The notes beneath the pieces are model-generated. The model was not told the DNA's origin and made no database searches. It saw only the letters and a program-made list of their open reading frames with translations. A stretch of DNA of 55,098 nt from NCBI GenBank assembly GCA_022827625.1, contig JAJEIE010000037.1, positions 1-55,098 of the forward strand. Reading direction: 5' to 3'. The position numbers and the translations under genes were made by a program. Each line of letters begins with the position of its first letter. The first letter of the stretch is position 1. This document shows, piece after piece, positions 1 to 55,098 of the stretch. This DNA comes from Candidatus Poribacteria bacterium. Lineage in GTDB: Bacteria > Poribacteria > WGA-4E > WGA-3G.

Positions 1-246
1 AAAAGCGAAAAAAACCGAAAAAAAGGCGTAATTTTAGGTTTTTTCCTCTTTTTTTTGCATTTTTTTGTAACTTAAACTTGACAAAATGTGTTAAACGTCA
101 CCTTCGGGAAACGCGCCCTTGTGAGCCGTGGGTTCTCTCCATTTTCATCTATCGCAAATTATGGGAATTCGGTGGCAAAATCTGCTAACACGAGCGTCAT
201 CAAAGTCGAAACTGTTTTTTCAAGCTGGCCTCGCCGTAGTTACATT

Positions 247-288
247 AATATATAAATATATAACCCAAATATATAAATATATAACCCA
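247..288. repeat. Perfect 21-bp tandem duplication, two copies
   Basis: Two identical 21-bp units, 247-267 and 268-288, each made of AT-rich sequence ending in ACCCA. There are only two copies, with no obvious function; it could arise by replication slippage. Confidence 0.85.
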
Positions 289-405
289 GGTTGCTACTTA
301 TAGGATTTCGCGTACACAGACCCGTTTTTCAGTAAAAAGTGCTCATGAGCCGCGAAGGTATCGTCGTGCCAATTTGTGAAGTTTCAAAAAATAATTCGGT
401 AATAT

Positions 406-427
406 GGCGAGGTTAAGAAACCTCGCC
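406..427. repeat. Short hairpin, GGCGAGGTT stem
   Basis: GGCGAGGTT, loop AAGA, then AACCTCGCC: a perfect 9-bp stem. The same stem word recurs in the palindrome between convergent genes at 2511-2529, so this is probably a dispersed short hairpin of this genome. There is no T tract, so it is not a classical intrinsic terminator. Confidence 0.6.
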
Positions 428-522
428 AGCGACAGCAGGGCATCTGGTTTACCATAAATGACCCTGGGACACGGGTGTGTAAATATTTTGGCAGCGTTCC
501 CTGTATGCAGAGCTCAGACATA

Positions 523-644
523 GCACTCCGCTGGAGTGCCTTCACAGACACTGCTAATGACTATAGACATATCACGCCTCTGGCGTGAAGAGAACTCTAT
601 CTGAAAAACAACCTCTTTGCTCCAGCGGAGCAATATGTCTATAG
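523..644. repeat. Cluster of variable-stem hairpins inside the MITE-like element
   Basis: Three hairpins with different stems but related flanks. 523-539 is GCACTCC-GCT-GGAGTGC. 573-587 is CACGCC-TCT-GGCGTG, preceded by CTATAGACATAT and followed by AAGAG. 618-632, read on the minus strand, is TGCTCC-GCT-GGAGCA with the same CTATAGACATAT and AAGAG flanks. The flanks are conserved, while the stems differ but stay paired. Confidence 0.75.
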
Positions 645-676
645 AAAGGTTGTTGGAGTTCTCTTGCACTCCCGGG

Positions 677-708
677 GAATGCCATTAAGGCATTCATACC
701 GTTGATTT
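677..708 (-). repeat. Hairpin with conserved AAATCAACGGTAT flank
   Basis: On the minus strand, AAATCAACGGTAT (108 to 96 in the 600s) precedes GAATGCC-TTAAT-GGCATTC. The same flank precedes the tandem hairpins at 6135-6224, whose stems are different. Confidence 0.75.
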
Positions 709-787
709 GGGGTGCTATGTAAATTTCTGCCAAAAATCAATGCTTTGACAAAAACTTTACACACCCCTGGGACCCCAATAATTGGTA

Positions 788-816
788 TTGATATTCTTCG
801 TCTCTAATGATATAAT
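788..816 (+). promoter_or_regulatory. Sigma-70-type promoter for the AAA ATPase gene
   Basis: TTGATA at 788-793, a 17-bp spacer, then a consensus TATAAT at 811-816. Transcription would start near 823, leaving about 100 nt of leader before the ATG at 927. The promoter begins just outside the MITE-like element. Inferred from sequence only. Confidence 0.7.
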
Positions 817-926
817 TTTTTATATTCTCATAACCTCCCATATTTCTATAGATGTGTCGAGTAGGGGTGGGACCATCATTCATCAACGCGGCACTACTAT
901 AGAAAAGATCAGAAGATACTGAAAAA

Positions 927-2510
927 ATGAGACGTTTCGGAACCCAAGGCCGCCTTTATCCTGAAGATAACTACCTCGTTCCCCGGACAGCAGAGATTGC
1001 TGACTTTATTCGGCGCGTCAAAGAGGGGAAGTATATCGTTCTCTTCGCGCCCCGGCAAACTGGCAAAACCACCTTTTTCCAACTGGCACTTGAAGAACTC
1101 ACCGTCACAGATCCGACCTACTTTCCCATTCAACTCAATTTTGAGGTGTATGAGGGCTGTACTGCTACAGATTTTTACAGCGGTCTCACTGGCGATATTC
1201 ACGAAAAAATAACAGATGCCTTTCAAAAACGTGGACAGACACTGCCTGATGCCGTAATGCGCCTCTTGGAAACGACACAATTCACGAATCATCTCTCTCT
1301 GCGCACGTTTCTCAAAGCATTCGGGAAGGTTTTAAAGGATCAACGGGTTATCCTCATCATTGACGAGTTTGATGCGATTCCACGGAGTGCAGTGAAAGGG
1401 TTTCTTCGCGTACTTCGCGAAATCTATCTCTCCGGCAGGACGCGATGTCCGCATAGTGTCGGGATTATTGGGGTTAAAGACCTCACGCAGCTGGATTACG
1501 ACAGATCCATTTCGCCGTTCAATATCCAAGACGAGTTCCACTTGCCCAATTTCACCCTTGAACAAGTGCATGCGCTGCTGGCACAATATACCGATGAAGT
1601 CGGACAACGCTTTGCCCCAGAAGTTATTAAATCACTCCATAAGCAGACTGCCGGACAGCCGTTCCTTGTCAATCGATTTGCACAGATACTGACCGAGGAG
1701 ATGGATATCCCGAAAAATGAGACAATTACGATGACACACTTTTCAGAAGCATACGCAGAAATTCGAGAAGAAGATAACGCGAACCTCACGCATCTGATAA
1801 CAAATATTCATAGAGATTCGGGTTTTAAAAATATCCTAATGGAGATCGTTTCATACGAAAGAGGCGTGCGCTTCAATCCACGAAGGGAAATTATCAGTCA
1901 ACTCGCCACCTATGGGGTCATCGGAAAAGGGCCTGATGGTATGTGTCAAATTATCAACCCGATTTATCAGTACTGCATCCTACAGGCGTTCAAACCGGAG
2001 ATAAATGGATTGGAGGAGGACTACTTCCCTGAAGATACCGATTTCCTGGACTACCTCACGCCCACCGGACAGATTAACATGGAACGGCTCCTTGACAACT
2101 TCCGCGCTTTCATTGCCCGTGCGGGTTTTCGGATACTCCAAGTCCCAGATACCCCGAAAGAGTACGTCGGGCAAGATCTCCTCTATGCCTATCTGGATCA
2201 GTTTGTGGGTCTCATCCGTGGGGCAATGTATCTTGAAGTTCAAACGGGACGCGGCAGGATGGACCTCGTCATCCTCCACAACGCCCGAAAATACATCGTT
2301 GAGACCAAGATATGGGAGGGACCCCGATCCTATCAGGCTGGCAAAAAACAACTTGCGGCGTATCTCCAATTGGAAGGTGCCGCAGAGGGGTACTATGTTG
2401 TATTTGATCATCGTCAAGTGCCAGAGCCACGGGTAGAGACAGAAACAATCGAAGGCGTAAAGATTCGGAGTTACGTTATCCCGGTGATACAAAAACCACC
2501 TTCTTCGTAA
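927..2510 (+). CDS. AAA ATPase with C-terminal PD-(D/E)XK nuclease-like domain
   Basis: A 527-aa protein. The N-terminal half is a P-loop ATPase: Walker A APRQTGKTT at 41-49, Walker B VILIIDEFD at 141-148, and a TAGQPFLVNRF motif near 241-251, as in the AAA-like families often found with nuclease tails (AAA_35 / AAA-ATPase_like). The C-terminus has a PD-(D/E)XK-like signature: E437, D446 in GRGRMDL, then E459-T-K461, followed by a Q-rich helix. Proteins of this architecture are common, multicopy and poorly characterised; roles in DNA metabolism or defence are speculative. A strong promoter lies upstream and the gene appears monocistronic, ending 19 bp from the convergent SDR gene. There is no clear Shine-Dalgarno; the ATG at 927 begins the conserved region. 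Confidence 0.85.
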   Translation: MRRFGTQGRLYPEDNYLVPRTAEIADFIRRVKEGKYIVLFAPRQTGKTTFFQLALEELTVTDPTYFPIQLNFEVYEGCTATDFYSGLTGDIHEKITDAFQKRGQTLPDAVMRLLETTQFTNHLSLRTFLKAFGKVLKDQRVILIIDEFDAIPRSAVKGFLRVLREIYLSGRTRCPHSVGIIGVKDLTQLDYDRSISPFNIQDEFHLPNFTLEQVHALLAQYTDEVGQRFAPEVIKSLHKQTAGQPFLVNRFAQILTEEMDIPKNETITMTHFSEAYAEIREEDNANLTHLITNIHRDSGFKNILMEIVSYERGVRFNPRREIISQLATYGVIGKGPDGMCQIINPIYQYCILQAFKPEINGLEEDYFPEDTDFLDYLTPTGQINMERLLDNFRAFIARAGFRILQVPDTPKEYVGQDLLYAYLDQFVGLIRGAMYLEVQTGRGRMDLVILHNARKYIVETKIWEGPRSYQAGKKQLAAYLQLEGAAEGYYVVFDHRQVPEPRVETETIEGVKIRSYVIPVIQKPPSS

Positions 2511-2529
2511 GGGCGAGGTTACCTCGCCC
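2511..2529. terminator. Perfect palindrome filling the gap between convergent genes
   Basis: GGGCGAGGT-T-ACCTCGCCC is a perfect 9-bp stem. It occupies exactly the 19 bases between the stop of the AAA ATPase gene (2510) and the stop of the SDR gene (2530, minus strand). Its symmetry would let it act in both directions, but there is no T tract, so termination is inferred from position only. Confidence 0.45.
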
Positions 2530-3357
2530 CTACATCCCTTCCGCCTGTTTTAACAATTCCGCTAACCGATCGGCAAAACGGAGTTGGCTGTCGTCCTCTG
2601 GGGCATAGCCTATCACCTTCCGGGCATTGGCAATACTCCAGAATTTATGCGAATTGTCACTGATACCGTAGAAAATCTGAAACGGAATACCGTTTTCGTC
2701 CTCTATATTCTCCGTCTCAATGCTCTTGACGAAGAGTTGAACCTGATCCCGGATACTTAAATATGCGCCAAGTCCTCGGTGCATCGCCTTCAAATCGTCC
2801 GCCGAAGAATTCGCCATATCCGTTTCGCGCGGTCCACCGATACGGAGTTGGACGTTTTGCAGCTTCTTACCCTCAACATGCCCAGTGGCAAAGACAAAGC
2901 CGAGGTGCTCATAAGCCTCTTTCGCCCACCCGTAGAAGTTATCGGACAACGGACGCATGTCTGGTGTCACCACATCCCATTTATCTGCCCATATCAGCCG
3001 TTCATAATAGTCGGCGGCATGGTTGGAACTACACACAACAACGCGTCGGACGTCTGTCTCAACACAGGTTTGATAGAGGTTATACGCCATCTGAACGTTG
3101 GCGAGTTCGTTCTCAAAATTGCCGCCTTTGAAAGCGCAATGGACAACCGAATCAACGCCTTCAAAGTGGTGTCTGTATGCGTCTCGATCGGGATTAGTGA
3201 GTTCAGCAATCTGAATACCTTCAACTGCTTCGCCCTGTCGATTCGTGGTTTTCACGTCTAACAGCACGAGTTCATAGCGTTCGCGAAATTCGGGGAGCAT
3301 CCGTCCAGCGATATAGCCGGAGGCACCGGTGATAAGAACTTTTCTACGGTTTTCCAC
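2530..3357 (-). CDS. NAD-dependent epimerase/dehydratase (extended SDR)
   Basis: A 275-aa Rossmann-fold protein. The dinucleotide motif GASGYIAG (11-18) starts right after the first strand, and the catalytic YxxxK is Y142-K146 with an upstream Ser at 110-111. The family acts on nucleotide sugars or related secondary alcohols with NAD(P); the substrate cannot be told here. The start is GTG at 3357, supported by AAGGAG 8 nt upstream; an ATG 7 nt upstream is out of frame. The next upstream gene (3389-5071) ends 31 nt away on the same strand, so co-transcription is likely. Confidence 0.9.
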   Translation of the reverse strand: MENRRKVLITGASGYIAGRMLPEFRERYELVLLDVKTTNRQGEAVEGIQIAELTNPDRDAYRHHFEGVDSVVHCAFKGGNFENELANVQMAYNLYQTCVETDVRRVVVCSSNHAADYYERLIWADKWDVVTPDMRPLSDNFYGWAKEAYEHLGFVFATGHVEGKKLQNVQLRIGGPRETDMANSSADDLKAMHRGLGAYLSIRDQVQLFVKSIETENIEDENGIPFQIFYGISDNSHKFWSIANARKVIGYAPEDDSQLRFADRLAELLKQAEGM

Positions 3358-3388
3358 TAAACATCTCCTTATATTCCTTAAATTACTG

Positions 3389-5071
3389 CTAACTGCTAAT
3401 CGCCAATTTCTCTTTACAATGCCGTGCCAACGTCTTCATTTCCGCTATGATCTGTCCCTCAGTTTTCATCAGTTCGCTAAAGAAAGGCGGCACAGGTTGT
3501 TTATTAAAAAGCCACTGAAAAAAGGTCGGCTGTGCTTGTGACGGCAACTCAAAATGCCAAGTCGCTATGCGTGACGGCTCTATCCCTAAGTATTCAATTG
3601 AGAAATAGTGCCCTGTCTCCCCTTTAGTAACCGTGCCTTCATGGATATTCCCTGTGCTTCGCCTCCCGTAACTGACCATATAGACCCTACCGCTCTTTTG
3701 GTTGAGAACGGTATAACCGCCTACGTCAACGGCTTCGTTCCAACACTTCTCAAATCCATTTTTAGGGAGACGTTCTCGAAGCTCCTGAGCAGAACGGACG
3801 ACGAACTTGTTTTGATGCGGGGTTTTGATGATAAGGAACTCCTCATCCATCTCTTCTAAAGGTGGTTGCCCTATAAGCAGATCAACCGAATCCAAAGTCC
3901 AAATAATGTCATCCCGGGCACCCTTTGCCATGTTGTGATGTCTCTCCACAAATTCACCGTTCAGCGGGTGTAGGCGATAAGCACCACTACCGTTAAAGGT
4001 CTCGCGTAATTTACGCCGATGTTCTATGACGGGAAACCGTTTTTCAGAGACAGGTACTTCGAGTCGAAGTGTATAGCCCGTGTGTAAATCGGTTGTAAGG
4101 TTTAGCTGCGCTTGGCGGAGCTCCGCCAAGCGTGTCAAAGCGGTTTGGCTTTTAGATAAGACCCGCCCAATCAGGTACTGGCGGCGAAGCCCCGGAATCT
4201 CCGTGGCAAGACGTTCCAGCGTCGCGGCATCCAGTTCCTCTAACATAATTTTGTGCTCCCAACGGGTGCCGCGTTCATGCATTAAAATTTGGAACTGCTG
4301 TGTATCGCCAGCAGTCCGGATATATCCGAGCGCTGTCCAAGGGTCAAATGTTGCCCGGTAATTTCCACTGGTTTCGGCATCACCATTCGCCAAGATGCAA
4401 TCCCGCCGCTCATATCGAGAATAGAGTCCGAACTGAAATTCAAAGTTTTCATAGGGTGCCAAAGCCTCTCGCAAATCGCGTGCAAACTCGTTTCCACGCG
4501 CAAAACGTTTGAAAATTTTCTCAGTCTGCTGTGGTTGATTCAGCGCATCAAGGAACGTCCCGATAGGGATACCGCCCTCCTCCACACCCTCATCTTCGCT
4601 CTTTCCAAAGACTTTCGTTTTAGTTTTGAAAGGCGGGTTCTGTAGCGAGACATCCCGCTGCGAGACGAGCTGCAACGCCACATCATCCGCTACATTCTTG
4701 AGTGCTGGCGCATCACCGAGGATCCCAGCGAGTTTGACATCATCAATTTTTTCCGTCAAGTCCACACCACGTTTCAACTCAGCGAAATGGATGATGTCAT
4801 CAAGACTATATCGGAGCGGTGCGCTTGAAGAGAGGTTATCGTAGTTAGAGCGATGGAACCGAATGCGCGGCTTGATCCGAAAGACCGGTGTGAGACCATA
4901 ATCCTTCAATAACACATACAACGTGACGGTATAGGAATCCTCGTGGACCTTCTGTGCCAGAATGCCGTCCCGCTTCGCGTCATTGTCAGTGATCAACCGC
5001 TCTTGAACAAGGCGGCTATCGTTGCCAAAAATCATCATCCGATGTTCTTCTCTGTTGTCATCCACTAACAT
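3389..5071 (-). CDS. Uncharacterised 560-aa soluble protein
   Basis: I do not recognise this family. From the ATG at 5071 (AGGGAGG about 8 nt upstream) it encodes 560 residues; a longer reading into the ROK gene to 5278 is unlikely. There is no signal peptide or membrane segment. It is rich in charged residues (many R, E, K), with mixed alpha/beta character. A central segment has arginine- and glutamate-rich strands (RYERRD, then WEHKIMLEEL) superficially like triphosphate-tunnel (CYTH/VTC) strands. That is only suggestive, although CHAD genes, frequent CYTH partners, lie nearby. It sits 28 nt after the ROK kinase gene in a minus-strand cluster. Confidence 0.7.
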   Translation of the reverse strand: MLVDDNREEHRMMIFGNDSRLVQERLITDNDAKRDGILAQKVHEDSYTVTLYVLLKDYGLTPVFRIKPRIRFHRSNYDNLSSSAPLRYSLDDIIHFAELKRGVDLTEKIDDVKLAGILGDAPALKNVADDVALQLVSQRDVSLQNPPFKTKTKVFGKSEDEGVEEGGIPIGTFLDALNQPQQTEKIFKRFARGNEFARDLREALAPYENFEFQFGLYSRYERRDCILANGDAETSGNYRATFDPWTALGYIRTAGDTQQFQILMHERGTRWEHKIMLEELDAATLERLATEIPGLRRQYLIGRVLSKSQTALTRLAELRQAQLNLTTDLHTGYTLRLEVPVSEKRFPVIEHRRKLRETFNGSGAYRLHPLNGEFVERHHNMAKGARDDIIWTLDSVDLLIGQPPLEEMDEEFLIIKTPHQNKFVVRSAQELRERLPKNGFEKCWNEAVDVGGYTVLNQKSGRVYMVSYGRRSTGNIHEGTVTKGETGHYFSIEYLGIEPSRIATWHFELPSQAQPTFFQWLFNKQPVPPFFSELMKTEGQIIAEMKTLARHCKEKLAISS

Positions 5072-5099
5072 AGATGCACCCTCCCTTAACCGACAACTA

Positions 5100-6074
5100 T
5101 TATGCCGCTTCAGACCGCTGTCGTGCGAGTGCTGCTGCACCAAGAATACCCGAATTATCACCCAATTTTGCCCGAACAATCTGGACCCCGTCCAGTGTAT
5201 TCGGTAGCGAATACTTCTCCGCAGCAGCGCGAATATCCTCCAAGAATGTGTCGTCAAGTGCCTCAACAACCCCTCCACCTAACACAATCATCTCCGGATT
5301 CAAGAAATTTACGATCGAACCGATACCAATTCCAAGATACTTTGTCACTTTTTTGAAAACCTTTAAGGTTAACTTATCGTTTAGGCGAATCGCCTTCGCT
5401 AAAACCCCACTCCGAATAGCCCCAAGGTCGCCACCGGTGAGTTTGGAAATCACACTCTTCTTTCCCTTTTTCAGAATAGCCTTTCGGAATTGCTTTGTCA
5501 TCGCTGTCCGACTGGCGATTGCCTCTAAGCATCCACGCGTCCCGCAACCACACCGCGGTCCACCGGCTTTAACGATAATATGCCCGACCTCACCCGCCGT
5601 CTTGCTCGCACCGTGGAACAACTCACCCTGCAGAATAATGCCGCCGCCAATGCCAGTGCCTACAAAAATTCCGACGACGTTCTGAACACCCTTACCCGCA
5701 CCGAACACGTGTTCACCCAGTGTCCCGACGTTCACATCATTGTCAACAAACGTCGGAAAACCGAGGCGTGCTTCAAGTTCAGCCTTCAGTGGAACATCTC
5801 TCCAACCGAGGTTCGGCGCGAAAATGACAACGCCTGTCGCAGGGTCCAGCGGTCCGGGCGCGCCAATACCGATCGCCTGAATTGATTCAGCGGCAACGCC
5901 TGATTTGTCAATAGCTTTGCGGATACTGGCGGCAATCCGATCAATCACCTCGGATGCCCCTTTATTCGCTTTGGTTGGGACTTTGGCTGTCCCCAAGATA
6001 TGACCCTCTGCATCAATAACAGCGGATAGAATCTTGGTTCCCCCCATATCCACACCGATAACGTTCGTGCTCAT
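5100..6074 (-). CDS. ROK-family sugar kinase (glucokinase-like)
   Basis: A 324-aa ROK protein. It has the phosphate motif DMGGTK (9-14), GIGAPGPLD (69-77), the catalytic NDVN loop (112-115, D113), the glycine-rich GTGIGGGI (139-146), and the ROK zinc site H165 with C175, C177 and C182 inside GCGTRGCLE. These fit glucokinase or an N-acyl-hexosamine kinase phosphorylating a sugar with ATP in the cytoplasm; the exact sugar is not determinable. The start ATG at 6074 has AAGGAG about 10 nt upstream. It is followed, after 28 nt, by the uncharacterised 560-aa gene. Confidence 0.93.
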   Translation of the reverse strand: MSTNVIGVDMGGTKILSAVIDAEGHILGTAKVPTKANKGASEVIDRIAASIRKAIDKSGVAAESIQAIGIGAPGPLDPATGVVIFAPNLGWRDVPLKAELEARLGFPTFVDNDVNVGTLGEHVFGAGKGVQNVVGIFVGTGIGGGIILQGELFHGASKTAGEVGHIIVKAGGPRCGCGTRGCLEAIASRTAMTKQFRKAILKKGKKSVISKLTGGDLGAIRSGVLAKAIRLNDKLTLKVFKKVTKYLGIGIGSIVNFLNPEMIVLGGGVVEALDDTFLEDIRAAAEKYSLPNTLDGVQIVRAKLGDNSGILGAAALARQRSEAA

Positions 6075-6095
6075 TTATGACAATCTCCTTTTTTA

Positions 6096-6330
6096 TGGCT
6101 ATCAGCCGTCAGGGCGTTCCGCTTCGCGAATCAGAATCAACGGTATGAAGTGCTTATGCACTTCCAAATCAACGGTATAAAGCCTATAGAGGCTTTACCG
6201 GGGTATGAAGCCCGTGTGGGCTTCCCCGCACTTTCAGCAGTCAGTATTTCTCCAAAAATGTTTCTTTATGGAAAGAAAGATGTCCTTTGAAAGTCTTTGC
6301 TGACCGCTGATAGCCTTTTTGCTAACCGCT
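6096..6330. repeat. Long inverted-repeat element carrying a hairpin array
   Basis: The outer arms are inverted: TGGCTATCAGCCGTCAG near 6096-6112 pairs with CTGACCGCTGATAGCC near 6300-6315. The interior holds the three-hairpin array at 6135-6224. The arms resemble the heptamer-armed elements found elsewhere in the window. No gene is seen in this 254-bp gap. Confidence 0.6.
6135..6224 (+). repeat. Tandem array of three variable-stem hairpins
   Basis: Three hairpins repeat about every 30 bp, each led by AATCAACGGTAT or a variant. 6147-6164 is GAAGTGC-TTAT-GCACTTC. 6179-6196 is AAAGCCT-ATAG-AGGCTTT. 6207-6224 is GAAGCCC-GTGT-GGGCTTC. The spacer is conserved while the stems differ yet remain perfectly paired. 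A fourth member is at 677-708. Confidence 0.85.
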
Positions 6331-6886
6331 ATTTCGCTAAAAATGATAATAATTTCTGCTTGAAATCCCGTGTAGATAGATGCTCCCATTTTCTCAAAAA
6401 TGTCTCATAATCGGCTTTACGGGTTTCCTTAGTTCGGGCGATAAGCGTAGCAACACTGGGTGCTAAAACCTCTGCTCCCGCCCCATTCGCATAAGCGGTT
6501 AATACATCTAAAACAACGTCACAATCGTGGACATCGCCGAGTATCTCTTGTAAGTCAACGATGACAGCAAGGAACTCAACGTATCGGCTATCTGTTACTG
6601 GTTGTTGGCTCTCAGCGCATAGCAGTTGCGTATTGCTCTCTGTTACAAGGCGCTCTTGCTGACTGCTATTACGGTAAGCAACATGAAAAAGTTCCATGGT
6701 ATACCGAAGTCGTTTAATCGAAATCCGCATATTATGAAGTTCTTCGCGCCTCGCTGCATCTCGAATAAACGGCTCCCACGTCCAAACTTCCTCAATCTTT
6801 TGTGGGAGAATGATGCGGGCATTCTCGTGATAACTGCGCCCTGGCGCAACGCCAATGATTTTGTGTGCTTTTGCCACTTCATCCAC
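6329..6886 (-). CDS. CHAD-domain protein, C-terminal half
   Basis: A 185-aa helical protein matching the second helical bundle of a CHAD domain: LHNMRISIKRLRYTMELF near 50-67, then LQEILGDVHDCDVVLDVL. CHAD domains bind inorganic polyphosphate through basic residues on these helices. A complete CHAD domain contains two such bundles; the first is in the adjacent gene 6901-7425. The start is GTG at 6886, only 14 nt after the stop of the upstream gene and in another frame. The frame is closed by a stop about 30 nt upstream, so the two products are separate unless the ribosome shifts. No strong Shine-Dalgarno is visible, suggesting coupled translation. Confidence 0.8.
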   Translation of the reverse strand: MDEVAKAHKIIGVAPGRSYHENARIILPQKIEEVWTWEPFIRDAARREELHNMRISIKRLRYTMELFHVAYRNSSQQERLVTESNTQLLCAESQQPVTDSRYVEFLAVIVDLQEILGDVHDCDVVLDVLTAYANGAGAEVLAPSVATLIARTKETRKADYETFLRKWEHLSTRDFKQKLLSFLAK

Positions 6887-6900
6887 CAGATAAGATAATA

Positions 6901-7425
6901 TTAACGCTCTGTATCGGAGTTACAAACCGCTCCTACAAAAAACGCCAAAAACTCGGTCTCAAAATCGGTCGCTTCCAATTCTGTAAAGAGAGTCAGCATC
7001 GGCTTTCGGGCTTCCTCTCGTTCATGCCGTAAATGTGCAATAAGCCCGTGGATATCCGTCTGTTCTACCTCAGATAAGGTGTCCACTTCTCTTTGAAAAC
7101 GGGCGATCAGCACATCCAGATCTCGGACGGCTCCCATCGTCCGGGTTATCGCTTTTATCTTTTTGTAGTGTTTTTTGAACGGTTTTTCTCGAAAACAGTC
7201 GGCAAAATTGTCCATTGCGGCGCGTAGACGGCGAGAAGTGACACGCATATCGTGAACGAATTCAATATCAGTCCCGTCTTTGGCACCCTCTTTATAGGAC
7301 ATCATTTTTCGGAAATAATCCCCAATAATCCGTCTCGCGCAGACTTCTAATGTTTCGTCAGGCGAGATCCTTTTAATCCCCGGTTCTTTAATATCGTGCG
7401 TGGATATGATTTTTTCGCTTTGCAT
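6901..7425 (-). CDS. CHAD-domain protein, N-terminal half
   Basis: About 174 residues from ATG 7425, carrying the first CHAD bundle: EFVHDMRVTSRRLRAAMDNF followed by GAVRDLDVLIARF. This is the typical HxxRVxxRRLR polyphosphate-binding helix and the RDLDV turn. The protein stops where a normal CHAD domain would continue into the second bundle; that half is encoded by the next gene. A longer reading to 7482 is possible, but its N-terminus looks non-conserved. Start support is weak (GAG 8 nt upstream). Confidence 0.75.
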   Translation of the reverse strand: MQSEKIISTHDIKEPGIKRISPDETLEVCARRIIGDYFRKMMSYKEGAKDGTDIEFVHDMRVTSRRLRAAMDNFADCFREKPFKKHYKKIKAITRTMGAVRDLDVLIARFQREVDTLSEVEQTDIHGLIAHLRHEREEARKPMLTLFTELEATDFETEFLAFFVGAVCNSDTER

Positions 7426-7572
7426 CTCACATTCTCGTGTTGCGTACTGCCAGCATTGGCAAAAGATCGTAGTCCCAAGCATCGCGCCGGGTTTATTTGC
7501 TTGGGTGTTTCTTCATAGATATACGCCAAGTCACGTATTCACACAAACAACCTAAACGAACCGCAAGGAAAA

Positions 7573-8664
7573 TTAAAAACAAGATTTAGAACGATGCCGG
7601 AGCAGGTGGTCTGTAAGCACAAGTGCCGCCATCGCTTCCACAATCGCAGGTGCCCGCACCAACACACACGGATCATGTCGTCCACTTGCCTCCAATGTCA
7701 CTTCGTTCCCCTGTACATCCACCGTCTGTTGCGGCTTACCAATCGTTGCTGTCGGTTTGAAAGCGACTTGGAACACAATATTCTCGCCGTTTGAAATACC
7801 GCCTTGTGTGCCACCCGAATTGTTCGTACGGGTCCGCACCCGCGCCGCTTCGTCCCCTTCCTCGAGATAAAAAGGATCGTTGTGTTCAGAACCCGTCATT
7901 GTGATCCCATCAAAGCCGGAACCGATCTGGAAACCCATCGTTGCCGGTAGAGACATCATCGCCTTCGCCAGATCTGCCTTGAGCTTGTCGAAGACCGGTT
8001 CACCCAGTCCAACCGGCACATTACGAGCAACCGACTCAATGATGCCGCCAAGAGAATCTCGATCACGCCGCGCCTGATCAATGCGTTCCGCCATCTTCGG
8101 ACTCACAATCGGGTCAGGACAGCGTACTGGACTGGCTTCGACCTGTTCAAGCGTTACCCTGTCCGTATCGACTTCAGCCGCGAGTGTATGGATCTGTTTA
8201 ACATAAGCGAGTGTCTCGGTTCCCGCTTTCTCACGCAAGATCTGCTTCGCAATTGCCCCTGCTGCGACGCGTCCGATAGTTTCACGTGCGCTCGCTCTAC
8301 CACCACCTTGCCAGTTTCTGATACCGTATTTCTCTTGATACGTAAAATCGGCGTGTGAAGGTCGGTAGAGGTCTTTCAGGTGCTTGTAGTCTGACGGACG
8401 GGCATTCTTATTCCATACCAGCATAGAGATAGGCGTACCGAGCGTCTTGCCTTCAAAGACACCGGAAAGTATTTCAACGGCATCCCCCTCTTGACGCGGG
8501 GTCGTGAGGTGGCTCTGCCCAGGTTTCCGGCGATTCATCTCAAATTGTATTGCGGACACATCAAGGTCAATCTGTGGTGGGCATCCATCAACAACAACAC
8601 CGACAGCACCCCCATGTGATTCACCCCAAGTCGTAATCCGAAAAAGGTGACCGAACGTATTCAT
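7573..8664 (-). CDS. aroC: Chorismate synthase
   Basis: A 363-aa enzyme of normal length for the family. It converts 5-enolpyruvylshikimate-3-phosphate to chorismate, the last shared step of aromatic amino acid synthesis, using reduced FMN. Signatures are the N-terminal [37 protein letters not shown] in the middle, [13 protein letters not shown], and [20 protein letters not shown] near the C-terminus. The start ATG at 8664 has GGAG a few bases upstream. It is the first gene of the minus-strand block and divergent from the M50-like gene. No other shikimate genes are in view. Confidence 0.97.
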
Positions 8665-8803
8665 TTAACTCCATAAGTGTGCTTTGCAAGCACACCACCT
8701 CTGTATTTAGATTTAGGATTGTATATTTCAGACATCTCGTGATATACTATAGCAAATTCTGTATCAAAATACAAGCAATTGTAGCATCTTTGTAAGAAAA
8801 ACT

Positions 8804-9493
8804 ATGTCAACACTTTTCAAACGTTATATTGTCCTGCTGCTGATTTTTATAGGTATTGGACTCCTATGGAACACATTGTTCATTTATCCTATCAAAATCT
8901 TCGTCGTGTTCATGCATGAGGTGAGTCACGGACTTGCCGCAATCGCAACGGGTGGACGTATCGTCGAAATCCAGATTAACCCACAGCAGGGAGGGCATGC
9001 GCTTACACAAGGCGGATCTCGGTTTTGGACGCTGACGGCGGGCTATCTCGGCAGCCTGCTGTGGGGCGGTCTGATCCTGCTTCTGGCAGCGAAAACGCAT
9101 TTCGATAAAGGGATTAGCATCCTTATCGGTCTCGGTATGGTCGCCATCTCCATCGCCTACGGTGAGAGCACTTTTACCTATCTGTTTGGCATCGGTTTCG
9201 GTGTCGCGCTGATCGCCATTGGGTTTTATCTCTCAGAAGCCATCAACGATTGGATACTCCGTATCATCGGCGTGACGAGCTGCCTGTACGCGATTCTTGA
9301 CATCAAAAGCGATGTTTTAGATAGGTCCAACCTCCGGTCAGACGCACGGATGCTCTCAGAGGTGACAGGCATTCCCACTGAAATTTGGGGAGTGCTGTGG
9401 ATCCTTATCGCGATTGCGCTTACCTTATGGTTCCTTTACCTATCAGGCAAAACCGTGGAGACCACACCAAAATCCACGGAAGAAAGCATTTAA
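8804..9493 (+). CDS. M50-like integral membrane metalloprotease
   Basis: 229 residues with about six hydrophobic segments. The zinc-protease motif HEVSH is at 38-42, at the end of an early membrane helix, as in the M50B-like family (Peptidase_M50B). The conserved GYLGSLLWG segment follows. Site-2-type proteases cleave substrates in the membrane; many M50B-like proteins have no known substrate. A second zinc ligand (usually an Asp in a later helix) is not clear to me, so activity is probable but not proven. It is transcribed alone, divergently from aroC. Confidence 0.85.
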   Translation: MSTLFKRYIVLLLIFIGIGLLWNTLFIYPIKIFVVFMHEVSHGLAAIATGGRIVEIQINPQQGGHALTQGGSRFWTLTAGYLGSLLWGGLILLLAAKTHFDKGISILIGLGMVAISIAYGESTFTYLFGIGFGVALIAIGFYLSEAINDWILRIIGVTSCLYAILDIKSDVLDRSNLRSDARMLSEVTGIPTEIWGVLWILIAIALTLWFLYLSGKTVETTPKSTEESI

Positions 9494-9557
9494 CACTGAC
9501 AAAAACCGCTCTTGACTGACTGCTGAAAGCACAGCGCCCTGATTGCTGATGGCTATC

Positions 9558-9776
9558 TTAAAATGGACTAAACTGTTCCGACGATACCCCGCTGAAGAAG
9601 ATAAACCATACGCAGAGACCTAAGATAAAGAGTGGAACGCAGATAAGCACGATGAGAATGAAGCATCCCCACACCCACGAACCTTTGGATTTGGCAGTCG
9701 TTGCCAGACGCGCCAGCAACGTCCCACCACATATTATAATTACAACAATGAGTCCAAAGACTACCGCCATCATCAT
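9558..9776 (-). CDS. Small two-helix membrane protein
   Basis: A 72-aa hydrophobic protein with two predicted membrane spans (about 4-26 and 35-60) separated by a short basic loop, TTAKSKGSW. Its organisation resembles small PLDc_N-type membrane proteins, but no family motif is certain. AAGGA lies about 10 nt upstream of the first of three consecutive ATG codons. It lies alone on the minus strand between two plus-strand genes. The main alternative is a chance open frame. Confidence 0.5.
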   Translation of the reverse strand: MMMAVVFGLIVVIIICGGTLLARLATTAKSKGSWVWGCFILIVLICVPLFILGLCVWFIFFSGVSSEQFSPF

Positions 9777-9796
9777 CTCTTGTTATTTCCTTCACC

Positions 9797-9880
9797 TGCT
9801 TTAGGTTATGAGAGGTTTCTTCACAATTGGAACACTGCAAGGACAACGGACGCAGCAGCCCAGATTTAATCGTTAAAAAA
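9797..9880 (+). repeat. Half copy of the hairpin-ended intergenic element
   Basis: This stretch is nearly identical to the reverse complement of 18393-18475: a TTTAGGTTAT core, then CTGCAAGGACAACGGACGCAG (9835-9855), then CCCAGATTTAATCGTTAAAA. It overlaps the first codons of the 9827 gene, so the N-terminus of that protein is repeat-derived. Confidence 0.75.
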
Positions 9881-11809
9881 TCACAAAGTCCCGTTACGCT
9901 ACGTGCAACGCTGATTGGTATTTTCCTCATCCCATTCAACAGCTACTGGGTGCTACATCTGAGTTATATTTGGGACTCCAACCGACCCACCAGTCTGGCA
10001 CTACTCTTCAACGTCTTATTCACGTTGCTCGTCCTTATCGGATTCAGCGCGATCCTACGTCGCTTGCGCCCGAGTCTGGCGTTCACACAGAGTGAATTGC
10101 TAACAATCTACGCGATGCTCTGCCAAGCCTCCGTTTTCGCCGGACGCGATATGCTGCAAGTCTTAGTGCCGTTGATGGGTAACGGTTTTTGGTACGCAAC
10201 AACTGAAAACGAGTGGGCACAACTCTTTCATCAACACCTTCCTGAATGGCTCGTCGTTGGAGAACAAGAAATCTTACGAGGCTTCTATGAAGGCGAATCT
10301 ACATTCTATCTCCAGACACACATAGACGCATGGCTGCTACCGACGTTGATCTGGGTAGGTTTCTGCCTTGTCATTGGCGTAACAATGCTCTGCCTTAATG
10401 TCCTGTTACGCAAACAGTGGCAAGAACACGAACGCCTCACCTATCCGATCGCACAACTCCCTTATGAAATCACACGCGCCGCTACAAACACAGGTCGCCT
10501 GTCAACGACATCCCACCTCTTTTTTAATCGACGGATGATGGTTGTCGGGTTAAGCATCGCCGCTGTGCTGAACCTTGTCTATAGTTTACACCAAATCGAT
10601 CCTGTTTTCCCGACAATTCCGCTCTATCACGGATTCCGACTTGCAGAAAAGCCGTGGAGCGCAATGAATAATCCCGGTTTTCGTATCAGTTTCTTTCCGT
10701 TTGCTATCGGTGTCGGCTTCCTCATCCCACTTGATTTGGGGTTTTCCTGCTGGTTTTTTCATCTGTTTTGGCACTTTGAACGGATTATCGGGGATATGTT
10801 CGGTTGGCGAAGTGCTATCGGATTTCCGAGAGAGATGGCGCAAATTCGAGGTGTTTGGATCGCGCTCTTTCTCTGGACCTTATGGATGGGTCGCGCACAT
10901 ATTAAGGTCGTCCTGCAGACCATCTTCGGTAGATATGCAGACCCCGCCAGTGACGAAGGTGAAGCGATACGTTACAGAACAGCGGGTATCGGTGTGCTTG
11001 TCGGATTCATCTTGATTCTGGCGTTCTGTCTGAAGGCGGGGATGTCGCTCTGGTTTGCAGCGTTATTCTTTGTACTCTATTTCGCTATGTCCATAACAAT
11101 CACCCGGATCCGTGCCGAACTCGGTCCACCCGCACACGACCTTTACAACGCCGGTCCTGATCTACTCCTGACGGACGCACTCGGTACACGGCGTATTGGC
11201 AATCGCAATCTCTCGGTGATGTCGCTCTTCTTCTGGTTGAACCATCTCTCCTACCGCGCACACCCGATGCCGCATCAACTGGAGGGGTTGAAACTCGCAC
11301 ATCAAACCCGTTTCAATCCGACCCAGCTGCTTTGGGTATTAGCAATTGCGATTTTCGTAGGCGCGCTTTCTGCGGCGTGGGGACACCTACATCTCTCCTA
11401 TCAAGTCGGTTTAGAACAAGCGCGTTCGTGGTATGCCCGCGCCGCTTTCAATAGACTCGCCGGGTGGCTCTATAATCCGACTGAAACGAGTATCAGCGGT
11501 ATGCTCTATACCGCTGGTGGATTCTCCTTCGCCGTTAGCCTTCTGCTTTTACGATGGCGGTTCATTCAGTGGCCCCTACACCCCGTCGGGTATGTGGTTT
11601 CAAGTTGGTGGACCTTCACGGGATTGTGGTTCCCGCTCTTAATCAGTTGGACGATTAAACGGATACTGCTTTCAACAGGGGGTGTCCGGTTATATCGGCG
11701 TTCCATTCCATTTTTCATCGGCTTGGTTATCGGCGATGTGATTGTCGCTTCTATCATTAGTATTTTGGGACTGATTTTCGATTTTCGTGTTGTTTACTTG
11801 AGTTGGTAA
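9827..11809 (+). CDS. Large polytopic membrane protein, OPT/DUF6785-like
   Basis: 660 residues with roughly 12-14 hydrophobic segments, and extracytoplasmic loops rich in W, Y and H. It resembles the OPT-related DUF6784/DUF6785 membrane proteins, whose function is unknown; transport of peptides or metal chelates is only implied by fold. A second member of the family is at 38529-40517. The start is a TTG at 9827, the only in-frame start between an upstream TGA (9809) and the first membrane span. GAGAGG lies about 10 nt upstream. The first 17 codons lie within a repeat element copy. Confidence 0.75.
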   Translation: MEHCKDNGRSSPDLIVKKSQSPVTLRATLIGIFLIPFNSYWVLHLSYIWDSNRPTSLALLFNVLFTLLVLIGFSAILRRLRPSLAFTQSELLTIYAMLCQASVFAGRDMLQVLVPLMGNGFWYATTENEWAQLFHQHLPEWLVVGEQEILRGFYEGESTFYLQTHIDAWLLPTLIWVGFCLVIGVTMLCLNVLLRKQWQEHERLTYPIAQLPYEITRAATNTGRLSTTSHLFFNRRMMVVGLSIAAVLNLVYSLHQIDPVFPTIPLYHGFRLAEKPWSAMNNPGFRISFFPFAIGVGFLIPLDLGFSCWFFHLFWHFERIIGDMFGWRSAIGFPREMAQIRGVWIALFLWTLWMGRAHIKVVLQTIFGRYADPASDEGEAIRYRTAGIGVLVGFILILAFCLKAGMSLWFAALFFVLYFAMSITITRIRAELGPPAHDLYNAGPDLLLTDALGTRRIGNRNLSVMSLFFWLNHLSYRAHPMPHQLEGLKLAHQTRFNPTQLLWVLAIAIFVGALSAAWGHLHLSYQVGLEQARSWYARAAFNRLAGWLYNPTETSISGMLYTAGGFSFAVSLLLLRWRFIQWPLHPVGYVVSSWWTFTGLWFPLLISWTIKRILLSTGGVRLYRRSIPFFIGLVIGDVIVASIISILGLIFDFRVVYLSW

Positions 11810-11858
11810 TGTCCACTAAAAAACAAACATACATTTTGTCATCTGACACCAAAAAAAC

Positions 11859-11888
11859 TTGACTTTTTCTAATCGGACTTGGTATCAT
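11859..11888 (+). promoter_or_regulatory. Promoter of pyrD, probably giving a leaderless mRNA
   Basis: TTGACT at 11859-11864, an 18-bp spacer, TATCAT at 11883-11888. With the usual 6-8 nt from the -10 box to the start of transcription, the RNA would begin at about 11895, right at the ATG (11896). No Shine-Dalgarno precedes that ATG. Confidence 0.65.
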
Positions 11889-11895
11889 TATCTTT

Positions 11896-12825
11896 ATGGA
11901 GAAAATTGAAACCTCACTCAGCGTGAACATCGGCGGGATTCAGATGCGGAACCCCGTCATGACGGCATCCGGTACCTTCGGTTATGGCAGTGAATATGCG
12001 GATTTCGTGGACTTGAACCGACTCGGTGCGGTTGTCGTTAAAGGTGTCACCAGCGTTCCGTGGCCCGGCAATCCGATGCAGCGTATCATGGAAACCCCTT
12101 CCGGCATGCTCAACGCCATCGGACTTCAAAACGTCGGTGTAGACGGCTTCATTTCAGAGAAACTCCCCTATCTCCGTGATTTCGATGTGCCAGTGATTGT
12201 CAATGTCTGTGGCAAAACGGTCGAAGAATACTTGATAGTGATCCAAAAACTGAACGCAGCAGACGGGGTCGCTGGCGTAGAACTCAACATCTCTTGTCCG
12301 AACTTAGATTGTGGCGGTATGAGTTTCGGTGTTGACGCAACGCTGGCACATCAACTCATCAAAGAAGTCCGAGCGATAACCGATCTACCGCTACTGGTGA
12401 AACTCTCCCCGAACGTCACGGATATTACCGTAATTGCACGCGCCGTTGAAGATGCTGGTGCGAATGCTCTCTCTGCCATCAACACACTCCTCGGCATGGC
12501 GATCAACGCAGAAACACGCACACCCGAACTCGCAAACGTCACAGGGGGGCTCTCTGGTCCTGCGATAAAACCGGTAGCACTGCGATTGGTCTGGGAGGTC
12601 TATAAAAGCGTCTCTATCCCAATCGTCGGGATGGGGGGCATTATGAATGCCACGGATGCTGTGGAATTTTTCATTGCCGGTGCGTCCGCTGTAGCGGTAG
12701 GAACAGCGAATTTCGTCAATCCACACGCCTCAATAGAGGTCGTGAAAGGTATTCGCGACTATCTCCAGAAGGCAGATATGAAGTCAGTTAAAGAATTGGT
12801 TGGGAGTCTTAAGGTTAATTTATAG
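11896..12825 (+). CDS. pyrD: Dihydroorotate dehydrogenase, class 1B type
   Basis: A 309-aa class 1 enzyme with an FMN TIM barrel that oxidises dihydroorotate to orotate in pyrimidine synthesis. Signatures: GTFGYG (26-31), VVVKGVT with Lys49, NAIGLQN (73-79), NISCPN with the catalytic Cys134 (Cys, not Ser, points to class 1 cytosolic enzymes), KLSPNV, and the phosphate-binding GMGGI plus AVAVGTANF at the end. Class 1B enzymes normally work with an iron-sulfur subunit PyrK, which is not in this window. It is followed 60 nt later by pyrB and is probably co-transcribed with it. It appears to be translated from a leaderless transcript. Confidence 0.95.
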   Translation: MEKIETSLSVNIGGIQMRNPVMTASGTFGYGSEYADFVDLNRLGAVVVKGVTSVPWPGNPMQRIMETPSGMLNAIGLQNVGVDGFISEKLPYLRDFDVPVIVNVCGKTVEEYLIVIQKLNAADGVAGVELNISCPNLDCGGMSFGVDATLAHQLIKEVRAITDLPLLVKLSPNVTDITVIARAVEDAGANALSAINTLLGMAINAETRTPELANVTGGLSGPAIKPVALRLVWEVYKSVSIPIVGMGGIMNATDAVEFFIAGASAVAVGTANFVNPHASIEVVKGIRDYLQKADMKSVKELVGSLKVNL

Positions 12826-12885
12826 TTATTGCAATTTTCAACGGATGAATAAGGCACATTTATAACACGCCTCCAGAGGAGAAGA

Positions 12886-13965
12886 ATGCGGCATCTGGTA
12901 ACTCTCGACGATCTGTCGAATTTTGAGATTGAACAGATTTTTCGACTCGCATCAGGCATGCAGTCACAACTGGAAACATGGGCGGGCATCTGTCGGAGCA
13001 AACTGCTCGCAACGCTTTTTTACGAACCGAGCACACGGACCCGGCTCTCGTTTGAAAGCGCTATGGAACGCCTCAACGGCGGGACGCTCGGTTTTGCGGA
13101 TCCAAGCGCGACTTCCGCCGCTAAAGGTGAAACGCTCGCTGACACCGCGCGGATGGTAACGAATTACGCCGACATCATTGTGGTACGGCACAACTGGGCA
13201 GGCGCGGCACGCGTCATGGCACAATATGCACATATCCCTGTCATCAATGGGGGCGACGGCAGCCACACGCATCCGACACAAGCACTCGCCGATCTCTATA
13301 CCATTATACGACGAAAATCGGAAGTCGAAGGACTCACAGTTGGCATCTGCGGAGACTTGCAGTTCGGTAGAGCCGCACACTCGTTCGCGCTTGCGGTTGC
13401 AAGGTTCGGTGGGACACTCATCCACATCGCGCCGAAACCGCTACAGATGCCGCCGTGGATACTTGCGTCATTAGAACAACGCTACGGTCAGATACCGCTT
13501 GAAGTTGAAAGCGTCACAGAGGTGATTGAGCAGTTAGATGTTATCTACGTCAACCGGCTTCAGGAGGAACGCCTGCCATCCAATATGGACGCTGCCACCG
13601 TCCGCGGCAGTTATCTGTTGAACGCAGAAGTCATGAAAAATGCTAAACCCGATGCGATGATTATGCACCCACTCCCCCGCGTCAACGAACTCGCTTATGA
13701 ATTAGACGACGACCCTCGCGCCGCTTATTTCGAGCAATCCGCAAATGCCGTGCCGATTCGGATGGCACTCATCGCCAGCCTCATCGGACTCGAACAACTC
13801 ATTTTAACACAACCGCCGAAGCGAAACATCAGCACTTCTGCCCATACATGCGCAAATACAAACTGTGTCACGAATTATGAAACCTACTTAGCTCCAGAAC
13901 TTGAAACATTTAGTGGTGATGTCGAATTACAGGCTTGCGCGTATTGCGGAAATCTACTGTCGTAG
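12886..13965 (+). CDS. pyrB: Aspartate carbamoyltransferase fused to a PyrI-type zinc domain
   Basis: 359 residues. Residues 1 to about 305 are a complete ATCase catalytic chain: carbamoyl-phosphate motif STRTR (49-53), HPTQALADLYTI, and MHPLPRVNEL. It condenses carbamoyl phosphate and aspartate to carbamoylaspartate. The C-terminal 42 residues hold C322, C327, C351 and C354. This C-x4-C-x23-C-x2-C spacing is the same as the zinc ligands of the PyrI regulatory chain, and the local sequence CANTNCVTNYE resembles PyrI. The nucleotide-binding allosteric half of PyrI is absent. The start ATG has GAGGAG 5 nt upstream. Confidence 0.95.
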   Translation: MRHLVTLDDLSNFEIEQIFRLASGMQSQLETWAGICRSKLLATLFYEPSTRTRLSFESAMERLNGGTLGFADPSATSAAKGETLADTARMVTNYADIIVVRHNWAGAARVMAQYAHIPVINGGDGSHTHPTQALADLYTIIRRKSEVEGLTVGICGDLQFGRAAHSFALAVARFGGTLIHIAPKPLQMPPWILASLEQRYGQIPLEVESVTEVIEQLDVIYVNRLQEERLPSNMDAATVRGSYLLNAEVMKNAKPDAMIMHPLPRVNELAYELDDDPRAAYFEQSANAVPIRMALIASLIGLEQLILTQPPKRNISTSAHTCANTNCVTNYETYLAPELETFSGDVELQACAYCGNLLS

Positions 13966-14077
13966 TCCTATTGTGCATCACCTATTGACGCTCATAGTAA
14001 AGCCTATTCCTATCTTTATACTATGGCACTCGAAGGCATCCCTCACCAACTCTTGCACACCTCACGAATGCAGCAAA

Positions 14078-14860
14078 CTAAGGAACAGGCGCACTATCAA
14101 ACGTCAGAACCAGATCTTCGCGGTGTTCTCCAGCTTTGAGCAAAAATTCCTCTGACATCGTAGAAATTTCGCCATATTCTACTGAAACCGTGTAGAATCC
14201 TATCCTATTCACATATTTTTTAAAGTACCCCCGTGCATCTGTCTGCAATGAACCACTGACACCGCCGCTGCCCTGTCCATCCAAATTCCGCGTTTTTATT
14301 TTAATTTTAACTTCCCCGTTTGCCAGTGGTGTACCGTCCTTGAAAACAACTTTCGCACGAACCTGCATCCGCCGCTGGACTGTGACTTTAACATCTTGGA
14401 CGTGCACACCAGGTGTGAGAGAAAAAGAAGTTGGAGAAAAAGAAGACAGCGTATGGAGGTGTCTATCGGGTTGGATGGCAATCTCACCAATTCTGATAGA
14501 CAGAATTCCATAGTCCGACTCAGGATCAATCGAACCCAGGCGAGAACGTAAAAACAATCGCCACGCACCTGTGGGAATATCGGTTATGGAAAAGCGGCCC
14601 CTTTTACCAGTCTGAGCCACCAAAGCCTCATAAGATGCGGGTGTTTCAGGACCATCAATCCTATCTGGCAGAATAGCTAACAGCAGTCCTTCAACTGGAG
14701 CCTCTTTTTCATCGACAACGCGCCCAGAAAAAATTGCTCTATCCCCTTCTGCTACGCTGAAAGGAGACTCATACTCAGCATCCCCACAACCCAACAAGGT
14801 ACAAATTGCAATCGTAAGAAAAATCATCACTATCCTCTGTAAAATGTTTAGACCGTCCAT
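14078..14860 (-). CDS. Lipoprotein with carboxypeptidase-regulatory-like domains
   Basis: 260 residues. The N-terminus is a lipoprotein signal: hydrophobic IVMIFLTIAICTLL followed by lipobox LLGC. Two beta-sandwich repeats of the carboxypeptidase-regulatory-like type follow: FSGRVVDEKEAPVEGL near 44-59, and RAKVVFKDGTPLANG near 170, the latter with GSGG and QTDARGYF turns. It is a close paralogue of the upstream gene 14910-16205 but ends where that one continues into a lectin domain. The start ATG at 14860 has GGGGGAA upstream. Probably anchored to the outer membrane; function unknown. Confidence 0.8.
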   Translation of the reverse strand: MDGLNILQRIVMIFLTIAICTLLGCGDAEYESPFSVAEGDRAIFSGRVVDEKEAPVEGLLLAILPDRIDGPETPASYEALVAQTGKRGRFSITDIPTGAWRLFLRSRLGSIDPESDYGILSIRIGEIAIQPDRHLHTLSSFSPTSFSLTPGVHVQDVKVTVQRRMQVRAKVVFKDGTPLANGEVKIKIKTRNLDGQGSGGVSGSLQTDARGYFKKYVNRIGFYTVSVEYGEISTMSEEFLLKAGEHREDLVLTFDSAPVP

Positions 14861-14909
14861 CGTTCCCCCTTTCGTCTATAAAGATAGATTTACGTAAGCC
14901 CTAAAACTA

Positions 14910-16205
14910 TCACTTCTCCTCAGCAGGCAATTCATCTGCTTCAAGAATTGCCCGACGCGTAATCCGCCAGAATGGACTTTCGGTGCCAACAGCTTGCCAT
15001 TCTCCCGTAAAAGTCTTGACGACATAATCTTTTTCGGCATCATCCAGGTCATCGGGAAAGATTGGATGGAGGCTCCAGTTCGTGTATGTAACAGGTTCGC
15101 CACTGTCCCATTGCCACTGTCCCTCTGTTTCAACATCACTCAGCCCAATCCAAAAGGGTGCCGGGTCGAAAAGTCCCTCAAGCCACCGCTGTTCCATCTC
15201 GTCGTTGATAGAGACGAGATAGGCATTTTCTGCAGTTGCCAAGGCTTTTGCTTCCTCAGGTCCCTCAACATAAACCTCTTTGTAGGCGTGCCCATTTTCA
15301 GGGTTGACGACCCACACGCCCCTCGGTAGGAGGGGATCGAATGCCGGAGGCGTAGATGTTTCTACATCTTCCGCCACGGGCGGAATCGGCGGACTATCAA
15401 ACATCAACAGGAGATCTTCCCGGCGTTCCCCAGCATTCAGTACAAACTGCTCCGACGTGACAGAAAGGTCTTGATATCCGACTGTAACGGTATACAAGCC
15501 GGCTCCACTAACATATTCCGTGAAAGTTCCATCGGCATCAGTCTGCGTACCGCCACTTGAAGACCCACTACCGCTGCCATCCAAATCCTCTGACCTCACA
15601 CCTATGCGAATGCGGGTGTCTGCCAGCGGAGAGCCGTCGTTGAAAACGATGCGTCCCTGAATCCGCATACGCGGGCGAACCTTAACCGCAACGTTTTGGA
15701 TGTGCACCCCGGGTGTGATAGTAAAAGTGATGCCATCAAACGCGTACGGTCCCTCCTGATGGTAAGTTACCTCCCCTATTTTAATAGAGAGGATCTCATC
15801 TTCGGGTTCAACGTAAAATTGCCTCTCAGTATCCATATCAAATGGTAATATTAATTGAACTTGGCCAGGGGTAATGCCGCTGAAAGAAAAAGCCCCATTC
15901 TCGTCCGTCTCTGTTTCTAACGGTTGTATCCGCTCTACCTCATCCTCATAATCACCAAACATGACGTGTTCAATTGCTAACGAGAGTCCTGCAACTGCTT
16001 CGCCTTCTAATCCCACGACGCGACCCGAAAACGCCACCGTGCCATCTTGTGTCCTGCCATGTGACACTGCCGAGAGAACAGGTTGCCGAAGATCACTACA
16101 GCCTGGAAAAAGACAGACTGCAATAGCGAGGAAAAGCACTATGCCGATGGATGGATTTATTAATTGCCCACCCACAAGTCTTTGTATAAAATCTGAACGT
16201 TTCAT
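14910..16205 (-). CDS. Lipoprotein with C-terminal C-type-lectin-like domain
   Basis: 431 residues from ATG 16205 (AAGGAGG about 9 nt upstream). It has a lipoprotein signal with lipobox FPGC, then two carboxypeptidase-regulatory-like beta-sandwiches (FSGRVVGLEGEAVAGLSLAI and RIQGRIVFNDGSPLADTRI), then a C-type-lectin-fold domain of about 130 residues. The lectin signature is AKALATAENAYLVSINDEME, FWIGLSD, GQWQWDSGEPVTYTNW and a final GEW. CTL-fold domains bind carbohydrate or protein ligands. The canonical EPN/WND calcium motif is not clearly present, so sugar binding is unproven. It lies upstream of its truncated paralogue by 49 bp, presumably in one transcript. Confidence 0.85.
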   Translation of the reverse strand: MKRSDFIQRLVGGQLINPSIGIVLFLAIAVCLFPGCSDLRQPVLSAVSHGRTQDGTVAFSGRVVGLEGEAVAGLSLAIEHVMFGDYEDEVERIQPLETETDENGAFSFSGITPGQVQLILPFDMDTERQFYVEPEDEILSIKIGEVTYHQEGPYAFDGITFTITPGVHIQNVAVKVRPRMRIQGRIVFNDGSPLADTRIRIGVRSEDLDGSGSGSSSGGTQTDADGTFTEYVSGAGLYTVTVGYQDLSVTSEQFVLNAGERREDLLLMFDSPPIPPVAEDVETSTPPAFDPLLPRGVWVVNPENGHAYKEVYVEGPEEAKALATAENAYLVSINDEMEQRWLEGLFDPAPFWIGLSDVETEGQWQWDSGEPVTYTNWSLHPIFPDDLDDAEKDYVVKTFTGEWQAVGTESPFWRITRRAILEADELPAEEK

Positions 16206-16291
16206 TATAAACGCCTCCTTCGTGTACTTGAAATTTCCCCAAAACACCATTCAACTGAAACTATAAGCATCTACACCCTCTATATTAATTG

Positions 16292-16320
16292 TTGAAAAAA
16301 TTCAGGGAAAATGATAATAT
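16292..16320 (+). promoter_or_regulatory. Promoter of the galactonate dehydratase-like gene
   Basis: TTGAAA at 16292-16297, a 17-bp spacer, TAATAT at 16315-16320. Transcription would start near 16327, about 50 nt before the ATG at 16377. Confidence 0.55.
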
Positions 16321-16376
16321 AGCACCAAAATAGACAAAACAATTTGTTTCAAGACCATTCAACTTGAGGGACCTTG

Positions 16377-17480
16377 ATGAAGATTACAAAATTAGAGACA
16401 TTTCTGGTGCAACCGCGCTGGCTCTTTCTTAAGATCCATACGGACGAGGGATTGGTCGGACTCGGCGAACCGATCTTAGAAGGGCGCGCGAAAACATGTG
16501 CACAAGCCGTTGATGAACTCGCACCCTATCTCATCGGTCAAGATCCGAGACGCGTCGTACACCATTGGCAAGCGATGTATCGCCATGCATTCTATCGCGG
16601 GGGGCCGATTCTTACAAGTGCATTAAGCGGTGTGGAACAGGCTCTCTGGGATCTCGCAGGAAAATCGCTCGGCGTTCCTGTCTATCAGCTCTTCGGTGGA
16701 CCGACGCGCGATCGTATCAGGTTATACAAAGGCGGCGGCGATCCTGAGGGAATCAAAGAATGGATTGACAAAGGATTTACCGCTTTCAAAACAGGTCCCG
16801 CAGGGGGCAGACCGGCACGCATCATCGAAAACAAAGCGTTTATCGACAGAGCCGTGGATCACTTTGCAGCGTTGCGCGAAGCAGCAGGCACAGAAGTTGA
16901 TCTCGCGATTGACTTCCACGGTGCAGTCAGCCCACAGACCGCAAAGGTCTTAATTAAAGCACTCGAACCCTACCAACCCATGTTCATTGAAGAGCCGATC
17001 CAGTGCCAAAATGTGGACACCCTCGCTGAAATCGCGCGGAGTACCCACATTCCGATTGCGACAGGTGAGCGCGTGTTCACAAAATGGGGGTTCCGTGAAA
17101 TCTTAGAGAAACAGGCAGCATCTATCCTTCAGCCTGATCTCTGTCACGCCGGTGGCATCAATGAAGTGCGTATCATCGCAGGTATGGCAGAAGCCTATTA
17201 CGGCGGCATCGCACCGCACAACCCGCTCGGTCCTATTTCCTTAGCGGCGTGTATCCAGTTAGATGCCTCTATACCGAACTTTCTGATGCAGGAACATACG
17301 ACCCTTGGTGAGGGCTATCTTAAGAATCCGTTCGTTTTCAAAGACGGATTCGTTGAACTTCCAACGGGTCCCGGACTCGGTATAGAACTTGATGAAGACG
17401 CACTCGAAGATAAAATTGACCACGATTGGCAGAACCCAATAACCTATCATCCCGATGACGGTTCCGTTGTGGATTGGTAA
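16377..17480 (+). CDS. Galactonate dehydratase-like enolase-superfamily enzyme
   Basis: 367 residues from ATG 16377 (GAGGG upstream; a TTG three bases earlier is in frame). The key residues are D179, H181, E205, E231 and H281. Each is displaced by four from E. coli DgoD D183, H185, E209, E235 and H285, so metal ligands and both catalytic histidines are conserved. DgoD dehydrates D-galactonate to 2-keto-3-deoxygalactonate; other sugar acids are possible in this subgroup. The neighbouring TIM-barrel isomerases and DUF2961 protein suggest a sugar-acid catabolic cluster. No KDPG-type aldolase or kinase is adjacent. Confidence 0.88.
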   Translation: MKITKLETFLVQPRWLFLKIHTDEGLVGLGEPILEGRAKTCAQAVDELAPYLIGQDPRRVVHHWQAMYRHAFYRGGPILTSALSGVEQALWDLAGKSLGVPVYQLFGGPTRDRIRLYKGGGDPEGIKEWIDKGFTAFKTGPAGGRPARIIENKAFIDRAVDHFAALREAAGTEVDLAIDFHGAVSPQTAKVLIKALEPYQPMFIEEPIQCQNVDTLAEIARSTHIPIATGERVFTKWGFREILEKQAASILQPDLCHAGGINEVRIIAGMAEAYYGGIAPHNPLGPISLAACIQLDASIPNFLMQEHTTLGEGYLKNPFVFKDGFVELPTGPGLGIELDEDALEDKIDHDWQNPITYHPDDGSVVDW

Positions 17481-17483
17481 AGA

Positions 17484-17588
17484 ATGGCTATCGGCGATTG
17501 GAAACCATCACCCATCGGCTAAAGAGGGAGAGCAACATTTCAAATCTCCTCTTAACTGACAACTGACAACCGAAAACTAAAAACTATT
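17484..17588. repeat. Heptamer-armed inverted-repeat element
   Basis: The left part TGGCTATCGGCGATTGG and right arm CTCTTAACTGACAACTGACAAC belong to the dispersed family described in the findings. The right arm ends directly before the ATG at 17589, which has no Shine-Dalgarno. Confidence 0.6.
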
Positions 17589-18389
17589 ATGAAGTTTATT
17601 ATGTTCACGAAACATCTGGAAGGTTTAGAAATTCCAGATATTATTGACGCGCTGCAATCCGTAGGCGTAAGCGGTGCCGATTTATGTGTCCGTCCCGGCT
17701 ATCCGGTGAATCCAGAAAACGCCACTCAGGCACTTCCGGCTGCCGCAAGGCAGTTCGCTGATGCAGACTTGTCCATCCCACTCATTACAACACCCGGTGA
17801 CTTTCTTGATCCAACACAAGAAGAGACCCGTCGCGTCTATGCTGCCGCTGGTGAAGCCGGTGTCGAAAATATCAAACTCGGATATTGGCACTGGCATGCA
17901 GAAGATGGCGGCTACTGGGCACAGGTCGATTTCATCCGAACACAATTGGAAGGGTTTGCCAAACTCTCCGCACAATACGGACCCCGGACCTGTATCCATA
18001 ACCATTCTGGGACCTCTATGGGACTAAACTCATGCGCAGTGATGAACCTTGTAAAGGGTTTTGATCCGCAACACGTTGGCGTTTTTGCCGATACAGGACA
18101 CCTGTCGATTGTCGGTGAGCCCATCAACATGGCACTCGATATTGTCAAATCGCATCTCGCTGTCATGGCGTTCAAGGACTTGGCACGTTCCCCCGGTATG
18201 AGTGGTGGTAGAGTCGTCCGAATGGGTAAAGGCTTCGTTGATTGGGAAACAGCAGTAAACACGTTACAAACCATCGGATTTTCAGGTCCCGTGAGTTTCC
18301 ATAGCGAATACAGCGGAGAACCCGTGGATACCGTTGTCGATCTTGCGCGTATAGATGTCCGTTTCATTAGCAGTTTGATGGACAAATAG
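17589..18389 (+). CDS. Sugar phosphate isomerase/epimerase family TIM barrel
   Basis: 266 residues of the xylose-isomerase-like (AP_endonuc_2) fold. Candidate metal ligands are visible in CIHNHSG, VFADTGHLSI, and the terminal FHSEY glutamate. These enzymes interconvert ketoses and aldoses or act on inosose and hydroxypyruvate; the substrate is not assignable. It lies between the dehydratase and a second isomerase of the same superfamily, all on the plus strand. The ATG at 17589 lacks a visible Shine-Dalgarno and directly follows a repeat arm. Confidence 0.85.
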   Translation: MKFIMFTKHLEGLEIPDIIDALQSVGVSGADLCVRPGYPVNPENATQALPAAARQFADADLSIPLITTPGDFLDPTQEETRRVYAAAGEAGVENIKLGYWHWHAEDGGYWAQVDFIRTQLEGFAKLSAQYGPRTCIHNHSGTSMGLNSCAVMNLVKGFDPQHVGVFADTGHLSIVGEPINMALDIVKSHLAVMAFKDLARSPGMSGGRVVRMGKGFVDWETAVNTLQTIGFSGPVSFHSEYSGEPVDTVVDLARIDVRFISSLMDK

Positions 18390-18392
18390 GTC

Positions 18393-18535
18393 TTTTAACG
18401 ATTTAATCTGAGCTGCTGCGTCCGTTGTCCTTGCAGTATTTCAATTGTTAACAAACCTTTCGTAACCTAAAAGAGGTTTCTCATTAACTTTAGATCGTTG
18501 CCGACAACGGAGGCAACGCTGAGATATAATTTAAG
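18393..18535. repeat. Hairpin-ended intergenic element, copy 1
   Basis: The element fills nearly the whole gap 18390-18540. The left end, minus strand, carries CTGC..GCAG around loop GGACAACGGAC, with tail CTCAGATTAAATCGTTAAAA. The right end, plus strand, is CGTTGCC-GACAACGGA-GGCAACG-CTGAG (18496-18523) with an AT-rich tail. The two hairpins face outward. Confidence 0.75.
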
Positions 18536-18540
18536 AAAAA

Positions 18541-19353
18541 ATGACACAATTTCAGTTAGGCTTAAACACAAGCACAATTCGTCCTGCTGGGTTAATGGAT
18601 AAGATTCGGATCGCTGCCGAAACCGGCTATTCAGCGATTGAGTTATGGAACGACGATCTAACGGCTTACGAGGAACAGGGCGGTTCGCTCACGGATGTTA
18701 AAAAAGCACTTGATGACAACGGGCTTTCGGTGCCGACTGTCATCGCTTTACACGGTTGGCTTAATACCACAGGCGCGGAACACCAAGAAGCCATCGAAGA
18801 GGCAAAACGACGGACGGCACAAGCCGCTGCTGTCGGTTCAACTTACATTATCTCAAGCCCTCCGCGTGAGGTAGCGGACTTGCAGTTAGGTGGCGAGAAC
18901 TACCGTGAACTCCTTGAACTCGGACGCGAATTCGGTGTTAAACCCGCTATGGAATTCCTCGGTTTCGTCGACGGCGTTAACCAAGTCAAACACGCCTGGG
19001 TAGTGATGGAAGTGGCAGATCATCCCGATAGCACGATTGTCCTTGATCCGTTCCATATCTACCGCGGTGGCGGTAAAATAGAGGACATAAAGGGGATTCC
19101 CGGCGAGAAAATCGCAGTCTTCCACTTCAACGACGCGCCTGCACAACCCGCACGTGAGGAACAATCAGACGCAGACAGAGTCTATCCAGGGGACGGTATT
19201 CTTGACCTCGGACAGATGATTTCTATCGTGAAGGACGCAGGATACACAGGTGTCATCTCACTGGAGTTATTCAACCCAAACTATTGGGAGCAAGATCCCA
19301 CAGAAGTTGCCCGTATTGGGTTGGAAAAGATGCAAGCCGCCATCGGGGTGTAG
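18541..19353 (+). CDS. Sugar phosphate isomerase/epimerase family TIM barrel
   Basis: 270 residues, same superfamily as the preceding isomerase but not a close duplicate. Metal-binding positions follow the usual pattern: Glu in MEFLGF, Asp and His in VLDPFHIY, His in VFHFNDAP, and Glu in ISLELFN. This is typical of IolE/IolI- or hydroxypyruvate-isomerase-like enzymes. Part of the plus-strand carbohydrate cluster 16377-20632. The start ATG at 18541 follows a repeat element and has only the weak AAG of its tail upstream. Confidence 0.87.
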   Translation: MTQFQLGLNTSTIRPAGLMDKIRIAAETGYSAIELWNDDLTAYEEQGGSLTDVKKALDDNGLSVPTVIALHGWLNTTGAEHQEAIEEAKRRTAQAAAVGSTYIISSPPREVADLQLGGENYRELLELGREFGVKPAMEFLGFVDGVNQVKHAWVVMEVADHPDSTIVLDPFHIYRGGGKIEDIKGIPGEKIAVFHFNDAPAQPAREEQSDADRVYPGDGILDLGQMISIVKDAGYTGVISLELFNPNYWEQDPTEVARIGLEKMQAAIGV

Positions 19354-19409
19354 AACAACCGCCGCGGCCTCGCTTTATTGTACTCCAAAGCACAAAATAT
19401 CAAAAAGTG

Positions 19410-19437
19410 TTGATTCTCCACACGTATATGGTATAAT
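19410..19437 (+). promoter_or_regulatory. Promoter of the DUF2961 gene
   Basis: TTGATT at 19410-19415, a 16-bp spacer, consensus TATAAT at 19432-19437. A small hairpin (GGAT/ATCC) follows in the leader, before AAGGGA and the ATG at 19487. Confidence 0.65.
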
Positions 19438-19486
19438 ACTAATAAGGATTATTTATATCCTCGATTTTAATAAGGGAAAAACTTGA

Positions 19487-20632
19487 ATGAGTTATGTTGA
19501 TGGATTATTGTCATCGTTGACGCGTGTTAAAAAAGCACGCTCCTTACGCGCCTCCTCCTGGGATACCACAGGCAGAAATAATGACGCATGGGATGTCGCC
19601 CCCGGCGAAACCCGCGTTATCGCAGACCTTAAAGGTCCCGGATGTATTAACCACATCTGGATGACCCAACCCAATGGCTATCGAAATGTCCTGATCCGAA
19701 TGTTTTGGGACGACGAAGAACACCCGAGTGTCCTCTGTCCATTAGGCGACTTCTTTGGACTCGGCAATGAAATCGTCAATTCGTACGATTCCATGTTGTT
19801 CTCCGCTTCCACAAACCAAAACAATCAGTTCAATACAGGCTGCGCACTCAATAGTTACGTGCAGATGCCCTTTAACAGCAGCGCACGCATCGAACTCGTC
19901 AACGAAGGCGATACACCACACCGTCAATACTTCTACATCGACTATGAGCAGTACTCGGATTCACACGGCGACGATGTCGCTTACTTTCATGCACAATTCC
20001 ATCGCGAAAACCCGTGTGACGGATGGGGACACGAAATTACTGTGAACACCCCCGAAGCCAATATCATCAATGCAGAACGGCTCGCATGGGATACCAATTA
20101 TCTCATCCTATCCGCCGAAGGCACAGGCCACTATATCGGCTGTAATCTCTCAATTACCAATTTCCAAGGTACATGGTGGGGTGAAGGTGATGACATGATC
20201 TGGGTAGACGGCTACAAGTGGCCCCCCGATTTGCATGGCACGGGTTCGGAAGACTATCTGAACCAAGCGTGGGGCATGCAAGAGAACGCCTTCGCACACA
20301 ACGGATCCTCTATCTACGAAAATAACACCGATGGCTACCAGACCTCTTATGTCTATCATCTCGAAAATCCTGTCCGTTTCGAGAAGGAAATTCGAGTTAC
20401 CATAGAGCATGGACACGGTAATCACCTTCGCAATGAAACATCCTCCGTCGCATATTGGTATCAAATCGAGCCGCATGCACCCTTCGGCATTCTACCTGTC
20501 GCACAACGCAAACCTGTGTTGAAAGATGAATCCGGGGCATGGCAGATTGAAGCCACTGCTCTGACACCCTCAGTAGAGGTTGTGCTCAACGATGAGATGA
20601 AACGTAAGAAACAAGAATGGAGCCGGTCGTAA
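19487..20632 (+). CDS. DUF2961 (GH172-like) protein
   Basis: 381 residues with the DUF2961 hallmarks: GPGCINHIW near 51-59, CPLGDFFG, GTWWGEGDDM and the GTGSEDYLNQAWG block. Glycoside hydrolase family 172 was established from members of this family, some acting on difructose or arabinofuranose-type glycans, so carbohydrate processing is likely. No signal peptide is present, implying a cytoplasmic enzyme acting on imported oligosaccharides. AAGGGA lies 9 nt upstream of the ATG and the gene has its own promoter. Confidence 0.88.
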   Translation: MSYVDGLLSSLTRVKKARSLRASSWDTTGRNNDAWDVAPGETRVIADLKGPGCINHIWMTQPNGYRNVLIRMFWDDEEHPSVLCPLGDFFGLGNEIVNSYDSMLFSASTNQNNQFNTGCALNSYVQMPFNSSARIELVNEGDTPHRQYFYIDYEQYSDSHGDDVAYFHAQFHRENPCDGWGHEITVNTPEANIINAERLAWDTNYLILSAEGTGHYIGCNLSITNFQGTWWGEGDDMIWVDGYKWPPDLHGTGSEDYLNQAWGMQENAFAHNGSSIYENNTDGYQTSYVYHLENPVRFEKEIRVTIEHGHGNHLRNETSSVAYWYQIEPHAPFGILPVAQRKPVLKDESGAWQIEATALTPSVEVVLNDEMKRKKQEWSRS

Positions 20633-20731
20633 GCCAAAGCACTTAGCCTGAAACGAAGTGGAAGGCGGATATACGGAAAGGCACATCAAATCCCCAACCC
20701 AGCTTACTGAACCGCAAGGAATAATTAAAAA
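20633..20731. repeat. Diverged copy of the hairpin-ended intergenic element
   Basis: GCCT-GAAACGAAGTGGA-AGGC at 20646-20666 carries the family loop on a shortened stem. The right end ACTGAACCGCAAGGAATAAT reaches the ATG at 20732 and provides its AAGGA; a similar word occurs at 7556-7578. Confidence 0.5.
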
Positions 20732-23700
20732 ATGCTCACCGGTTTTCAACAGTTTTTAGCCACCTGCATCGGAAAAACAGAAGAAGAGTCTGATCAACCT
20801 ACCGATGCACAAGATGGCGACGAATCCCAAACGGAATTAGAATTCACAACTGACGACAGTTCCGTAGATGACGCTGAAACGACAATATCATCTACGACTG
20901 ATACAGAGGCTCCGGAGTCTACAGAGACCGACGAAAACGACGTGTCCGCGCCAGAGGAAACGCACCCCGAAGCGGATGCCTCGTCTGTTGCTGCAGACGA
21001 GAACCCCCAAACACATCCGGATAGCGATCCGACCCCGCTGGACGAAGATACCGAAGCAAACGAGGACAACGTTCCGATTGAATTAAGCGTAGACGATGCA
21101 CCCGCTGATGAGATTATGGATGCCGCGTCTGCTGAAGGTAACGATACGTCGCAACCCTTAGAACCCACCGACCCGGTCCCTGAAGACGAGACAGAATCAC
21201 CTGTGGAAATTGTCCTATTCACTGAAGAAAGTGAGACCAATCCGCAGGCCACAGAAACCGCAACACAAGAAACTGACGAAAGTGGCGACACGGAATCTGA
21301 AACGGAAGAAGTTCGTGAACCTATACCGGTAGACCTCGGTATTGTTGAGGAGATTTACGACTTCGTGGAGATGTTTGAACATAGCACTATCTCCGGCACA
21401 GAACAAGCATCTGCCAATGGTAGAGACTCTTCAGGCGGTGTCACACAACCTGCGATTTTTGAACACCCAACGCCAACAGAAGTCGCTAAAATTGACTATA
21501 CCCTCTCGCTCCCTGATGTTGATAGCAATGACAAACTACTACTTCACTTTTCCATCGGTTTAAGGGATGGCGTCGTGTTTGACGATACGGCGCGGCAACC
21601 TGGTGGTGTAAAGTTCGCTATCGAAATTTCTTATACAGACGAATCGGCTGCATCAAAAAGATGTTTTGAATCAGTCGTAACCGAATGCCGCTGGCAGGAA
21701 GAGGGCATTGACCTCACAGGTTATGCCGGTAAAGAGATTGTCCTCTCATTCTTGACGGAATGTAACGCCCCAGGCAATAGCAACTACGCGTGGGCATTGT
21801 GGGGCAAACCACAGTTACATAAACTCAAAGAAACCACTCTCCGAAAAGCGAGAAGAGCCCCTGAACCGGAACTCTGGTGTGGTATCGCCATTGTATACTT
21901 AGACGAGAAAAAAAGAGAGATACTGGCGTTTAACCAGCCTGCCTCAACAGGTGTATCGGCACTAACAGAGATTTGTATCGAAACACTCGGTATAAAAGAA
22001 CGTCCCCTCAAAATAGCACTTTACGCTGCACAGCCAAGACTCGAAATTGTAAACGTAGGACCAACAGCCGCAGTCGTCTCAGTAGGTGAAGACTTCGAGA
22101 TACAATGTATCGTACGGAATAGTGGTAGTGCCCCGTTAGGCAAAGCCGATACGGCGCGAATCGCCATCAACGGCTTGAAGTTAAGGCGTGGTAGACCCAG
22201 ACAAACGATCAAAGCGGTTGAACCCGGTGAAGAGACCTCTGTCTTTTGGATCGCTCGCCGTTTTTCACATCCAACCGCGCTCTCTTTCTCAGTTTCGCTA
22301 AAATGCCAAACCTCAGCCGGTGAAGAACGTCAGACCGCTCGAGAGAGCGTTAGCGTGCTTTCTCCGCCACCCAAACTCACCACCAAAGTAACAAAGGAAC
22401 TCCACACGCATCCGCAAGACGGCAGCGTTGTAATGGGGAATAAACACCTCCGCGTCGTTTTTGTCCGTAGCACTCCGCCTGCCACTTCCGACCAGAATGC
22501 TGAAGGTGGATTTGAATACTACGCCCTCTTTGTCGCAAAAGGCGGCAATTACCAACGGGTTGCGACCAGTCCGGCACTCTCTGAAGTCACCTACCTTGAC
22601 GCAGCAGAAAACCGCCAGACCCTTCAACTCGTTCCGACAAAATATCAACTTGCTGGTAACAAAGACGAATCTATCATTCGATTAAGCGGCACAAACACAG
22701 ATGCCGACGGTGTGGAATGGGAGTATGAGATGCGGTGGACCCTGACCGAAGATGCGACCCGAGTTAAAACGGAATACCGATTGCAAACCGACGGAGACAG
22801 GGCGCTCCTCGCCTTCCAGGGTCCGATGCTTTACGCCGGATGTGGACGCAACCCAGAAAAGAAAACGGCGGCACTATTTCCAGGACTTGAATTCTTGGAA
22901 AATGAGGAACGTTCCTCAAGTGCGCGTGATGCAGCCCCACCCCTTGATAACCGTCTGGTCCCGCATCCGTATAAAATCACAATCCCCGTTATGGCAGTAG
23001 AGATACAAAAATCAGTTGTCGGTATCATCTGGAACCCGCTTGATACTTGGGACGGCGAAAACCAAATGCTTTCGGCAATATTCGCCTCACCCAACTGGTA
23101 TCATCACCAGAAGAACCACGCGTTCGGACTGTTTCTGCCAACTGTACCAGAATGGGTTCAGGAAAATGAGACAGAGGCTTCTACACCATATCCACTGACT
23201 CCGGCACGTCCACTCTCCATCAAAAGCCAAATTATCGTCAACGGAAACGCCTCTATTTTAGATGCTGTAACACACTGGACTGATGCTTACGGAACCCCAG
23301 AACCGCTTGAACCGCCCCGTAGTGATGAAGAAGAACTCCTCCTTTCACGACACGGGTTTATGCACACCACATGGGACGAAAACACGCGAAAATCTCGTCA
23401 CTGTGTGGATTGGGCAGCGCACAACGAACCGGGTTTCGGAACGTTACTCTGGTACGATTACCTCGTCACAAAAGATGAACAGGTGAAAGAACGGGCGTTA
23501 GAGATCGCTAAGAATACCATAACAGAATCTGGTAAAGCAGGACTGGCGGCACGAGGTTCCTGCCATATCTTGAGATGGGAATTCCCGTTTTATATCGGTA
23601 ATATCGACGCTGCACTCACCTACATGCAGGAGGAGACGCAGCAGCGGATCAGTACACAAGAACCCGATGGAAGTTGGCGGTGGCAACCGACAAACCCAAA

Positions 23701-24751
23701 AACAGCCTCCCTCGGAAAGGCGGGTGAAGCAGTCATCGGAACCTGCGCTGAATCGGCACTTTTACTCCTCAAACACGCCCGAATTACCGGTAACACCGCA
23801 TCACGAGAGGCTGGGCTGAAGGCACTCGAATTTATGAAGCAATTTTCTGTGCCACGCGGGGCGCAAATGTGGGAATGCCCGATGTATCAACCGGACGTTC
23901 TCGCGGCAGCGCATGCAGTCGGAGCTTATATTGAGGCGCATGAACTCACACGGAAAAAAGAATACCTCAAACGGGCAACTTACTGGGCAGAAACAGCATT
24001 GCCCTTCCTGTATCATTGGCATCTCCCTGACCGGCTCGGCATGCAATTCGCTTCAATCCCCGTCTTTGGTACAAGTTTCCACACCCATCCCTGGTTTGGC
24101 GTGCCTGTTCAATGGAACGGCTTGGTCCTCGCCTATCATTTGCAACATCTGAACCAACATACGAAAGATGAACGGTGGGCCCAAATCGCTGAAGGCATTA
24201 CGATCAGCGCAATGTATCAACAATGGGAAGATGGTGAACTCAAAGGCACTTATCCTGATGGATTCTACGGCTTTTGTACCGAAGGCAAGGGACCCCATCT
24301 GAATCCCGAAGATATTATGGCGAACATCTACAGGCTTCGAGGGCTTGATCCCGGTATTAAAACCCTGATCGCCGGTGAAATACATCTGAGTTCAGGCGCA
24401 AAAATAGATGCACTCACCCGAACCGATCAAGGGCAACTGAACTGGCAACTTAGCTATGCCGAAAACGAAGCAAGTTATACACTTATTACCGGCTACGGAC
24501 GCACCCCACAGGGCGTTCGCGCACGCTATCAGCTTACAGCACCCTCGGAGGATAACGCAACGGATGATGTAAAAGCATCCTCGGACGACTCTGAATCCAG
24601 CAATGTCGCAGAAAAATACGCCGAAACCGAGATTTCTGCTGCGCAAACATTTGAAGAGGTTGAATCCGGATGGCTTTATATCGAAGATAAGGATGCCATA
24701 TTAGTAAAGTATCTGCACGCCACCGCAGACGTGCAGTTTGAACTTGTCTAA
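20732..24751 (+). CDS. Large multidomain protein with acidic N-terminus and predicted alpha-barrel
   Basis: 1339 residues; family not recognised. Residues 16-205 are a low-complexity tract of Asp, Glu, Ser and Thr, predicted disordered. About 245-360 looks like a jelly-roll (galactose-binding-like) domain. 430-530 is Ig-like, of CARDB type. 555-850 is beta-rich. About 880-1215 is helical with repeated Trp/His/Tyr-rich segments (WECPMYQPD, HTHPWFGVPVQWNG, GTYPDGFYGF), consistent with an (alpha/alpha)6 barrel of the kind seen in polysaccharide lyases and GH88/105-like hydrolases. A beta tail ends the protein. No signal peptide is seen, which is odd for such domains. It follows the carbohydrate cluster. 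Confidence 0.75.
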   Translation: MLTGFQQFLATCIGKTEEESDQPTDAQDGDESQTELEFTTDDSSVDDAETTISSTTDTEAPESTETDENDVSAPEETHPEADASSVAADENPQTHPDSDPTPLDEDTEANEDNVPIELSVDDAPADEIMDAASAEGNDTSQPLEPTDPVPEDETESPVEIVLFTEESETNPQATETATQETDESGDTESETEEVREPIPVDLGIVEEIYDFVEMFEHSTISGTEQASANGRDSSGGVTQPAIFEHPTPTEVAKIDYTLSLPDVDSNDKLLLHFSIGLRDGVVFDDTARQPGGVKFAIEISYTDESAASKRCFESVVTECRWQEEGIDLTGYAGKEIVLSFLTECNAPGNSNYAWALWGKPQLHKLKETTLRKARRAPEPELWCGIAIVYLDEKKREILAFNQPASTGVSALTEICIETLGIKERPLKIALYAAQPRLEIVNVGPTAAVVSVGEDFEIQCIVRNSGSAPLGKADTARIAINGLKLRRGRPRQTIKAVEPGEETSVFWIARRFSHPTALSFSVSLKCQTSAGEERQTARESVSVLSPPPKLTTKVTKELHTHPQDGSVVMGNKHLRVVFVRSTPPATSDQNAEGGFEYYALFVAKGGNYQRVATSPALSEVTYLDAAENRQTLQLVPTKYQLAGNKDESIIRLSGTNTDADGVEWEYEMRWTLTEDATRVKTEYRLQTDGDRALLAFQGPMLYAGCGRNPEKKTAALFPGLEFLENEERSSSARDAAPPLDNRLVPHPYKITIPVMAVEIQKSVVGIIWNPLDTWDGENQMLSAIFASPNWYHHQKNHAFGLFLPTVPEWVQENETEASTPYPLTPARPLSIKSQIIVNGNASILDAVTHWTDAYGTPEPLEPPRSDEEELLLSRHGFMHTTWDENTRKSRHCVDWAAHNEPGFGTLLWYDYLVTKDEQVKERALEIAKNTITESGKAGLAARGSCHILRWEFPFYIGNIDAALTYMQEETQQRISTQEPDGSWRWQPTNPKTASLGKAGEAVIGTCAESALLLLKHARITGNTASREAGLKALEFMKQFSVPRGAQMWECPMYQPDVLAAAHAVGAYIEAHELTRKKEYLKRATYWAETALPFLYHWHLPDRLGMQFASIPVFGTSFHTHPWFGVPVQWNGLVLAYHLQHLNQHTKDERWAQIAEGITISAMYQQWEDGELKGTYPDGFYGFCTEGKGPHLNPEDIMANIYRLRGLDPGIKTLIAGEIHLSSGAKIDALTRTDQGQLNWQLSYAENEASYTLITGYGRTPQGVRARYQLTAPSEDNATDDVKASSDDSESSNVAEKYAETEISAAQTFEEVESGWLYIEDKDAILVKYLHATADVQFELV

Positions 24752-24880
24752 TGGCTATCGGCTGTCAGTCATCAGGTAAGCGGGAACTCTGTAACAACGT
24801 AGGACGCTTTGGAGCCTTCCAAGCTCAAGGCGATTGTTCCAAACAGACGCTTAACCGACAACTGACAACCATTAATAAGG
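24752..24880. repeat. Heptamer-armed inverted-repeat element
   Basis: The left arm begins GGCTATCGGCTGTCAGTCATC directly after the stop. The core carries TAACAAC and GATTGTT, and the right arm CTTAACCGACAACTGACAAC ends at the AAGGAGG of the DUF350 gene. Confidence 0.65.
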
Positions 24881-24892
24881 AGGCCACACAAA

Positions 24893-25228
24893 ATGGCTAA
24901 AAAGATCGTTTTCACTACATTCAGCTTGATTACCGTGGCAATTGTTGCCTTTATTATATCCGCACATAATGCCAGTGCGCAAGCCGACGCAGCCGCGGCA
25001 GATGCCCCAATGATAGACTTTAAAGTCTTGGGCGGTTTTATCATCGAAGGTGTTGTTTTCAGCATTGTCGGTTTAATAGTTCTGATGGTAGGCTACAAAG
25101 TTTTCGATATGGCGACTCCGTACGATCTAAACCGTCAGATTGCCGAAGAGAATAACACCGCTGCGGGTATTGCGGTCGCGGGTGTCCTCATTTCACTCGG
25201 TATTATCGTCGCCGCTGCGATGGGTTAG
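24893..25228 (+). CDS. DUF350 family membrane protein
   Basis: 111 residues. It has an N-terminal signal peptide (hydrophobic 5-23, cleavage near ASAQA), then two membrane helices around the conserved FDMATPYDLNRQI-EENNTAAGIA motif diagnostic of DUF350 (YjfL/UPF0719). The function of the family is unknown; members often occur in pairs or near spermidine-synthase-like and glutathionylspermidine-like genes, which are not seen here. AAGGAGG is 9 nt before the ATG. The DNA methyltransferase gene starts 18 nt after its stop. Confidence 0.9.
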   Translation: MAKKIVFTTFSLITVAIVAFIISAHNASAQADAAAADAPMIDFKVLGGFIIEGVVFSIVGLIVLMVGYKVFDMATPYDLNRQIAEENNTAAGIAVAGVLISLGIIVAAAMG

Positions 25229-25246
25229 CGGAAACACGCAAGGATT

Positions 25247-26161
25247 ATGAGTAACTCATTTAGAAAAAGTTGCATCGTCCTCCATGAAAGTTGCACGACT
25301 GCCTTGGAGGACGAACGCATCACCTCCAAAATAGATCTGGCTTTTCTCGATCCCCCTTTTAATCAAGACAAGGCATACAATGCGTGGGACGACAATCTGC
25401 CCCCAGCGAAATATTGGGAATGGATGCACGAGATCTGTGCAAAAGTGTATACCTTGACTTCCGATGGCGGTGCAATTTACTTCATGCAACGAGAAAAAAA
25501 CGCAGAATTTGTATTGCAGTGCTTACGTGATACCGGATGGACTTTCCAAAACCTGATTATCTGGAAAAAGAAAACCTCAGCAGTGCCAGGGTTGAAACGC
25601 TTCGGCAAACATTACCAAGTCATCGCGTTTGCAACGAAGGGCAAAACACCGTGTGTTTTCCATCGGCTGCGCATTGACCCACCACTGCCAGCAGGCTATA
25701 AACACGCGCGTGAAAATGGTATGTTTGTTACGGACGTGTGGGATGATATCCGTGAGTTAACCTCTGGGTACTTTGCAGGCGATGAAGCGTTGCGAGATGC
25801 AGCAGGAAATCGATTGCATAAACAACAGGCACCTATTCAATTGCTCCTTCGGATCATCCTTTCCTCTACTGATCCTGGTGATGTTGTCCTCGATCCGTTC
25901 GCAGGTTCGGGGACAACGCTCGTCGTTGCAGAACAATTAGGTCGTCACGCGATAGGAATCGAACTTGATTCACACAACGTTACGCTTATTCAGAACAGAC
26001 TTGCCGAACAGAGAAAATCAGATGATGTCTCACGCTTTTTCAAGGATTATGCCTGCACCCCGGATTTGGAAACCATTTGGGGAAACCACGATCCAGATAG
26101 GAAATTTATGTCCTCCGACGAAACTGATGTTAAACAGATGGCTTTTCTTGAGTCAAACTAA
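25247..26161 (+). CDS. Type II DNA methyltransferase, beta-class amino-MTase
   Basis: 304 residues. The catalytic motif IV, DPPF (35-38), precedes the AdoMet-binding motif I DPFAGSGTT (216-224), which gives the beta order N-IV...I-C of N6-adenine or N4-cytosine methyltransferases. HKQQAPIQLL (191-200) corresponds to motif X, which precedes motif I in this class. The specificity region lies between, at about 110-175. DPPF does not settle adenine versus cytosine. The gene 3 nt downstream looks like its cognate restriction enzyme, so together they form a type II R-M system. Recognition sequence unknown. Confidence 0.9.
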   Translation: MSNSFRKSCIVLHESCTTALEDERITSKIDLAFLDPPFNQDKAYNAWDDNLPPAKYWEWMHEICAKVYTLTSDGGAIYFMQREKNAEFVLQCLRDTGWTFQNLIIWKKKTSAVPGLKRFGKHYQVIAFATKGKTPCVFHRLRIDPPLPAGYKHARENGMFVTDVWDDIRELTSGYFAGDEALRDAAGNRLHKQQAPIQLLLRIILSSTDPGDVVLDPFAGSGTTLVVAEQLGRHAIGIELDSHNVTLIQNRLAEQRKSDDVSRFFKDYACTPDLETIWGNHDPDRKFMSSDETDVKQMAFLESN

Positions 26162-26164
26162 TAA

Positions 26165-27031
26165 ATGGCTTACTCAATTTATCACTTCTTCGCTGAGCTA
26201 TGCCAGAAAAAAGCGGAATTCCTCTCAACAAATAAACTTGAGGGTTTTCCATTTGATGAACAAATGCTTTCTTGTATTAACAAGGGCAAATTTCCCGATT
26301 TAGCCATTAAACTTAATTGCGGCGATCCACAGTTCACTGGTGGGGAATTGATTGAACTCAAAGATAGTAAAACCTATGCAGTCGCCTCTTTTAATTCAAC
26401 GATTCCGACTGGTGAAAAAGATATTAAGAAGTTAACAGAAGGGCGAGAAAACATCATCCGAACACAGATGCAGGAAGCAGGCGATGATATATTTTCCTTA
26501 CCTATTCGCCAAGTGTTTTATCTGATTCGGGGTAGAAAACAGTTAAATGTGAAAGTTTGCTTAACTCATGGAAAGTTTTTCGAGACAATCCCCGTTTCAA
26601 CACTGATCTCAGAGTCATTTGCTCAAGCTTTAGAAGAACGGCTAAACGAACTTGGAGAATCTTTGTCGGTATCAATGCGACAGAAATTGTTGGATCTGTT
26701 CAGTGAACAGCAAACTTTCAGTAGAACGAGGAACGTAGATGATGCCTCAGTTCGATTACGTTTTCGTATTATGACAGAAGTTAAAGCTGGTGCGAATATT
26801 TTGAACCCGAATCAGTATCCACAAATCCGAGACAATACATTGAACTTCGCTGTTCCATGTCATAACGATGTCGAACAGAATCAACTGAAAAATAAGATGG
26901 AAATTGCTTTTGGAGAAATGGAATCTGCCAAGTTCTTTTCTCAAATGGAAGTTTTTGTTCTCCAACACCATTTTAATGGAAATTTTCTTATTTTTCAGGC
27001 GAAACTGCCATCTCTGGCTGAAGAAGGATAG
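26165..27031 (+). CDS. Probable type II restriction endonuclease (PD-ELK)
   Basis: 288 residues; no family recognised by overall sequence. A PD-(D/E)XK active-site pattern is visible: F43-P44-D45, then GGELIELKDS with E64-L-K66, spacing 18 residues, on predicted strands. It starts 3 nt after the methyltransferase stop, the classic arrangement of type II systems. The coding sequence is visibly richer in A and T than its neighbours, suggesting acquisition by transfer. The following PhyH gene begins 4 nt after its stop, so all three may share a transcript. The alternative is another nuclease-fold protein. Confidence 0.7.
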   Translation: MAYSIYHFFAELCQKKAEFLSTNKLEGFPFDEQMLSCINKGKFPDLAIKLNCGDPQFTGGELIELKDSKTYAVASFNSTIPTGEKDIKKLTEGRENIIRTQMQEAGDDIFSLPIRQVFYLIRGRKQLNVKVCLTHGKFFETIPVSTLISESFAQALEERLNELGESLSVSMRQKLLDLFSEQQTFSRTRNVDDASVRLRFRIMTEVKAGANILNPNQYPQIRDNTLNFAVPCHNDVEQNQLKNKMEIAFGEMESAKFFSQMEVFVLQHHFNGNFLIFQAKLPSLAEEG

Positions 27032-27035
27032 AAAA

Positions 27036-27845
27036 ATGGAACGAACAACCTATTTAGCAGATCAAGTTGCCAGTGAAGCACAAATTCAGGAATGGGTGGA
27101 AACTTTCCATCAACGCGGCTGCCTATTTCTGCAAAATGTCTTGCCCCCGGATCTATGCGCGCAACTTCGTCAAGATTTAGAGTGGGCACTCGAAAACAAC
27201 CCAAATGGCTTGAACAGCGGAAGTTCAACAGGTCGCATGCATTTAAGCCACAGGATGTTTGAACACAGCGAAGCGAATCGCCGTCTCTTCGATCTTGAGC
27301 CTATCGTCTCTTTCGCTGAAGCACTCGTCGCGGAAAACTGCCACGTTATTCACAACAATTCGTTCCAGACCTATCCGGGTGGTGGTATTACGTCTTGGCA
27401 TCAAGATGACGCACCGCACTATATCGTAACAGAAGGCGAGCCACCAAAGAACGTGCGGCTGCCGGTCCTGCTTTTTACAGCGAATTATTACCTCACCGAT
27501 GTCACCGAGATTGAACACGGCGGCACAGAAGTCGTTCCGGGTTCGCATCTTTTTGGGGCATCGCCACCGAATCCGATAGAAGGGACGGAGTGGAAAGAAA
27601 AAGTCCAGTATAATCTCGGAAAAGCTGGAAGCGTTATTATGTTCAACAATCAGGTATGGCATCGCGGGGGTCCAAACCAGAGCCAGCGCACCCGGTATAT
27701 TACGCAAGTGACTTACGCGCGCCGTCTCGTTGGACACAAATTTTATCCATTTATGAACTACAATATGCCTAAGTCGGTCTACGAAGACGCGAGTCCCCGC
27801 TTACGTCGATTACTCGGCTTCCTCAATCACGGTGCCTACGGTTAA
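27036..27845 (+). CDS. Phytanoyl-CoA dioxygenase (PhyH) family protein
   Basis: 269 residues from ATG 27036 (AAGGA 8 nt upstream); a longer frame overlapping the endonuclease gene is unlikely. It is a non-haem Fe(II)/2-oxoglutarate oxygenase fold: iron ligands in SWHQDD (HxD) and VWHRGG (distal His), followed by an Arg in RTRYITQVTY that would bind 2-oxoglutarate, with GGTEVVPGSH in the middle. The substrate is unknown; the family hydroxylates lipids and natural products. It is placed 4 nt after the restriction gene, either by insertion of the R-M cassette upstream or by genuine co-transcription. Confidence 0.9.
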   Translation: MERTTYLADQVASEAQIQEWVETFHQRGCLFLQNVLPPDLCAQLRQDLEWALENNPNGLNSGSSTGRMHLSHRMFEHSEANRRLFDLEPIVSFAEALVAENCHVIHNNSFQTYPGGGITSWHQDDAPHYIVTEGEPPKNVRLPVLLFTANYYLTDVTEIEHGGTEVVPGSHLFGASPPNPIEGTEWKEKVQYNLGKAGSVIMFNNQVWHRGGPNQSQRTRYITQVTYARRLVGHKFYPFMNYNMPKSVYEDASPRLRRLLGFLNHGAYG

Positions 27846-27904
27846 ATTTGTGGAACAGCGGAAAAAAATAGTGCGTCGGAGAAACTCATTCCAAGGGATT
27901 GGAA

Positions 27905-28723
27905 ATGCATCAAGAATACCTGAAAGCATTTATAGATAAAACAGATTCAGATGCTCGGATTCTGGCAGTATGGCTGGAAGGAAGTTTTGCAAAAGGAACC
28001 GCTGACAGATACTCAGATATCGACATTCATCTCTTGGTTGCTGAAGCAGACAAGGCAGCTTTCCAACACAGGTTAGAATCCTGGCTATCGGATATTCAGG
28101 CGTTGGTTCTCTTCAGAGACAGATTTCCTGGACAGATGATGACTTGCATCACAACCGCAGGTTTGCGAGTTGATGTCTGGGTACACACCGGGGATACAAT
28201 CACCCTTGAACGTCCTAAGGTTCGTGTATTATCTGGTGAAGAACATATCCAATTCAAGGAAACGTGTGGAAACAAGGAACCGAAAAATGTCAATATAGCA
28301 TTACAGCAGCATTTCAACGAGTTTTGGCGCGTGCTTTCTATTCTTCCCACAGTTTTAGGACGCGATGAGTATATTTCAGGATTTATGGGCAGTACATTTC
28401 TCGTGATGTCGCTGACTGAAGTTCTCATTATTGGGAATGGAAATCAAAGAGACAGAGGTGTAAAAAACATCAATGCTTTTATCCCACAAGCACTGAGAGA
28501 AGAAATTGAAACTGCGTTGCCAGCGCAAAACCTCAACAGAGAAAACACTGCAAAAGCAAATCTCCGGTTGACAGCGATTATGCAACGGTACGGACCGGAT
28601 ATTGCCAAACAGCGCGGAGTCGTTTACCCGATCGCCTTGGAAAAGGCTGTCCTCAATTATATCTCCAGAGAATTACAAATATTGGGACTCTCTGACTGCT
28701 TAAATGAACTACACAGGCTTTAG
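27905..28723 (+). CDS. Nucleotidyltransferase-fold protein
   Basis: 272 residues from ATG 27905 (AAGGGA about 7 nt upstream; an in-frame TTG is 6 nt earlier). The N-terminus carries the polymerase-beta-type motif GSFAKGTADRYSDIDIHLL: G26-S27 and D38-x-D40. A third acidic residue is probably in VDVWVH. The C-terminal half is helical, as in aminoglycoside or streptomycin adenylyltransferase-like proteins. The substrate cannot be predicted; resistance, regulatory nucleotidylation or toxin-antitoxin roles all occur in the superfamily. No HEPN partner gene is adjacent. Confidence 0.8.
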   Translation: MHQEYLKAFIDKTDSDARILAVWLEGSFAKGTADRYSDIDIHLLVAEADKAAFQHRLESWLSDIQALVLFRDRFPGQMMTCITTAGLRVDVWVHTGDTITLERPKVRVLSGEEHIQFKETCGNKEPKNVNIALQQHFNEFWRVLSILPTVLGRDEYISGFMGSTFLVMSLTEVLIIGNGNQRDRGVKNINAFIPQALREEIETALPAQNLNRENTAKANLRLTAIMQRYGPDIAKQRGVVYPIALEKAVLNYISRELQILGLSDCLNELHRL

Positions 28724-28736
28724 TCTTCCAACCATA

Positions 28737-28772
28737 GCTCCGACTATTGACAACTAATAACCAACAACCAAT
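28737..28772. repeat. Single arm of the heptamer-type intergenic repeat
   Basis: ATTGACAACTAATAACCAAC and the next few bases lead to the ATG at 28773. Only the right arm is seen. No Shine-Dalgarno is present before the gene. Confidence 0.55.
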
Positions 28773-29816
28773 ATGAAAGCAATCGCTTTTTCAGAACAGG
28801 GTAGCGCAGAGGTGCTCCAATATACAGACGTCCCGAAGCCGTCAATTGACGCTAACGAGGTCCTGGTTAAAGTCGAAGCCTGTGCCGTGAACTATCTGGA
28901 TCTTCACGCACGACGAAATCGACCGGAGATAGCAGCGAAACTCCGTCAAGGAGACACCCCACACATACTCGGCTCCGACATCGCTGGAACAATCGCCGAA
29001 ATGGGTGCTGCAGCCCGTGGCGTTTCAGTCGGCGATAGAATTGTCCTCGCACCATGCATTCCATGCAGCATCTGTAGTGATTGTCACCGTGGTGCGGAAA
29101 ATTTGTGCGACACACAAGAACTTATCGGCTTTCAAATAAACGGTGGATACGCAGAATACGTAAAAGCACCCGTCCAAAATGCCATTCGGATGCCGGATGA
29201 ATTGTCGTTTGTTAGTGCCGCTGCGATGCCGATTGCGTATCTCACAGCATGGCACATGCTGATGACGCGCGCCCAACTGCGTCCTGAGGACGATATTTTA
29301 ATTCTCGGGGTTGGCGGTGGGGTCGGGAGTGCGGGACTACAAATCGCAAAACTAACCGGTGCCAGAGTTTTCGCGACAGCGAGCAGCGATGAGAAACTTG
29401 AACGCGCCCGACAGATGGGGGCAGATGTTACAATCAACTACAAAGATACAGACTTTTCAGAGGTGGTACTCGATGTAACGGAAGGACGAGGGGTCGATGT
29501 TGTTCTTGAACACGTCGGTGCTACAACATGGGAGCAGAGCATCGCAAGTCTTGCTAAAAACGGAAGGCTGGTCTCGTGTGGGGTAACAACGGGCAATATC
29601 GGAACCATTAATATCCGAAAGATGTATCAGAAGGAGTTAACTGTGATGGGTGCTGCCCTTGGCACGGTCGTTGAACTTCGGACCCTGATCCATCTCGCCG
29701 GACAACGGAAACTCCAACCTATTATAGATAGCGTCTTACCGCTTCGCGAGGCGCGTCAGGCACATCTATTGTTGGAAAACCGTCAAAATTTTGGTAAAGT
29801 TTGTCTACGTCCATAA
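28773..29816 (+). CDS. Medium-chain alcohol dehydrogenase / quinone oxidoreductase family
   Basis: 347 residues of the MDR superfamily. The structural zinc cysteines are C98, C101, C104 and C112. The nucleotide-binding loop is GVGGGVGSAG. The catalytic zinc position normally given by GHE reads GSD (67-69), as in quinone oxidoreductases, while C37 is kept. The protein therefore has a structural zinc site but probably an altered catalytic one. NAD(P)H-dependent reduction or oxidation of an unknown carbonyl or quinone is likely. The last plus-strand gene before the XRE regulator. Confidence 0.9.
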   Translation: MKAIAFSEQGSAEVLQYTDVPKPSIDANEVLVKVEACAVNYLDLHARRNRPEIAAKLRQGDTPHILGSDIAGTIAEMGAAARGVSVGDRIVLAPCIPCSICSDCHRGAENLCDTQELIGFQINGGYAEYVKAPVQNAIRMPDELSFVSAAAMPIAYLTAWHMLMTRAQLRPEDDILILGVGGGVGSAGLQIAKLTGARVFATASSDEKLERARQMGADVTINYKDTDFSEVVLDVTEGRGVDVVLEHVGATTWEQSIASLAKNGRLVSCGVTTGNIGTINIRKMYQKELTVMGAALGTVVELRTLIHLAGQRKLQPIIDSVLPLREARQAHLLLENRQNFGKVCLRP

Positions 29817-29883
29817 AGAGATATAAATTTCTGTCAAACGCTAAACGCTATACTGGGATCGAATCAGTTGAATACCAAACCTG

Positions 29884-30285
29884 CTACTTTGAATCTGAGT
29901 CTGTCTTTTTTCCTGCCGTCTTCGCCGCTTCCGCTTTGGTCTTGAGAAACTCATAAAATTCGTAGAGGGTGTCTTTGTCTTTCTCAGTAAATTCCATCAT
30001 ACCCTTAAACATGGCATTGACCTTCGGATCGGCTAAGAGATCTTCGTAACGCCTTTCTTCTTTTCCAAGTAAATAATCAGTCGTTACCTTTAGAGCATCG
30101 GAGAGACTCGCAAGCGTATTAAACGAAGGTTTACGGGTGCCTGATTCAAATTGCGAGATCGCAGCTGGCGTTAAATTCGCTACGTTGGCGAGTTCGGTTT
30201 GTGTCATTTCCAATTCACGCCGACGCAATTTTATGCGTGAGACGACTTTATCAACCTTCTCTGATTTTTTTGATCCCTTGTTCAC
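29884..30285 (-). CDS. XRE-family transcriptional regulator
   Basis: 133 residues. A helix-turn-helix of Cro/C1 type occupies about 14-72: LRRRELEMTQTELANVANLT, then PAAISQFESGTRKPSFNTLA and LLGKEE. The C-terminus is a charged helical tail. The start is GTG 30285 with AAGGAG 7 nt upstream. It is divergent from the giant permease gene, with 431 bp between, and could regulate it or itself. It is about 2.9 kb from the R-M genes, so a role as R-M controller is less likely. Confidence 0.88.
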   Translation of the reverse strand: MNKGSKKSEKVDKVVSRIKLRRRELEMTQTELANVANLTPAAISQFESGTRKPSFNTLASLSDALKVTTDYLLGKEERRYEDLLADPKVNAMFKGMMEFTEKDKDTLYEFYEFLKTKAEAAKTAGKKTDSDSK

Positions 30286-30302
30286 GTTTGACTCCTTATT
30301 TT

Positions 30303-30440
30303 TTCGTTGTCAGCCGTCGGTTAAGAGGGCTCTCTGTAACAATTGACCACTCCCTGGAAGCACCCCAAGTCGGGGATAGATTGTTAGTTACAAACCGCTT
30401 TTTAACTAATAACTGAACACTGACAACCGACGACTATTAA
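30303..30440. repeat. Heptamer-armed inverted-repeat element
   Basis: The left arm TTGTCAGCCGTCGGTTAAGAG pairs with the right arm ACTGACAACCGACGAC region near 30417-30435. The core has TAACAAT and ATTGTTA. It lies between divergent genes. Confidence 0.7.
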
Positions 30441-30491
30441 AAAACGTGAAATATATTTTAACCTAAAAAAGCCTTAAATGCAAATTTTAAT

Positions 30492-30519
30492 TTGACAAAA
30501 ATTGCGGTAATGGTATAAA
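30492..30519 (+). promoter_or_regulatory. Promoter of the giant permease gene
   Basis: Consensus TTGACA at 30492-30497, a 16-bp spacer, TATAAA at 30514-30519. Transcription from about 30526 would give a leader of roughly 190 nt before the ATG at 30717. No known riboswitch was recognised in it. Confidence 0.7.
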
Positions 30520-30716
30520 ATATGATTATTGTACCTTCTAACACTATATTCGCAGGTCTCTGTTGAGAAGAAACTTGCAAAAAAACACGTAAGCCACATG
30601 CCATTCTGTAAGATAAGCGTCGGCAGTGCTTTTACGCGCCACGCTTTTTGTGCGTATTTTTCTCGCCGTGAGGATAAAAACACAAAATACATGAGAGAGG
30701 TGGGAGACTTTACAAC

Positions 30717-33700
30717 ATGAAAATTCATAATAGGAGTCAGCAGGATCCGAGACATTTCAATGTGATAACAAACCTAACTGCGCAACGCATGGGTGTAAGC
30801 CACGCTTTAATTCTTTGTCTTTCTATTTTACTTATCAGCGGACTCTGCCATACTGCATACACGCAAACGGTTTCCAGCACCGGTATGCAAACCGCAGCCA
30901 TCCAGATCCGAGATGATCTGTCCATTGGCAACATCCGGAAGGACATTGCCCGTCTGTCAAGTTTAGAGAGCCGTGTAACAGGTTACCCACAATCCGCAAG
31001 CGGCAGTAAATACATCTTTGACCGGTTCGTCGAAATCGGCTTGCAAAATGTAGAAAGTCGAGAGTTCCCAGTCACGGTCCCCATCGATCACGGCGATAGC
31101 GTTGTTGAGATAGTCTCACCAGACGGGACTGTCCTACATAGTTTCAAACTCACGCCACTTTGGCCAAATCTTGTCCGAACTTCCCTATTAGCAGATGGAA
31201 TTAAGCACACCGTTTTAGCAGGCGAAACACTTCAGGACATCGCTGCAAGTTACCAGATCTCTGAAGAGGTTATCCTCGCAAATGAACGAAACAAATTCTT
31301 GCCCTCTCCTGTTGTAGAAGGAAACAGCGTGTATATTCCAACTGGCGGTTTATCCGGTCCGCTCCTTTACGGTGACGATGGCGAACTCGCCGACTTCAAC
31401 GGCACTAATATCGGCGGATTTTGGCATAAACTCCAAGATGGAGATACCCTTACATCGCTTGCGCGGCGTTATCGCATCACAGAAGCCAGTATCACTGACG
31501 ATGTCCTCAACGAACATCTCCAGAAAGCGTCCGACGGCATTGATAACGATGAAGATGGTACTATTGATGAATACGGTGAAATTCCACTGCTCTCCGAGAT
31601 TCTCGGATGGGCAACAGATGGTATCGACAACGATGCAGACGGTTGGACAGACGAAATCCCAGGCGACGCTACCGACGGTATTGACAATAATCAAGATGGA
31701 CACATTGATGAATCTGGCGAGTTCGTCGCTGCCAGCGAAGCACACATTTTCATCCCGAAGGGTGCCATAGTTCTCCTCGACTTTAACTCCAGCACCCGTT
31801 ATATTAACGCAACAATGCTCGGCGGGACCGCTATTATCTTCATTGAACCTGAAACAACCATCCGCGGGGAAGCAGAGAACAAATTCGGCACAGTGCCTGC
31901 CAATATACCACGATTCTGGATATCTAAAGCAGATGCCGACTTCCTCACGAATCTGCTTGAACAAGAACACAACGCAGGAAACCAAGTAAACGCCCGCGTC
32001 AGAGGAAAGATGACATGGGAACGTCGCGTCGGCCAGAACATACGCGGTTTCTTGGAAGGTGGTGACCCATCGTTACGGGATGAACTCATCGTCCTTACCG
32101 CTTACTATGATTCTATGTCCATTGTGCCTGCTATGGCACCGGGCGCAGATCCGACTTGCGGTGTTGCCACCCTCATGGAACTCGCAAGGCTCTTTAGCCT
32201 ACCCGAATATCGCCCAGGATATTCCATTCTGTTTGTCGCAGTTGACGGGCATTTCCAAGGACTCGCTGGCATGCGTGCATTTATGGAAGGCATCGGACAG
32301 GATATTGTCGGTAGTGACACGGACTCTCCCGGCACACCAACAATGCACGGACTACGCCGCGGACTCTCTACAGATGTTATTGAATTTGAAGAATTGGGTA
32401 GAAGACTTCTGCTCTCAATTGACCGGAGCGTCTTAGTTGATCTCCCTTCCGACTTTTTCCACGGTATACATAACGTAAAATCTGACCTCGAATCCCTGAC
32501 GACCACCTTAGACGGCTTGGCAGAAACCCGCTCTGAGATCGAAACCCTCACGAACCAGCAACGCGACTTCTCGGAACGCCAGAAGAAACAAGCCGACAAA
32601 AATCGGAAACGCGAAAAGCAAGAATTCACTGGTGAAGAGAAGAGTATATTATTGGCAAACCTCGCCCGCTCAAAGAAAGAAGCACTCCAAACAACGCATT
32701 TCCTACGAGACATTGTTGAGGAATTAGCCGCCGTTCGTACCGTTGCTCTAAACACAAGTCGCACCGCACAACGTGAATTAATTGAAACGCTGGCATTACC
32801 AATCGCTCGTCTTGACACATGGGCTGTAGCGAAACTCATTCGCGCCATAGAAACGGGTATGGCTGACGAATATGCCACGCATCCAAACGATGCCTACCTG
32901 ATCCCCGTGCAACAAGGTTCAGGGTGGAACATTCCCGTTCCCAGTGATCTCCCCGAAGAATTGGTCCCTGATATTGAGATGCTAAACCAAACACTCGCAG
33001 ACTGGGAGATGAGCGATAAACGCAAATTCGCCCTAATGTGGACCCCCGAAAAAATCATGGACCGGCATCTCGATTTACACGGACTTACTGACGCGAAACT
33101 GGCACGTAAGGTCTTGCGCGAAGCCGACAACTCCCTTGAGGTTGCCATTCAAGCGGAAGCCCAACTCCTCGAAAAAATCTTAGCCCAAATCCCTGATAGC
33201 AAGGCTTCTGAAGACCAGATTAAAGCGAGTATCCGGAAACTCAAGGAAACCCCTATGTCGCAAGAAGACACCAACATGCTACTCTATAGTGGGAAATTCC
33301 TCTCTAACGCCGGTATCGAACGCTTGAACACTATTGACACACAACTCCGACAACGGTTAAACGAATCTGAAGACCTCACTGATGCCGCTGTCCTGATCAC
33401 TGATCTGCTCAAAGACAAGCAGAGCATTTTTGAAATCGGACTCCGAAACGCTCGCTTAGAGCGAACCCGCACCCAAAACTTGATGGCAACTGCTGAGACG
33501 CTTGGAAGAGAATACTTAGATGAAGAAAAACTCATCCTGAAAAACTATCTCTCAGACACTGAAACAGAGCAGGCACTCAAGTTACGCGCCCATATCTCAT
33601 CACACATCAAGGAAGCAGATCTTCTGGCGATCGTCAAAAGACGTTCGGAAGCAGACATCATCGCGCTCGAAAACCTCATAGAAAGATTGTCTACTTTAGA

Positions 33701-36700
33701 TACCGACCTTGATACAGAGACGAAGACCCTTCTGCGCGATAATATGCTAACGCTCCGAAATGCCCGATTCCGCAACATTCAGAGCCGTATTGAAAAGATG
33801 CTACGGATTGACACCGGAGAATATAACCGAAAACTTGGACAGATTGAAGCCGCTATTGCACTTCAAGACCTCTTCAATCGCTACTACACCTCTCTCTATA
33901 TTAGCATCGACCTCTCCTCACAATCGGATCAATTTGGTGTGTTCAACAAGGGCTGGTTCTACGACCAACAGCCTGAATTCGTCCTGCGCCGTGAGTTCGC
34001 GAGTATTGGTAACCAACTCGCCTCCTATGCAGAAGATGCCGATTTTGGGGTCCGTGTACGGAAACTTTGGCAGTGGACAGATGACCAGATCCGACAAGCC
34101 GTTATGGCACGCCAATGGACTGTGGCTGGCGGAATCTCTGATAAATCCGCCCTTGAAGGAAAAACCCTTGAAACGCTCCTCAGCTCCCATTTCAGTAAAC
34201 TCACAGGCCTTAGCGGTGTCAGTCGCTTAATGAAAATGCAATTCGAGCAATGGCGCAACCAAGGTGAACCTTCCGAAGATATGCTCAAGGATATGGACTA
34301 TATCCGTAAAGAGGTCGAGCGTTTCATCCGAAACGATGTCCGCACGGCAAAGAAAAATCGGAAGAATAATATCCGAACGCGTGAGCAGTTGGACGCAATG
34401 CTGCGCTTGCGACATGAGGACCCAGAAACCTTCTCCGATGATGAAATTGAGGACATCAAAACCCTCATCTCAATCGTCGGTCTCGGTGGTGATTCAAACT
34501 TCGTCAATGCTATCTCCGCGAGTGGCGGAAAAACCTGGAAAACTTATATTCCGGGTAAGATTGCTTTCGATAGCGAAGTCGCAACGCTCGTCGGAAAAAC
34601 AGGTATCGCCTTCGCAACTATTGAAGACGCTCGCGTGCTAACGGACACACCACTTGATACAATCGACCGGGTCGATCTACACGAGGGTGGAAACCTTCAT
34701 CAACAAGCACAAACGCTCGCATCTTTACTTATTCAGGCACTCCGCGATGAAGAAATGCCGACCGCTGCACGCGTCGGGAATTTCTATTGTAACCTTTTCG
34801 GTGATGTCGTTGAATTTGATGCCCGTGAATCCGCATTACCGAATAAGCCGGTTCCCTATCCAATCTTGACGCTTCGCAGAAAGCATAAAACCATGATGGG
34901 TGTCCGTGGAGACCTATTCGTTATGGGCGATAACAAAGGCAACTTCGAGGTCGCTGGATTAGCCATGGAAGGTAGAGCCACACGCCGCCTCAGGGGCCTA
35001 CAGGAAGTGGAAGCCTATATCCTTGATCCAGATTCTGGCGACATCATCTATGCCCCAGATTTAGGGAACTATGGTGCGAAACTGCTTCCCAATCAAATCC
35101 CGATCAACACCCGAAGGCGCGGGTGTCGGGTCGTCACATTTCCGTGCGTATCTACAACCATCTACGATCTTGTGGACCAGCGGTATTTACGAACCCTGCG
35201 GGAACTTGAAGTCTATGACGCACTCACTGACAGCGCACCTGAGAAGTTCGGGATGTCAAAACCGTGGCAGCAGGAAGGGGTCTCGGCAGCTGAACCGATT
35301 GCCCTCGTTTATAGCGAACCGAATACGCGTATTAAGGTCGGAATGGCTTACGGACAAATTGGTAAACGGCTTTTACTTATTAAAGCCACAAAAAGCGGTA
35401 TGAAAAATCCGACGCTCTATACCGGCGAAGGTTTCGTTGTTCGTGAAAACGGTCGGATTCGTCTCACGCCTTATGTCGTTGTCCGCGATATGTGGTGGCT
35501 TGACGAAAACCGATCACAACTCTATAAACGGTTCGGTATCTCCAGTGACCGACTCGATAAACTCCACCAATTCGCGAATGAGTACCTCGCACGCGCTGAA
35601 ACGGAATTACTACAAAATGACTATCAGCAAGCACTGAAACTCGCACGTGCCGCCTGGGGCTACGAATCACGCGCATACCCAGACGTTAAACAGACAGGCA
35701 ACGACGTTGTGAACGGTGTGATGTTCTATCTCGCCCTACTGATGCCGTTTGCTTACTTCATGGAACGGCTTATCTTCGGTTTCCCGAATATCCACAAGCA
35801 GATTTTAGGGTCATTCGGGATCTTTTTACTCGTTTTCTTCTTCCTCAGCCAAGTACATCCGGCATTCCAGATTACAACCACACCTGTGATTATCCTAATT
35901 GCATTCGTTGTGCTTGCCTTAACAGTTATTGTCATCAGTATCATTGTCCGAAAATTCGAGGAACAACTTGAAAAGATTCGGCAGGAGGGCAGCAAGGTTT
36001 ACAAAGCAGATGTCGGACGGTTGAGCGCGAGTGCCGCAGCGTTTAGCTTGGGGATTTCCAACATGCGGAAACGCAAAGGGCGCACAATCCTAACCTGCTG
36101 TACATTGGTAATCCTGACTTTCACTGTCATCTCGTTTACCTCCGTGCGAACGTTTATGCATCCGAATAGAACAAGTCTCCCGCAGGTAACGCCTCGCTAT
36201 ACAGGGCTTCTCATCCGAGACCAATACTGGCGCCCGTTAGAGGAACCGGTGCTTACTTCTGTGCTAAACGACATGCAGAAGACCCAAATCACACTCACTG
36301 CTCTCGAGCGGCTCCTGGAACGTAAAAACGAAATTCTGGTCAAACAGGGACAACAACCCGTCAATATTGCGGAAGAGATAGCGACTTTAGAGCAAGGCGG
36401 ATTTATTGAAAAAGTAGACGAAGAATCTGTCGTCGTTGTTCGGAATTCCGTCGCACCACGCGCCTGGTATCAATCCTCAGGTACGGGAGACCAGTCTTTT
36501 GTCCAACTCACACGTACAACGAATCCTGCGGATCCATCGCCCCCAACCCATCCACTTACGGGTGAAGCCCTAACCTTTGCCGCGAATATGCTCGTCGGTA
36601 TGAACGAAGCAGAACCCGATGTTAGCGGTATCAACAGATACCTCCAGTATGGAAAATGGTTCAATCCCGTTGATGCTGGAGAGTGGCCAACGGAATGGCC

Positions 36701-38066
36701 CTATGCTATCGTGCTACCTAAAGGGATGGCAGAACTGCTGAAAATCACTGAAAGCGATATGGGGAAGGCGACGGTCTCTGTGTACGGCGCAGACTTTACC
36801 GTTGTTGGTGTTCTTGGCATCGGTTTCAAGGACCTCACAGACAACGATGGTGAAGAACTAACACCTGTTGACTATCAGTTGATGCAACAGCAGCGGAGCC
36901 GTGGAGCAACCGGTGATGAAACACTCGAAGGTGAGTTACAGAAATATCTCCACCTTACACCGGATAGCGTTGCTATCCTGCCCTACGAAGTCGTCATGAA
37001 CCAAGGTGGCACCCTCCGAAGTGTCGCTGTTAACATGGAACCCCAAACGGATGATCCACAGTTGTTAAGTTCGATTGATAAGCTGGATCTCATCATGGCA
37101 CCGCTCATGAACCGCATCGCTCTTGACTTCTTCGTTGGTCGTGATAAAGACACATATCTCTATAGTAGCATCGGAATGACAAGTTTCAGTGGGATGGGCA
37201 ATCTATTCGTACCGATCCTAATCGCTGCGCTTATCGTACTTAATACGATGCTTGGGGCAGTCTATGAGCGGGTCCGAGAAATTAGCATTTACAGCTCCGT
37301 CGGACTCGCCCCGGTACATATCGCCTTCCTCTTCCTCGCAGAGGCGTGTGTCTACGCTATCGTCGGTGCCGTGCTTGGGTACCTCATGGGACAAGCAATC
37401 GCAACAACCCTCGTAAACTTTGGATGGCTCGCTGGGTTGACACTCAACTATTCCTCAATGTCAACTGTCGTTGCGACGATTATCGTCATGATTGTTGTTC
37501 TACTGAGTACCCTATATCCAGCAATTAAAGCCTCACGTATGGCGGTTCCCGATATCGAACGTAAATGGAAACTCCCAGAACCCGAAGGCGATGTCTGGCA
37601 TTTCAACCTTCCGTTTACCGTCCTTGAAGAGGAAGCACTCGGTCTGAACGTATTCATGCGGGACTACTTCGAGGCACACGCAGACGAGTCTGCCAGCGAT
37701 TTTTATACCGATCAGGTCGCCTTCAGCGCGGTGGAATCTGAAGATGCCTATCAAATTGGTATGATGGTATGGTTAGCACCTTATGATTTAGGTGTAAGCC
37801 AGTCTATCCAGTTCGTTACATCGCCTGTAGGTGGAGAAGAGGAAGACCTCTATAAGATCACACTCGATGTACATCGTGAGAGCGGCGAGATCGCCTCTTG
37901 GAAACGTGTGAACCGACGTTTCCTCAATCTATTGCGGAAACAACTGCTGATTTGGCGGACATTCAGTGTCGATATCCGGGCAGAATTCCATGAACGCGGT
38001 AGAACAGAAGGAACAGACGAACCGGCAACAGGACAACTCGAGCCAGTCCCGACACCAGCGGATTAA
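30717..38066 (+). CDS. Giant M28-like / LysM / FtsX-type permease fusion protein
   Basis: 2449 residues. A signal-anchor lies at 28-48. Residues 66-530 form an M28-peptidase-like region with a PA domain. A LysM module is at 163-208. A second LysM (from 236) is split by three DGIDND-type Ca-binding motifs (273-285, 301-313, 320-332) and resumes at AHIFIPKG (342-349). The peptidase metal motifs are degraded: AHYDS reads AYYDS (462-466), GADDN reads GADPT (476-480), and the EE pair is lost at VDGHFQGLAG. Residues 550-1050 are helical and charged. Three membrane spans lie at 1670-1745 and one near 1800, then a MacB-like periplasmic domain. The last 2160-2260 are an FtsX-type three-helix core with REISIYSSVGL, then a 150-aa soluble tail. 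Probably works with the ATPase at 42461. Confidence 0.88.
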   Translation: MKIHNRSQQDPRHFNVITNLTAQRMGVSHALILCLSILLISGLCHTAYTQTVSSTGMQTAAIQIRDDLSIGNIRKDIARLSSLESRVTGYPQSASGSKYIFDRFVEIGLQNVESREFPVTVPIDHGDSVVEIVSPDGTVLHSFKLTPLWPNLVRTSLLADGIKHTVLAGETLQDIAASYQISEEVILANERNKFLPSPVVEGNSVYIPTGGLSGPLLYGDDGELADFNGTNIGGFWHKLQDGDTLTSLARRYRITEASITDDVLNEHLQKASDGIDNDEDGTIDEYGEIPLLSEILGWATDGIDNDADGWTDEIPGDATDGIDNNQDGHIDESGEFVAASEAHIFIPKGAIVLLDFNSSTRYINATMLGGTAIIFIEPETTIRGEAENKFGTVPANIPRFWISKADADFLTNLLEQEHNAGNQVNARVRGKMTWERRVGQNIRGFLEGGDPSLRDELIVLTAYYDSMSIVPAMAPGADPTCGVATLMELARLFSLPEYRPGYSILFVAVDGHFQGLAGMRAFMEGIGQDIVGSDTDSPGTPTMHGLRRGLSTDVIEFEELGRRLLLSIDRSVLVDLPSDFFHGIHNVKSDLESLTTTLDGLAETRSEIETLTNQQRDFSERQKKQADKNRKREKQEFTGEEKSILLANLARSKKEALQTTHFLRDIVEELAAVRTVALNTSRTAQRELIETLALPIARLDTWAVAKLIRAIETGMADEYATHPNDAYLIPVQQGSGWNIPVPSDLPEELVPDIEMLNQTLADWEMSDKRKFALMWTPEKIMDRHLDLHGLTDAKLARKVLREADNSLEVAIQAEAQLLEKILAQIPDSKASEDQIKASIRKLKETPMSQEDTNMLLYSGKFLSNAGIERLNTIDTQLRQRLNESEDLTDAAVLITDLLKDKQSIFEIGLRNARLERTRTQNLMATAETLGREYLDEEKLILKNYLSDTETEQALKLRAHISSHIKEADLLAIVKRRSEADIIALENLIERLSTLDTDLDTETKTLLRDNMLTLRNARFRNIQSRIEKMLRIDTGEYNRKLGQIEAAIALQDLFNRYYTSLYISIDLSSQSDQFGVFNKGWFYDQQPEFVLRREFASIGNQLASYAEDADFGVRVRKLWQWTDDQIRQAVMARQWTVAGGISDKSALEGKTLETLLSSHFSKLTGLSGVSRLMKMQFEQWRNQGEPSEDMLKDMDYIRKEVERFIRNDVRTAKKNRKNNIRTREQLDAMLRLRHEDPETFSDDEIEDIKTLISIVGLGGDSNFVNAISASGGKTWKTYIPGKIAFDSEVATLVGKTGIAFATIEDARVLTDTPLDTIDRVDLHEGGNLHQQAQTLASLLIQALRDEEMPTAARVGNFYCNLFGDVVEFDARESALPNKPVPYPILTLRRKHKTMMGVRGDLFVMGDNKGNFEVAGLAMEGRATRRLRGLQEVEAYILDPDSGDIIYAPDLGNYGAKLLPNQIPINTRRRGCRVVTFPCVSTTIYDLVDQRYLRTLRELEVYDALTDSAPEKFGMSKPWQQEGVSAAEPIALVYSEPNTRIKVGMAYGQIGKRLLLIKATKSGMKNPTLYTGEGFVVRENGRIRLTPYVVVRDMWWLDENRSQLYKRFGISSDRLDKLHQFANEYLARAETELLQNDYQQALKLARAAWGYESRAYPDVKQTGNDVVNGVMFYLALLMPFAYFMERLIFGFPNIHKQILGSFGIFLLVFFFLSQVHPAFQITTTPVIILIAFVVLALTVIVISIIVRKFEEQLEKIRQEGSKVYKADVGRLSASAAAFSLGISNMRKRKGRTILTCCTLVILTFTVISFTSVRTFMHPNRTSLPQVTPRYTGLLIRDQYWRPLEEPVLTSVLNDMQKTQITLTALERLLERKNEILVKQGQQPVNIAEEIATLEQGGFIEKVDEESVVVVRNSVAPRAWYQSSGTGDQSFVQLTRTTNPADPSPPTHPLTGEALTFAANMLVGMNEAEPDVSGINRYLQYGKWFNPVDAGEWPTEWPYAIVLPKGMAELLKITESDMGKATVSVYGADFTVVGVLGIGFKDLTDNDGEELTPVDYQLMQQQRSRGATGDETLEGELQKYLHLTPDSVAILPYEVVMNQGGTLRSVAVNMEPQTDDPQLLSSIDKLDLIMAPLMNRIALDFFVGRDKDTYLYSSIGMTSFSGMGNLFVPILIAALIVLNTMLGAVYERVREISIYSSVGLAPVHIAFLFLAEACVYAIVGAVLGYLMGQAIATTLVNFGWLAGLTLNYSSMSTVVATIIVMIVVLLSTLYPAIKASRMAVPDIERKWKLPEPEGDVWHFNLPFTVLEEEALGLNVFMRDYFEAHADESASDFYTDQVAFSAVESEDAYQIGMMVWLAPYDLGVSQSIQFVTSPVGGEEEDLYKITLDVHRESGEIASWKRVNRRFLNLLRKQLLIWRTFSVDIRAEFHERGRTEGTDEPATGQLEPVPTPAD

Positions 38067-38069
38067 AGT

Positions 38070-38226
38070 TTTTTAAAATATTAAATCTGGGCTGCCCTCC
38101 ACTACGTTTTGGGCAGGTTTTTGGTGAACTTCAAACGAAAATTAGTAGTATGTAATAACTCCCAAACCCAGCACAGAATTAACCAGAAACCATCGTGAAA
38201 CGTAGTGGAACGATGCTCAGCGTACT
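38070..38226. repeat. Hairpin-ended intergenic element, copy 2
   Basis: It fills the gap 38067-38238. Left hairpin: CTGCCC, TCCACTACGTTTT, GGGCAG (38092-38116, minus-strand orientation), followed by GTTTTTGG, so it may also terminate the giant gene. Right hairpin: CATCGT, GAAACGTAGTGGA, ACGATG, CTCAG (38191-38220). Confidence 0.75.
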
Positions 38227-38238
38227 ATAGCTAAAAAA

Positions 38239-38427
38239 ATGGAAAAATTAGCGAGTCTTATCATCATCATTGGCACTTTCTTATGGCTGTTCAGCATTTT
38301 CGTCTTTGAAGGACGCTGGCAGTGGCAGATGTTCTCAGCACTTGTGCTGACAGTTGGCATCTTCACGGCGCATTTCTGGGAAGAATTGCGAGATACAGAC
38401 AGCCCTGAAGAGTCAGGCGAAGAGTAA
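38239..38427 (+). CDS. Small two-span membrane protein
   Basis: 62 residues with two hydrophobic segments (about 5-24 and 33-48) and an acidic tail, ELRDTDSPEESGEE. No family is recognised. It lies between the giant permease and the OPT-like protein, all in one direction, and may be an accessory subunit. The ATG follows an A-rich tract without a Shine-Dalgarno. Confidence 0.65.
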   Translation: MEKLASLIIIIGTFLWLFSIFVFEGRWQWQMFSALVLTVGIFTAHFWEELRDTDSPEESGEE

Positions 38428-38431
38428 AGAT

Positions 38432-38512
38432 TAGTTATCAGCTGTCAGTTATCGGTTGTTTGAAAGAAAAATTCTTACCGATAACTGATAACCGATAACC
38501 GATAACTAATAG
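38432..38512. repeat. Heptamer-armed inverted-repeat element
   Basis: The left arm AGTTATCAGCTGTCAGTTAT pairs with the right arm built of tandem heptamers TGATAAC, CGATAAC, CGATAAC (38480-38508). It fills the gap up to the AAGGAG of the next gene. Confidence 0.75.
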
Positions 38513-38528
38513 AAGGAGAACTTTCAAC

Positions 38529-40517
38529 TTGGCGAGAGAAAGAGTATCACAAGCAGATGAATGGCAAGCTTGGGCGCAGCGATACGACATTGAAGGCGGT
38601 ATCCGTACCTTTGAGTCGGGGCTAACGGTCAAGGTGTTTGTTGGCGCACTTTTCGTTGGCTTGCTGATGATGCCTGGCTCCATCTATCTCAGTTACGTAT
38701 CCGGTCAATCTGGTGCTGAAGCGGCACCTTGGGTTGCCGTTATTCTATTTACCGAACTCGCACGGCGTTCCTTCACAACCGCCCGGCGGCAGGAGCTTTA
38801 TATGCTCCTCGGATTAACGGGTGCCGCCGTTGGTAGTGGAATGCAGTACCGGAACTTTATCTGGTACGCCTATTTTATCAATACACCACAAGCAGCGTCT
38901 TACGAAATCGCAGATAAAATCCCAGAGTGGATTGTGCCTGCCGGTGACTCTGTCGGTGTCCTTACGCGAAGTCTGCTGCACCCAGACTGGTTTCTGCCTA
39001 TTGCTATCTATCTTGCCGGTAAGCTGCTCGGCACGTTGCGTTTCGTTAGCGGACAATACATTTTGTTCCGACTCACGGCTGACTTGGAGCGGCTCCCATA
39101 TCCGATGGCACCCATTGCCGCACAAGGGGCAACCGCACTCGCAGAAACAACAGGTAAAGAAGAGACTTGGCGATGGCGCGTCTTCTCTATCGGATCCATG
39201 GCTGGGTTAATCTGGGGATTCCTCTATATCGGTGTGCCTTCATTGACCGGGGTCATGATGAGCCAACCGATTGAGATCTTGAAAATCCCGTGGATAGATT
39301 TCACGCAGAGCATTGAAGGTTTCGCACCCACAGGTGTCTTCGCGCTCCGAACCGATTTCGGGCAGATGCTCATCGGGTTCGTGATGCCATTCCCGATTAT
39401 CATGTCGGAGTTCATAACCGCAATCGCATCGCAATTTATCTTGAACCCACAAATCCTATACCGGTATGAGATCCTCCACCAGTGGAACCCAGGATTGGAT
39501 GTCCGTGGCGTTACTTTATTCAACAATCTGGATTTCTGGTTTAGTTACGGCATGGGTAAATCCTTTAGTCTCGCTGTCGTCGGTATGGCAGCTTCGATTC
39601 CGATGCTCTTTAAACTTCGGAAAGCTCAGAAAAGCGCAGGCGAACGTGGATCCTTCGCAACGCCTCCAAATCGAGGGGATTTCCCGATATGGTTGATGGG
39701 CTTAATGTGGCTCGTCGGTATGGCTGGCTTCGTTTGGCTTATTCATTGGATGGTCCCGAATTTCCCGCTCAGTTTCTTGCTCGGCTACGCGTTCCTGTAC
39801 ACGCCGATTAATTCCTATATCACGGCGCGGACTTTTGGGGTCCTCGGACGAGACCTTTTTGAAATCCCATACCTCCATGAAATTACCTTTATCTTGAGTC
39901 GCTACGAAGAGATAGACATCTGGTTTGCACCACTACCAGACGAAGATTACGGACGTGGTACACAAGGGTGGCGCGTGCTCGAATTGACCGGCACAACCTT
40001 TACCTCAAACCTTGCAGGTACACTCCTTATTATGCCGATCTTGCTCGTCAGTGGGATTGTCGTCCTCCACTTTATCTGGAAGATTGCCCCCATTCCGAGC
40101 GCACAGTACCCGTTCGCACAGATGATGTGGCCCATTAACGCTACAAACGAGGCACTCTGGAAAACATCACTACGGGACGGAAATAGCGAAATGCTTCAGG
40201 CGATTCGCGGCGATTATGTCTCCGCCGGATTTACCTCAAGTCTCGCACTCTACGGTATGCTGTGGGTCTTTAAATTACCTTCAATGTGGTTTTACGGTAT
40301 CGTCGGGGGTATCGGGTCAGACCCAGGCAGTATGGTAGCCCGACTCCTCGGCGCAATTATCGGGCGGTTCTATATGATTAAACGCTTCGGAATGCGGCGC
40401 TGGTATATGTTCAATCCGGTACTTGCAGCCGGATTCGCCTGCGGGGTCGGTCTCATCGGTATGGGAACCGTGGCAATTGCACTTGTTTCCAAAGCTGTTA
40501 TCGTAAAACCGTTTTAA
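38529..40517 (+). CDS. Large polytopic membrane protein, OPT/DUF6785-like
   Basis: 662 residues, about 14 hydrophobic segments, with conserved pieces resembling the 9827-11809 protein: ELARRSFTTARRQELYMLLGL, LERLPYPMAPIAAQG and SLALYGMLWVFKLPSMWFYG. It belongs with OPT-related DUF6784/6785 membrane proteins. The substrate is unknown. The start is TTG 38529, with AAGGAG 9 nt upstream; there is no in-frame ATG before the first membrane span. It lies inside the gene run of the giant FtsX fusion and the LolD-type ATPase, suggesting a shared envelope-related function. Confidence 0.8.
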   Translation: MARERVSQADEWQAWAQRYDIEGGIRTFESGLTVKVFVGALFVGLLMMPGSIYLSYVSGQSGAEAAPWVAVILFTELARRSFTTARRQELYMLLGLTGAAVGSGMQYRNFIWYAYFINTPQAASYEIADKIPEWIVPAGDSVGVLTRSLLHPDWFLPIAIYLAGKLLGTLRFVSGQYILFRLTADLERLPYPMAPIAAQGATALAETTGKEETWRWRVFSIGSMAGLIWGFLYIGVPSLTGVMMSQPIEILKIPWIDFTQSIEGFAPTGVFALRTDFGQMLIGFVMPFPIIMSEFITAIASQFILNPQILYRYEILHQWNPGLDVRGVTLFNNLDFWFSYGMGKSFSLAVVGMAASIPMLFKLRKAQKSAGERGSFATPPNRGDFPIWLMGLMWLVGMAGFVWLIHWMVPNFPLSFLLGYAFLYTPINSYITARTFGVLGRDLFEIPYLHEITFILSRYEEIDIWFAPLPDEDYGRGTQGWRVLELTGTTFTSNLAGTLLIMPILLVSGIVVLHFIWKIAPIPSAQYPFAQMMWPINATNEALWKTSLRDGNSEMLQAIRGDYVSAGFTSSLALYGMLWVFKLPSMWFYGIVGGIGSDPGSMVARLLGAIIGRFYMIKRFGMRRWYMFNPVLAAGFACGVGLIGMGTVAIALVSKAVIVKPF

Positions 40518-40518
40518 A

Positions 40519-40680
40519 TAGTTGTCGGTTGTCGGTTGTCAGTTTTCAGTAAGAGATTGACAATCGATAACCATTTATCTGACAATCAATAACTATGGCA
40601 GACAACTATCAGCGTCAAAAAGATGTTAACAGCCTTAGTGAAAAAACTTAAAAAACCGACAACCGATAACCAATAACTAT
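40519..40680. repeat. Heptamer-armed inverted-repeat element
   Basis: The left arm has heptamers TTGTCGG, TTGTCGG, TTGTCAG (40521-40541). The right arm ends ACCGACAACCGATAACCAAT, 11 nt before the ATG at 40687. An internal copy of the arm word lies near 40565-40595. Confidence 0.7.
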
Positions 40681-40686
40681 AAAAAG

Positions 40687-41721
40687 ATGGACTGGACCGT
40701 TTTTGGCTGGGCAGGCATACAACTCGAAATTCCGACAACTTGGGAACTCAGTGGACTCAGTGGCGACCAGAAAACGGGTTACTTGCGACTCGACGACGCT
40801 GAAATGCCGCGTCTCGAACTCAAATGGGCACACACCCGACGCAAAAAACCGGACATGCACGCAACGCTCGACGAATATTTTAAGCTGATTCGTAAAACCT
40901 ACAAGAAAGGTGCTGAACTTTCTTTCCGTCGAAACGTTAATTTCATCAAAGATCCTGAGTTTTTTGAGGGACGTACCGTCCTCGGTTTTAGTTGGAAAGG
41001 CAGTATTCGTGCCAATGGATTGATCTTCCACGCCGGAAAACGGATCACGATTGTCCAAGTGATGGGGCGACTCAAAGAAAACTTGCGTCCGACAGTCCTC
41101 CGTATCTTTCAATCAATCACCGATCACAGAAACGCGCCACAGACGCTTTGGAGTGCCTATGGGCTTAAATTAGGGGTTCCCAGAGAATACAAATTAGAAC
41201 GTCAGAAACTGTTGAGTGGCTATTTGCTGTTCGCTTTCGTCGCGAAAAAAGAACGTTTTCAAAGCGTGATAAAACTCGCTAAATCGGCAAGCGATCGCCT
41301 ACGGAATAATGGCACAGTTGAATACAAAGCGTCTCCATCGCCTGACAGAGGAAGTCTCAGTATCGAGCGATACGGACCCGCAGAGGTGATGCTAAGTGAC
41401 TACACAGACACACCGAACCCGCTTGAGGCATGGTTCCGCGCCAAATACGCAAAAGCAATTCGCGGCTACGGGTTTGAAGTAACATCACACACAGATGCCG
41501 AAGACGATTACCTTACACTTATTGGACAACAGACACGGCTCTACGATGGTATACCACTTACACCGGTATTAATGCTCGACAAACTCTCTAAACGGACAAC
41601 GCTTGTCTTTCATTTATGGCGATGTAATGACTCTAACCGTATCTATGTTATCCAGTCTATCAGTCATACCGACGCATCCTCGACCGTCCAAAAGGTAGCT
41701 GAGAGTATTGAATGCCATTGA
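40687..41721 (+). CDS. Two-repeat soluble protein of unknown function
   Basis: 344 residues; not recognised. Two similar halves can be seen. The first starts WAGIQLEIPTTWELSG and the second AYGLKLGVPREYKLER, each followed by GYL-LxF-like strands. This suggests duplicated PsbP/DUF1795-like alpha-beta domains. There is no signal peptide, so it is presumably cytoplasmic. It stands between the OPT-like membrane protein and the PqqD-like gene in a single-direction run. The ATG has no Shine-Dalgarno; the upstream repeat arm ends just before it. Confidence 0.65.
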   Translation: MDWTVFGWAGIQLEIPTTWELSGLSGDQKTGYLRLDDAEMPRLELKWAHTRRKKPDMHATLDEYFKLIRKTYKKGAELSFRRNVNFIKDPEFFEGRTVLGFSWKGSIRANGLIFHAGKRITIVQVMGRLKENLRPTVLRIFQSITDHRNAPQTLWSAYGLKLGVPREYKLERQKLLSGYLLFAFVAKKERFQSVIKLAKSASDRLRNNGTVEYKASPSPDRGSLSIERYGPAEVMLSDYTDTPNPLEAWFRAKYAKAIRGYGFEVTSHTDAEDDYLTLIGQQTRLYDGIPLTPVLMLDKLSKRTTLVFHLWRCNDSNRIYVIQSISHTDASSTVQKVAESIECH

Positions 41722-41729
41722 TCGTTTTT

Positions 41730-41868
41730 GGTTAAGAGGTTATAAGTTATAAGTTAAGAGGCGTTCTGGTAACAATTGACCCAACGTTGGTGTACCCCAA
41801 GATAGAAAGATCGTTATACGTTATCCTCTTAGCCAATAACTTAAAACTATTAACCGATAACCAGAAAA
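41730..41868. repeat. Heptamer-armed inverted-repeat element
   Basis: The left arm has GTTATAA heptamers followed by GTTAAGAG. The core begins GGTAACAATTGACC and ends GATCGTTAT, and the right arm is CTCTTAGCCAATAACTTAAA with further heptamers up to 41865. Confidence 0.7.
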
Positions 41869-41871
41869 AAA

Positions 41872-42339
41872 ATGCTAAACAGACTCCTATACACCCTCAA
41901 ACTTAAGAAACGTCCTGATGTGGATCGCACACAGGTCATGAAATCGTTTCCTGTGCGCAATCAGTTGATTACATGGGAGATAGACGACAAAGGCGAAGCG
42001 TCGCTTGTTGTCCCCCAGAAAGATAAACTCTGGATCCGACTTGCCAGCAAATTCTTCATGCTTCCAAATAAGAGAGTGATTGTGTTGGATTCCATCGGGA
42101 GTTATGTATGGCAGAAGTGTGACGGTAAGCATACCATTTCACAGATCGTCAAAGCGGTTCAAAATCAGTACCAACTGACCCGAAAAGAGGCTGAAACGTC
42201 GCTTTTTACGTTTATGCAGCAGCTCGGCAAACGGAACTTCATCGGGTTCGCCATCCCTGACAACCGACAAAACGCGCCGGCAACACCAGAACCCGAACCT
42301 GAAAAACAGGGCATTTTTGGATTCCTACAGAAACGGTAA
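41872..42339 (+). CDS. PqqD-family protein
   Basis: 155 residues. The centre (about 25-110) matches the PqqD fold: conserved WEIDDKGEASLVVP, VIVLDSIGSYVWQKCDGKHT, then SQIVKAV and a helical C-terminal part ending FIGF. PqqD-like domains are peptide chaperones (RiPP recognition elements) that bind precursor peptides for modification enzymes. Here no radical SAM enzyme or precursor is adjacent, so another peptide- or protein-binding role in the permease operon is possible. The C-terminus is a Pro/Glu linker plus GIFGFLQKR. No Shine-Dalgarno is seen. Confidence 0.8.
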   Translation: MLNRLLYTLKLKKRPDVDRTQVMKSFPVRNQLITWEIDDKGEASLVVPQKDKLWIRLASKFFMLPNKRVIVLDSIGSYVWQKCDGKHTISQIVKAVQNQYQLTRKEAETSLFTFMQQLGKRNFIGFAIPDNRQNAPATPEPEPEKQGIFGFLQKR

Positions 42340-42341
42340 GT

Positions 42342-42445
42342 AATAAAGTTGTAAAGTGTGCTAAAGTGCAGCTAAAGTCATTGGAATACAAACATAACTT
42401 TACGGACTCCAGAACACTTCCAACTTGCGAATTTTTAATTGGCAT
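42342..42445. repeat. Intergenic inverted repeat with AAAGTG words
   Basis: The left side AAGTTGTAAAGTGTGCTAAAG is partly complementary to the right side CAGAACACTTCCAACTTGCG. The segment ACACTTCCAACTTGCGAA near 42413-42431 recurs almost identically at 48015-48035. Confidence 0.5.
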
Positions 42446-42460
42446 CTACTGGAGAAAAAA

Positions 42461-43273
42461 ATGAACATACCGACAGAAATCGGCGACGTTAACGCGATTC
42501 TCGCCGAAACACCAGAAAAGTTCCAGCGCGTCCTGCCAAAAGAAAATACAGTCCGCGTGCGGAACCTCATTAAACGCTATGAGATGGGGACACAGACCGT
42601 TGATGCGCTCCGCGGTGTCAATTTCCAGATTCAACGCGGCGAATACATCTCCATCATGGGTCCCTCTGGTTCAGGAAAATCAACGCTTTTCAATATGATT
42701 GGTGGACTCGATAAACCGACCGAAGGCAGAGTCTACATTGACGAAGTAGACATCGCACAGCTCGATGCCTACGAACTCGCATGGCTCCGCTGTCGAAAGA
42801 TTGGTTATATCTTCCAGGCTTTCAATCTCATCCCCGTTATGACGGCACTCGAAAATGTTTCACTGCCGATGATCTTTGCGGGTATGAGTGCCGACGAAAG
42901 CAGGGAAAAAGGCGTTGATCTGCTTTCACTCGTTGGACTCGGTGATCGTGTACAACACAAACCGTTAGAACTCTCCGGCGGACAGCAACAGCGTGTTGCA
43001 ATCGCACGTTCCCTCGCGAACGATCCAGCGATTGTTCTCGCCGATGAACCGACAGGAAACCTCGACACCAAAACCGGGTTAGAAATCATTGCATTGCTCC
43101 GTCGACTTAACGTGGAAAACGGCGTAACCATCATCACCGCGACACACGACCACAAGATGTTAGATGTTTCCGACCGTATCTTCCACATGGCGGACGGTAA
43201 AGTGGACAAGATGGAATCTCGAGATGAGATTGATCTCCGCGTCGGGAAATTAGACGGTGAAGAAGTGGGGTAA
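42461..43273 (+). CDS. ABC transporter ATP-binding protein, LolD/MacB type
   Basis: 270 residues from ATG 42461 (GGAG 7 nt upstream). Complete nucleotide-binding domain: Walker A GPSGSGKST (67-75), Q-loop FQAFNLIP, signature LSGGQQQRVAIA (171-182), Walker B IVLADEPTGNLD (191-202), H-loop TATHDHK. The sequence around the signature and GNLDTKTG is typical of the LolD/FtsE/MacB subgroup that drives type VII (FtsX-type) permeases. The only FtsX-type permease upstream in the run is the giant fusion protein, so they are likely partners. It has a 30-aa N-terminal extension. The stop is followed directly by the ATG of the next gene. Confidence 0.93.
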   Translation: MNIPTEIGDVNAILAETPEKFQRVLPKENTVRVRNLIKRYEMGTQTVDALRGVNFQIQRGEYISIMGPSGSGKSTLFNMIGGLDKPTEGRVYIDEVDIAQLDAYELAWLRCRKIGYIFQAFNLIPVMTALENVSLPMIFAGMSADESREKGVDLLSLVGLGDRVQHKPLELSGGQQQRVAIARSLANDPAIVLADEPTGNLDTKTGLEIIALLRRLNVENGVTIITATHDHKMLDVSDRIFHMADGKVDKMESRDEIDLRVGKLDGEEVG

Positions 43274-44395
43274 ATGACTATCTACAAACGCCTCGGCATC
43301 CGCACAGTTATTAACGGCAACGCAACGCTCACGCGGCTCGGTGGTTCTATTATGCCACCTGAGGTTGTCGCTGCGATGGCGGACGCTGCCAAGCATTTCG
43401 TAAACATCATCGATCTCCAAAAACGGGTCGGTGAAGAAATTGCGAAACTTACCCACAACGAGGCGGCGTATGTCTCCTGTGGTGCCGCTGCTGCCCTGAC
43501 GCTCAGCACCGCTGCGTGTATCACTGGACTCGATGCTACCAAGCGCGAAAAATTACCGCACCTCGACGATTCAATGAAAAGTGAGGTTATTGTACACCGC
43601 CACGGTCGCGTCGGATACGATTTTGCAGTGCGACAGGTCGGCGTTAGATTTGTAGAAATCGGTGATGAAAACGGTACAACCCCCAACGAACTCGAAAACG
43701 CTATCACTGAAAAAACCGCTGCAATCTTTTACTTTGCGAATCCGAGTCGGGAACATCTCTGGGTCCCTTATGAACAAGCCAGCGCCATTGCCAAAAAGCA
43801 CGATGTTCCGCTTATCGTTGATGCCGCCGCGCAGCTGCCACCCCCAGAAAACTTATGGCGTTTCACACAGATGGGCGCGGATCTGGCACTCTTTAGCGGC
43901 GGAAAAGGATTACACGGTCCACAGAGTAGTGGATTAATCGTTGGAACAAAATCGCTGATTGAAGCGATCGCTTTCAACGGACCACCGAATCCGTTTATCG
44001 GTAGAGGCATGAAGGTCGGTAAAGAAGAGATGGTCGGGCTGCTCGCCGCTGTGGAGTGGTACCTCAATCAGGATCACGCGCAATTACAGCAATCTTACGA
44101 AGATCAGATTACTTATTATACTGCGGTTTTCAAGGACATTCAAGGCGTTACAGTACACCGCAGTTTCCCATCCGAAGCCGGGCAACCGATGCCGCGCACG
44201 GAAATCCAATTCGATGCCGAACGACTCGGTATCACACGAGACGAAATCCTGCAGCAGCTGCAAACAGGTGATCCGGCTATTGACATCGCAGGGACAGGCG
44301 CGAACGGTGTCTTTATCAATGGACAAACCCTAATGCCCGGAGAAATAGAAATTATCGCTAATAGACTAAAGGAAATTTTAGGAAAGAAAAAATGA
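43274..44395 (+). CDS. SelA-like PLP-dependent enzyme
   Basis: 373 residues of fold-type I. The Schiff-base lysine is K211 in FSGGKGLHGPQSSG and the pyridoxal-contacting Asp is D183 in VDAAAQLPP. The N-terminus INGNATLTRLGGSIMPPEV matches the SelA/D-glucosaminate-6-phosphate ammonia-lyase (DgaE) group. True selenocysteine synthase is larger, so a lyase on an amino sugar or amino acid is more likely. The ATG immediately follows the ABC ATPase stop codon, and its own stop overlaps the next start by 4 nt, so translation is tightly coupled. Confidence 0.85.
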   Translation: MTIYKRLGIRTVINGNATLTRLGGSIMPPEVVAAMADAAKHFVNIIDLQKRVGEEIAKLTHNEAAYVSCGAAAALTLSTAACITGLDATKREKLPHLDDSMKSEVIVHRHGRVGYDFAVRQVGVRFVEIGDENGTTPNELENAITEKTAAIFYFANPSREHLWVPYEQASAIAKKHDVPLIVDAAAQLPPPENLWRFTQMGADLALFSGGKGLHGPQSSGLIVGTKSLIEAIAFNGPPNPFIGRGMKVGKEEMVGLLAAVEWYLNQDHAQLQQSYEDQITYYTAVFKDIQGVTVHRSFPSEAGQPMPRTEIQFDAERLGITRDEILQQLQTGDPAIDIAGTGANGVFINGQTLMPGEIEIIANRLKEILGKKK

Positions 44396-45102
44396 AGCTC
44401 AACAACGGCATCCGCCTGACATGGCTCGGACATTCCACCTTTAAAATCGAAGCAGACGGACAAACACTCCTCATTGACCCGTGGGTGACGCACAACCCAG
44501 TGTGTCCTGATGAGCTCAAGATATTTCACAGTCTTGACATTATTCTCATCACACACGGACACGCCGATCATATTAGCGATGCCGTGCCACTCGCCAAAAC
44601 TTATGCCCCGACAGTCGTCTCCATCGTCGAAATCGCAGGATGGCTTGGTAAACAAGGCGTCGAAAACACGGTTGGAATGAACAAGGGCGGGACTGTCACA
44701 GTTGGTAACATCAAGGCAACAATGGTTTCAGCAAACCATAGTAGCAGCTTCACAGAAGAAGACGGAACAACCGTCTATCTGGGTGAACCGGCTGGCTATG
44801 TGATTGAATTTGGGAACGGCTACAAAATTTATCACGCTGGAGATACCAACGTCTTCGGGGACATGCGTATCATCGGTGAAATCTACCAACCCGATCTGGC
44901 ACTGCTTCCCATTGGCGACCACTTTACGATGGGACCGCGTGAAGCCGCTTATGCCGCACAACTCCTCAACGTGCCAGCGATTCTGCCCATCCACTACGGC
45001 ACCTTTCCAGTGTTGACAGGCACACCTGAAGAACTCCGTGAATTGACCGCATCTCAAGATGTGGAAATTATTGCGTTAGCGGTTGGGGAAACATTAGATT
45101 AA
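44392..45102 (+). CDS. UPF0173-type metal-dependent hydrolase
   Basis: 236 residues with the metallo-beta-lactamase fold: WLGHSTFKIE (11-20), the zinc motif H55-G-H57-A-D59-H60, a further His in ANHSSS, HAGDTNVFGDM, and HYGTFP near the end. It fits the UPF0173/UlaG-like group, whose reactions are mostly unknown (UlaG is a lactonase on ascorbate-6-phosphate). ATGA overlap with the PLP-enzyme gene shows translational coupling. It ends the plus-strand run started by the giant permease. Confidence 0.9.
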   Translation: MKLNNGIRLTWLGHSTFKIEADGQTLLIDPWVTHNPVCPDELKIFHSLDIILITHGHADHISDAVPLAKTYAPTVVSIVEIAGWLGKQGVENTVGMNKGGTVTVGNIKATMVSANHSSSFTEEDGTTVYLGEPAGYVIEFGNGYKIYHAGDTNVFGDMRIIGEIYQPDLALLPIGDHFTMGPREAAYAAQLLNVPAILPIHYGTFPVLTGTPEELRELTASQDVEIIALAVGETLD

Positions 45103-45195
45103 GAGATTCTTTGTACCACAAACTGTTAGTTTGTGTCTTATGAGGGAGTATAGATAACTCAAACTGCCTGTTTCTAATTTTCGCATGGATCTTAT

Positions 45196-46101
45196 CTAAA
45201 GGACCAGGACTTTCCGATAGGGACTTTGTAATCCGAAGGCATTGACAGTCTTTAGCAGCTCCTGCGGGTTTCCGGTATCGTAACGCTTCCCGGCGACCCG
45301 ATAACCGTACATACCTTCCTGTCTTATCATCTCTGTCATCGCATCCCGCAGTTGAATCTCGCCGTGCGTTAGGATTTGATGATTGTAGTTGTAATCCAGA
45401 ATGTCAAAAAGGAGAGGCGTGAGAAGGTCTATGCCGAAGTTGCAGAGATACTGCTGTTCTGGAATGCCTTCCACACGCAGATGTTCTTGCGCGAAATCAG
45501 CGGTCGGTTTTTCGGCAATTTGCGTCAATGTATAGAGTCGTGAAGATTTAACAGCAGGATTCCCGTGAACGATACCGTTGACCGAGAGTTCACTTTCAGG
45601 GCAGAGATCAAGACTCGTGACAGACTGACCGACCGCCTCGTAGACATCCACCAGTTGTTTAGCGCAAGAGATGTCTGATTCAGAAATATAGAGATGGTCT
45701 CCAAGCAGGATTATGACCGGTTCGCCAGCGGCGAAATCCCTTGCACAATAGATAGCATGCCCGAACCCTTTCGGCTCCGCCTGAATTGCGAAATGCAACC
45801 GTTCGCCTATTTCTGCTAACCGGTCCGCCTGCGCTGCCAACTCCGCCTTTTCGCGAATCGCCTCTGCAACGGTGCCAGAAAAATAGTCGGCAATCGGCTC
45901 AACCTGTTGCGGCTGAGCAACGAGACACACCGCTTCCACACCTGCCGTGAGTGCCTCCTCAATAATCAGCTGAATGACCGGCTTTGCGAAACCGTCTTGC
46001 GCGATAATTGGAAAGAGTGCTTTCGGCACGGCTTTCGTCGAGGGGAAAAGGCGTGTCCCGTAGCCAGCAATGGGAATAATTGCCTTGCGAATCGGTTGCA
46101 T
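45196..46101 (-). CDS. galU: UTP-glucose-1-phosphate uridylyltransferase
   Basis: 301 residues from ATG 46101. The nucleotide-binding signature AGYGTRLFPSTKAVPK (12-27) is followed by EPKGFGHAIYCARDF, LLGDHLY and a C-terminal KRYDTGNPQELLK: the GalU form of sugar-nucleotide pyrophosphorylase. It makes UDP-glucose for glycans and the cell envelope. The start lies 8 nt after the stop of the LamG gene; AAAGGGG inside that gene may serve translation. A TTG start at 46140 is possible but overlaps the upstream gene. Transcribed away from the UPF0173 gene on the minus strand. Confidence 0.93.
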   Translation of the reverse strand: MQPIRKAIIPIAGYGTRLFPSTKAVPKALFPIIAQDGFAKPVIQLIIEEALTAGVEAVCLVAQPQQVEPIADYFSGTVAEAIREKAELAAQADRLAEIGERLHFAIQAEPKGFGHAIYCARDFAAGEPVIILLGDHLYISESDISCAKQLVDVYEAVGQSVTSLDLCPESELSVNGIVHGNPAVKSSRLYTLTQIAEKPTADFAQEHLRVEGIPEQQYLCNFGIDLLTPLLFDILDYNYNHQILTHGEIQLRDAMTEMIRQEGMYGYRVAGKRYDTGNPQELLKTVNAFGLQSPYRKVLVL

Positions 46102-46109
46102 ACGAAAAT

Positions 46110-46874
46110 TTAGTTTCTTACCCCTTTGAGGTAACCCCAAGTCGTCGAGAGCTTTCCAGCAGGTTCAACAGGCAATTGATCGCTTTGCGACTCAAAATTC
46201 TGCATAACCTCATCTTCTTCAAGAATCCGGTCATAAATGCGAACGTTATCAATCATACCGATCAAGAATCGACCGTCGTGTTCGCTACCGATACGACGTT
46301 CATCCATTAGTTCAGGAGTCGTACCTGCGTTCCCTTCATCAACCAACTCACCATCAACATAGAGCTTGAGTTCGTTATCTTTGGTATTGCTGGTGTAGAT
46401 GATGTGATACCATCTCTCCGTCTCAGCATCTAAACGGATTTTCACACCGTCATTCTTATGGACTTGGATTTGGTTTCCCTCAAATTTGAAGTGAACTTTG
46501 CCAGCAGCCCACATCCACGTTGAAACGATGCCCTGAATGCCGCCGAACTGACCTTCCAGTGCGTAACATTCAATACTCACATGGTCAAACTCACCCATCG
46601 CTGGGATCTCGATGTAACTGTCCCCTTCAAACTCCAACGCCTCTCCAGTTCCACCGGTCGCACCTTCGACGGATTTGAGAGTGCCTTCGATTTTCGCATC
46701 TTTGCCACCAAAGATATCTTTAACAGTCTTGCCTTCTATATCCGCTTCATTGAGGGTATATATAGCGACAAGCCCGTCCGTTACAAAATCTTGGGCATCC
46801 GCGGTACTAACATACCAGCACATGGTAAGGAGAACTCCGAGGATGCAGATTGCGCTCATATTTCTTAGACTCAT
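46110..46874 (-). CDS. Secreted LamG-domain protein
   Basis: 254 residues. A signal peptide (hydrophobic 8-24, cleavage near ADAQ) is followed by one laminin-G/concanavalin-like jelly-roll of about 200 residues: DGLVAIYTLNEADIEGKTV, EALEFEGDSYIEIP, RWYHIIYT, LKLYVDGELVDEG and IDNVRIYDRILEEDEV. Such domains bind glycans or proteins outside the cell. AAGGAG is well placed before the ATG at 46874. It runs into galU, 8 nt before its start, suggesting co-transcription. Confidence 0.9.
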   Translation of the reverse strand: MSLRNMSAICILGVLLTMCWYVSTADAQDFVTDGLVAIYTLNEADIEGKTVKDIFGGKDAKIEGTLKSVEGATGGTGEALEFEGDSYIEIPAMGEFDHVSIECYALEGQFGGIQGIVSTWMWAAGKVHFKFEGNQIQVHKNDGVKIRLDAETERWYHIIYTSNTKDNELKLYVDGELVDEGNAGTTPELMDERRIGSEHDGRFLIGMIDNVRIYDRILEEDEVMQNFESQSDQLPVEPAGKLSTTWGYLKGVRN

Positions 46875-46967
46875 TTGTCTTTCTCCTTTTGATTTTAGAA
46901 ATTAGGTTTCGTACCAATCTCCAATATATTTTATCCTGCAGATTTTCGGTTTGTCAAGGCAATTCGT

Positions 46968-47984
46968 TTATATGTCCGGAGATAGTGGTTCCGCCAATTT
47001 ACGCTCAAGTGTGAGATTATCCTCGTATACGGTTTTGATTAAGTCTTCAATATCGGGTTCCTGAATCGACACATCCACAATTCTGAACTTCTTGAGGATC
47101 GTACCAATGAGATCCGCCGCGCTAATCTCTTCTGGAGAAAACCGATACTGCACGCGAGCACCTTCCTGATACACAATATCCGCATTGGGAATACTAACGT
47201 CCGGATAGGCTTCTGCGTAATCGACACTCAACAACCGTTCTGTCGAAAGCAGCCGTCGAAGTGCAGTGAGTTCCCCATCAAAACGGAGACGCGCATTGTC
47301 AATGAGAATGACACGCTTGCACAACTTCTCAACATCGTCTAAATCGTGTGTCGTTAACACGACTGTAACCTGCCGTTCGGTGTTAATCCGTTGGATAAAC
47401 TGACGTATACGTGCTTTCGCAACCACATCCAATCCAATAGTCGGCTCGTCAAGGAATAGCACATCTGGATTGTGAAGCAGCGCAGCAGCGATATCTGCAC
47501 GCATTCGTTGACCGAGACTCAACTGACGGACGGGGGTACGGAAAAAATCACCAAGGTTGAGCAATTCCTCAAACACCTCTACATTCTGGCGATACTCCGC
47601 CTCTGGAATACGATAAATACGCTGAAGCAACTCAAACGATTCCTGAACCGGTAAGTCGAACCATAGATGTGAGCGTTGCCCAAATACAACCCCAATGTGC
47701 TTAGCATTTTCCTTCCGTTGTCGATGCGGGATATAACCGTTCACCGTCACACTTCCCGATGAAGGCACTAAAATACCGGTCAACATCTTGATAGTTGTTG
47801 ACTTTCCAGCACCGTTAGGTCCTAAATATCCAACGATTTCACCGCGTGCTACGGTAAAGGAGACTTTGTCCACTGCTTGGACGATGCGGTGTTTGCGAGA
47901 AAAAAGATTCACAAAACTCCCGAAAAACCCTTTGCGGTGATGATAGACTTTGAAGTCCTTGCTCAGGTCGTTAACTTCAATCAT
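46968..47984 (-). CDS. ABC-2 exporter ATP-binding protein
   Basis: 338 residues from ATG 47984 (GGAAGGGG upstream). The ATPase domain has Walker A GPNGAGKST (55-63), a Q-loop in FGQRSHLWFDLP, a degenerate signature LSLGQRMRADIA, Walker B VLFLDEPTIGLD, and H-loop TTHDLDDV. The basic insertion HHRKGFFGSFVNLFSRKH (15-32) and the C-terminal 90-residue extension are typical of the ATPases that pair with DUF990-type ABC-2 permeases. Those permeases are the two upstream genes. Substrate unknown; UDP-glucose synthesis next door is suggestive of glycan or lipid export but not proof. Confidence 0.93.
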   Translation of the reverse strand: MIEVNDLSKDFKVYHHRKGFFGSFVNLFSRKHRIVQAVDKVSFTVARGEIVGYLGPNGAGKSTTIKMLTGILVPSSGSVTVNGYIPHRQRKENAKHIGVVFGQRSHLWFDLPVQESFELLQRIYRIPEAEYRQNVEVFEELLNLGDFFRTPVRQLSLGQRMRADIAAALLHNPDVLFLDEPTIGLDVVAKARIRQFIQRINTERQVTVVLTTHDLDDVEKLCKRVILIDNARLRFDGELTALRRLLSTERLLSVDYAEAYPDVSIPNADIVYQEGARVQYRFSPEEISAADLIGTILKKFRIVDVSIQEPDIEDLIKTVYEDNLTLERKLAEPLSPDI

Positions 47985-48038
47985 GGATACCCCTTCCATA
48001 ACTTGCAAACTTTAGCCACACTTCCAACTTGCGAACTT

Positions 48039-48839
48039 TTAATGCCCTGTACTCTGATAGTGCAACACACCCCATCTCCAGAACAGCATCGTGATACCGA
48101 GAAAGAGGAAGCCCGCGAAAGGGGCTAATTGCACACCAATCGGTGAGACACCTAACGATTCAATCTTTCCGAGAAGAAAAAGTGCCGGAAAGTAGTTAAC
48201 ACACGCCAGAGGAACAATAAACGTGAAGAAGTGCCGAAACCACCATCGATAGATAGAAAACGGATAACTTCCCATGAAAACGCCGCCGTGCGTGAAAATA
48301 TTAATGACCTCAATAGATTGGACAGTCCAGAAGCAGCTTGTTGCAGCAATGACGAAGAGACCTATGAAAAAGCAGGTTCCACTCATCAACGAAATCAACA
48401 GATATCCCACCTTGGTAAGCGACCACTGGACGCTTAATTGTGAATTGGCAATAAGTAGGACAACGAGTGCTTGTGCTATCCGCCCTAACCGACGGAGCAG
48501 AAATTCATTCGCAAAAACTTGATAGAAAGTGCCAAGAGGACGGATGAGGATTGTATCAAAATCGCCGCGCACGATATTTTTCTCAAAGGCATCAAACCCC
48601 CGCCCAATCATTTCAGCAACAGCAAAGCAGATACCAATCATGCCATAGAGGAATCCAACCTCCCATAGACTCCAACCCGCTAACTGTTTGAAACGATTAA
48701 AGAGGAGGGCAATCATGAAAAAATCGATGACAGAGATACTTGCTTGAGCAAACAGTTCAACGATAAACGAGAGCCGGTATTCCATCTGCGATCGGATGCG
48801 GAGTTTGACGAAATGGAGGTAGAGGGAAAGATGGTGCAT
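48039..48839 (-). CDS. ABC-2 family permease (DUF990 type), subunit 2
   Basis: 266 residues from ATG 48839, about six membrane spans. Conserved pieces of the ABC2_membrane_6 family are FVKLRIRSQMEYRLSF at the N-terminus, GDFDTILIRPLGTFYQVF, and SYPFSIY with PLACVNYFPALFLLGK towards the C-terminus. A GTG at 48890 would extend it and overlap the previous gene; the ATG leaves a normal 16-nt gap. Together with 48856-49668 it forms a heterodimeric channel for the ATPase at 46968. Confidence 0.88.
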   Translation of the reverse strand: MHHLSLYLHFVKLRIRSQMEYRLSFIVELFAQASISVIDFFMIALLFNRFKQLAGWSLWEVGFLYGMIGICFAVAEMIGRGFDAFEKNIVRGDFDTILIRPLGTFYQVFANEFLLRRLGRIAQALVVLLIANSQLSVQWSLTKVGYLLISLMSGTCFFIGLFVIAATSCFWTVQSIEVINIFTHGGVFMGSYPFSIYRWWFRHFFTFIVPLACVNYFPALFLLGKIESLGVSPIGVQLAPFAGFLFLGITMLFWRWGVLHYQSTGH

Positions 48840-48855
48840 TTTTTGGTAATACCTA

Positions 48856-49668
48856 CTAACCGCCTTGTATAACCAACCGTGAAAACCCACGGCTTAACAG
48901 GACACGTCCGAACCCCATAAAAAAGAGGCACCACGCCGTCTGCTTTCCTATAGCAATCCAGATTTCGATACCCGCCAACTTGCCCAAATAGATACTAAAC
49001 GGAATATCAATCAAGCCTCCGAACGGCAGCCAGCCCGCGATGTGCGCCAACCACTCGGGCCACAGTGCGATTGGCACCAGCATGCCAGAAAAGAAAGTGA
49101 TTACAGACGCAGCTATGCCAGAAATTCCTGTTGTATCCAGAGTCCAGAACGCTGTGCTAAAAATTGTTATCGTGATAGCAGCACTCATGAAAATAGCAAG
49201 CACCATTGAAACGGCAAACGCCAATAAAACGCTCGGTTGCTGCGGTATTGTAACCGTGAAGAAGAGATTGCTGATAAGAAAGGTCGGAAGTCCGCGCATG
49301 AATAGGTAATAGTAGGCTCTCCCACATTCATCCACGAACCAATATGTCTGAAAATCAACCGGTTTCGTCAGTTGGAGTGCGACGCTGCCATTTTTAATGG
49401 TGTCAGCAATTTCGCGGCCGCCCCATAACGGCATGAGCATTAGGGAGGCCTGACAAAGAACGAAATAGGTAATAATGTCATCTATGCTGAGCGGTTGTGG
49501 TTCAGTGCTGGCTTTATAGAAGGCGATATAGACAAAAACTTGCACCAGCAGAAAGAAGAAATTGGTCGTTAAACCCGCAAGGTTCGCAACCCGGTATTGC
49601 ATCTGCTTCTGAAACGATTTCCTCGCGAACGCCAGATAGACATGGAATGTCAAGTAGAGGGATTTCAT
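48856..49668 (-). CDS. ABC-2 family permease, subunit 1
   Basis: 270 residues with six predicted spans. The N-terminal FHVYLAFARKSFQKQMQYRV and the central GREIADTIKNGSVALQLTKP match ABC-2 permeases of the DUF990-associated group, homologous to the next gene. The start ATG overlaps the stop of the upstream Gfo/Idh/MocA gene by 4 nt (ATGA), so translation is coupled. The next permease starts 16 nt after its end. Confidence 0.88.
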   Translation of the reverse strand: MKSLYLTFHVYLAFARKSFQKQMQYRVANLAGLTTNFFFLLVQVFVYIAFYKASTEPQPLSIDDIITYFVLCQASLMLMPLWGGREIADTIKNGSVALQLTKPVDFQTYWFVDECGRAYYYLFMRGLPTFLISNLFFTVTIPQQPSVLLAFAVSMVLAIFMSAAITITIFSTAFWTLDTTGISGIAASVITFFSGMLVPIALWPEWLAHIAGWLPFGGLIDIPFSIYLGKLAGIEIWIAIGKQTAWCLFFMGFGRVLLSRGFSRLVIQGG

Positions 49669-50711
49669 CCGGTCGCGACACTTAAATCTGCGATAGGGAC
49701 AGACCTCCCTTTCTGTGCGGATTCGTAAATACCGTCAAGCATCTGCATCAACATGATACCCTGTTGCGCTGAGGAGATAGGTTCTGTACCGTCAACTATA
49801 CATTCTACGAAATGTTTTACCTCTTCGTCAAAGCCGTTAATCGACGGCGCGTCAAGCGGCTTATCCAATTCTCTGCCATCTTCTTCCGTGTAAAGTGTGA
49901 AAGGACTGAGCGTCGCGCCTGCTTTTGTGCCTGCCACTTTAATATAATTATCGCCCGGTAGGTTCAGTGCCCAGGTTGTCTCAAGAATAATAGTCGCACC
50001 GTTTTCAAAGCGAATCTGAGCGAAAGTCGCATCGTCAACATCGTATCTAATGTCATCAGGTACCAGATGTTTAAAGTGAGCATACGAGGTCCCCATAACC
50101 TCTACAGGTCTCGGGGAGTTCATGAGCCACCAGACACAATCTAAGGCGTGAACACCAATATCTATAAGTGCGCCGCCACCTGAGCGTTCTTTATCAACAA
50201 ACCAGCCTTCCTTACCTACCGGAATGCCGCGTCGGCGAACATAACCGGCTTTGCCAAAATAAATTTCGCCGAGTTCGCCCGCTCGTACCAACTGTTTGAG
50301 TCGTTGCGTGCTGCCATCAAATCGCTGCACGAGGGCATACATTAAAGTTCTGCCATTTTGGTGTGCAGCTTCAGCCATCGCTAATGCTTCCTGAGCACTC
50401 CGAGCCGGAGGCTTCTCACAAAGCACATGTTTGCCAGCGTTTAACACATCCATCGAAATAGGGGCGTGGAGGAAGTTCGGCAGACAAACACTAACAGCAT
50501 CAATATCATCGTTTTCTAACATTTTCAGATGATCCGTATAGACACGAGAGACTTTGTATTCCTTCGCGACACTCCGAGCGTGCCCCTTATCTAAGTCGCA
50601 AACAGCAACAACCTCCGAACGCGGATCAGCAATATAACCTTTGAGATGTTGAATTCCGGGCCAACCGAGTCCAACGACAGCGGCACGGACCTTCGTTGTC
50701 TGATCTGACAC
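49665..50711 (-). CDS. Gfo/Idh/MocA family oxidoreductase
   Basis: 348 residues. A Rossmann domain with VVGLGWPGIQHLKGY near 12-26, the CEKPPARS motif with catalytic Lys, then the alpha/beta substrate domain with GGGALIDIGVHALDCVWWLM. The family oxidises or reduces sugars and sugar derivatives with NAD(P). The start is GTG 50711, with AAAGGAG 8 nt upstream; a nearby ATG is out of frame. It heads the run including the ABC-2 permeases, with a 4-nt overlap. Confidence 0.92.
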   Translation of the reverse strand: MSDQTTKVRAAVVGLGWPGIQHLKGYIADPRSEVVAVCDLDKGHARSVAKEYKVSRVYTDHLKMLENDDIDAVSVCLPNFLHAPISMDVLNAGKHVLCEKPPARSAQEALAMAEAAHQNGRTLMYALVQRFDGSTQRLKQLVRAGELGEIYFGKAGYVRRRGIPVGKEGWFVDKERSGGGALIDIGVHALDCVWWLMNSPRPVEVMGTSYAHFKHLVPDDIRYDVDDATFAQIRFENGATIILETTWALNLPGDNYIKVAGTKAGATLSPFTLYTEEDGRELDKPLDAPSINGFDEEVKHFVECIVDGTEPISSAQQGIMLMQMLDGIYESAQKGRSVPIADLSVATG

Positions 50712-50717
50712 AGTACA

Positions 50718-50910
50718 TGCTCCTTTAATTAGTGGTTAGTAAGTTATAAGTTATAAGTTATAAGTTATAAGTCAAGAGCTGTTTGGTAACAATCACTGCG
50801 ACTGGAACGTTCCAAGAAGGCGGAGTTGTACCAGTGGCCCTCTTTAACTTATAACTAACAACTGAAAGTGGAGCGCAGCGGAACGTACTAACCACTATTA
50901 ACCCAATAAC
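50718..50910. repeat. Heptamer-armed inverted-repeat element
   Basis: GTTATAA is repeated four times (50742-50770), followed by GTCAAGAG. The core includes GGTAACAATCACTGCG and GGAACGTTCC. The right side CTTTAACTTATAACTAACAA is complementary to the left arm. A degenerate member of the variable-stem hairpin family (AGTGGAGCGCAGCGGA) is at 50867-50882. No gene is seen. Confidence 0.7.
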
Positions 50911-50916
50911 TGATTG

Positions 50917-52152
50917 CTAATCACGACGCAATGCTTCTATTGGTGTGAGACTTGCGGCTTTGTTCGCCGGATAAAGTCCGAAGAATACACCGATTAATGC
51001 CGAGACGCTAAAAGCGATCAAAGCCGCTTGGACAGAGACAACAGCGGGCCAACTCGCCTGCATAAGCCTTGAAATAACAAGACCAGAAACGGAAGCGAGG
51101 CTACTTCCGATGAAAATGCCGATAAGCCCGCCGCAAACACTTAAAACGATCGCTTCAATTAAGAACTGAATCAGGATATCACGACGTCTCGCGCCAATGG
51201 CTTTGCGCAAGCCAATCTCACGAGTGCGCTCTGTTACGGAAACTAACATGATATTCATGATCCCGATACCGCCAACGAACAAGGCAACACTGGCAACACC
51301 ACCGAGGAGGACTTGAATAATCCGACTGACATTACCCACCTGTTTTATAATCTCTTTAGCAGTGAAAAATTCAAAATACTTTTCATCTCCGTGCTGTTGA
51401 CGCATCGCAACTTTGACCTCAGCAACAGCCTGTTCGACTTTTTCATAACTCTCGGCTTGCGCCCATAAGAAGATCCGCCCCTTTTGTTTTCCGATAAATC
51501 GAATCTCCATTGTGGTGAGCGGAACAATCACGCGATTATCCCACCCTTCGCTCGCCATGCTATTGCCTTTTTCCTCCATGACCCCAATGACAGTGAACCT
51601 TTCCGTGCCGACTCTAAGTTCACGCCCAATCGGATCTTCTCTCTGAAAAAGGTCTTTATGAACTTCAGAACCAATCACACAAACAGGTTCTCTCCGTTCC
51701 ATGTCGCTCTGCGTGATAAATCTACCCGCTTGAATGTACCAGTTATTCACCGCTTCATAGTAGGGCGTAACGCCCCAAATATCAAGCGACTGGTTAACGT
51801 GCTTGTGCGATACGGGAAGGTTGAACTGCGACAGTGCCGTAGCTCCCTTAAGAGAAGGACAGTTTTCAAGGATAAAACCGAGGTCTTCATATTCAATATA
51901 CTCCGGATGTTTATTCTCAACGTACGAACCGTCCTCTCTACGAAACTCCCCTTTCCTGAAGCAGACGATCAGTCCGGCACCACCGATCCGTTCCAACTCA
52001 GCGAGCATCAGATGTTCCGCACCGCCGCCGACCGAGACAACCGCGACGACAGCTGCGATACCGATAATAATTCCGAGCGTCGTTAGCACAGAGCGCAATT
52101 TGTTACGGCGTAGCGCTGCTAAGCCAACGGTAACACCTTGTGTAATTTGCAT
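50917..52152 (-). CDS. MacB-like FtsX-family ABC permease
   Basis: 411 residues with the MacB plan. An N-terminal span (about 20-42) is preceded by LAALRRNKLRSVLTTLGIIIG. A periplasmic domain of about 230 residues contains SVGGGAEHLMLAELERIGG. Three C-terminal spans hold FVGGIGIMNIMLVSVTERTREIGLRKAIGARR, the FtsX core. No ATPase of this type is adjacent; the LolD-type protein at 42461 or one outside the window would be needed. The ATG at 52152 lies at the tail of a repeat element. Its two-codon-long distance to that element makes the leader unusual. Confidence 0.92.
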   Translation of the reverse strand: MQITQGVTVGLAALRRNKLRSVLTTLGIIIGIAAVVAVVSVGGGAEHLMLAELERIGGAGLIVCFRKGEFRREDGSYVENKHPEYIEYEDLGFILENCPSLKGATALSQFNLPVSHKHVNQSLDIWGVTPYYEAVNNWYIQAGRFITQSDMERREPVCVIGSEVHKDLFQREDPIGRELRVGTERFTVIGVMEEKGNSMASEGWDNRVIVPLTTMEIRFIGKQKGRIFLWAQAESYEKVEQAVAEVKVAMRQQHGDEKYFEFFTAKEIIKQVGNVSRIIQVLLGGVASVALFVGGIGIMNIMLVSVTERTREIGLRKAIGARRRDILIQFLIEAIVLSVCGGLIGIFIGSSLASVSGLVISRLMQASWPAVVSVQAALIAFSVSALIGVFFGLYPANKAASLTPIEALRRD

Positions 52153-52302
52153 TTTTTTAACAATTGAATCTGGTCACCGTTCCACTACGTTTCACGGTGG
52201 TTACCTTCTAAGTAAACAACCTGCGTTAGGTTATAACAGGTCTCTGACTTCACCTAAAATCTGCCCGAAACGAAGTGGAGGGCAGCTCAGAGGCAATCGT
52301 TA
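52150..52302. repeat. Hairpin-ended intergenic element, copy 3
   Basis: Left hairpin: CACCGT, TCCACTACGTTTC, ACGGTG (52175-52199, minus orientation), with tail CCAGATTCAATTGTTAAAA running into the start codon of the MacB-like gene. Right hairpin: CTGCCC, GAAACGAAGTGGA, GGGCAG, CTCAG (52261-52290). Confidence 0.8.
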
Positions 52303-52410
52303 CAGTGGTTACCTTCTAAGTAAACAACCTGCGTTAGATTATGACAGGTCTCTGACTTCACCTAAAATCTGCCCGAAACGAAGTGGAGGGCAGCTCAGAG
52401 GCAATCGTTA
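52197..52410. repeat. 108-bp tandem duplication inside the element
   Basis: 52197-52302 and 52305-52410 are 106-bp copies at a 108-bp period, with two differences (GGTTATAACAGG versus GATTATGACAGG). The second copy ends on the stop codon of the Gfo/Idh/MocA gene (52408-52410). Each copy contains one CTGCCC/GGGCAG hairpin. Confidence 0.9.
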
Positions 52411-53475
52411 AGAAGGTTCCATGGACTCACCGCGCAAGAGAAACGCACGAATATCGTAACGTCCCGGACGCTCGATAGGTAAATCCCCACTCTCAATCAT
52501 CAAATCCAACGGATTGGCATGCGTCCGGAGCGGTAACTGGACGACTTCATGCATCCGTGCGGACTCATAGATCGCCATAATAATTTCAACAGCAGCACGT
52601 CCATGTTTCGCCTCACCGCGGTGCTCAGGACCGCCCTCAATCCACTCAACGAGTTCAGCCGCTTGCGCAACGTGTTGGTTCCTACCATCAGAAGGACGTT
52701 CTTCCCAGTCTGTAGCCTTATTGTTGAGAAGACGGACGCGCCCTTCCGTTACATCCGCGATGCCGTCTGTCCCGTAAACAATACCGCCTTGATAGTTCGG
52801 TCTGCCGATTTCCTGCAGGAGCATACCGATGCAACCGTTTGAAAAGCCGACAATCCCTGCACTCCGGTCCTCAATTTGAATACCACGCTCGTAACGTTCC
52901 GTTTTTCGTTCAACGTTACCAATAACCCATTGCGGACCCGGGTCGCTGATGACATAACGCATCATATCAAAGAGATGAGAACAGTCATTCAATAAGCCTT
53001 GACCACCGTGACAAACAATCTGTCGAGGTTCGCCAATTGCCCCCTCAGCGATGAGATTTCGAGCATCTGTCCAAGCGGAATTGAACCGGCGTTGATGCCC
53101 AATCACAACCTTCACATCGTTGCGTCGCGCCGCGATTAACATCTCATCACATTCCCCGATACTCACACCCATCGGTTTCTCACAGAGGACCGCCTTCGGG
53201 CTCCGCGCACACGCCGCAATTGTCATCGGTGCGTGAAGTTGATGCCACGTTGCAACGCTGACAATATCAAGATTTTCCTTATCCAGCATCTCGCGCGCAT
53301 CTGAATAGCAATTTTCAGCGGGTACGCCATAGGTATCGGCAAACCTGTCAAGTGCTACTTGGACTGGATCAGCGAGCGCAACAATTTCTGTCTGCTCAAC
53401 GCCCTGATAACCCCGAGCATGGGCATTGGCAATACCACCACATCCGATAATTCCAACTCGATATTTAGATGCCAT
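52408..53475 (-). CDS. Gfo/Idh/MocA family oxidoreductase
   Basis: 355 residues from ATG 53475, with AAGGA about 8 nt upstream; an in-frame start at 53538 would add 21 residues translated from a repeat element and is unlikely. Rossmann motif GIIGCGGIANAHARGY, EKPMGVS with the catalytic Lys, and GLLNDCSHLFDMMRYV. It is a second, divergent member of the family in this window (compare 49665-50711). Sugar or cyclitol dehydrogenation is likely; the substrate is unknown. Confidence 0.92.
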   Translation of the reverse strand: MASKYRVGIIGCGGIANAHARGYQGVEQTEIVALADPVQVALDRFADTYGVPAENCYSDAREMLDKENLDIVSVATWHQLHAPMTIAACARSPKAVLCEKPMGVSIGECDEMLIAARRNDVKVVIGHQRRFNSAWTDARNLIAEGAIGEPRQIVCHGGQGLLNDCSHLFDMMRYVISDPGPQWVIGNVERKTERYERGIQIEDRSAGIVGFSNGCIGMLLQEIGRPNYQGGIVYGTDGIADVTEGRVRLLNNKATDWEERPSDGRNQHVAQAAELVEWIEGGPEHRGEAKHGRAAVEIIMAIYESARMHEVVQLPLRTHANPLDLMIESGDLPIERPGRYDIRAFLLRGESMEPS

Positions 53476-53494
53476 ATTATATTTCCTTAAAGGC

Positions 53495-53632
53495 TGTAGG
53501 CTATCAGCAGTCGGTTGTCGGTTAAGAGCCACTTTCATAACAATATCTTCAAACGTGGATTACGCCAAAACAAAGTGAATTGTTACTTGCAGACTTCTTA
53601 ACTGATAACCGATAACTGACAACTGATAACTA
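53495..53632. repeat. Heptamer-armed inverted-repeat element
   Basis: The left arm CTATCAGCAGTCGGTTGTCG pairs with right-arm heptamers TGATAAC, CGATAAC, TGACAAC, TGATAAC (53603-53630). The core has ATAACAAT and AATTGTTAC. It fills the gap between two minus-strand genes. Confidence 0.75.
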
Positions 53633-54742
53633 TTAGTTACTCGTATCTTCACCGAAATGCGAGGAAACAAGGACTAAATCAAGGACATTTACCGTTCCAT
53701 CACCGTTGATATCCCCTTTCAGGGACTCACCCGACTGACCGAATTGCCCAGCGACAAGCACTAAGTCTTGAATATTCACAGTCCCATCGCTATTGACATC
53801 CCACGGCGTCGGCGGTGGCGGTGGTGGCGGCATTTCTATAGAGGTTGTTGTTGTGACCTCACCAGTCATCGTGCTATCCGTTCCAGAGGTCGCCGTTATA
53901 TCAATAGCATAATCACCGGGTTCTGTGAACAGGTCTCCCGAAACCTTCAGTGTAACCTCCGCAGATGCCCCAGCCTCAAGCGCAATTGAACGGTCACTCA
54001 AGTCACCCAGAACACTGCCTTCAATACCAACCTCTGCCGAAGCTTCGAGCGTTACCGTGTCCATCATATTCCCAGTATTCGTAACTTTGAGGGTATAACT
54101 CACACCCGCAACAGCATCTGTCGTAGAGAGTGCCATATCTCCGACAATTTCCAAAGCCACACCTGCGACTACTGGAACCGGCGGTATTGATTCTGCTTGA
54201 GTTGTATAGATATAATCTCCGGCAGGAATGAAATTTCCATTCGCGGCGTTTCCTGCGGCGTAGAAAGTAATGGGTCCAACATCGGTATCAGGTGCCGTCC
54301 ATTCAAATTCCCAACTATGTGCCTCGTTTGTGCCTGCGGCAGCTCCCGCTGCGGTCTGCTTAATGTATTGTTTACTATTTGCTTCTGCGAGCTGTGTATT
54401 CGCCGCTGCGTCTGTTTCAAAAGTCCCCGCACGAACCCCATTGCCATCAAGTGCAGTCATTTCAAAGCCCCACCTGCTTTGGCCAGCACGCTCTAAATTG
54501 ACAATAATTGTGTACACTTCATTCGGAATATAAGTTTCGGGAATCGTTAACATCAACGAACCACCTGAGGCGTTCAGGTCATTGCCTGTGTGACAGTTCG
54601 CGTCGGCACAAGTCCCTTCATTCGGAGCACCAGTTTTCTCCTCCGGAGGACCGAAAGAGAAAGCGAATACATTCCCAGTGCTTGCAATGAGAAGCAGGAC
54701 AGGCAACCCCCAAACAGGTAAAATATTTTTCAGATAACTCAA
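53633..54742 (-). CDS. Secreted protein with choice-of-anchor/reeler-like domain and dockerin repeats
   Basis: 369 residues. Signal peptide at 1-27. The first domain has GAPNEGTCADANCHTG (38-53), a C-x4-CH pattern like reeler/choice-of-anchor V domains, and SGGSLMLTIPETYIPNEVYT. A CARDB-like beta domain (about 190-305) and a proline stretch follow. Two dockerin-type EF-hand repeats end the protein: DVNSDGTVNIQDLVLV from 315 and DINGDGTVNVLDLVLV from 344. The start is TTG 54742 with AAAGGAG about 7 nt upstream. Secreted; the dockerins suggest Ca-dependent assembly, but no cohesin is in view. Confidence 0.87.
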   Translation of the reverse strand: MSYLKNILPVWGLPVLLLIASTGNVFAFSFGPPEEKTGAPNEGTCADANCHTGNDLNASGGSLMLTIPETYIPNEVYTIIVNLERAGQSRWGFEMTALDGNGVRAGTFETDAAANTQLAEANSKQYIKQTAAGAAAGTNEAHSWEFEWTAPDTDVGPITFYAAGNAANGNFIPAGDYIYTTQAESIPPVPVVAGVALEIVGDMALSTTDAVAGVSYTLKVTNTGNMMDTVTLEASAEVGIEGSVLGDLSDRSIALEAGASAEVTLKVSGDLFTEPGDYAIDITATSGTDSTMTGEVTTTTSIEMPPPPPPPTPWDVNSDGTVNIQDLVLVAGQFGQSGESLKGDINGDGTVNVLDLVLVSSHFGEDTSN

Positions 54743-54769
54743 AAAACTTCTCCTTTACCTATACATCAA

Positions 54770-54847
54770 AAAACGCCCCAACACCGACTGCTAATCGGCG
54801 TTGATTCGCGGTTAGCTAAACCGGCAGATTGGGGCGTTTTATTTTTT
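54770..54847 (-). terminator. Rho-independent terminator between minus-strand genes
   Basis: AAAACGCCCCAA (54770-54781) pairs with TTGGGGCGTTTT (54829-54840), with smaller hairpins in the loop. The flanking T tract reads on the plus strand after 54841; on the minus strand the stem is followed by TTTTTTGATG. It could therefore stop the FlgD-type gene transcript entering from the right. Confidence 0.6.
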
Positions 54848-54853
54848 TCTTGT

Positions 54854-54903
54854 TATGAGTTGTCGGTCTTCGACTGATAACCAACAACCGATAACTGACA
54901 GCC
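54854..54903. repeat. Short heptamer-type inverted repeat
   Basis: GAGTTGTCGGTCTTCGACTG, then ATAACCAACAACCGATAACT: arm words of the dispersed heptamer family without a large core, placed just after the stop of the partial FlgD-type gene. Confidence 0.5.
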
Positions 54904-54905
54904 AT

Positions 54906-55098
54906 TTACTTCAGGATAACCATGCGTCGGGTTGCGGCAAAGTCTGATGTCTGCAACGTGTAGAAGTAGATACCACTCGCGACACGTTCGCCAACAGCAT
55001 TACGACCATCCCAATACGCAGCACTCGACGGCGTCATATATGAACCTACCGGCTGCCAACCCAGATCCAAACTCCGAACCAAACGACCTGAGACATCA
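54906..55098 (-). CDS. C-terminal end of a secreted protein with FlgD-Ig-like sorting domain (partial)
   Basis: The reading frame enters from the right edge, so the start is missing. The 63 or so visible residues end in YWDGRNAVGERVASGIYFY, then TLQTSDFAATRRMVILK and a stop. This is the FlgD Ig-like C-terminal domain: W(D)GR(N)..G..(V)ASGIYFY...., ending in a basic RRMVILK tail. It is common at the ends of large secreted proteins in Poribacteria and other phyla, and resembles C-terminal sorting domains. The protein is presumably exported. Confidence 0.85.
   Translation of the reverse strand, partial: DVSGRLVRSLDLGWQPVGSYMTPSSAAYWDGRNAVGERVASGIYFYTLQTSDFAATRRMVILK

Follow-up and report, generated by a model that had tools for sequence, protein, structure and literature searches.

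A conserved gene cluster of Poribacteria and Armatimonadota encodes a giant FtsX-type permease with a pseudo-M28 peptidase ectodomain

Type VII ABC systems perform periplasmic work by mechanotransmission and not by ordinary transport (PMC12646458). LolCDE, MacAB-TolC, FtsEX-EnvC, YbbAP-TesA and BceAB contain a four-TM unit of the FtsX type and an ATPase of the LolD/MacB class, and both are likewise encoded in the gene cluster described here. In contrast to these systems, the giant permease of this cluster carries in addition a fused pseudo-M28/PA ectodomain, three extra TM helices and a conserved C-terminal tail, and its operon in Poribacteria and Armatimonadota adds OPT-fold and PqqD-like partners. 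The ectodomain shares fold and domain order with M28 aminopeptidases that contain an inserted PA domain (2ek8 and BSAP/YwaD; profile E=1.9e-24, structure E=1.1e-23). The M28/PA fold is also in non-enzymatic use in nicalin/nicastrin and in transferrin receptor 1. Nicalin and the transferrin receptor are among the sequence matches of the giant protein; in contrast to it, these proteins are eukaryotic and are not fused to an ABC permease. The cluster occurs in almost all Poribacteria and in many Armatimonadota, and it probably encodes an ATP-driven cell-envelope machine that is previously undescribed. In the open-licence literature no account of the giant-permease system was found under FtsX-M28 fusions or under FtsX in Poribacteria/Armatimonadetes, nor was any paper found there on the operon, its OPT partner or the fusion with a pseudo-M28 domain.

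The window, i.e. the whole stretch of DNA analysed, comprises positions 1-55,098 (55,098 nucleotides) of contig JAJEIE010000037.1 from a Candidatus Poribacteria bacterium (GCA_022827625.1). An earlier note, made from the letters alone, had read in it a 2449-aa protein combining a metal-dead M28 peptidase, LysM, Ca-binding repeats and a C-terminal FtsX permease. This reading was supported by the ORF, which has an ATG start and occupies 30717-38066 on the + strand, and by Pfam. LysM (PF01476, 32.1 bits against a cut-off of 20.9, in two stretches), Peptidase_M28 (31.0 bits, aa 441-524, above the curated cut-off) and FtsX (PF02687, 45.6 bits against 25.5, aa 2165-2275) were all found in the giant protein, together with a weak match to MacB_PCD (16.6 bits, cut-off 27). 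The PA domain was recognised in relatives and by predicted fold. Among solved structures, the C-terminus is closest by sequence to LolC (7arh, E=4.5e-9) and MacB, and the M28 part to the pseudo-M28 protein nicalin.

The protein is built by nesting, and all of its parts are given here on the + strand. A predicted signal peptide or N-terminal TM segment (aa 1-52, 30717-30872, hydropathy peak at aa 22-40) is followed by the N-terminal helices of M28 (aa 60-146, 30894-31154), placed by profile alignment to 2ek8/YwaD and the transferrin receptor. The PA domain (aa 147-404, 31155-31928) has 258 aa, compared with about 94 aa in Armatimonadota, and is enlarged by inserts. These are LysM1 (aa 162-212, 31200-31352), a Pfam LysM domain not present in Armatimonadota, and LysM2 (aa 236-268), in which three DGIDND Ca-type loops (aa 269-341) precede the closing strand (31422-31739 in all). 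The earlier note had LysM and PA domains bracketing or interrupted by DGIDND repeats; the inserts are indeed present, and the order is refined to two LysMs inside PA and PA inside M28, with the loops inside LysM2. The M28 core (aa 425-523, 31989-32285) is followed by a charged helical insert of 537 aa that is specific to Poribacteria (aa 524-1060, 32286-33896) and had gone unrecognised in the earlier note. Beyond it the M28 fold resumes with its C-terminal half (aa 1061-1330, 33897-34706), which holds D1065, E1287 and a DTPLDT motif. Hence the M28 fold extends to about aa 1330 and is not confined to residues 1-550, the part named in the earlier note. An unnamed beta-rich periplasmic region (aa 1331-1655, 34707-35681, dN/dS 0.00-0.02), recognised in the model of a relative, then leads to three additional TM helices (about aa 1660-1785, 35694-36071, motif PFAYFMERL, dN/dS near 0) ahead of the four TM helices of the FtsX-type unit. 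This unit (36084-37586), matched by Pfam FtsX and by LolC/MacB, comprises TM1, a periplasmic domain (aa 1815-2150) and TM2-4 (aa 2151-2290), and is followed by the conserved C-terminal tail (aa 2291-2449, 37587-38063). The periplasmic domain, at the place where this class has a Porter/Sabre-type domain between TM1 and TM2, is the part with the weak, sub-threshold resemblance to MacB_PCD.

The AlphaFold2 model of the relative L098 (aa 45-974, pLDDT 89.6, pTM 0.86) has an M28 plus PA fold and no other; its best PDB matches in structure comparison were M28 aminopeptidases with a PA domain, led by 2ek8. By homology to this model, the window protein is predicted to have the same fold. Profile alignment to 2ek8 (Aneurinibacillus), YwaD and the Vibrio aminopeptidase placed the motifs AYYDS and GADPT and the missing EE pair, all pointed out before, on the positions of the aminopeptidase ligands within the M28 core. 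Y463 of AYYDS occupies the position of the metal ligand His97, with D465 retained at Asp99; P479 of GADPT replaces the bridging Asp117; and H512-F513 stand at Glu151/Glu152. Compared with 2ek8 and BSAP/YwaD, the giant protein thus has H97, D117 and E152 replaced, His for E151 and, by inferred register, Glu at the place of H256, and in Poribacteria the M28 domain is split by the long insert.

This loss is general among the relatives. The earlier note had named homologues with intact ligands, or another predicted fold, as results that would refute its reading; neither was found, every ligand position having been inspected in the 93 aligned representatives (36 Poribacteria and 57 Armatimonadota rows). 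Among 126 distinct sequences the His97 position is Y, F, S, N or P and never H (one gap), the Asp117 position is P, S, N, T, Q, A, G or E and never D, and Glu152 is found in none. Asp99 is retained in 125 of the 126, and the general base Glu151 is His in every one of them (H512 in the window protein). Among 140 distinct sequences of the C-terminal half, Asp179 is kept in 137 (D1065 in the window protein) and the position assigned to His256 is Glu in 138 (E1287), the remainder being gaps in both cases; the His256-to-Glu register is the weakest assignment, as the profile alignments secure the positions as far as D179 and again at the DTPxDT motif further on, but not between the two. Asp179 alone is therefore kept from the dinuclear metal ligand set of His97, Asp117, Glu152, Asp179 and His256. 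The giant protein has the M28 alpha/beta fold but neither the ligands of active M28 enzymes nor their general base.

Comparison of the window protein with relatives giving usable dS values yielded a dN/dS of about 0.02-0.05 for the M28 core, with 0.08 for the most distant pair, and of about 0.01-0.02 for the M28 C-terminal half, which is comparable to the FtsX helices. In most comparisons LysM1 was under the weakest constraint (about 0.03-0.23). The M28 segments are thus under purifying selection, which indicates constraint on a new role and not decay. A decaying pseudo-domain or an assembly artefact without function might be suspected from the lost catalytic residues and from the fact that most genomes surveyed were metagenome-assembled. 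However, the frame is unbroken in the 82 Poribacteria genomes and in the majority of the Armatimonadota matches, single-contig genomes included, and dN/dS in the M28 segments is mostly below 0.1; distribution and dN/dS together rule this explanation out, and we consider it next to inconceivable. The peptidase fold appears to have been rebuilt into a conserved, non-canonical pocket around H512, D465, D1065 and E1287.

Such a pocket could in principle be a new mononuclear-metal or metal-free active site, so that the protein would be a re-tooled enzyme. The four residues are invariant across two phyla despite the loss of the canonical ligands, and the title of the original report (Bzymek 2005, cited in PMC4320195) calls the E151H variant of the Vibrio/Aeromonas enzyme functional. 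That variant retained the other ligands, however, and in the giant protein His97, Asp117 and Glu152 are all gone. We know of no M28 enzyme that works with a set of the H512/D465/D1065/E1287 type. Overall, enzymatic activity of this kind appears quite improbable, and the lost metal site, the strong constraint, the fusion to FtsX and the LolD-like ATPase in the operon are best explained by the binding or sensor module of the earlier note, driven by hydrolysis of ATP.

At E<=1e-30, 82 of the 85 Poribacteria genomes contain the giant protein, mostly in single copy; at E<=1e-20, 198 of 291 Armatimonadota genomes contain relatives. The latter have about 1600 aa and are 38-39% identical in the best segment. 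A pattern scan of reference genomes, which would miss divergent relatives, matched Poribacteria and three Armatimonadota-type records. A second copy of the giant permease, of 2560-2561 aa and about 61% identical, occurs in two genomes of one genus (L192, 5927-13609; also L083 and L084); it is solitary, with no operon partner nearby.

The two phyla differ in what is inserted into the ectodomain. Where complete, the PA segment has 91-97 aa in Armatimonadota and 209-278 aa in Poribacteria, in which it contains two LysM domains and one to three DGIDND loops. LysM and Ca-binding inserts were present in all 36 Poribacteria representatives and in none of the 57 Armatimonadota rows. In deep Poribacteria LysM1 also carries a DGIDND loop, which the lineage of the window lacks there. 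The second insert, located between the strand of Glu151/152 and that of Asp179, is charged and helical and has 491-564 aa in Poribacteria; at the same place 14-183 aa are found in Armatimonadota. Seven Armatimonadota loci (L099, L132, L134, L152, L153, L154 and L164) have two TM helices at this place, by which the M28 fold would be threaded through the membrane.

The restriction of the LysM and Ca repeats to Poribacteria makes wall contact an add-on of this phylum. Coupling to the cell wall, which the earlier note had attached to its binding or sensor module, therefore does not hold as a general property, and a cell-wall tether as the general function is ruled out. The same evidence bears on a regulator of wall or division of the FtsEX type, in which ATP-driven movement of the ectodomain would control a peptidoglycan enzyme and the LysM domains and Ca loops would serve as wall anchor. 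The Type VII class, the LysM domains, the Ca-type loops and the long helical insert are consistent with it, and FtsEX controls wall amidases via a periplasmic partner (PMC12646458). Yet Armatimonadota keep the dead M28 domain, the FtsX part and the operon without LysM domains, Ca loops or the long insert. Furthermore, the conserved operon encodes no wall hydrolase, an OPT-fold transporter would be unexpected in such a system, and the giant permease scored only 20.8 bits against the cut-off of 250 of the cell-division FtsX model FtsX_actino. A wall regulator is thus unlikely.

Downstream of the giant gene and on the same strand, four genes follow: P0002, a membrane protein of 662 aa with an OPT/YSL fold (38529-40517); P0003, a conserved protein of 344 aa belonging to no known family (40687-41721); P0007, a PqqD-like protein of 155 aa (41872-42339); and P0004, a LolD/MacB-class ABC ATPase proposed to be the motor subunit (42425-43273). 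Among 57 Poribacteria loci for which 6 kb or more of downstream sequence was available, 52 showed the order giant-P0002-P0003-PqqD-ATPase, a count drawn from two collections in which some genomes were counted twice. Forty-five of these loci are plain and one has a doubled PqqD call; the other six (L056, L057, L064, L067, L075 and L091) encode two tandem copies of the OPT-fold gene. Six of 12 Armatimonadota loci show the same order with a stub FtsX gene added between PqqD and ATPase, and in other Armatimonadota the arrangement is stub-ATPase-giant-P0002.

Neither P0002 nor P0003 has a Pfam family or a relative of solved structure by sequence. The predicted fold of P0002 is that of the OPT/YSL transporter YS1 of barley (7wsr, E=1.6e-10, TM-score 0.60, model pLDDT 81); unlike OPT/YSL transporters it has no match to Pfam OPT in any of 31 members, and it is encoded in an ABC operon. 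No copy of P0002 was found on plasmids. P0007 matched PF05402 (PqqD) with 47.4 bits against a cut-off of 23.4 and remained below TIGR03859, the equivalog of PqqD in PQQ biosynthesis (34.4 bits, cut-off 46). A radical-SAM/RiPP setting of the PqqD-like gene was rejected, since the neighbour in the Armatimonadota gaps inspected was the stub FtsX gene and not a radical SAM gene.

The P0004 ATPase scored best with the LolD model, followed by DevA, DarD, MacB and YbbA. Each of three Armatimonadota genomes encodes one orthologue with 62-73% identity, the next sequences being at most 52% identical, and the orthologues form a clade with a support of 98/98. The stub permease of Armatimonadota mostly has 215-290 aa (440-630 aa at a few loci) and no large ectodomain, which recalls BceAB, a system that lacks the first periplasmic domain (PMC12646458). 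A stub orthologue is present in nearly all Poribacteria genomes away from the giant-permease operon, e.g. on contig 14 of genome G000 (132921-133580, 52% identity). There the stub, of 229 aa, adjoins a second LolD-like ATPase (L211, 8093-9608), which is paralogous and falls outside the clade of the operon ATPases.

The LolD-like ATPase also raises the question of a machine of the LolCDE or YbbAP-TesA type that extracts lipids, lipoproteins or lipopeptides, in which the dead M28/PA part would present the extracted molecule. Besides the nearness of the ATPase to LolD and its match to YbbA, the FtsX part has LolC as its best match in the PDB, and YbbAP-TesA combines a Type VII ABC system with a hydrolase fold (PMC12646458). 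On the other hand, Poribacteria have a separate permease resembling LolC/E (about 238 bits), LolA was present in 10 of 13 genomes, and the giant permease reached only 19.4 bits against the lolCE cut-off of 362. In addition, the OPT partner would be left unexplained. Extraction is hence a possible but doubtful function, and the separate LolC/E-like and mostly LolA genes rule out that the giant-permease system is the sole Lol machine of Poribacteria.

Two PADLOC models of the group CARF_m8, 'CARF_LolE_TM' and 'CARF_Beta-galactosidase_LolE_TM', matched the region of the giant protein that comprises the three TM helices, the FtsX unit and the tail, most of the tail lying within the CARF_LolE_TM match. 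The E-value was 3.6e-49 for the window protein and 1.1e-54 for L098, of which aa 841-1566 aligned with profile positions 32-682 of 810. A related core has therefore already been modelled under a CARF label. The model names refer to CARF or beta-galactosidase parts, and M28, LysM and the OPT partner are not named. To our knowledge, no function is known for these LolE_TM models.

Taken together, the product of the giant gene is probably the large permease subunit of a new Type VII ABC machine of the FtsX/MacB/LolCDE class, with a ligand-binding pseudo-peptidase ectodomain. By analogy with LolC/LolE over LolD, the giant and the stub permease may form a pair that sits on two ATPase copies. Adjacency in Armatimonadota suggests this pairing; as the Poribacteria stub lies elsewhere beside a paralogous ATPase, it could differ there. 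Binding and hydrolysis of ATP would then move the periplasmic part of the giant permease, and the pocket of H512, D465, D1065 and E1287 would bind a ligand without cleaving it. In Poribacteria, the LysM pair with its Ca loops and the long helical insert may tether the machine to the peptidoglycan or span towards it.

Peptides and metal chelates are the substrates of OPT transporters, the M28 fold binds the N-termini of peptides, and peptides are also bound by folds of the PqqD type. Judged by the folds of these three parts, a peptide-like cargo is our first choice. A peptide or peptide-like metal chelate as the ligand that would be handed on to the OPT-fold protein P0002 can accordingly be proposed tentatively. 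The more specific scheme, in which an ATP-driven FtsX-class motor with a pseudo-aminopeptidase receptor loads such cargo into a separate OPT-fold importer, would be an ABC machine of a new type that combines primary with secondary transport and belongs to the core of the phylum Poribacteria; we regard it as conceivable but rather doubtful.

Elsewhere in the window, an ORF of 1339 aa (20732-24751, +), whose long N-terminus is acidic and of low complexity, had no Pfam or PADLOC match. A solitary N6/N4 DNA methyltransferase (25247-26161, +; PF01555, 158 bits) is followed by a gene without a Pfam match (26165-27031). An ABC-2 type transporter consisting of an ATPase and an ABC2_membrane_6 permease (46968-48890, -) is apparently unrelated to the operon. 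No RNA elements were found in the window.

Beyond the earlier note, this study provides the remainder of the M28 domain, the replacement residues H512, D1065 and E1287, and the partner genes; it is the partner genes and the conserved replacement residues that matter most for function. Type VII ABC systems are distinguished by their partner proteins, and few types have been worked out. The nested M28, PA, LysM and Ca-loop parts illustrate how an ectodomain was enlarged by insertion inside one phylum. The giant-permease system, two subunits of which have no Pfam family, is near-universal in the uncultured phylum Poribacteria and also common in Armatimonadota, of which some members have been cultured, and the defined genes and residues are testable in a cultivable Armatimonadota strain.
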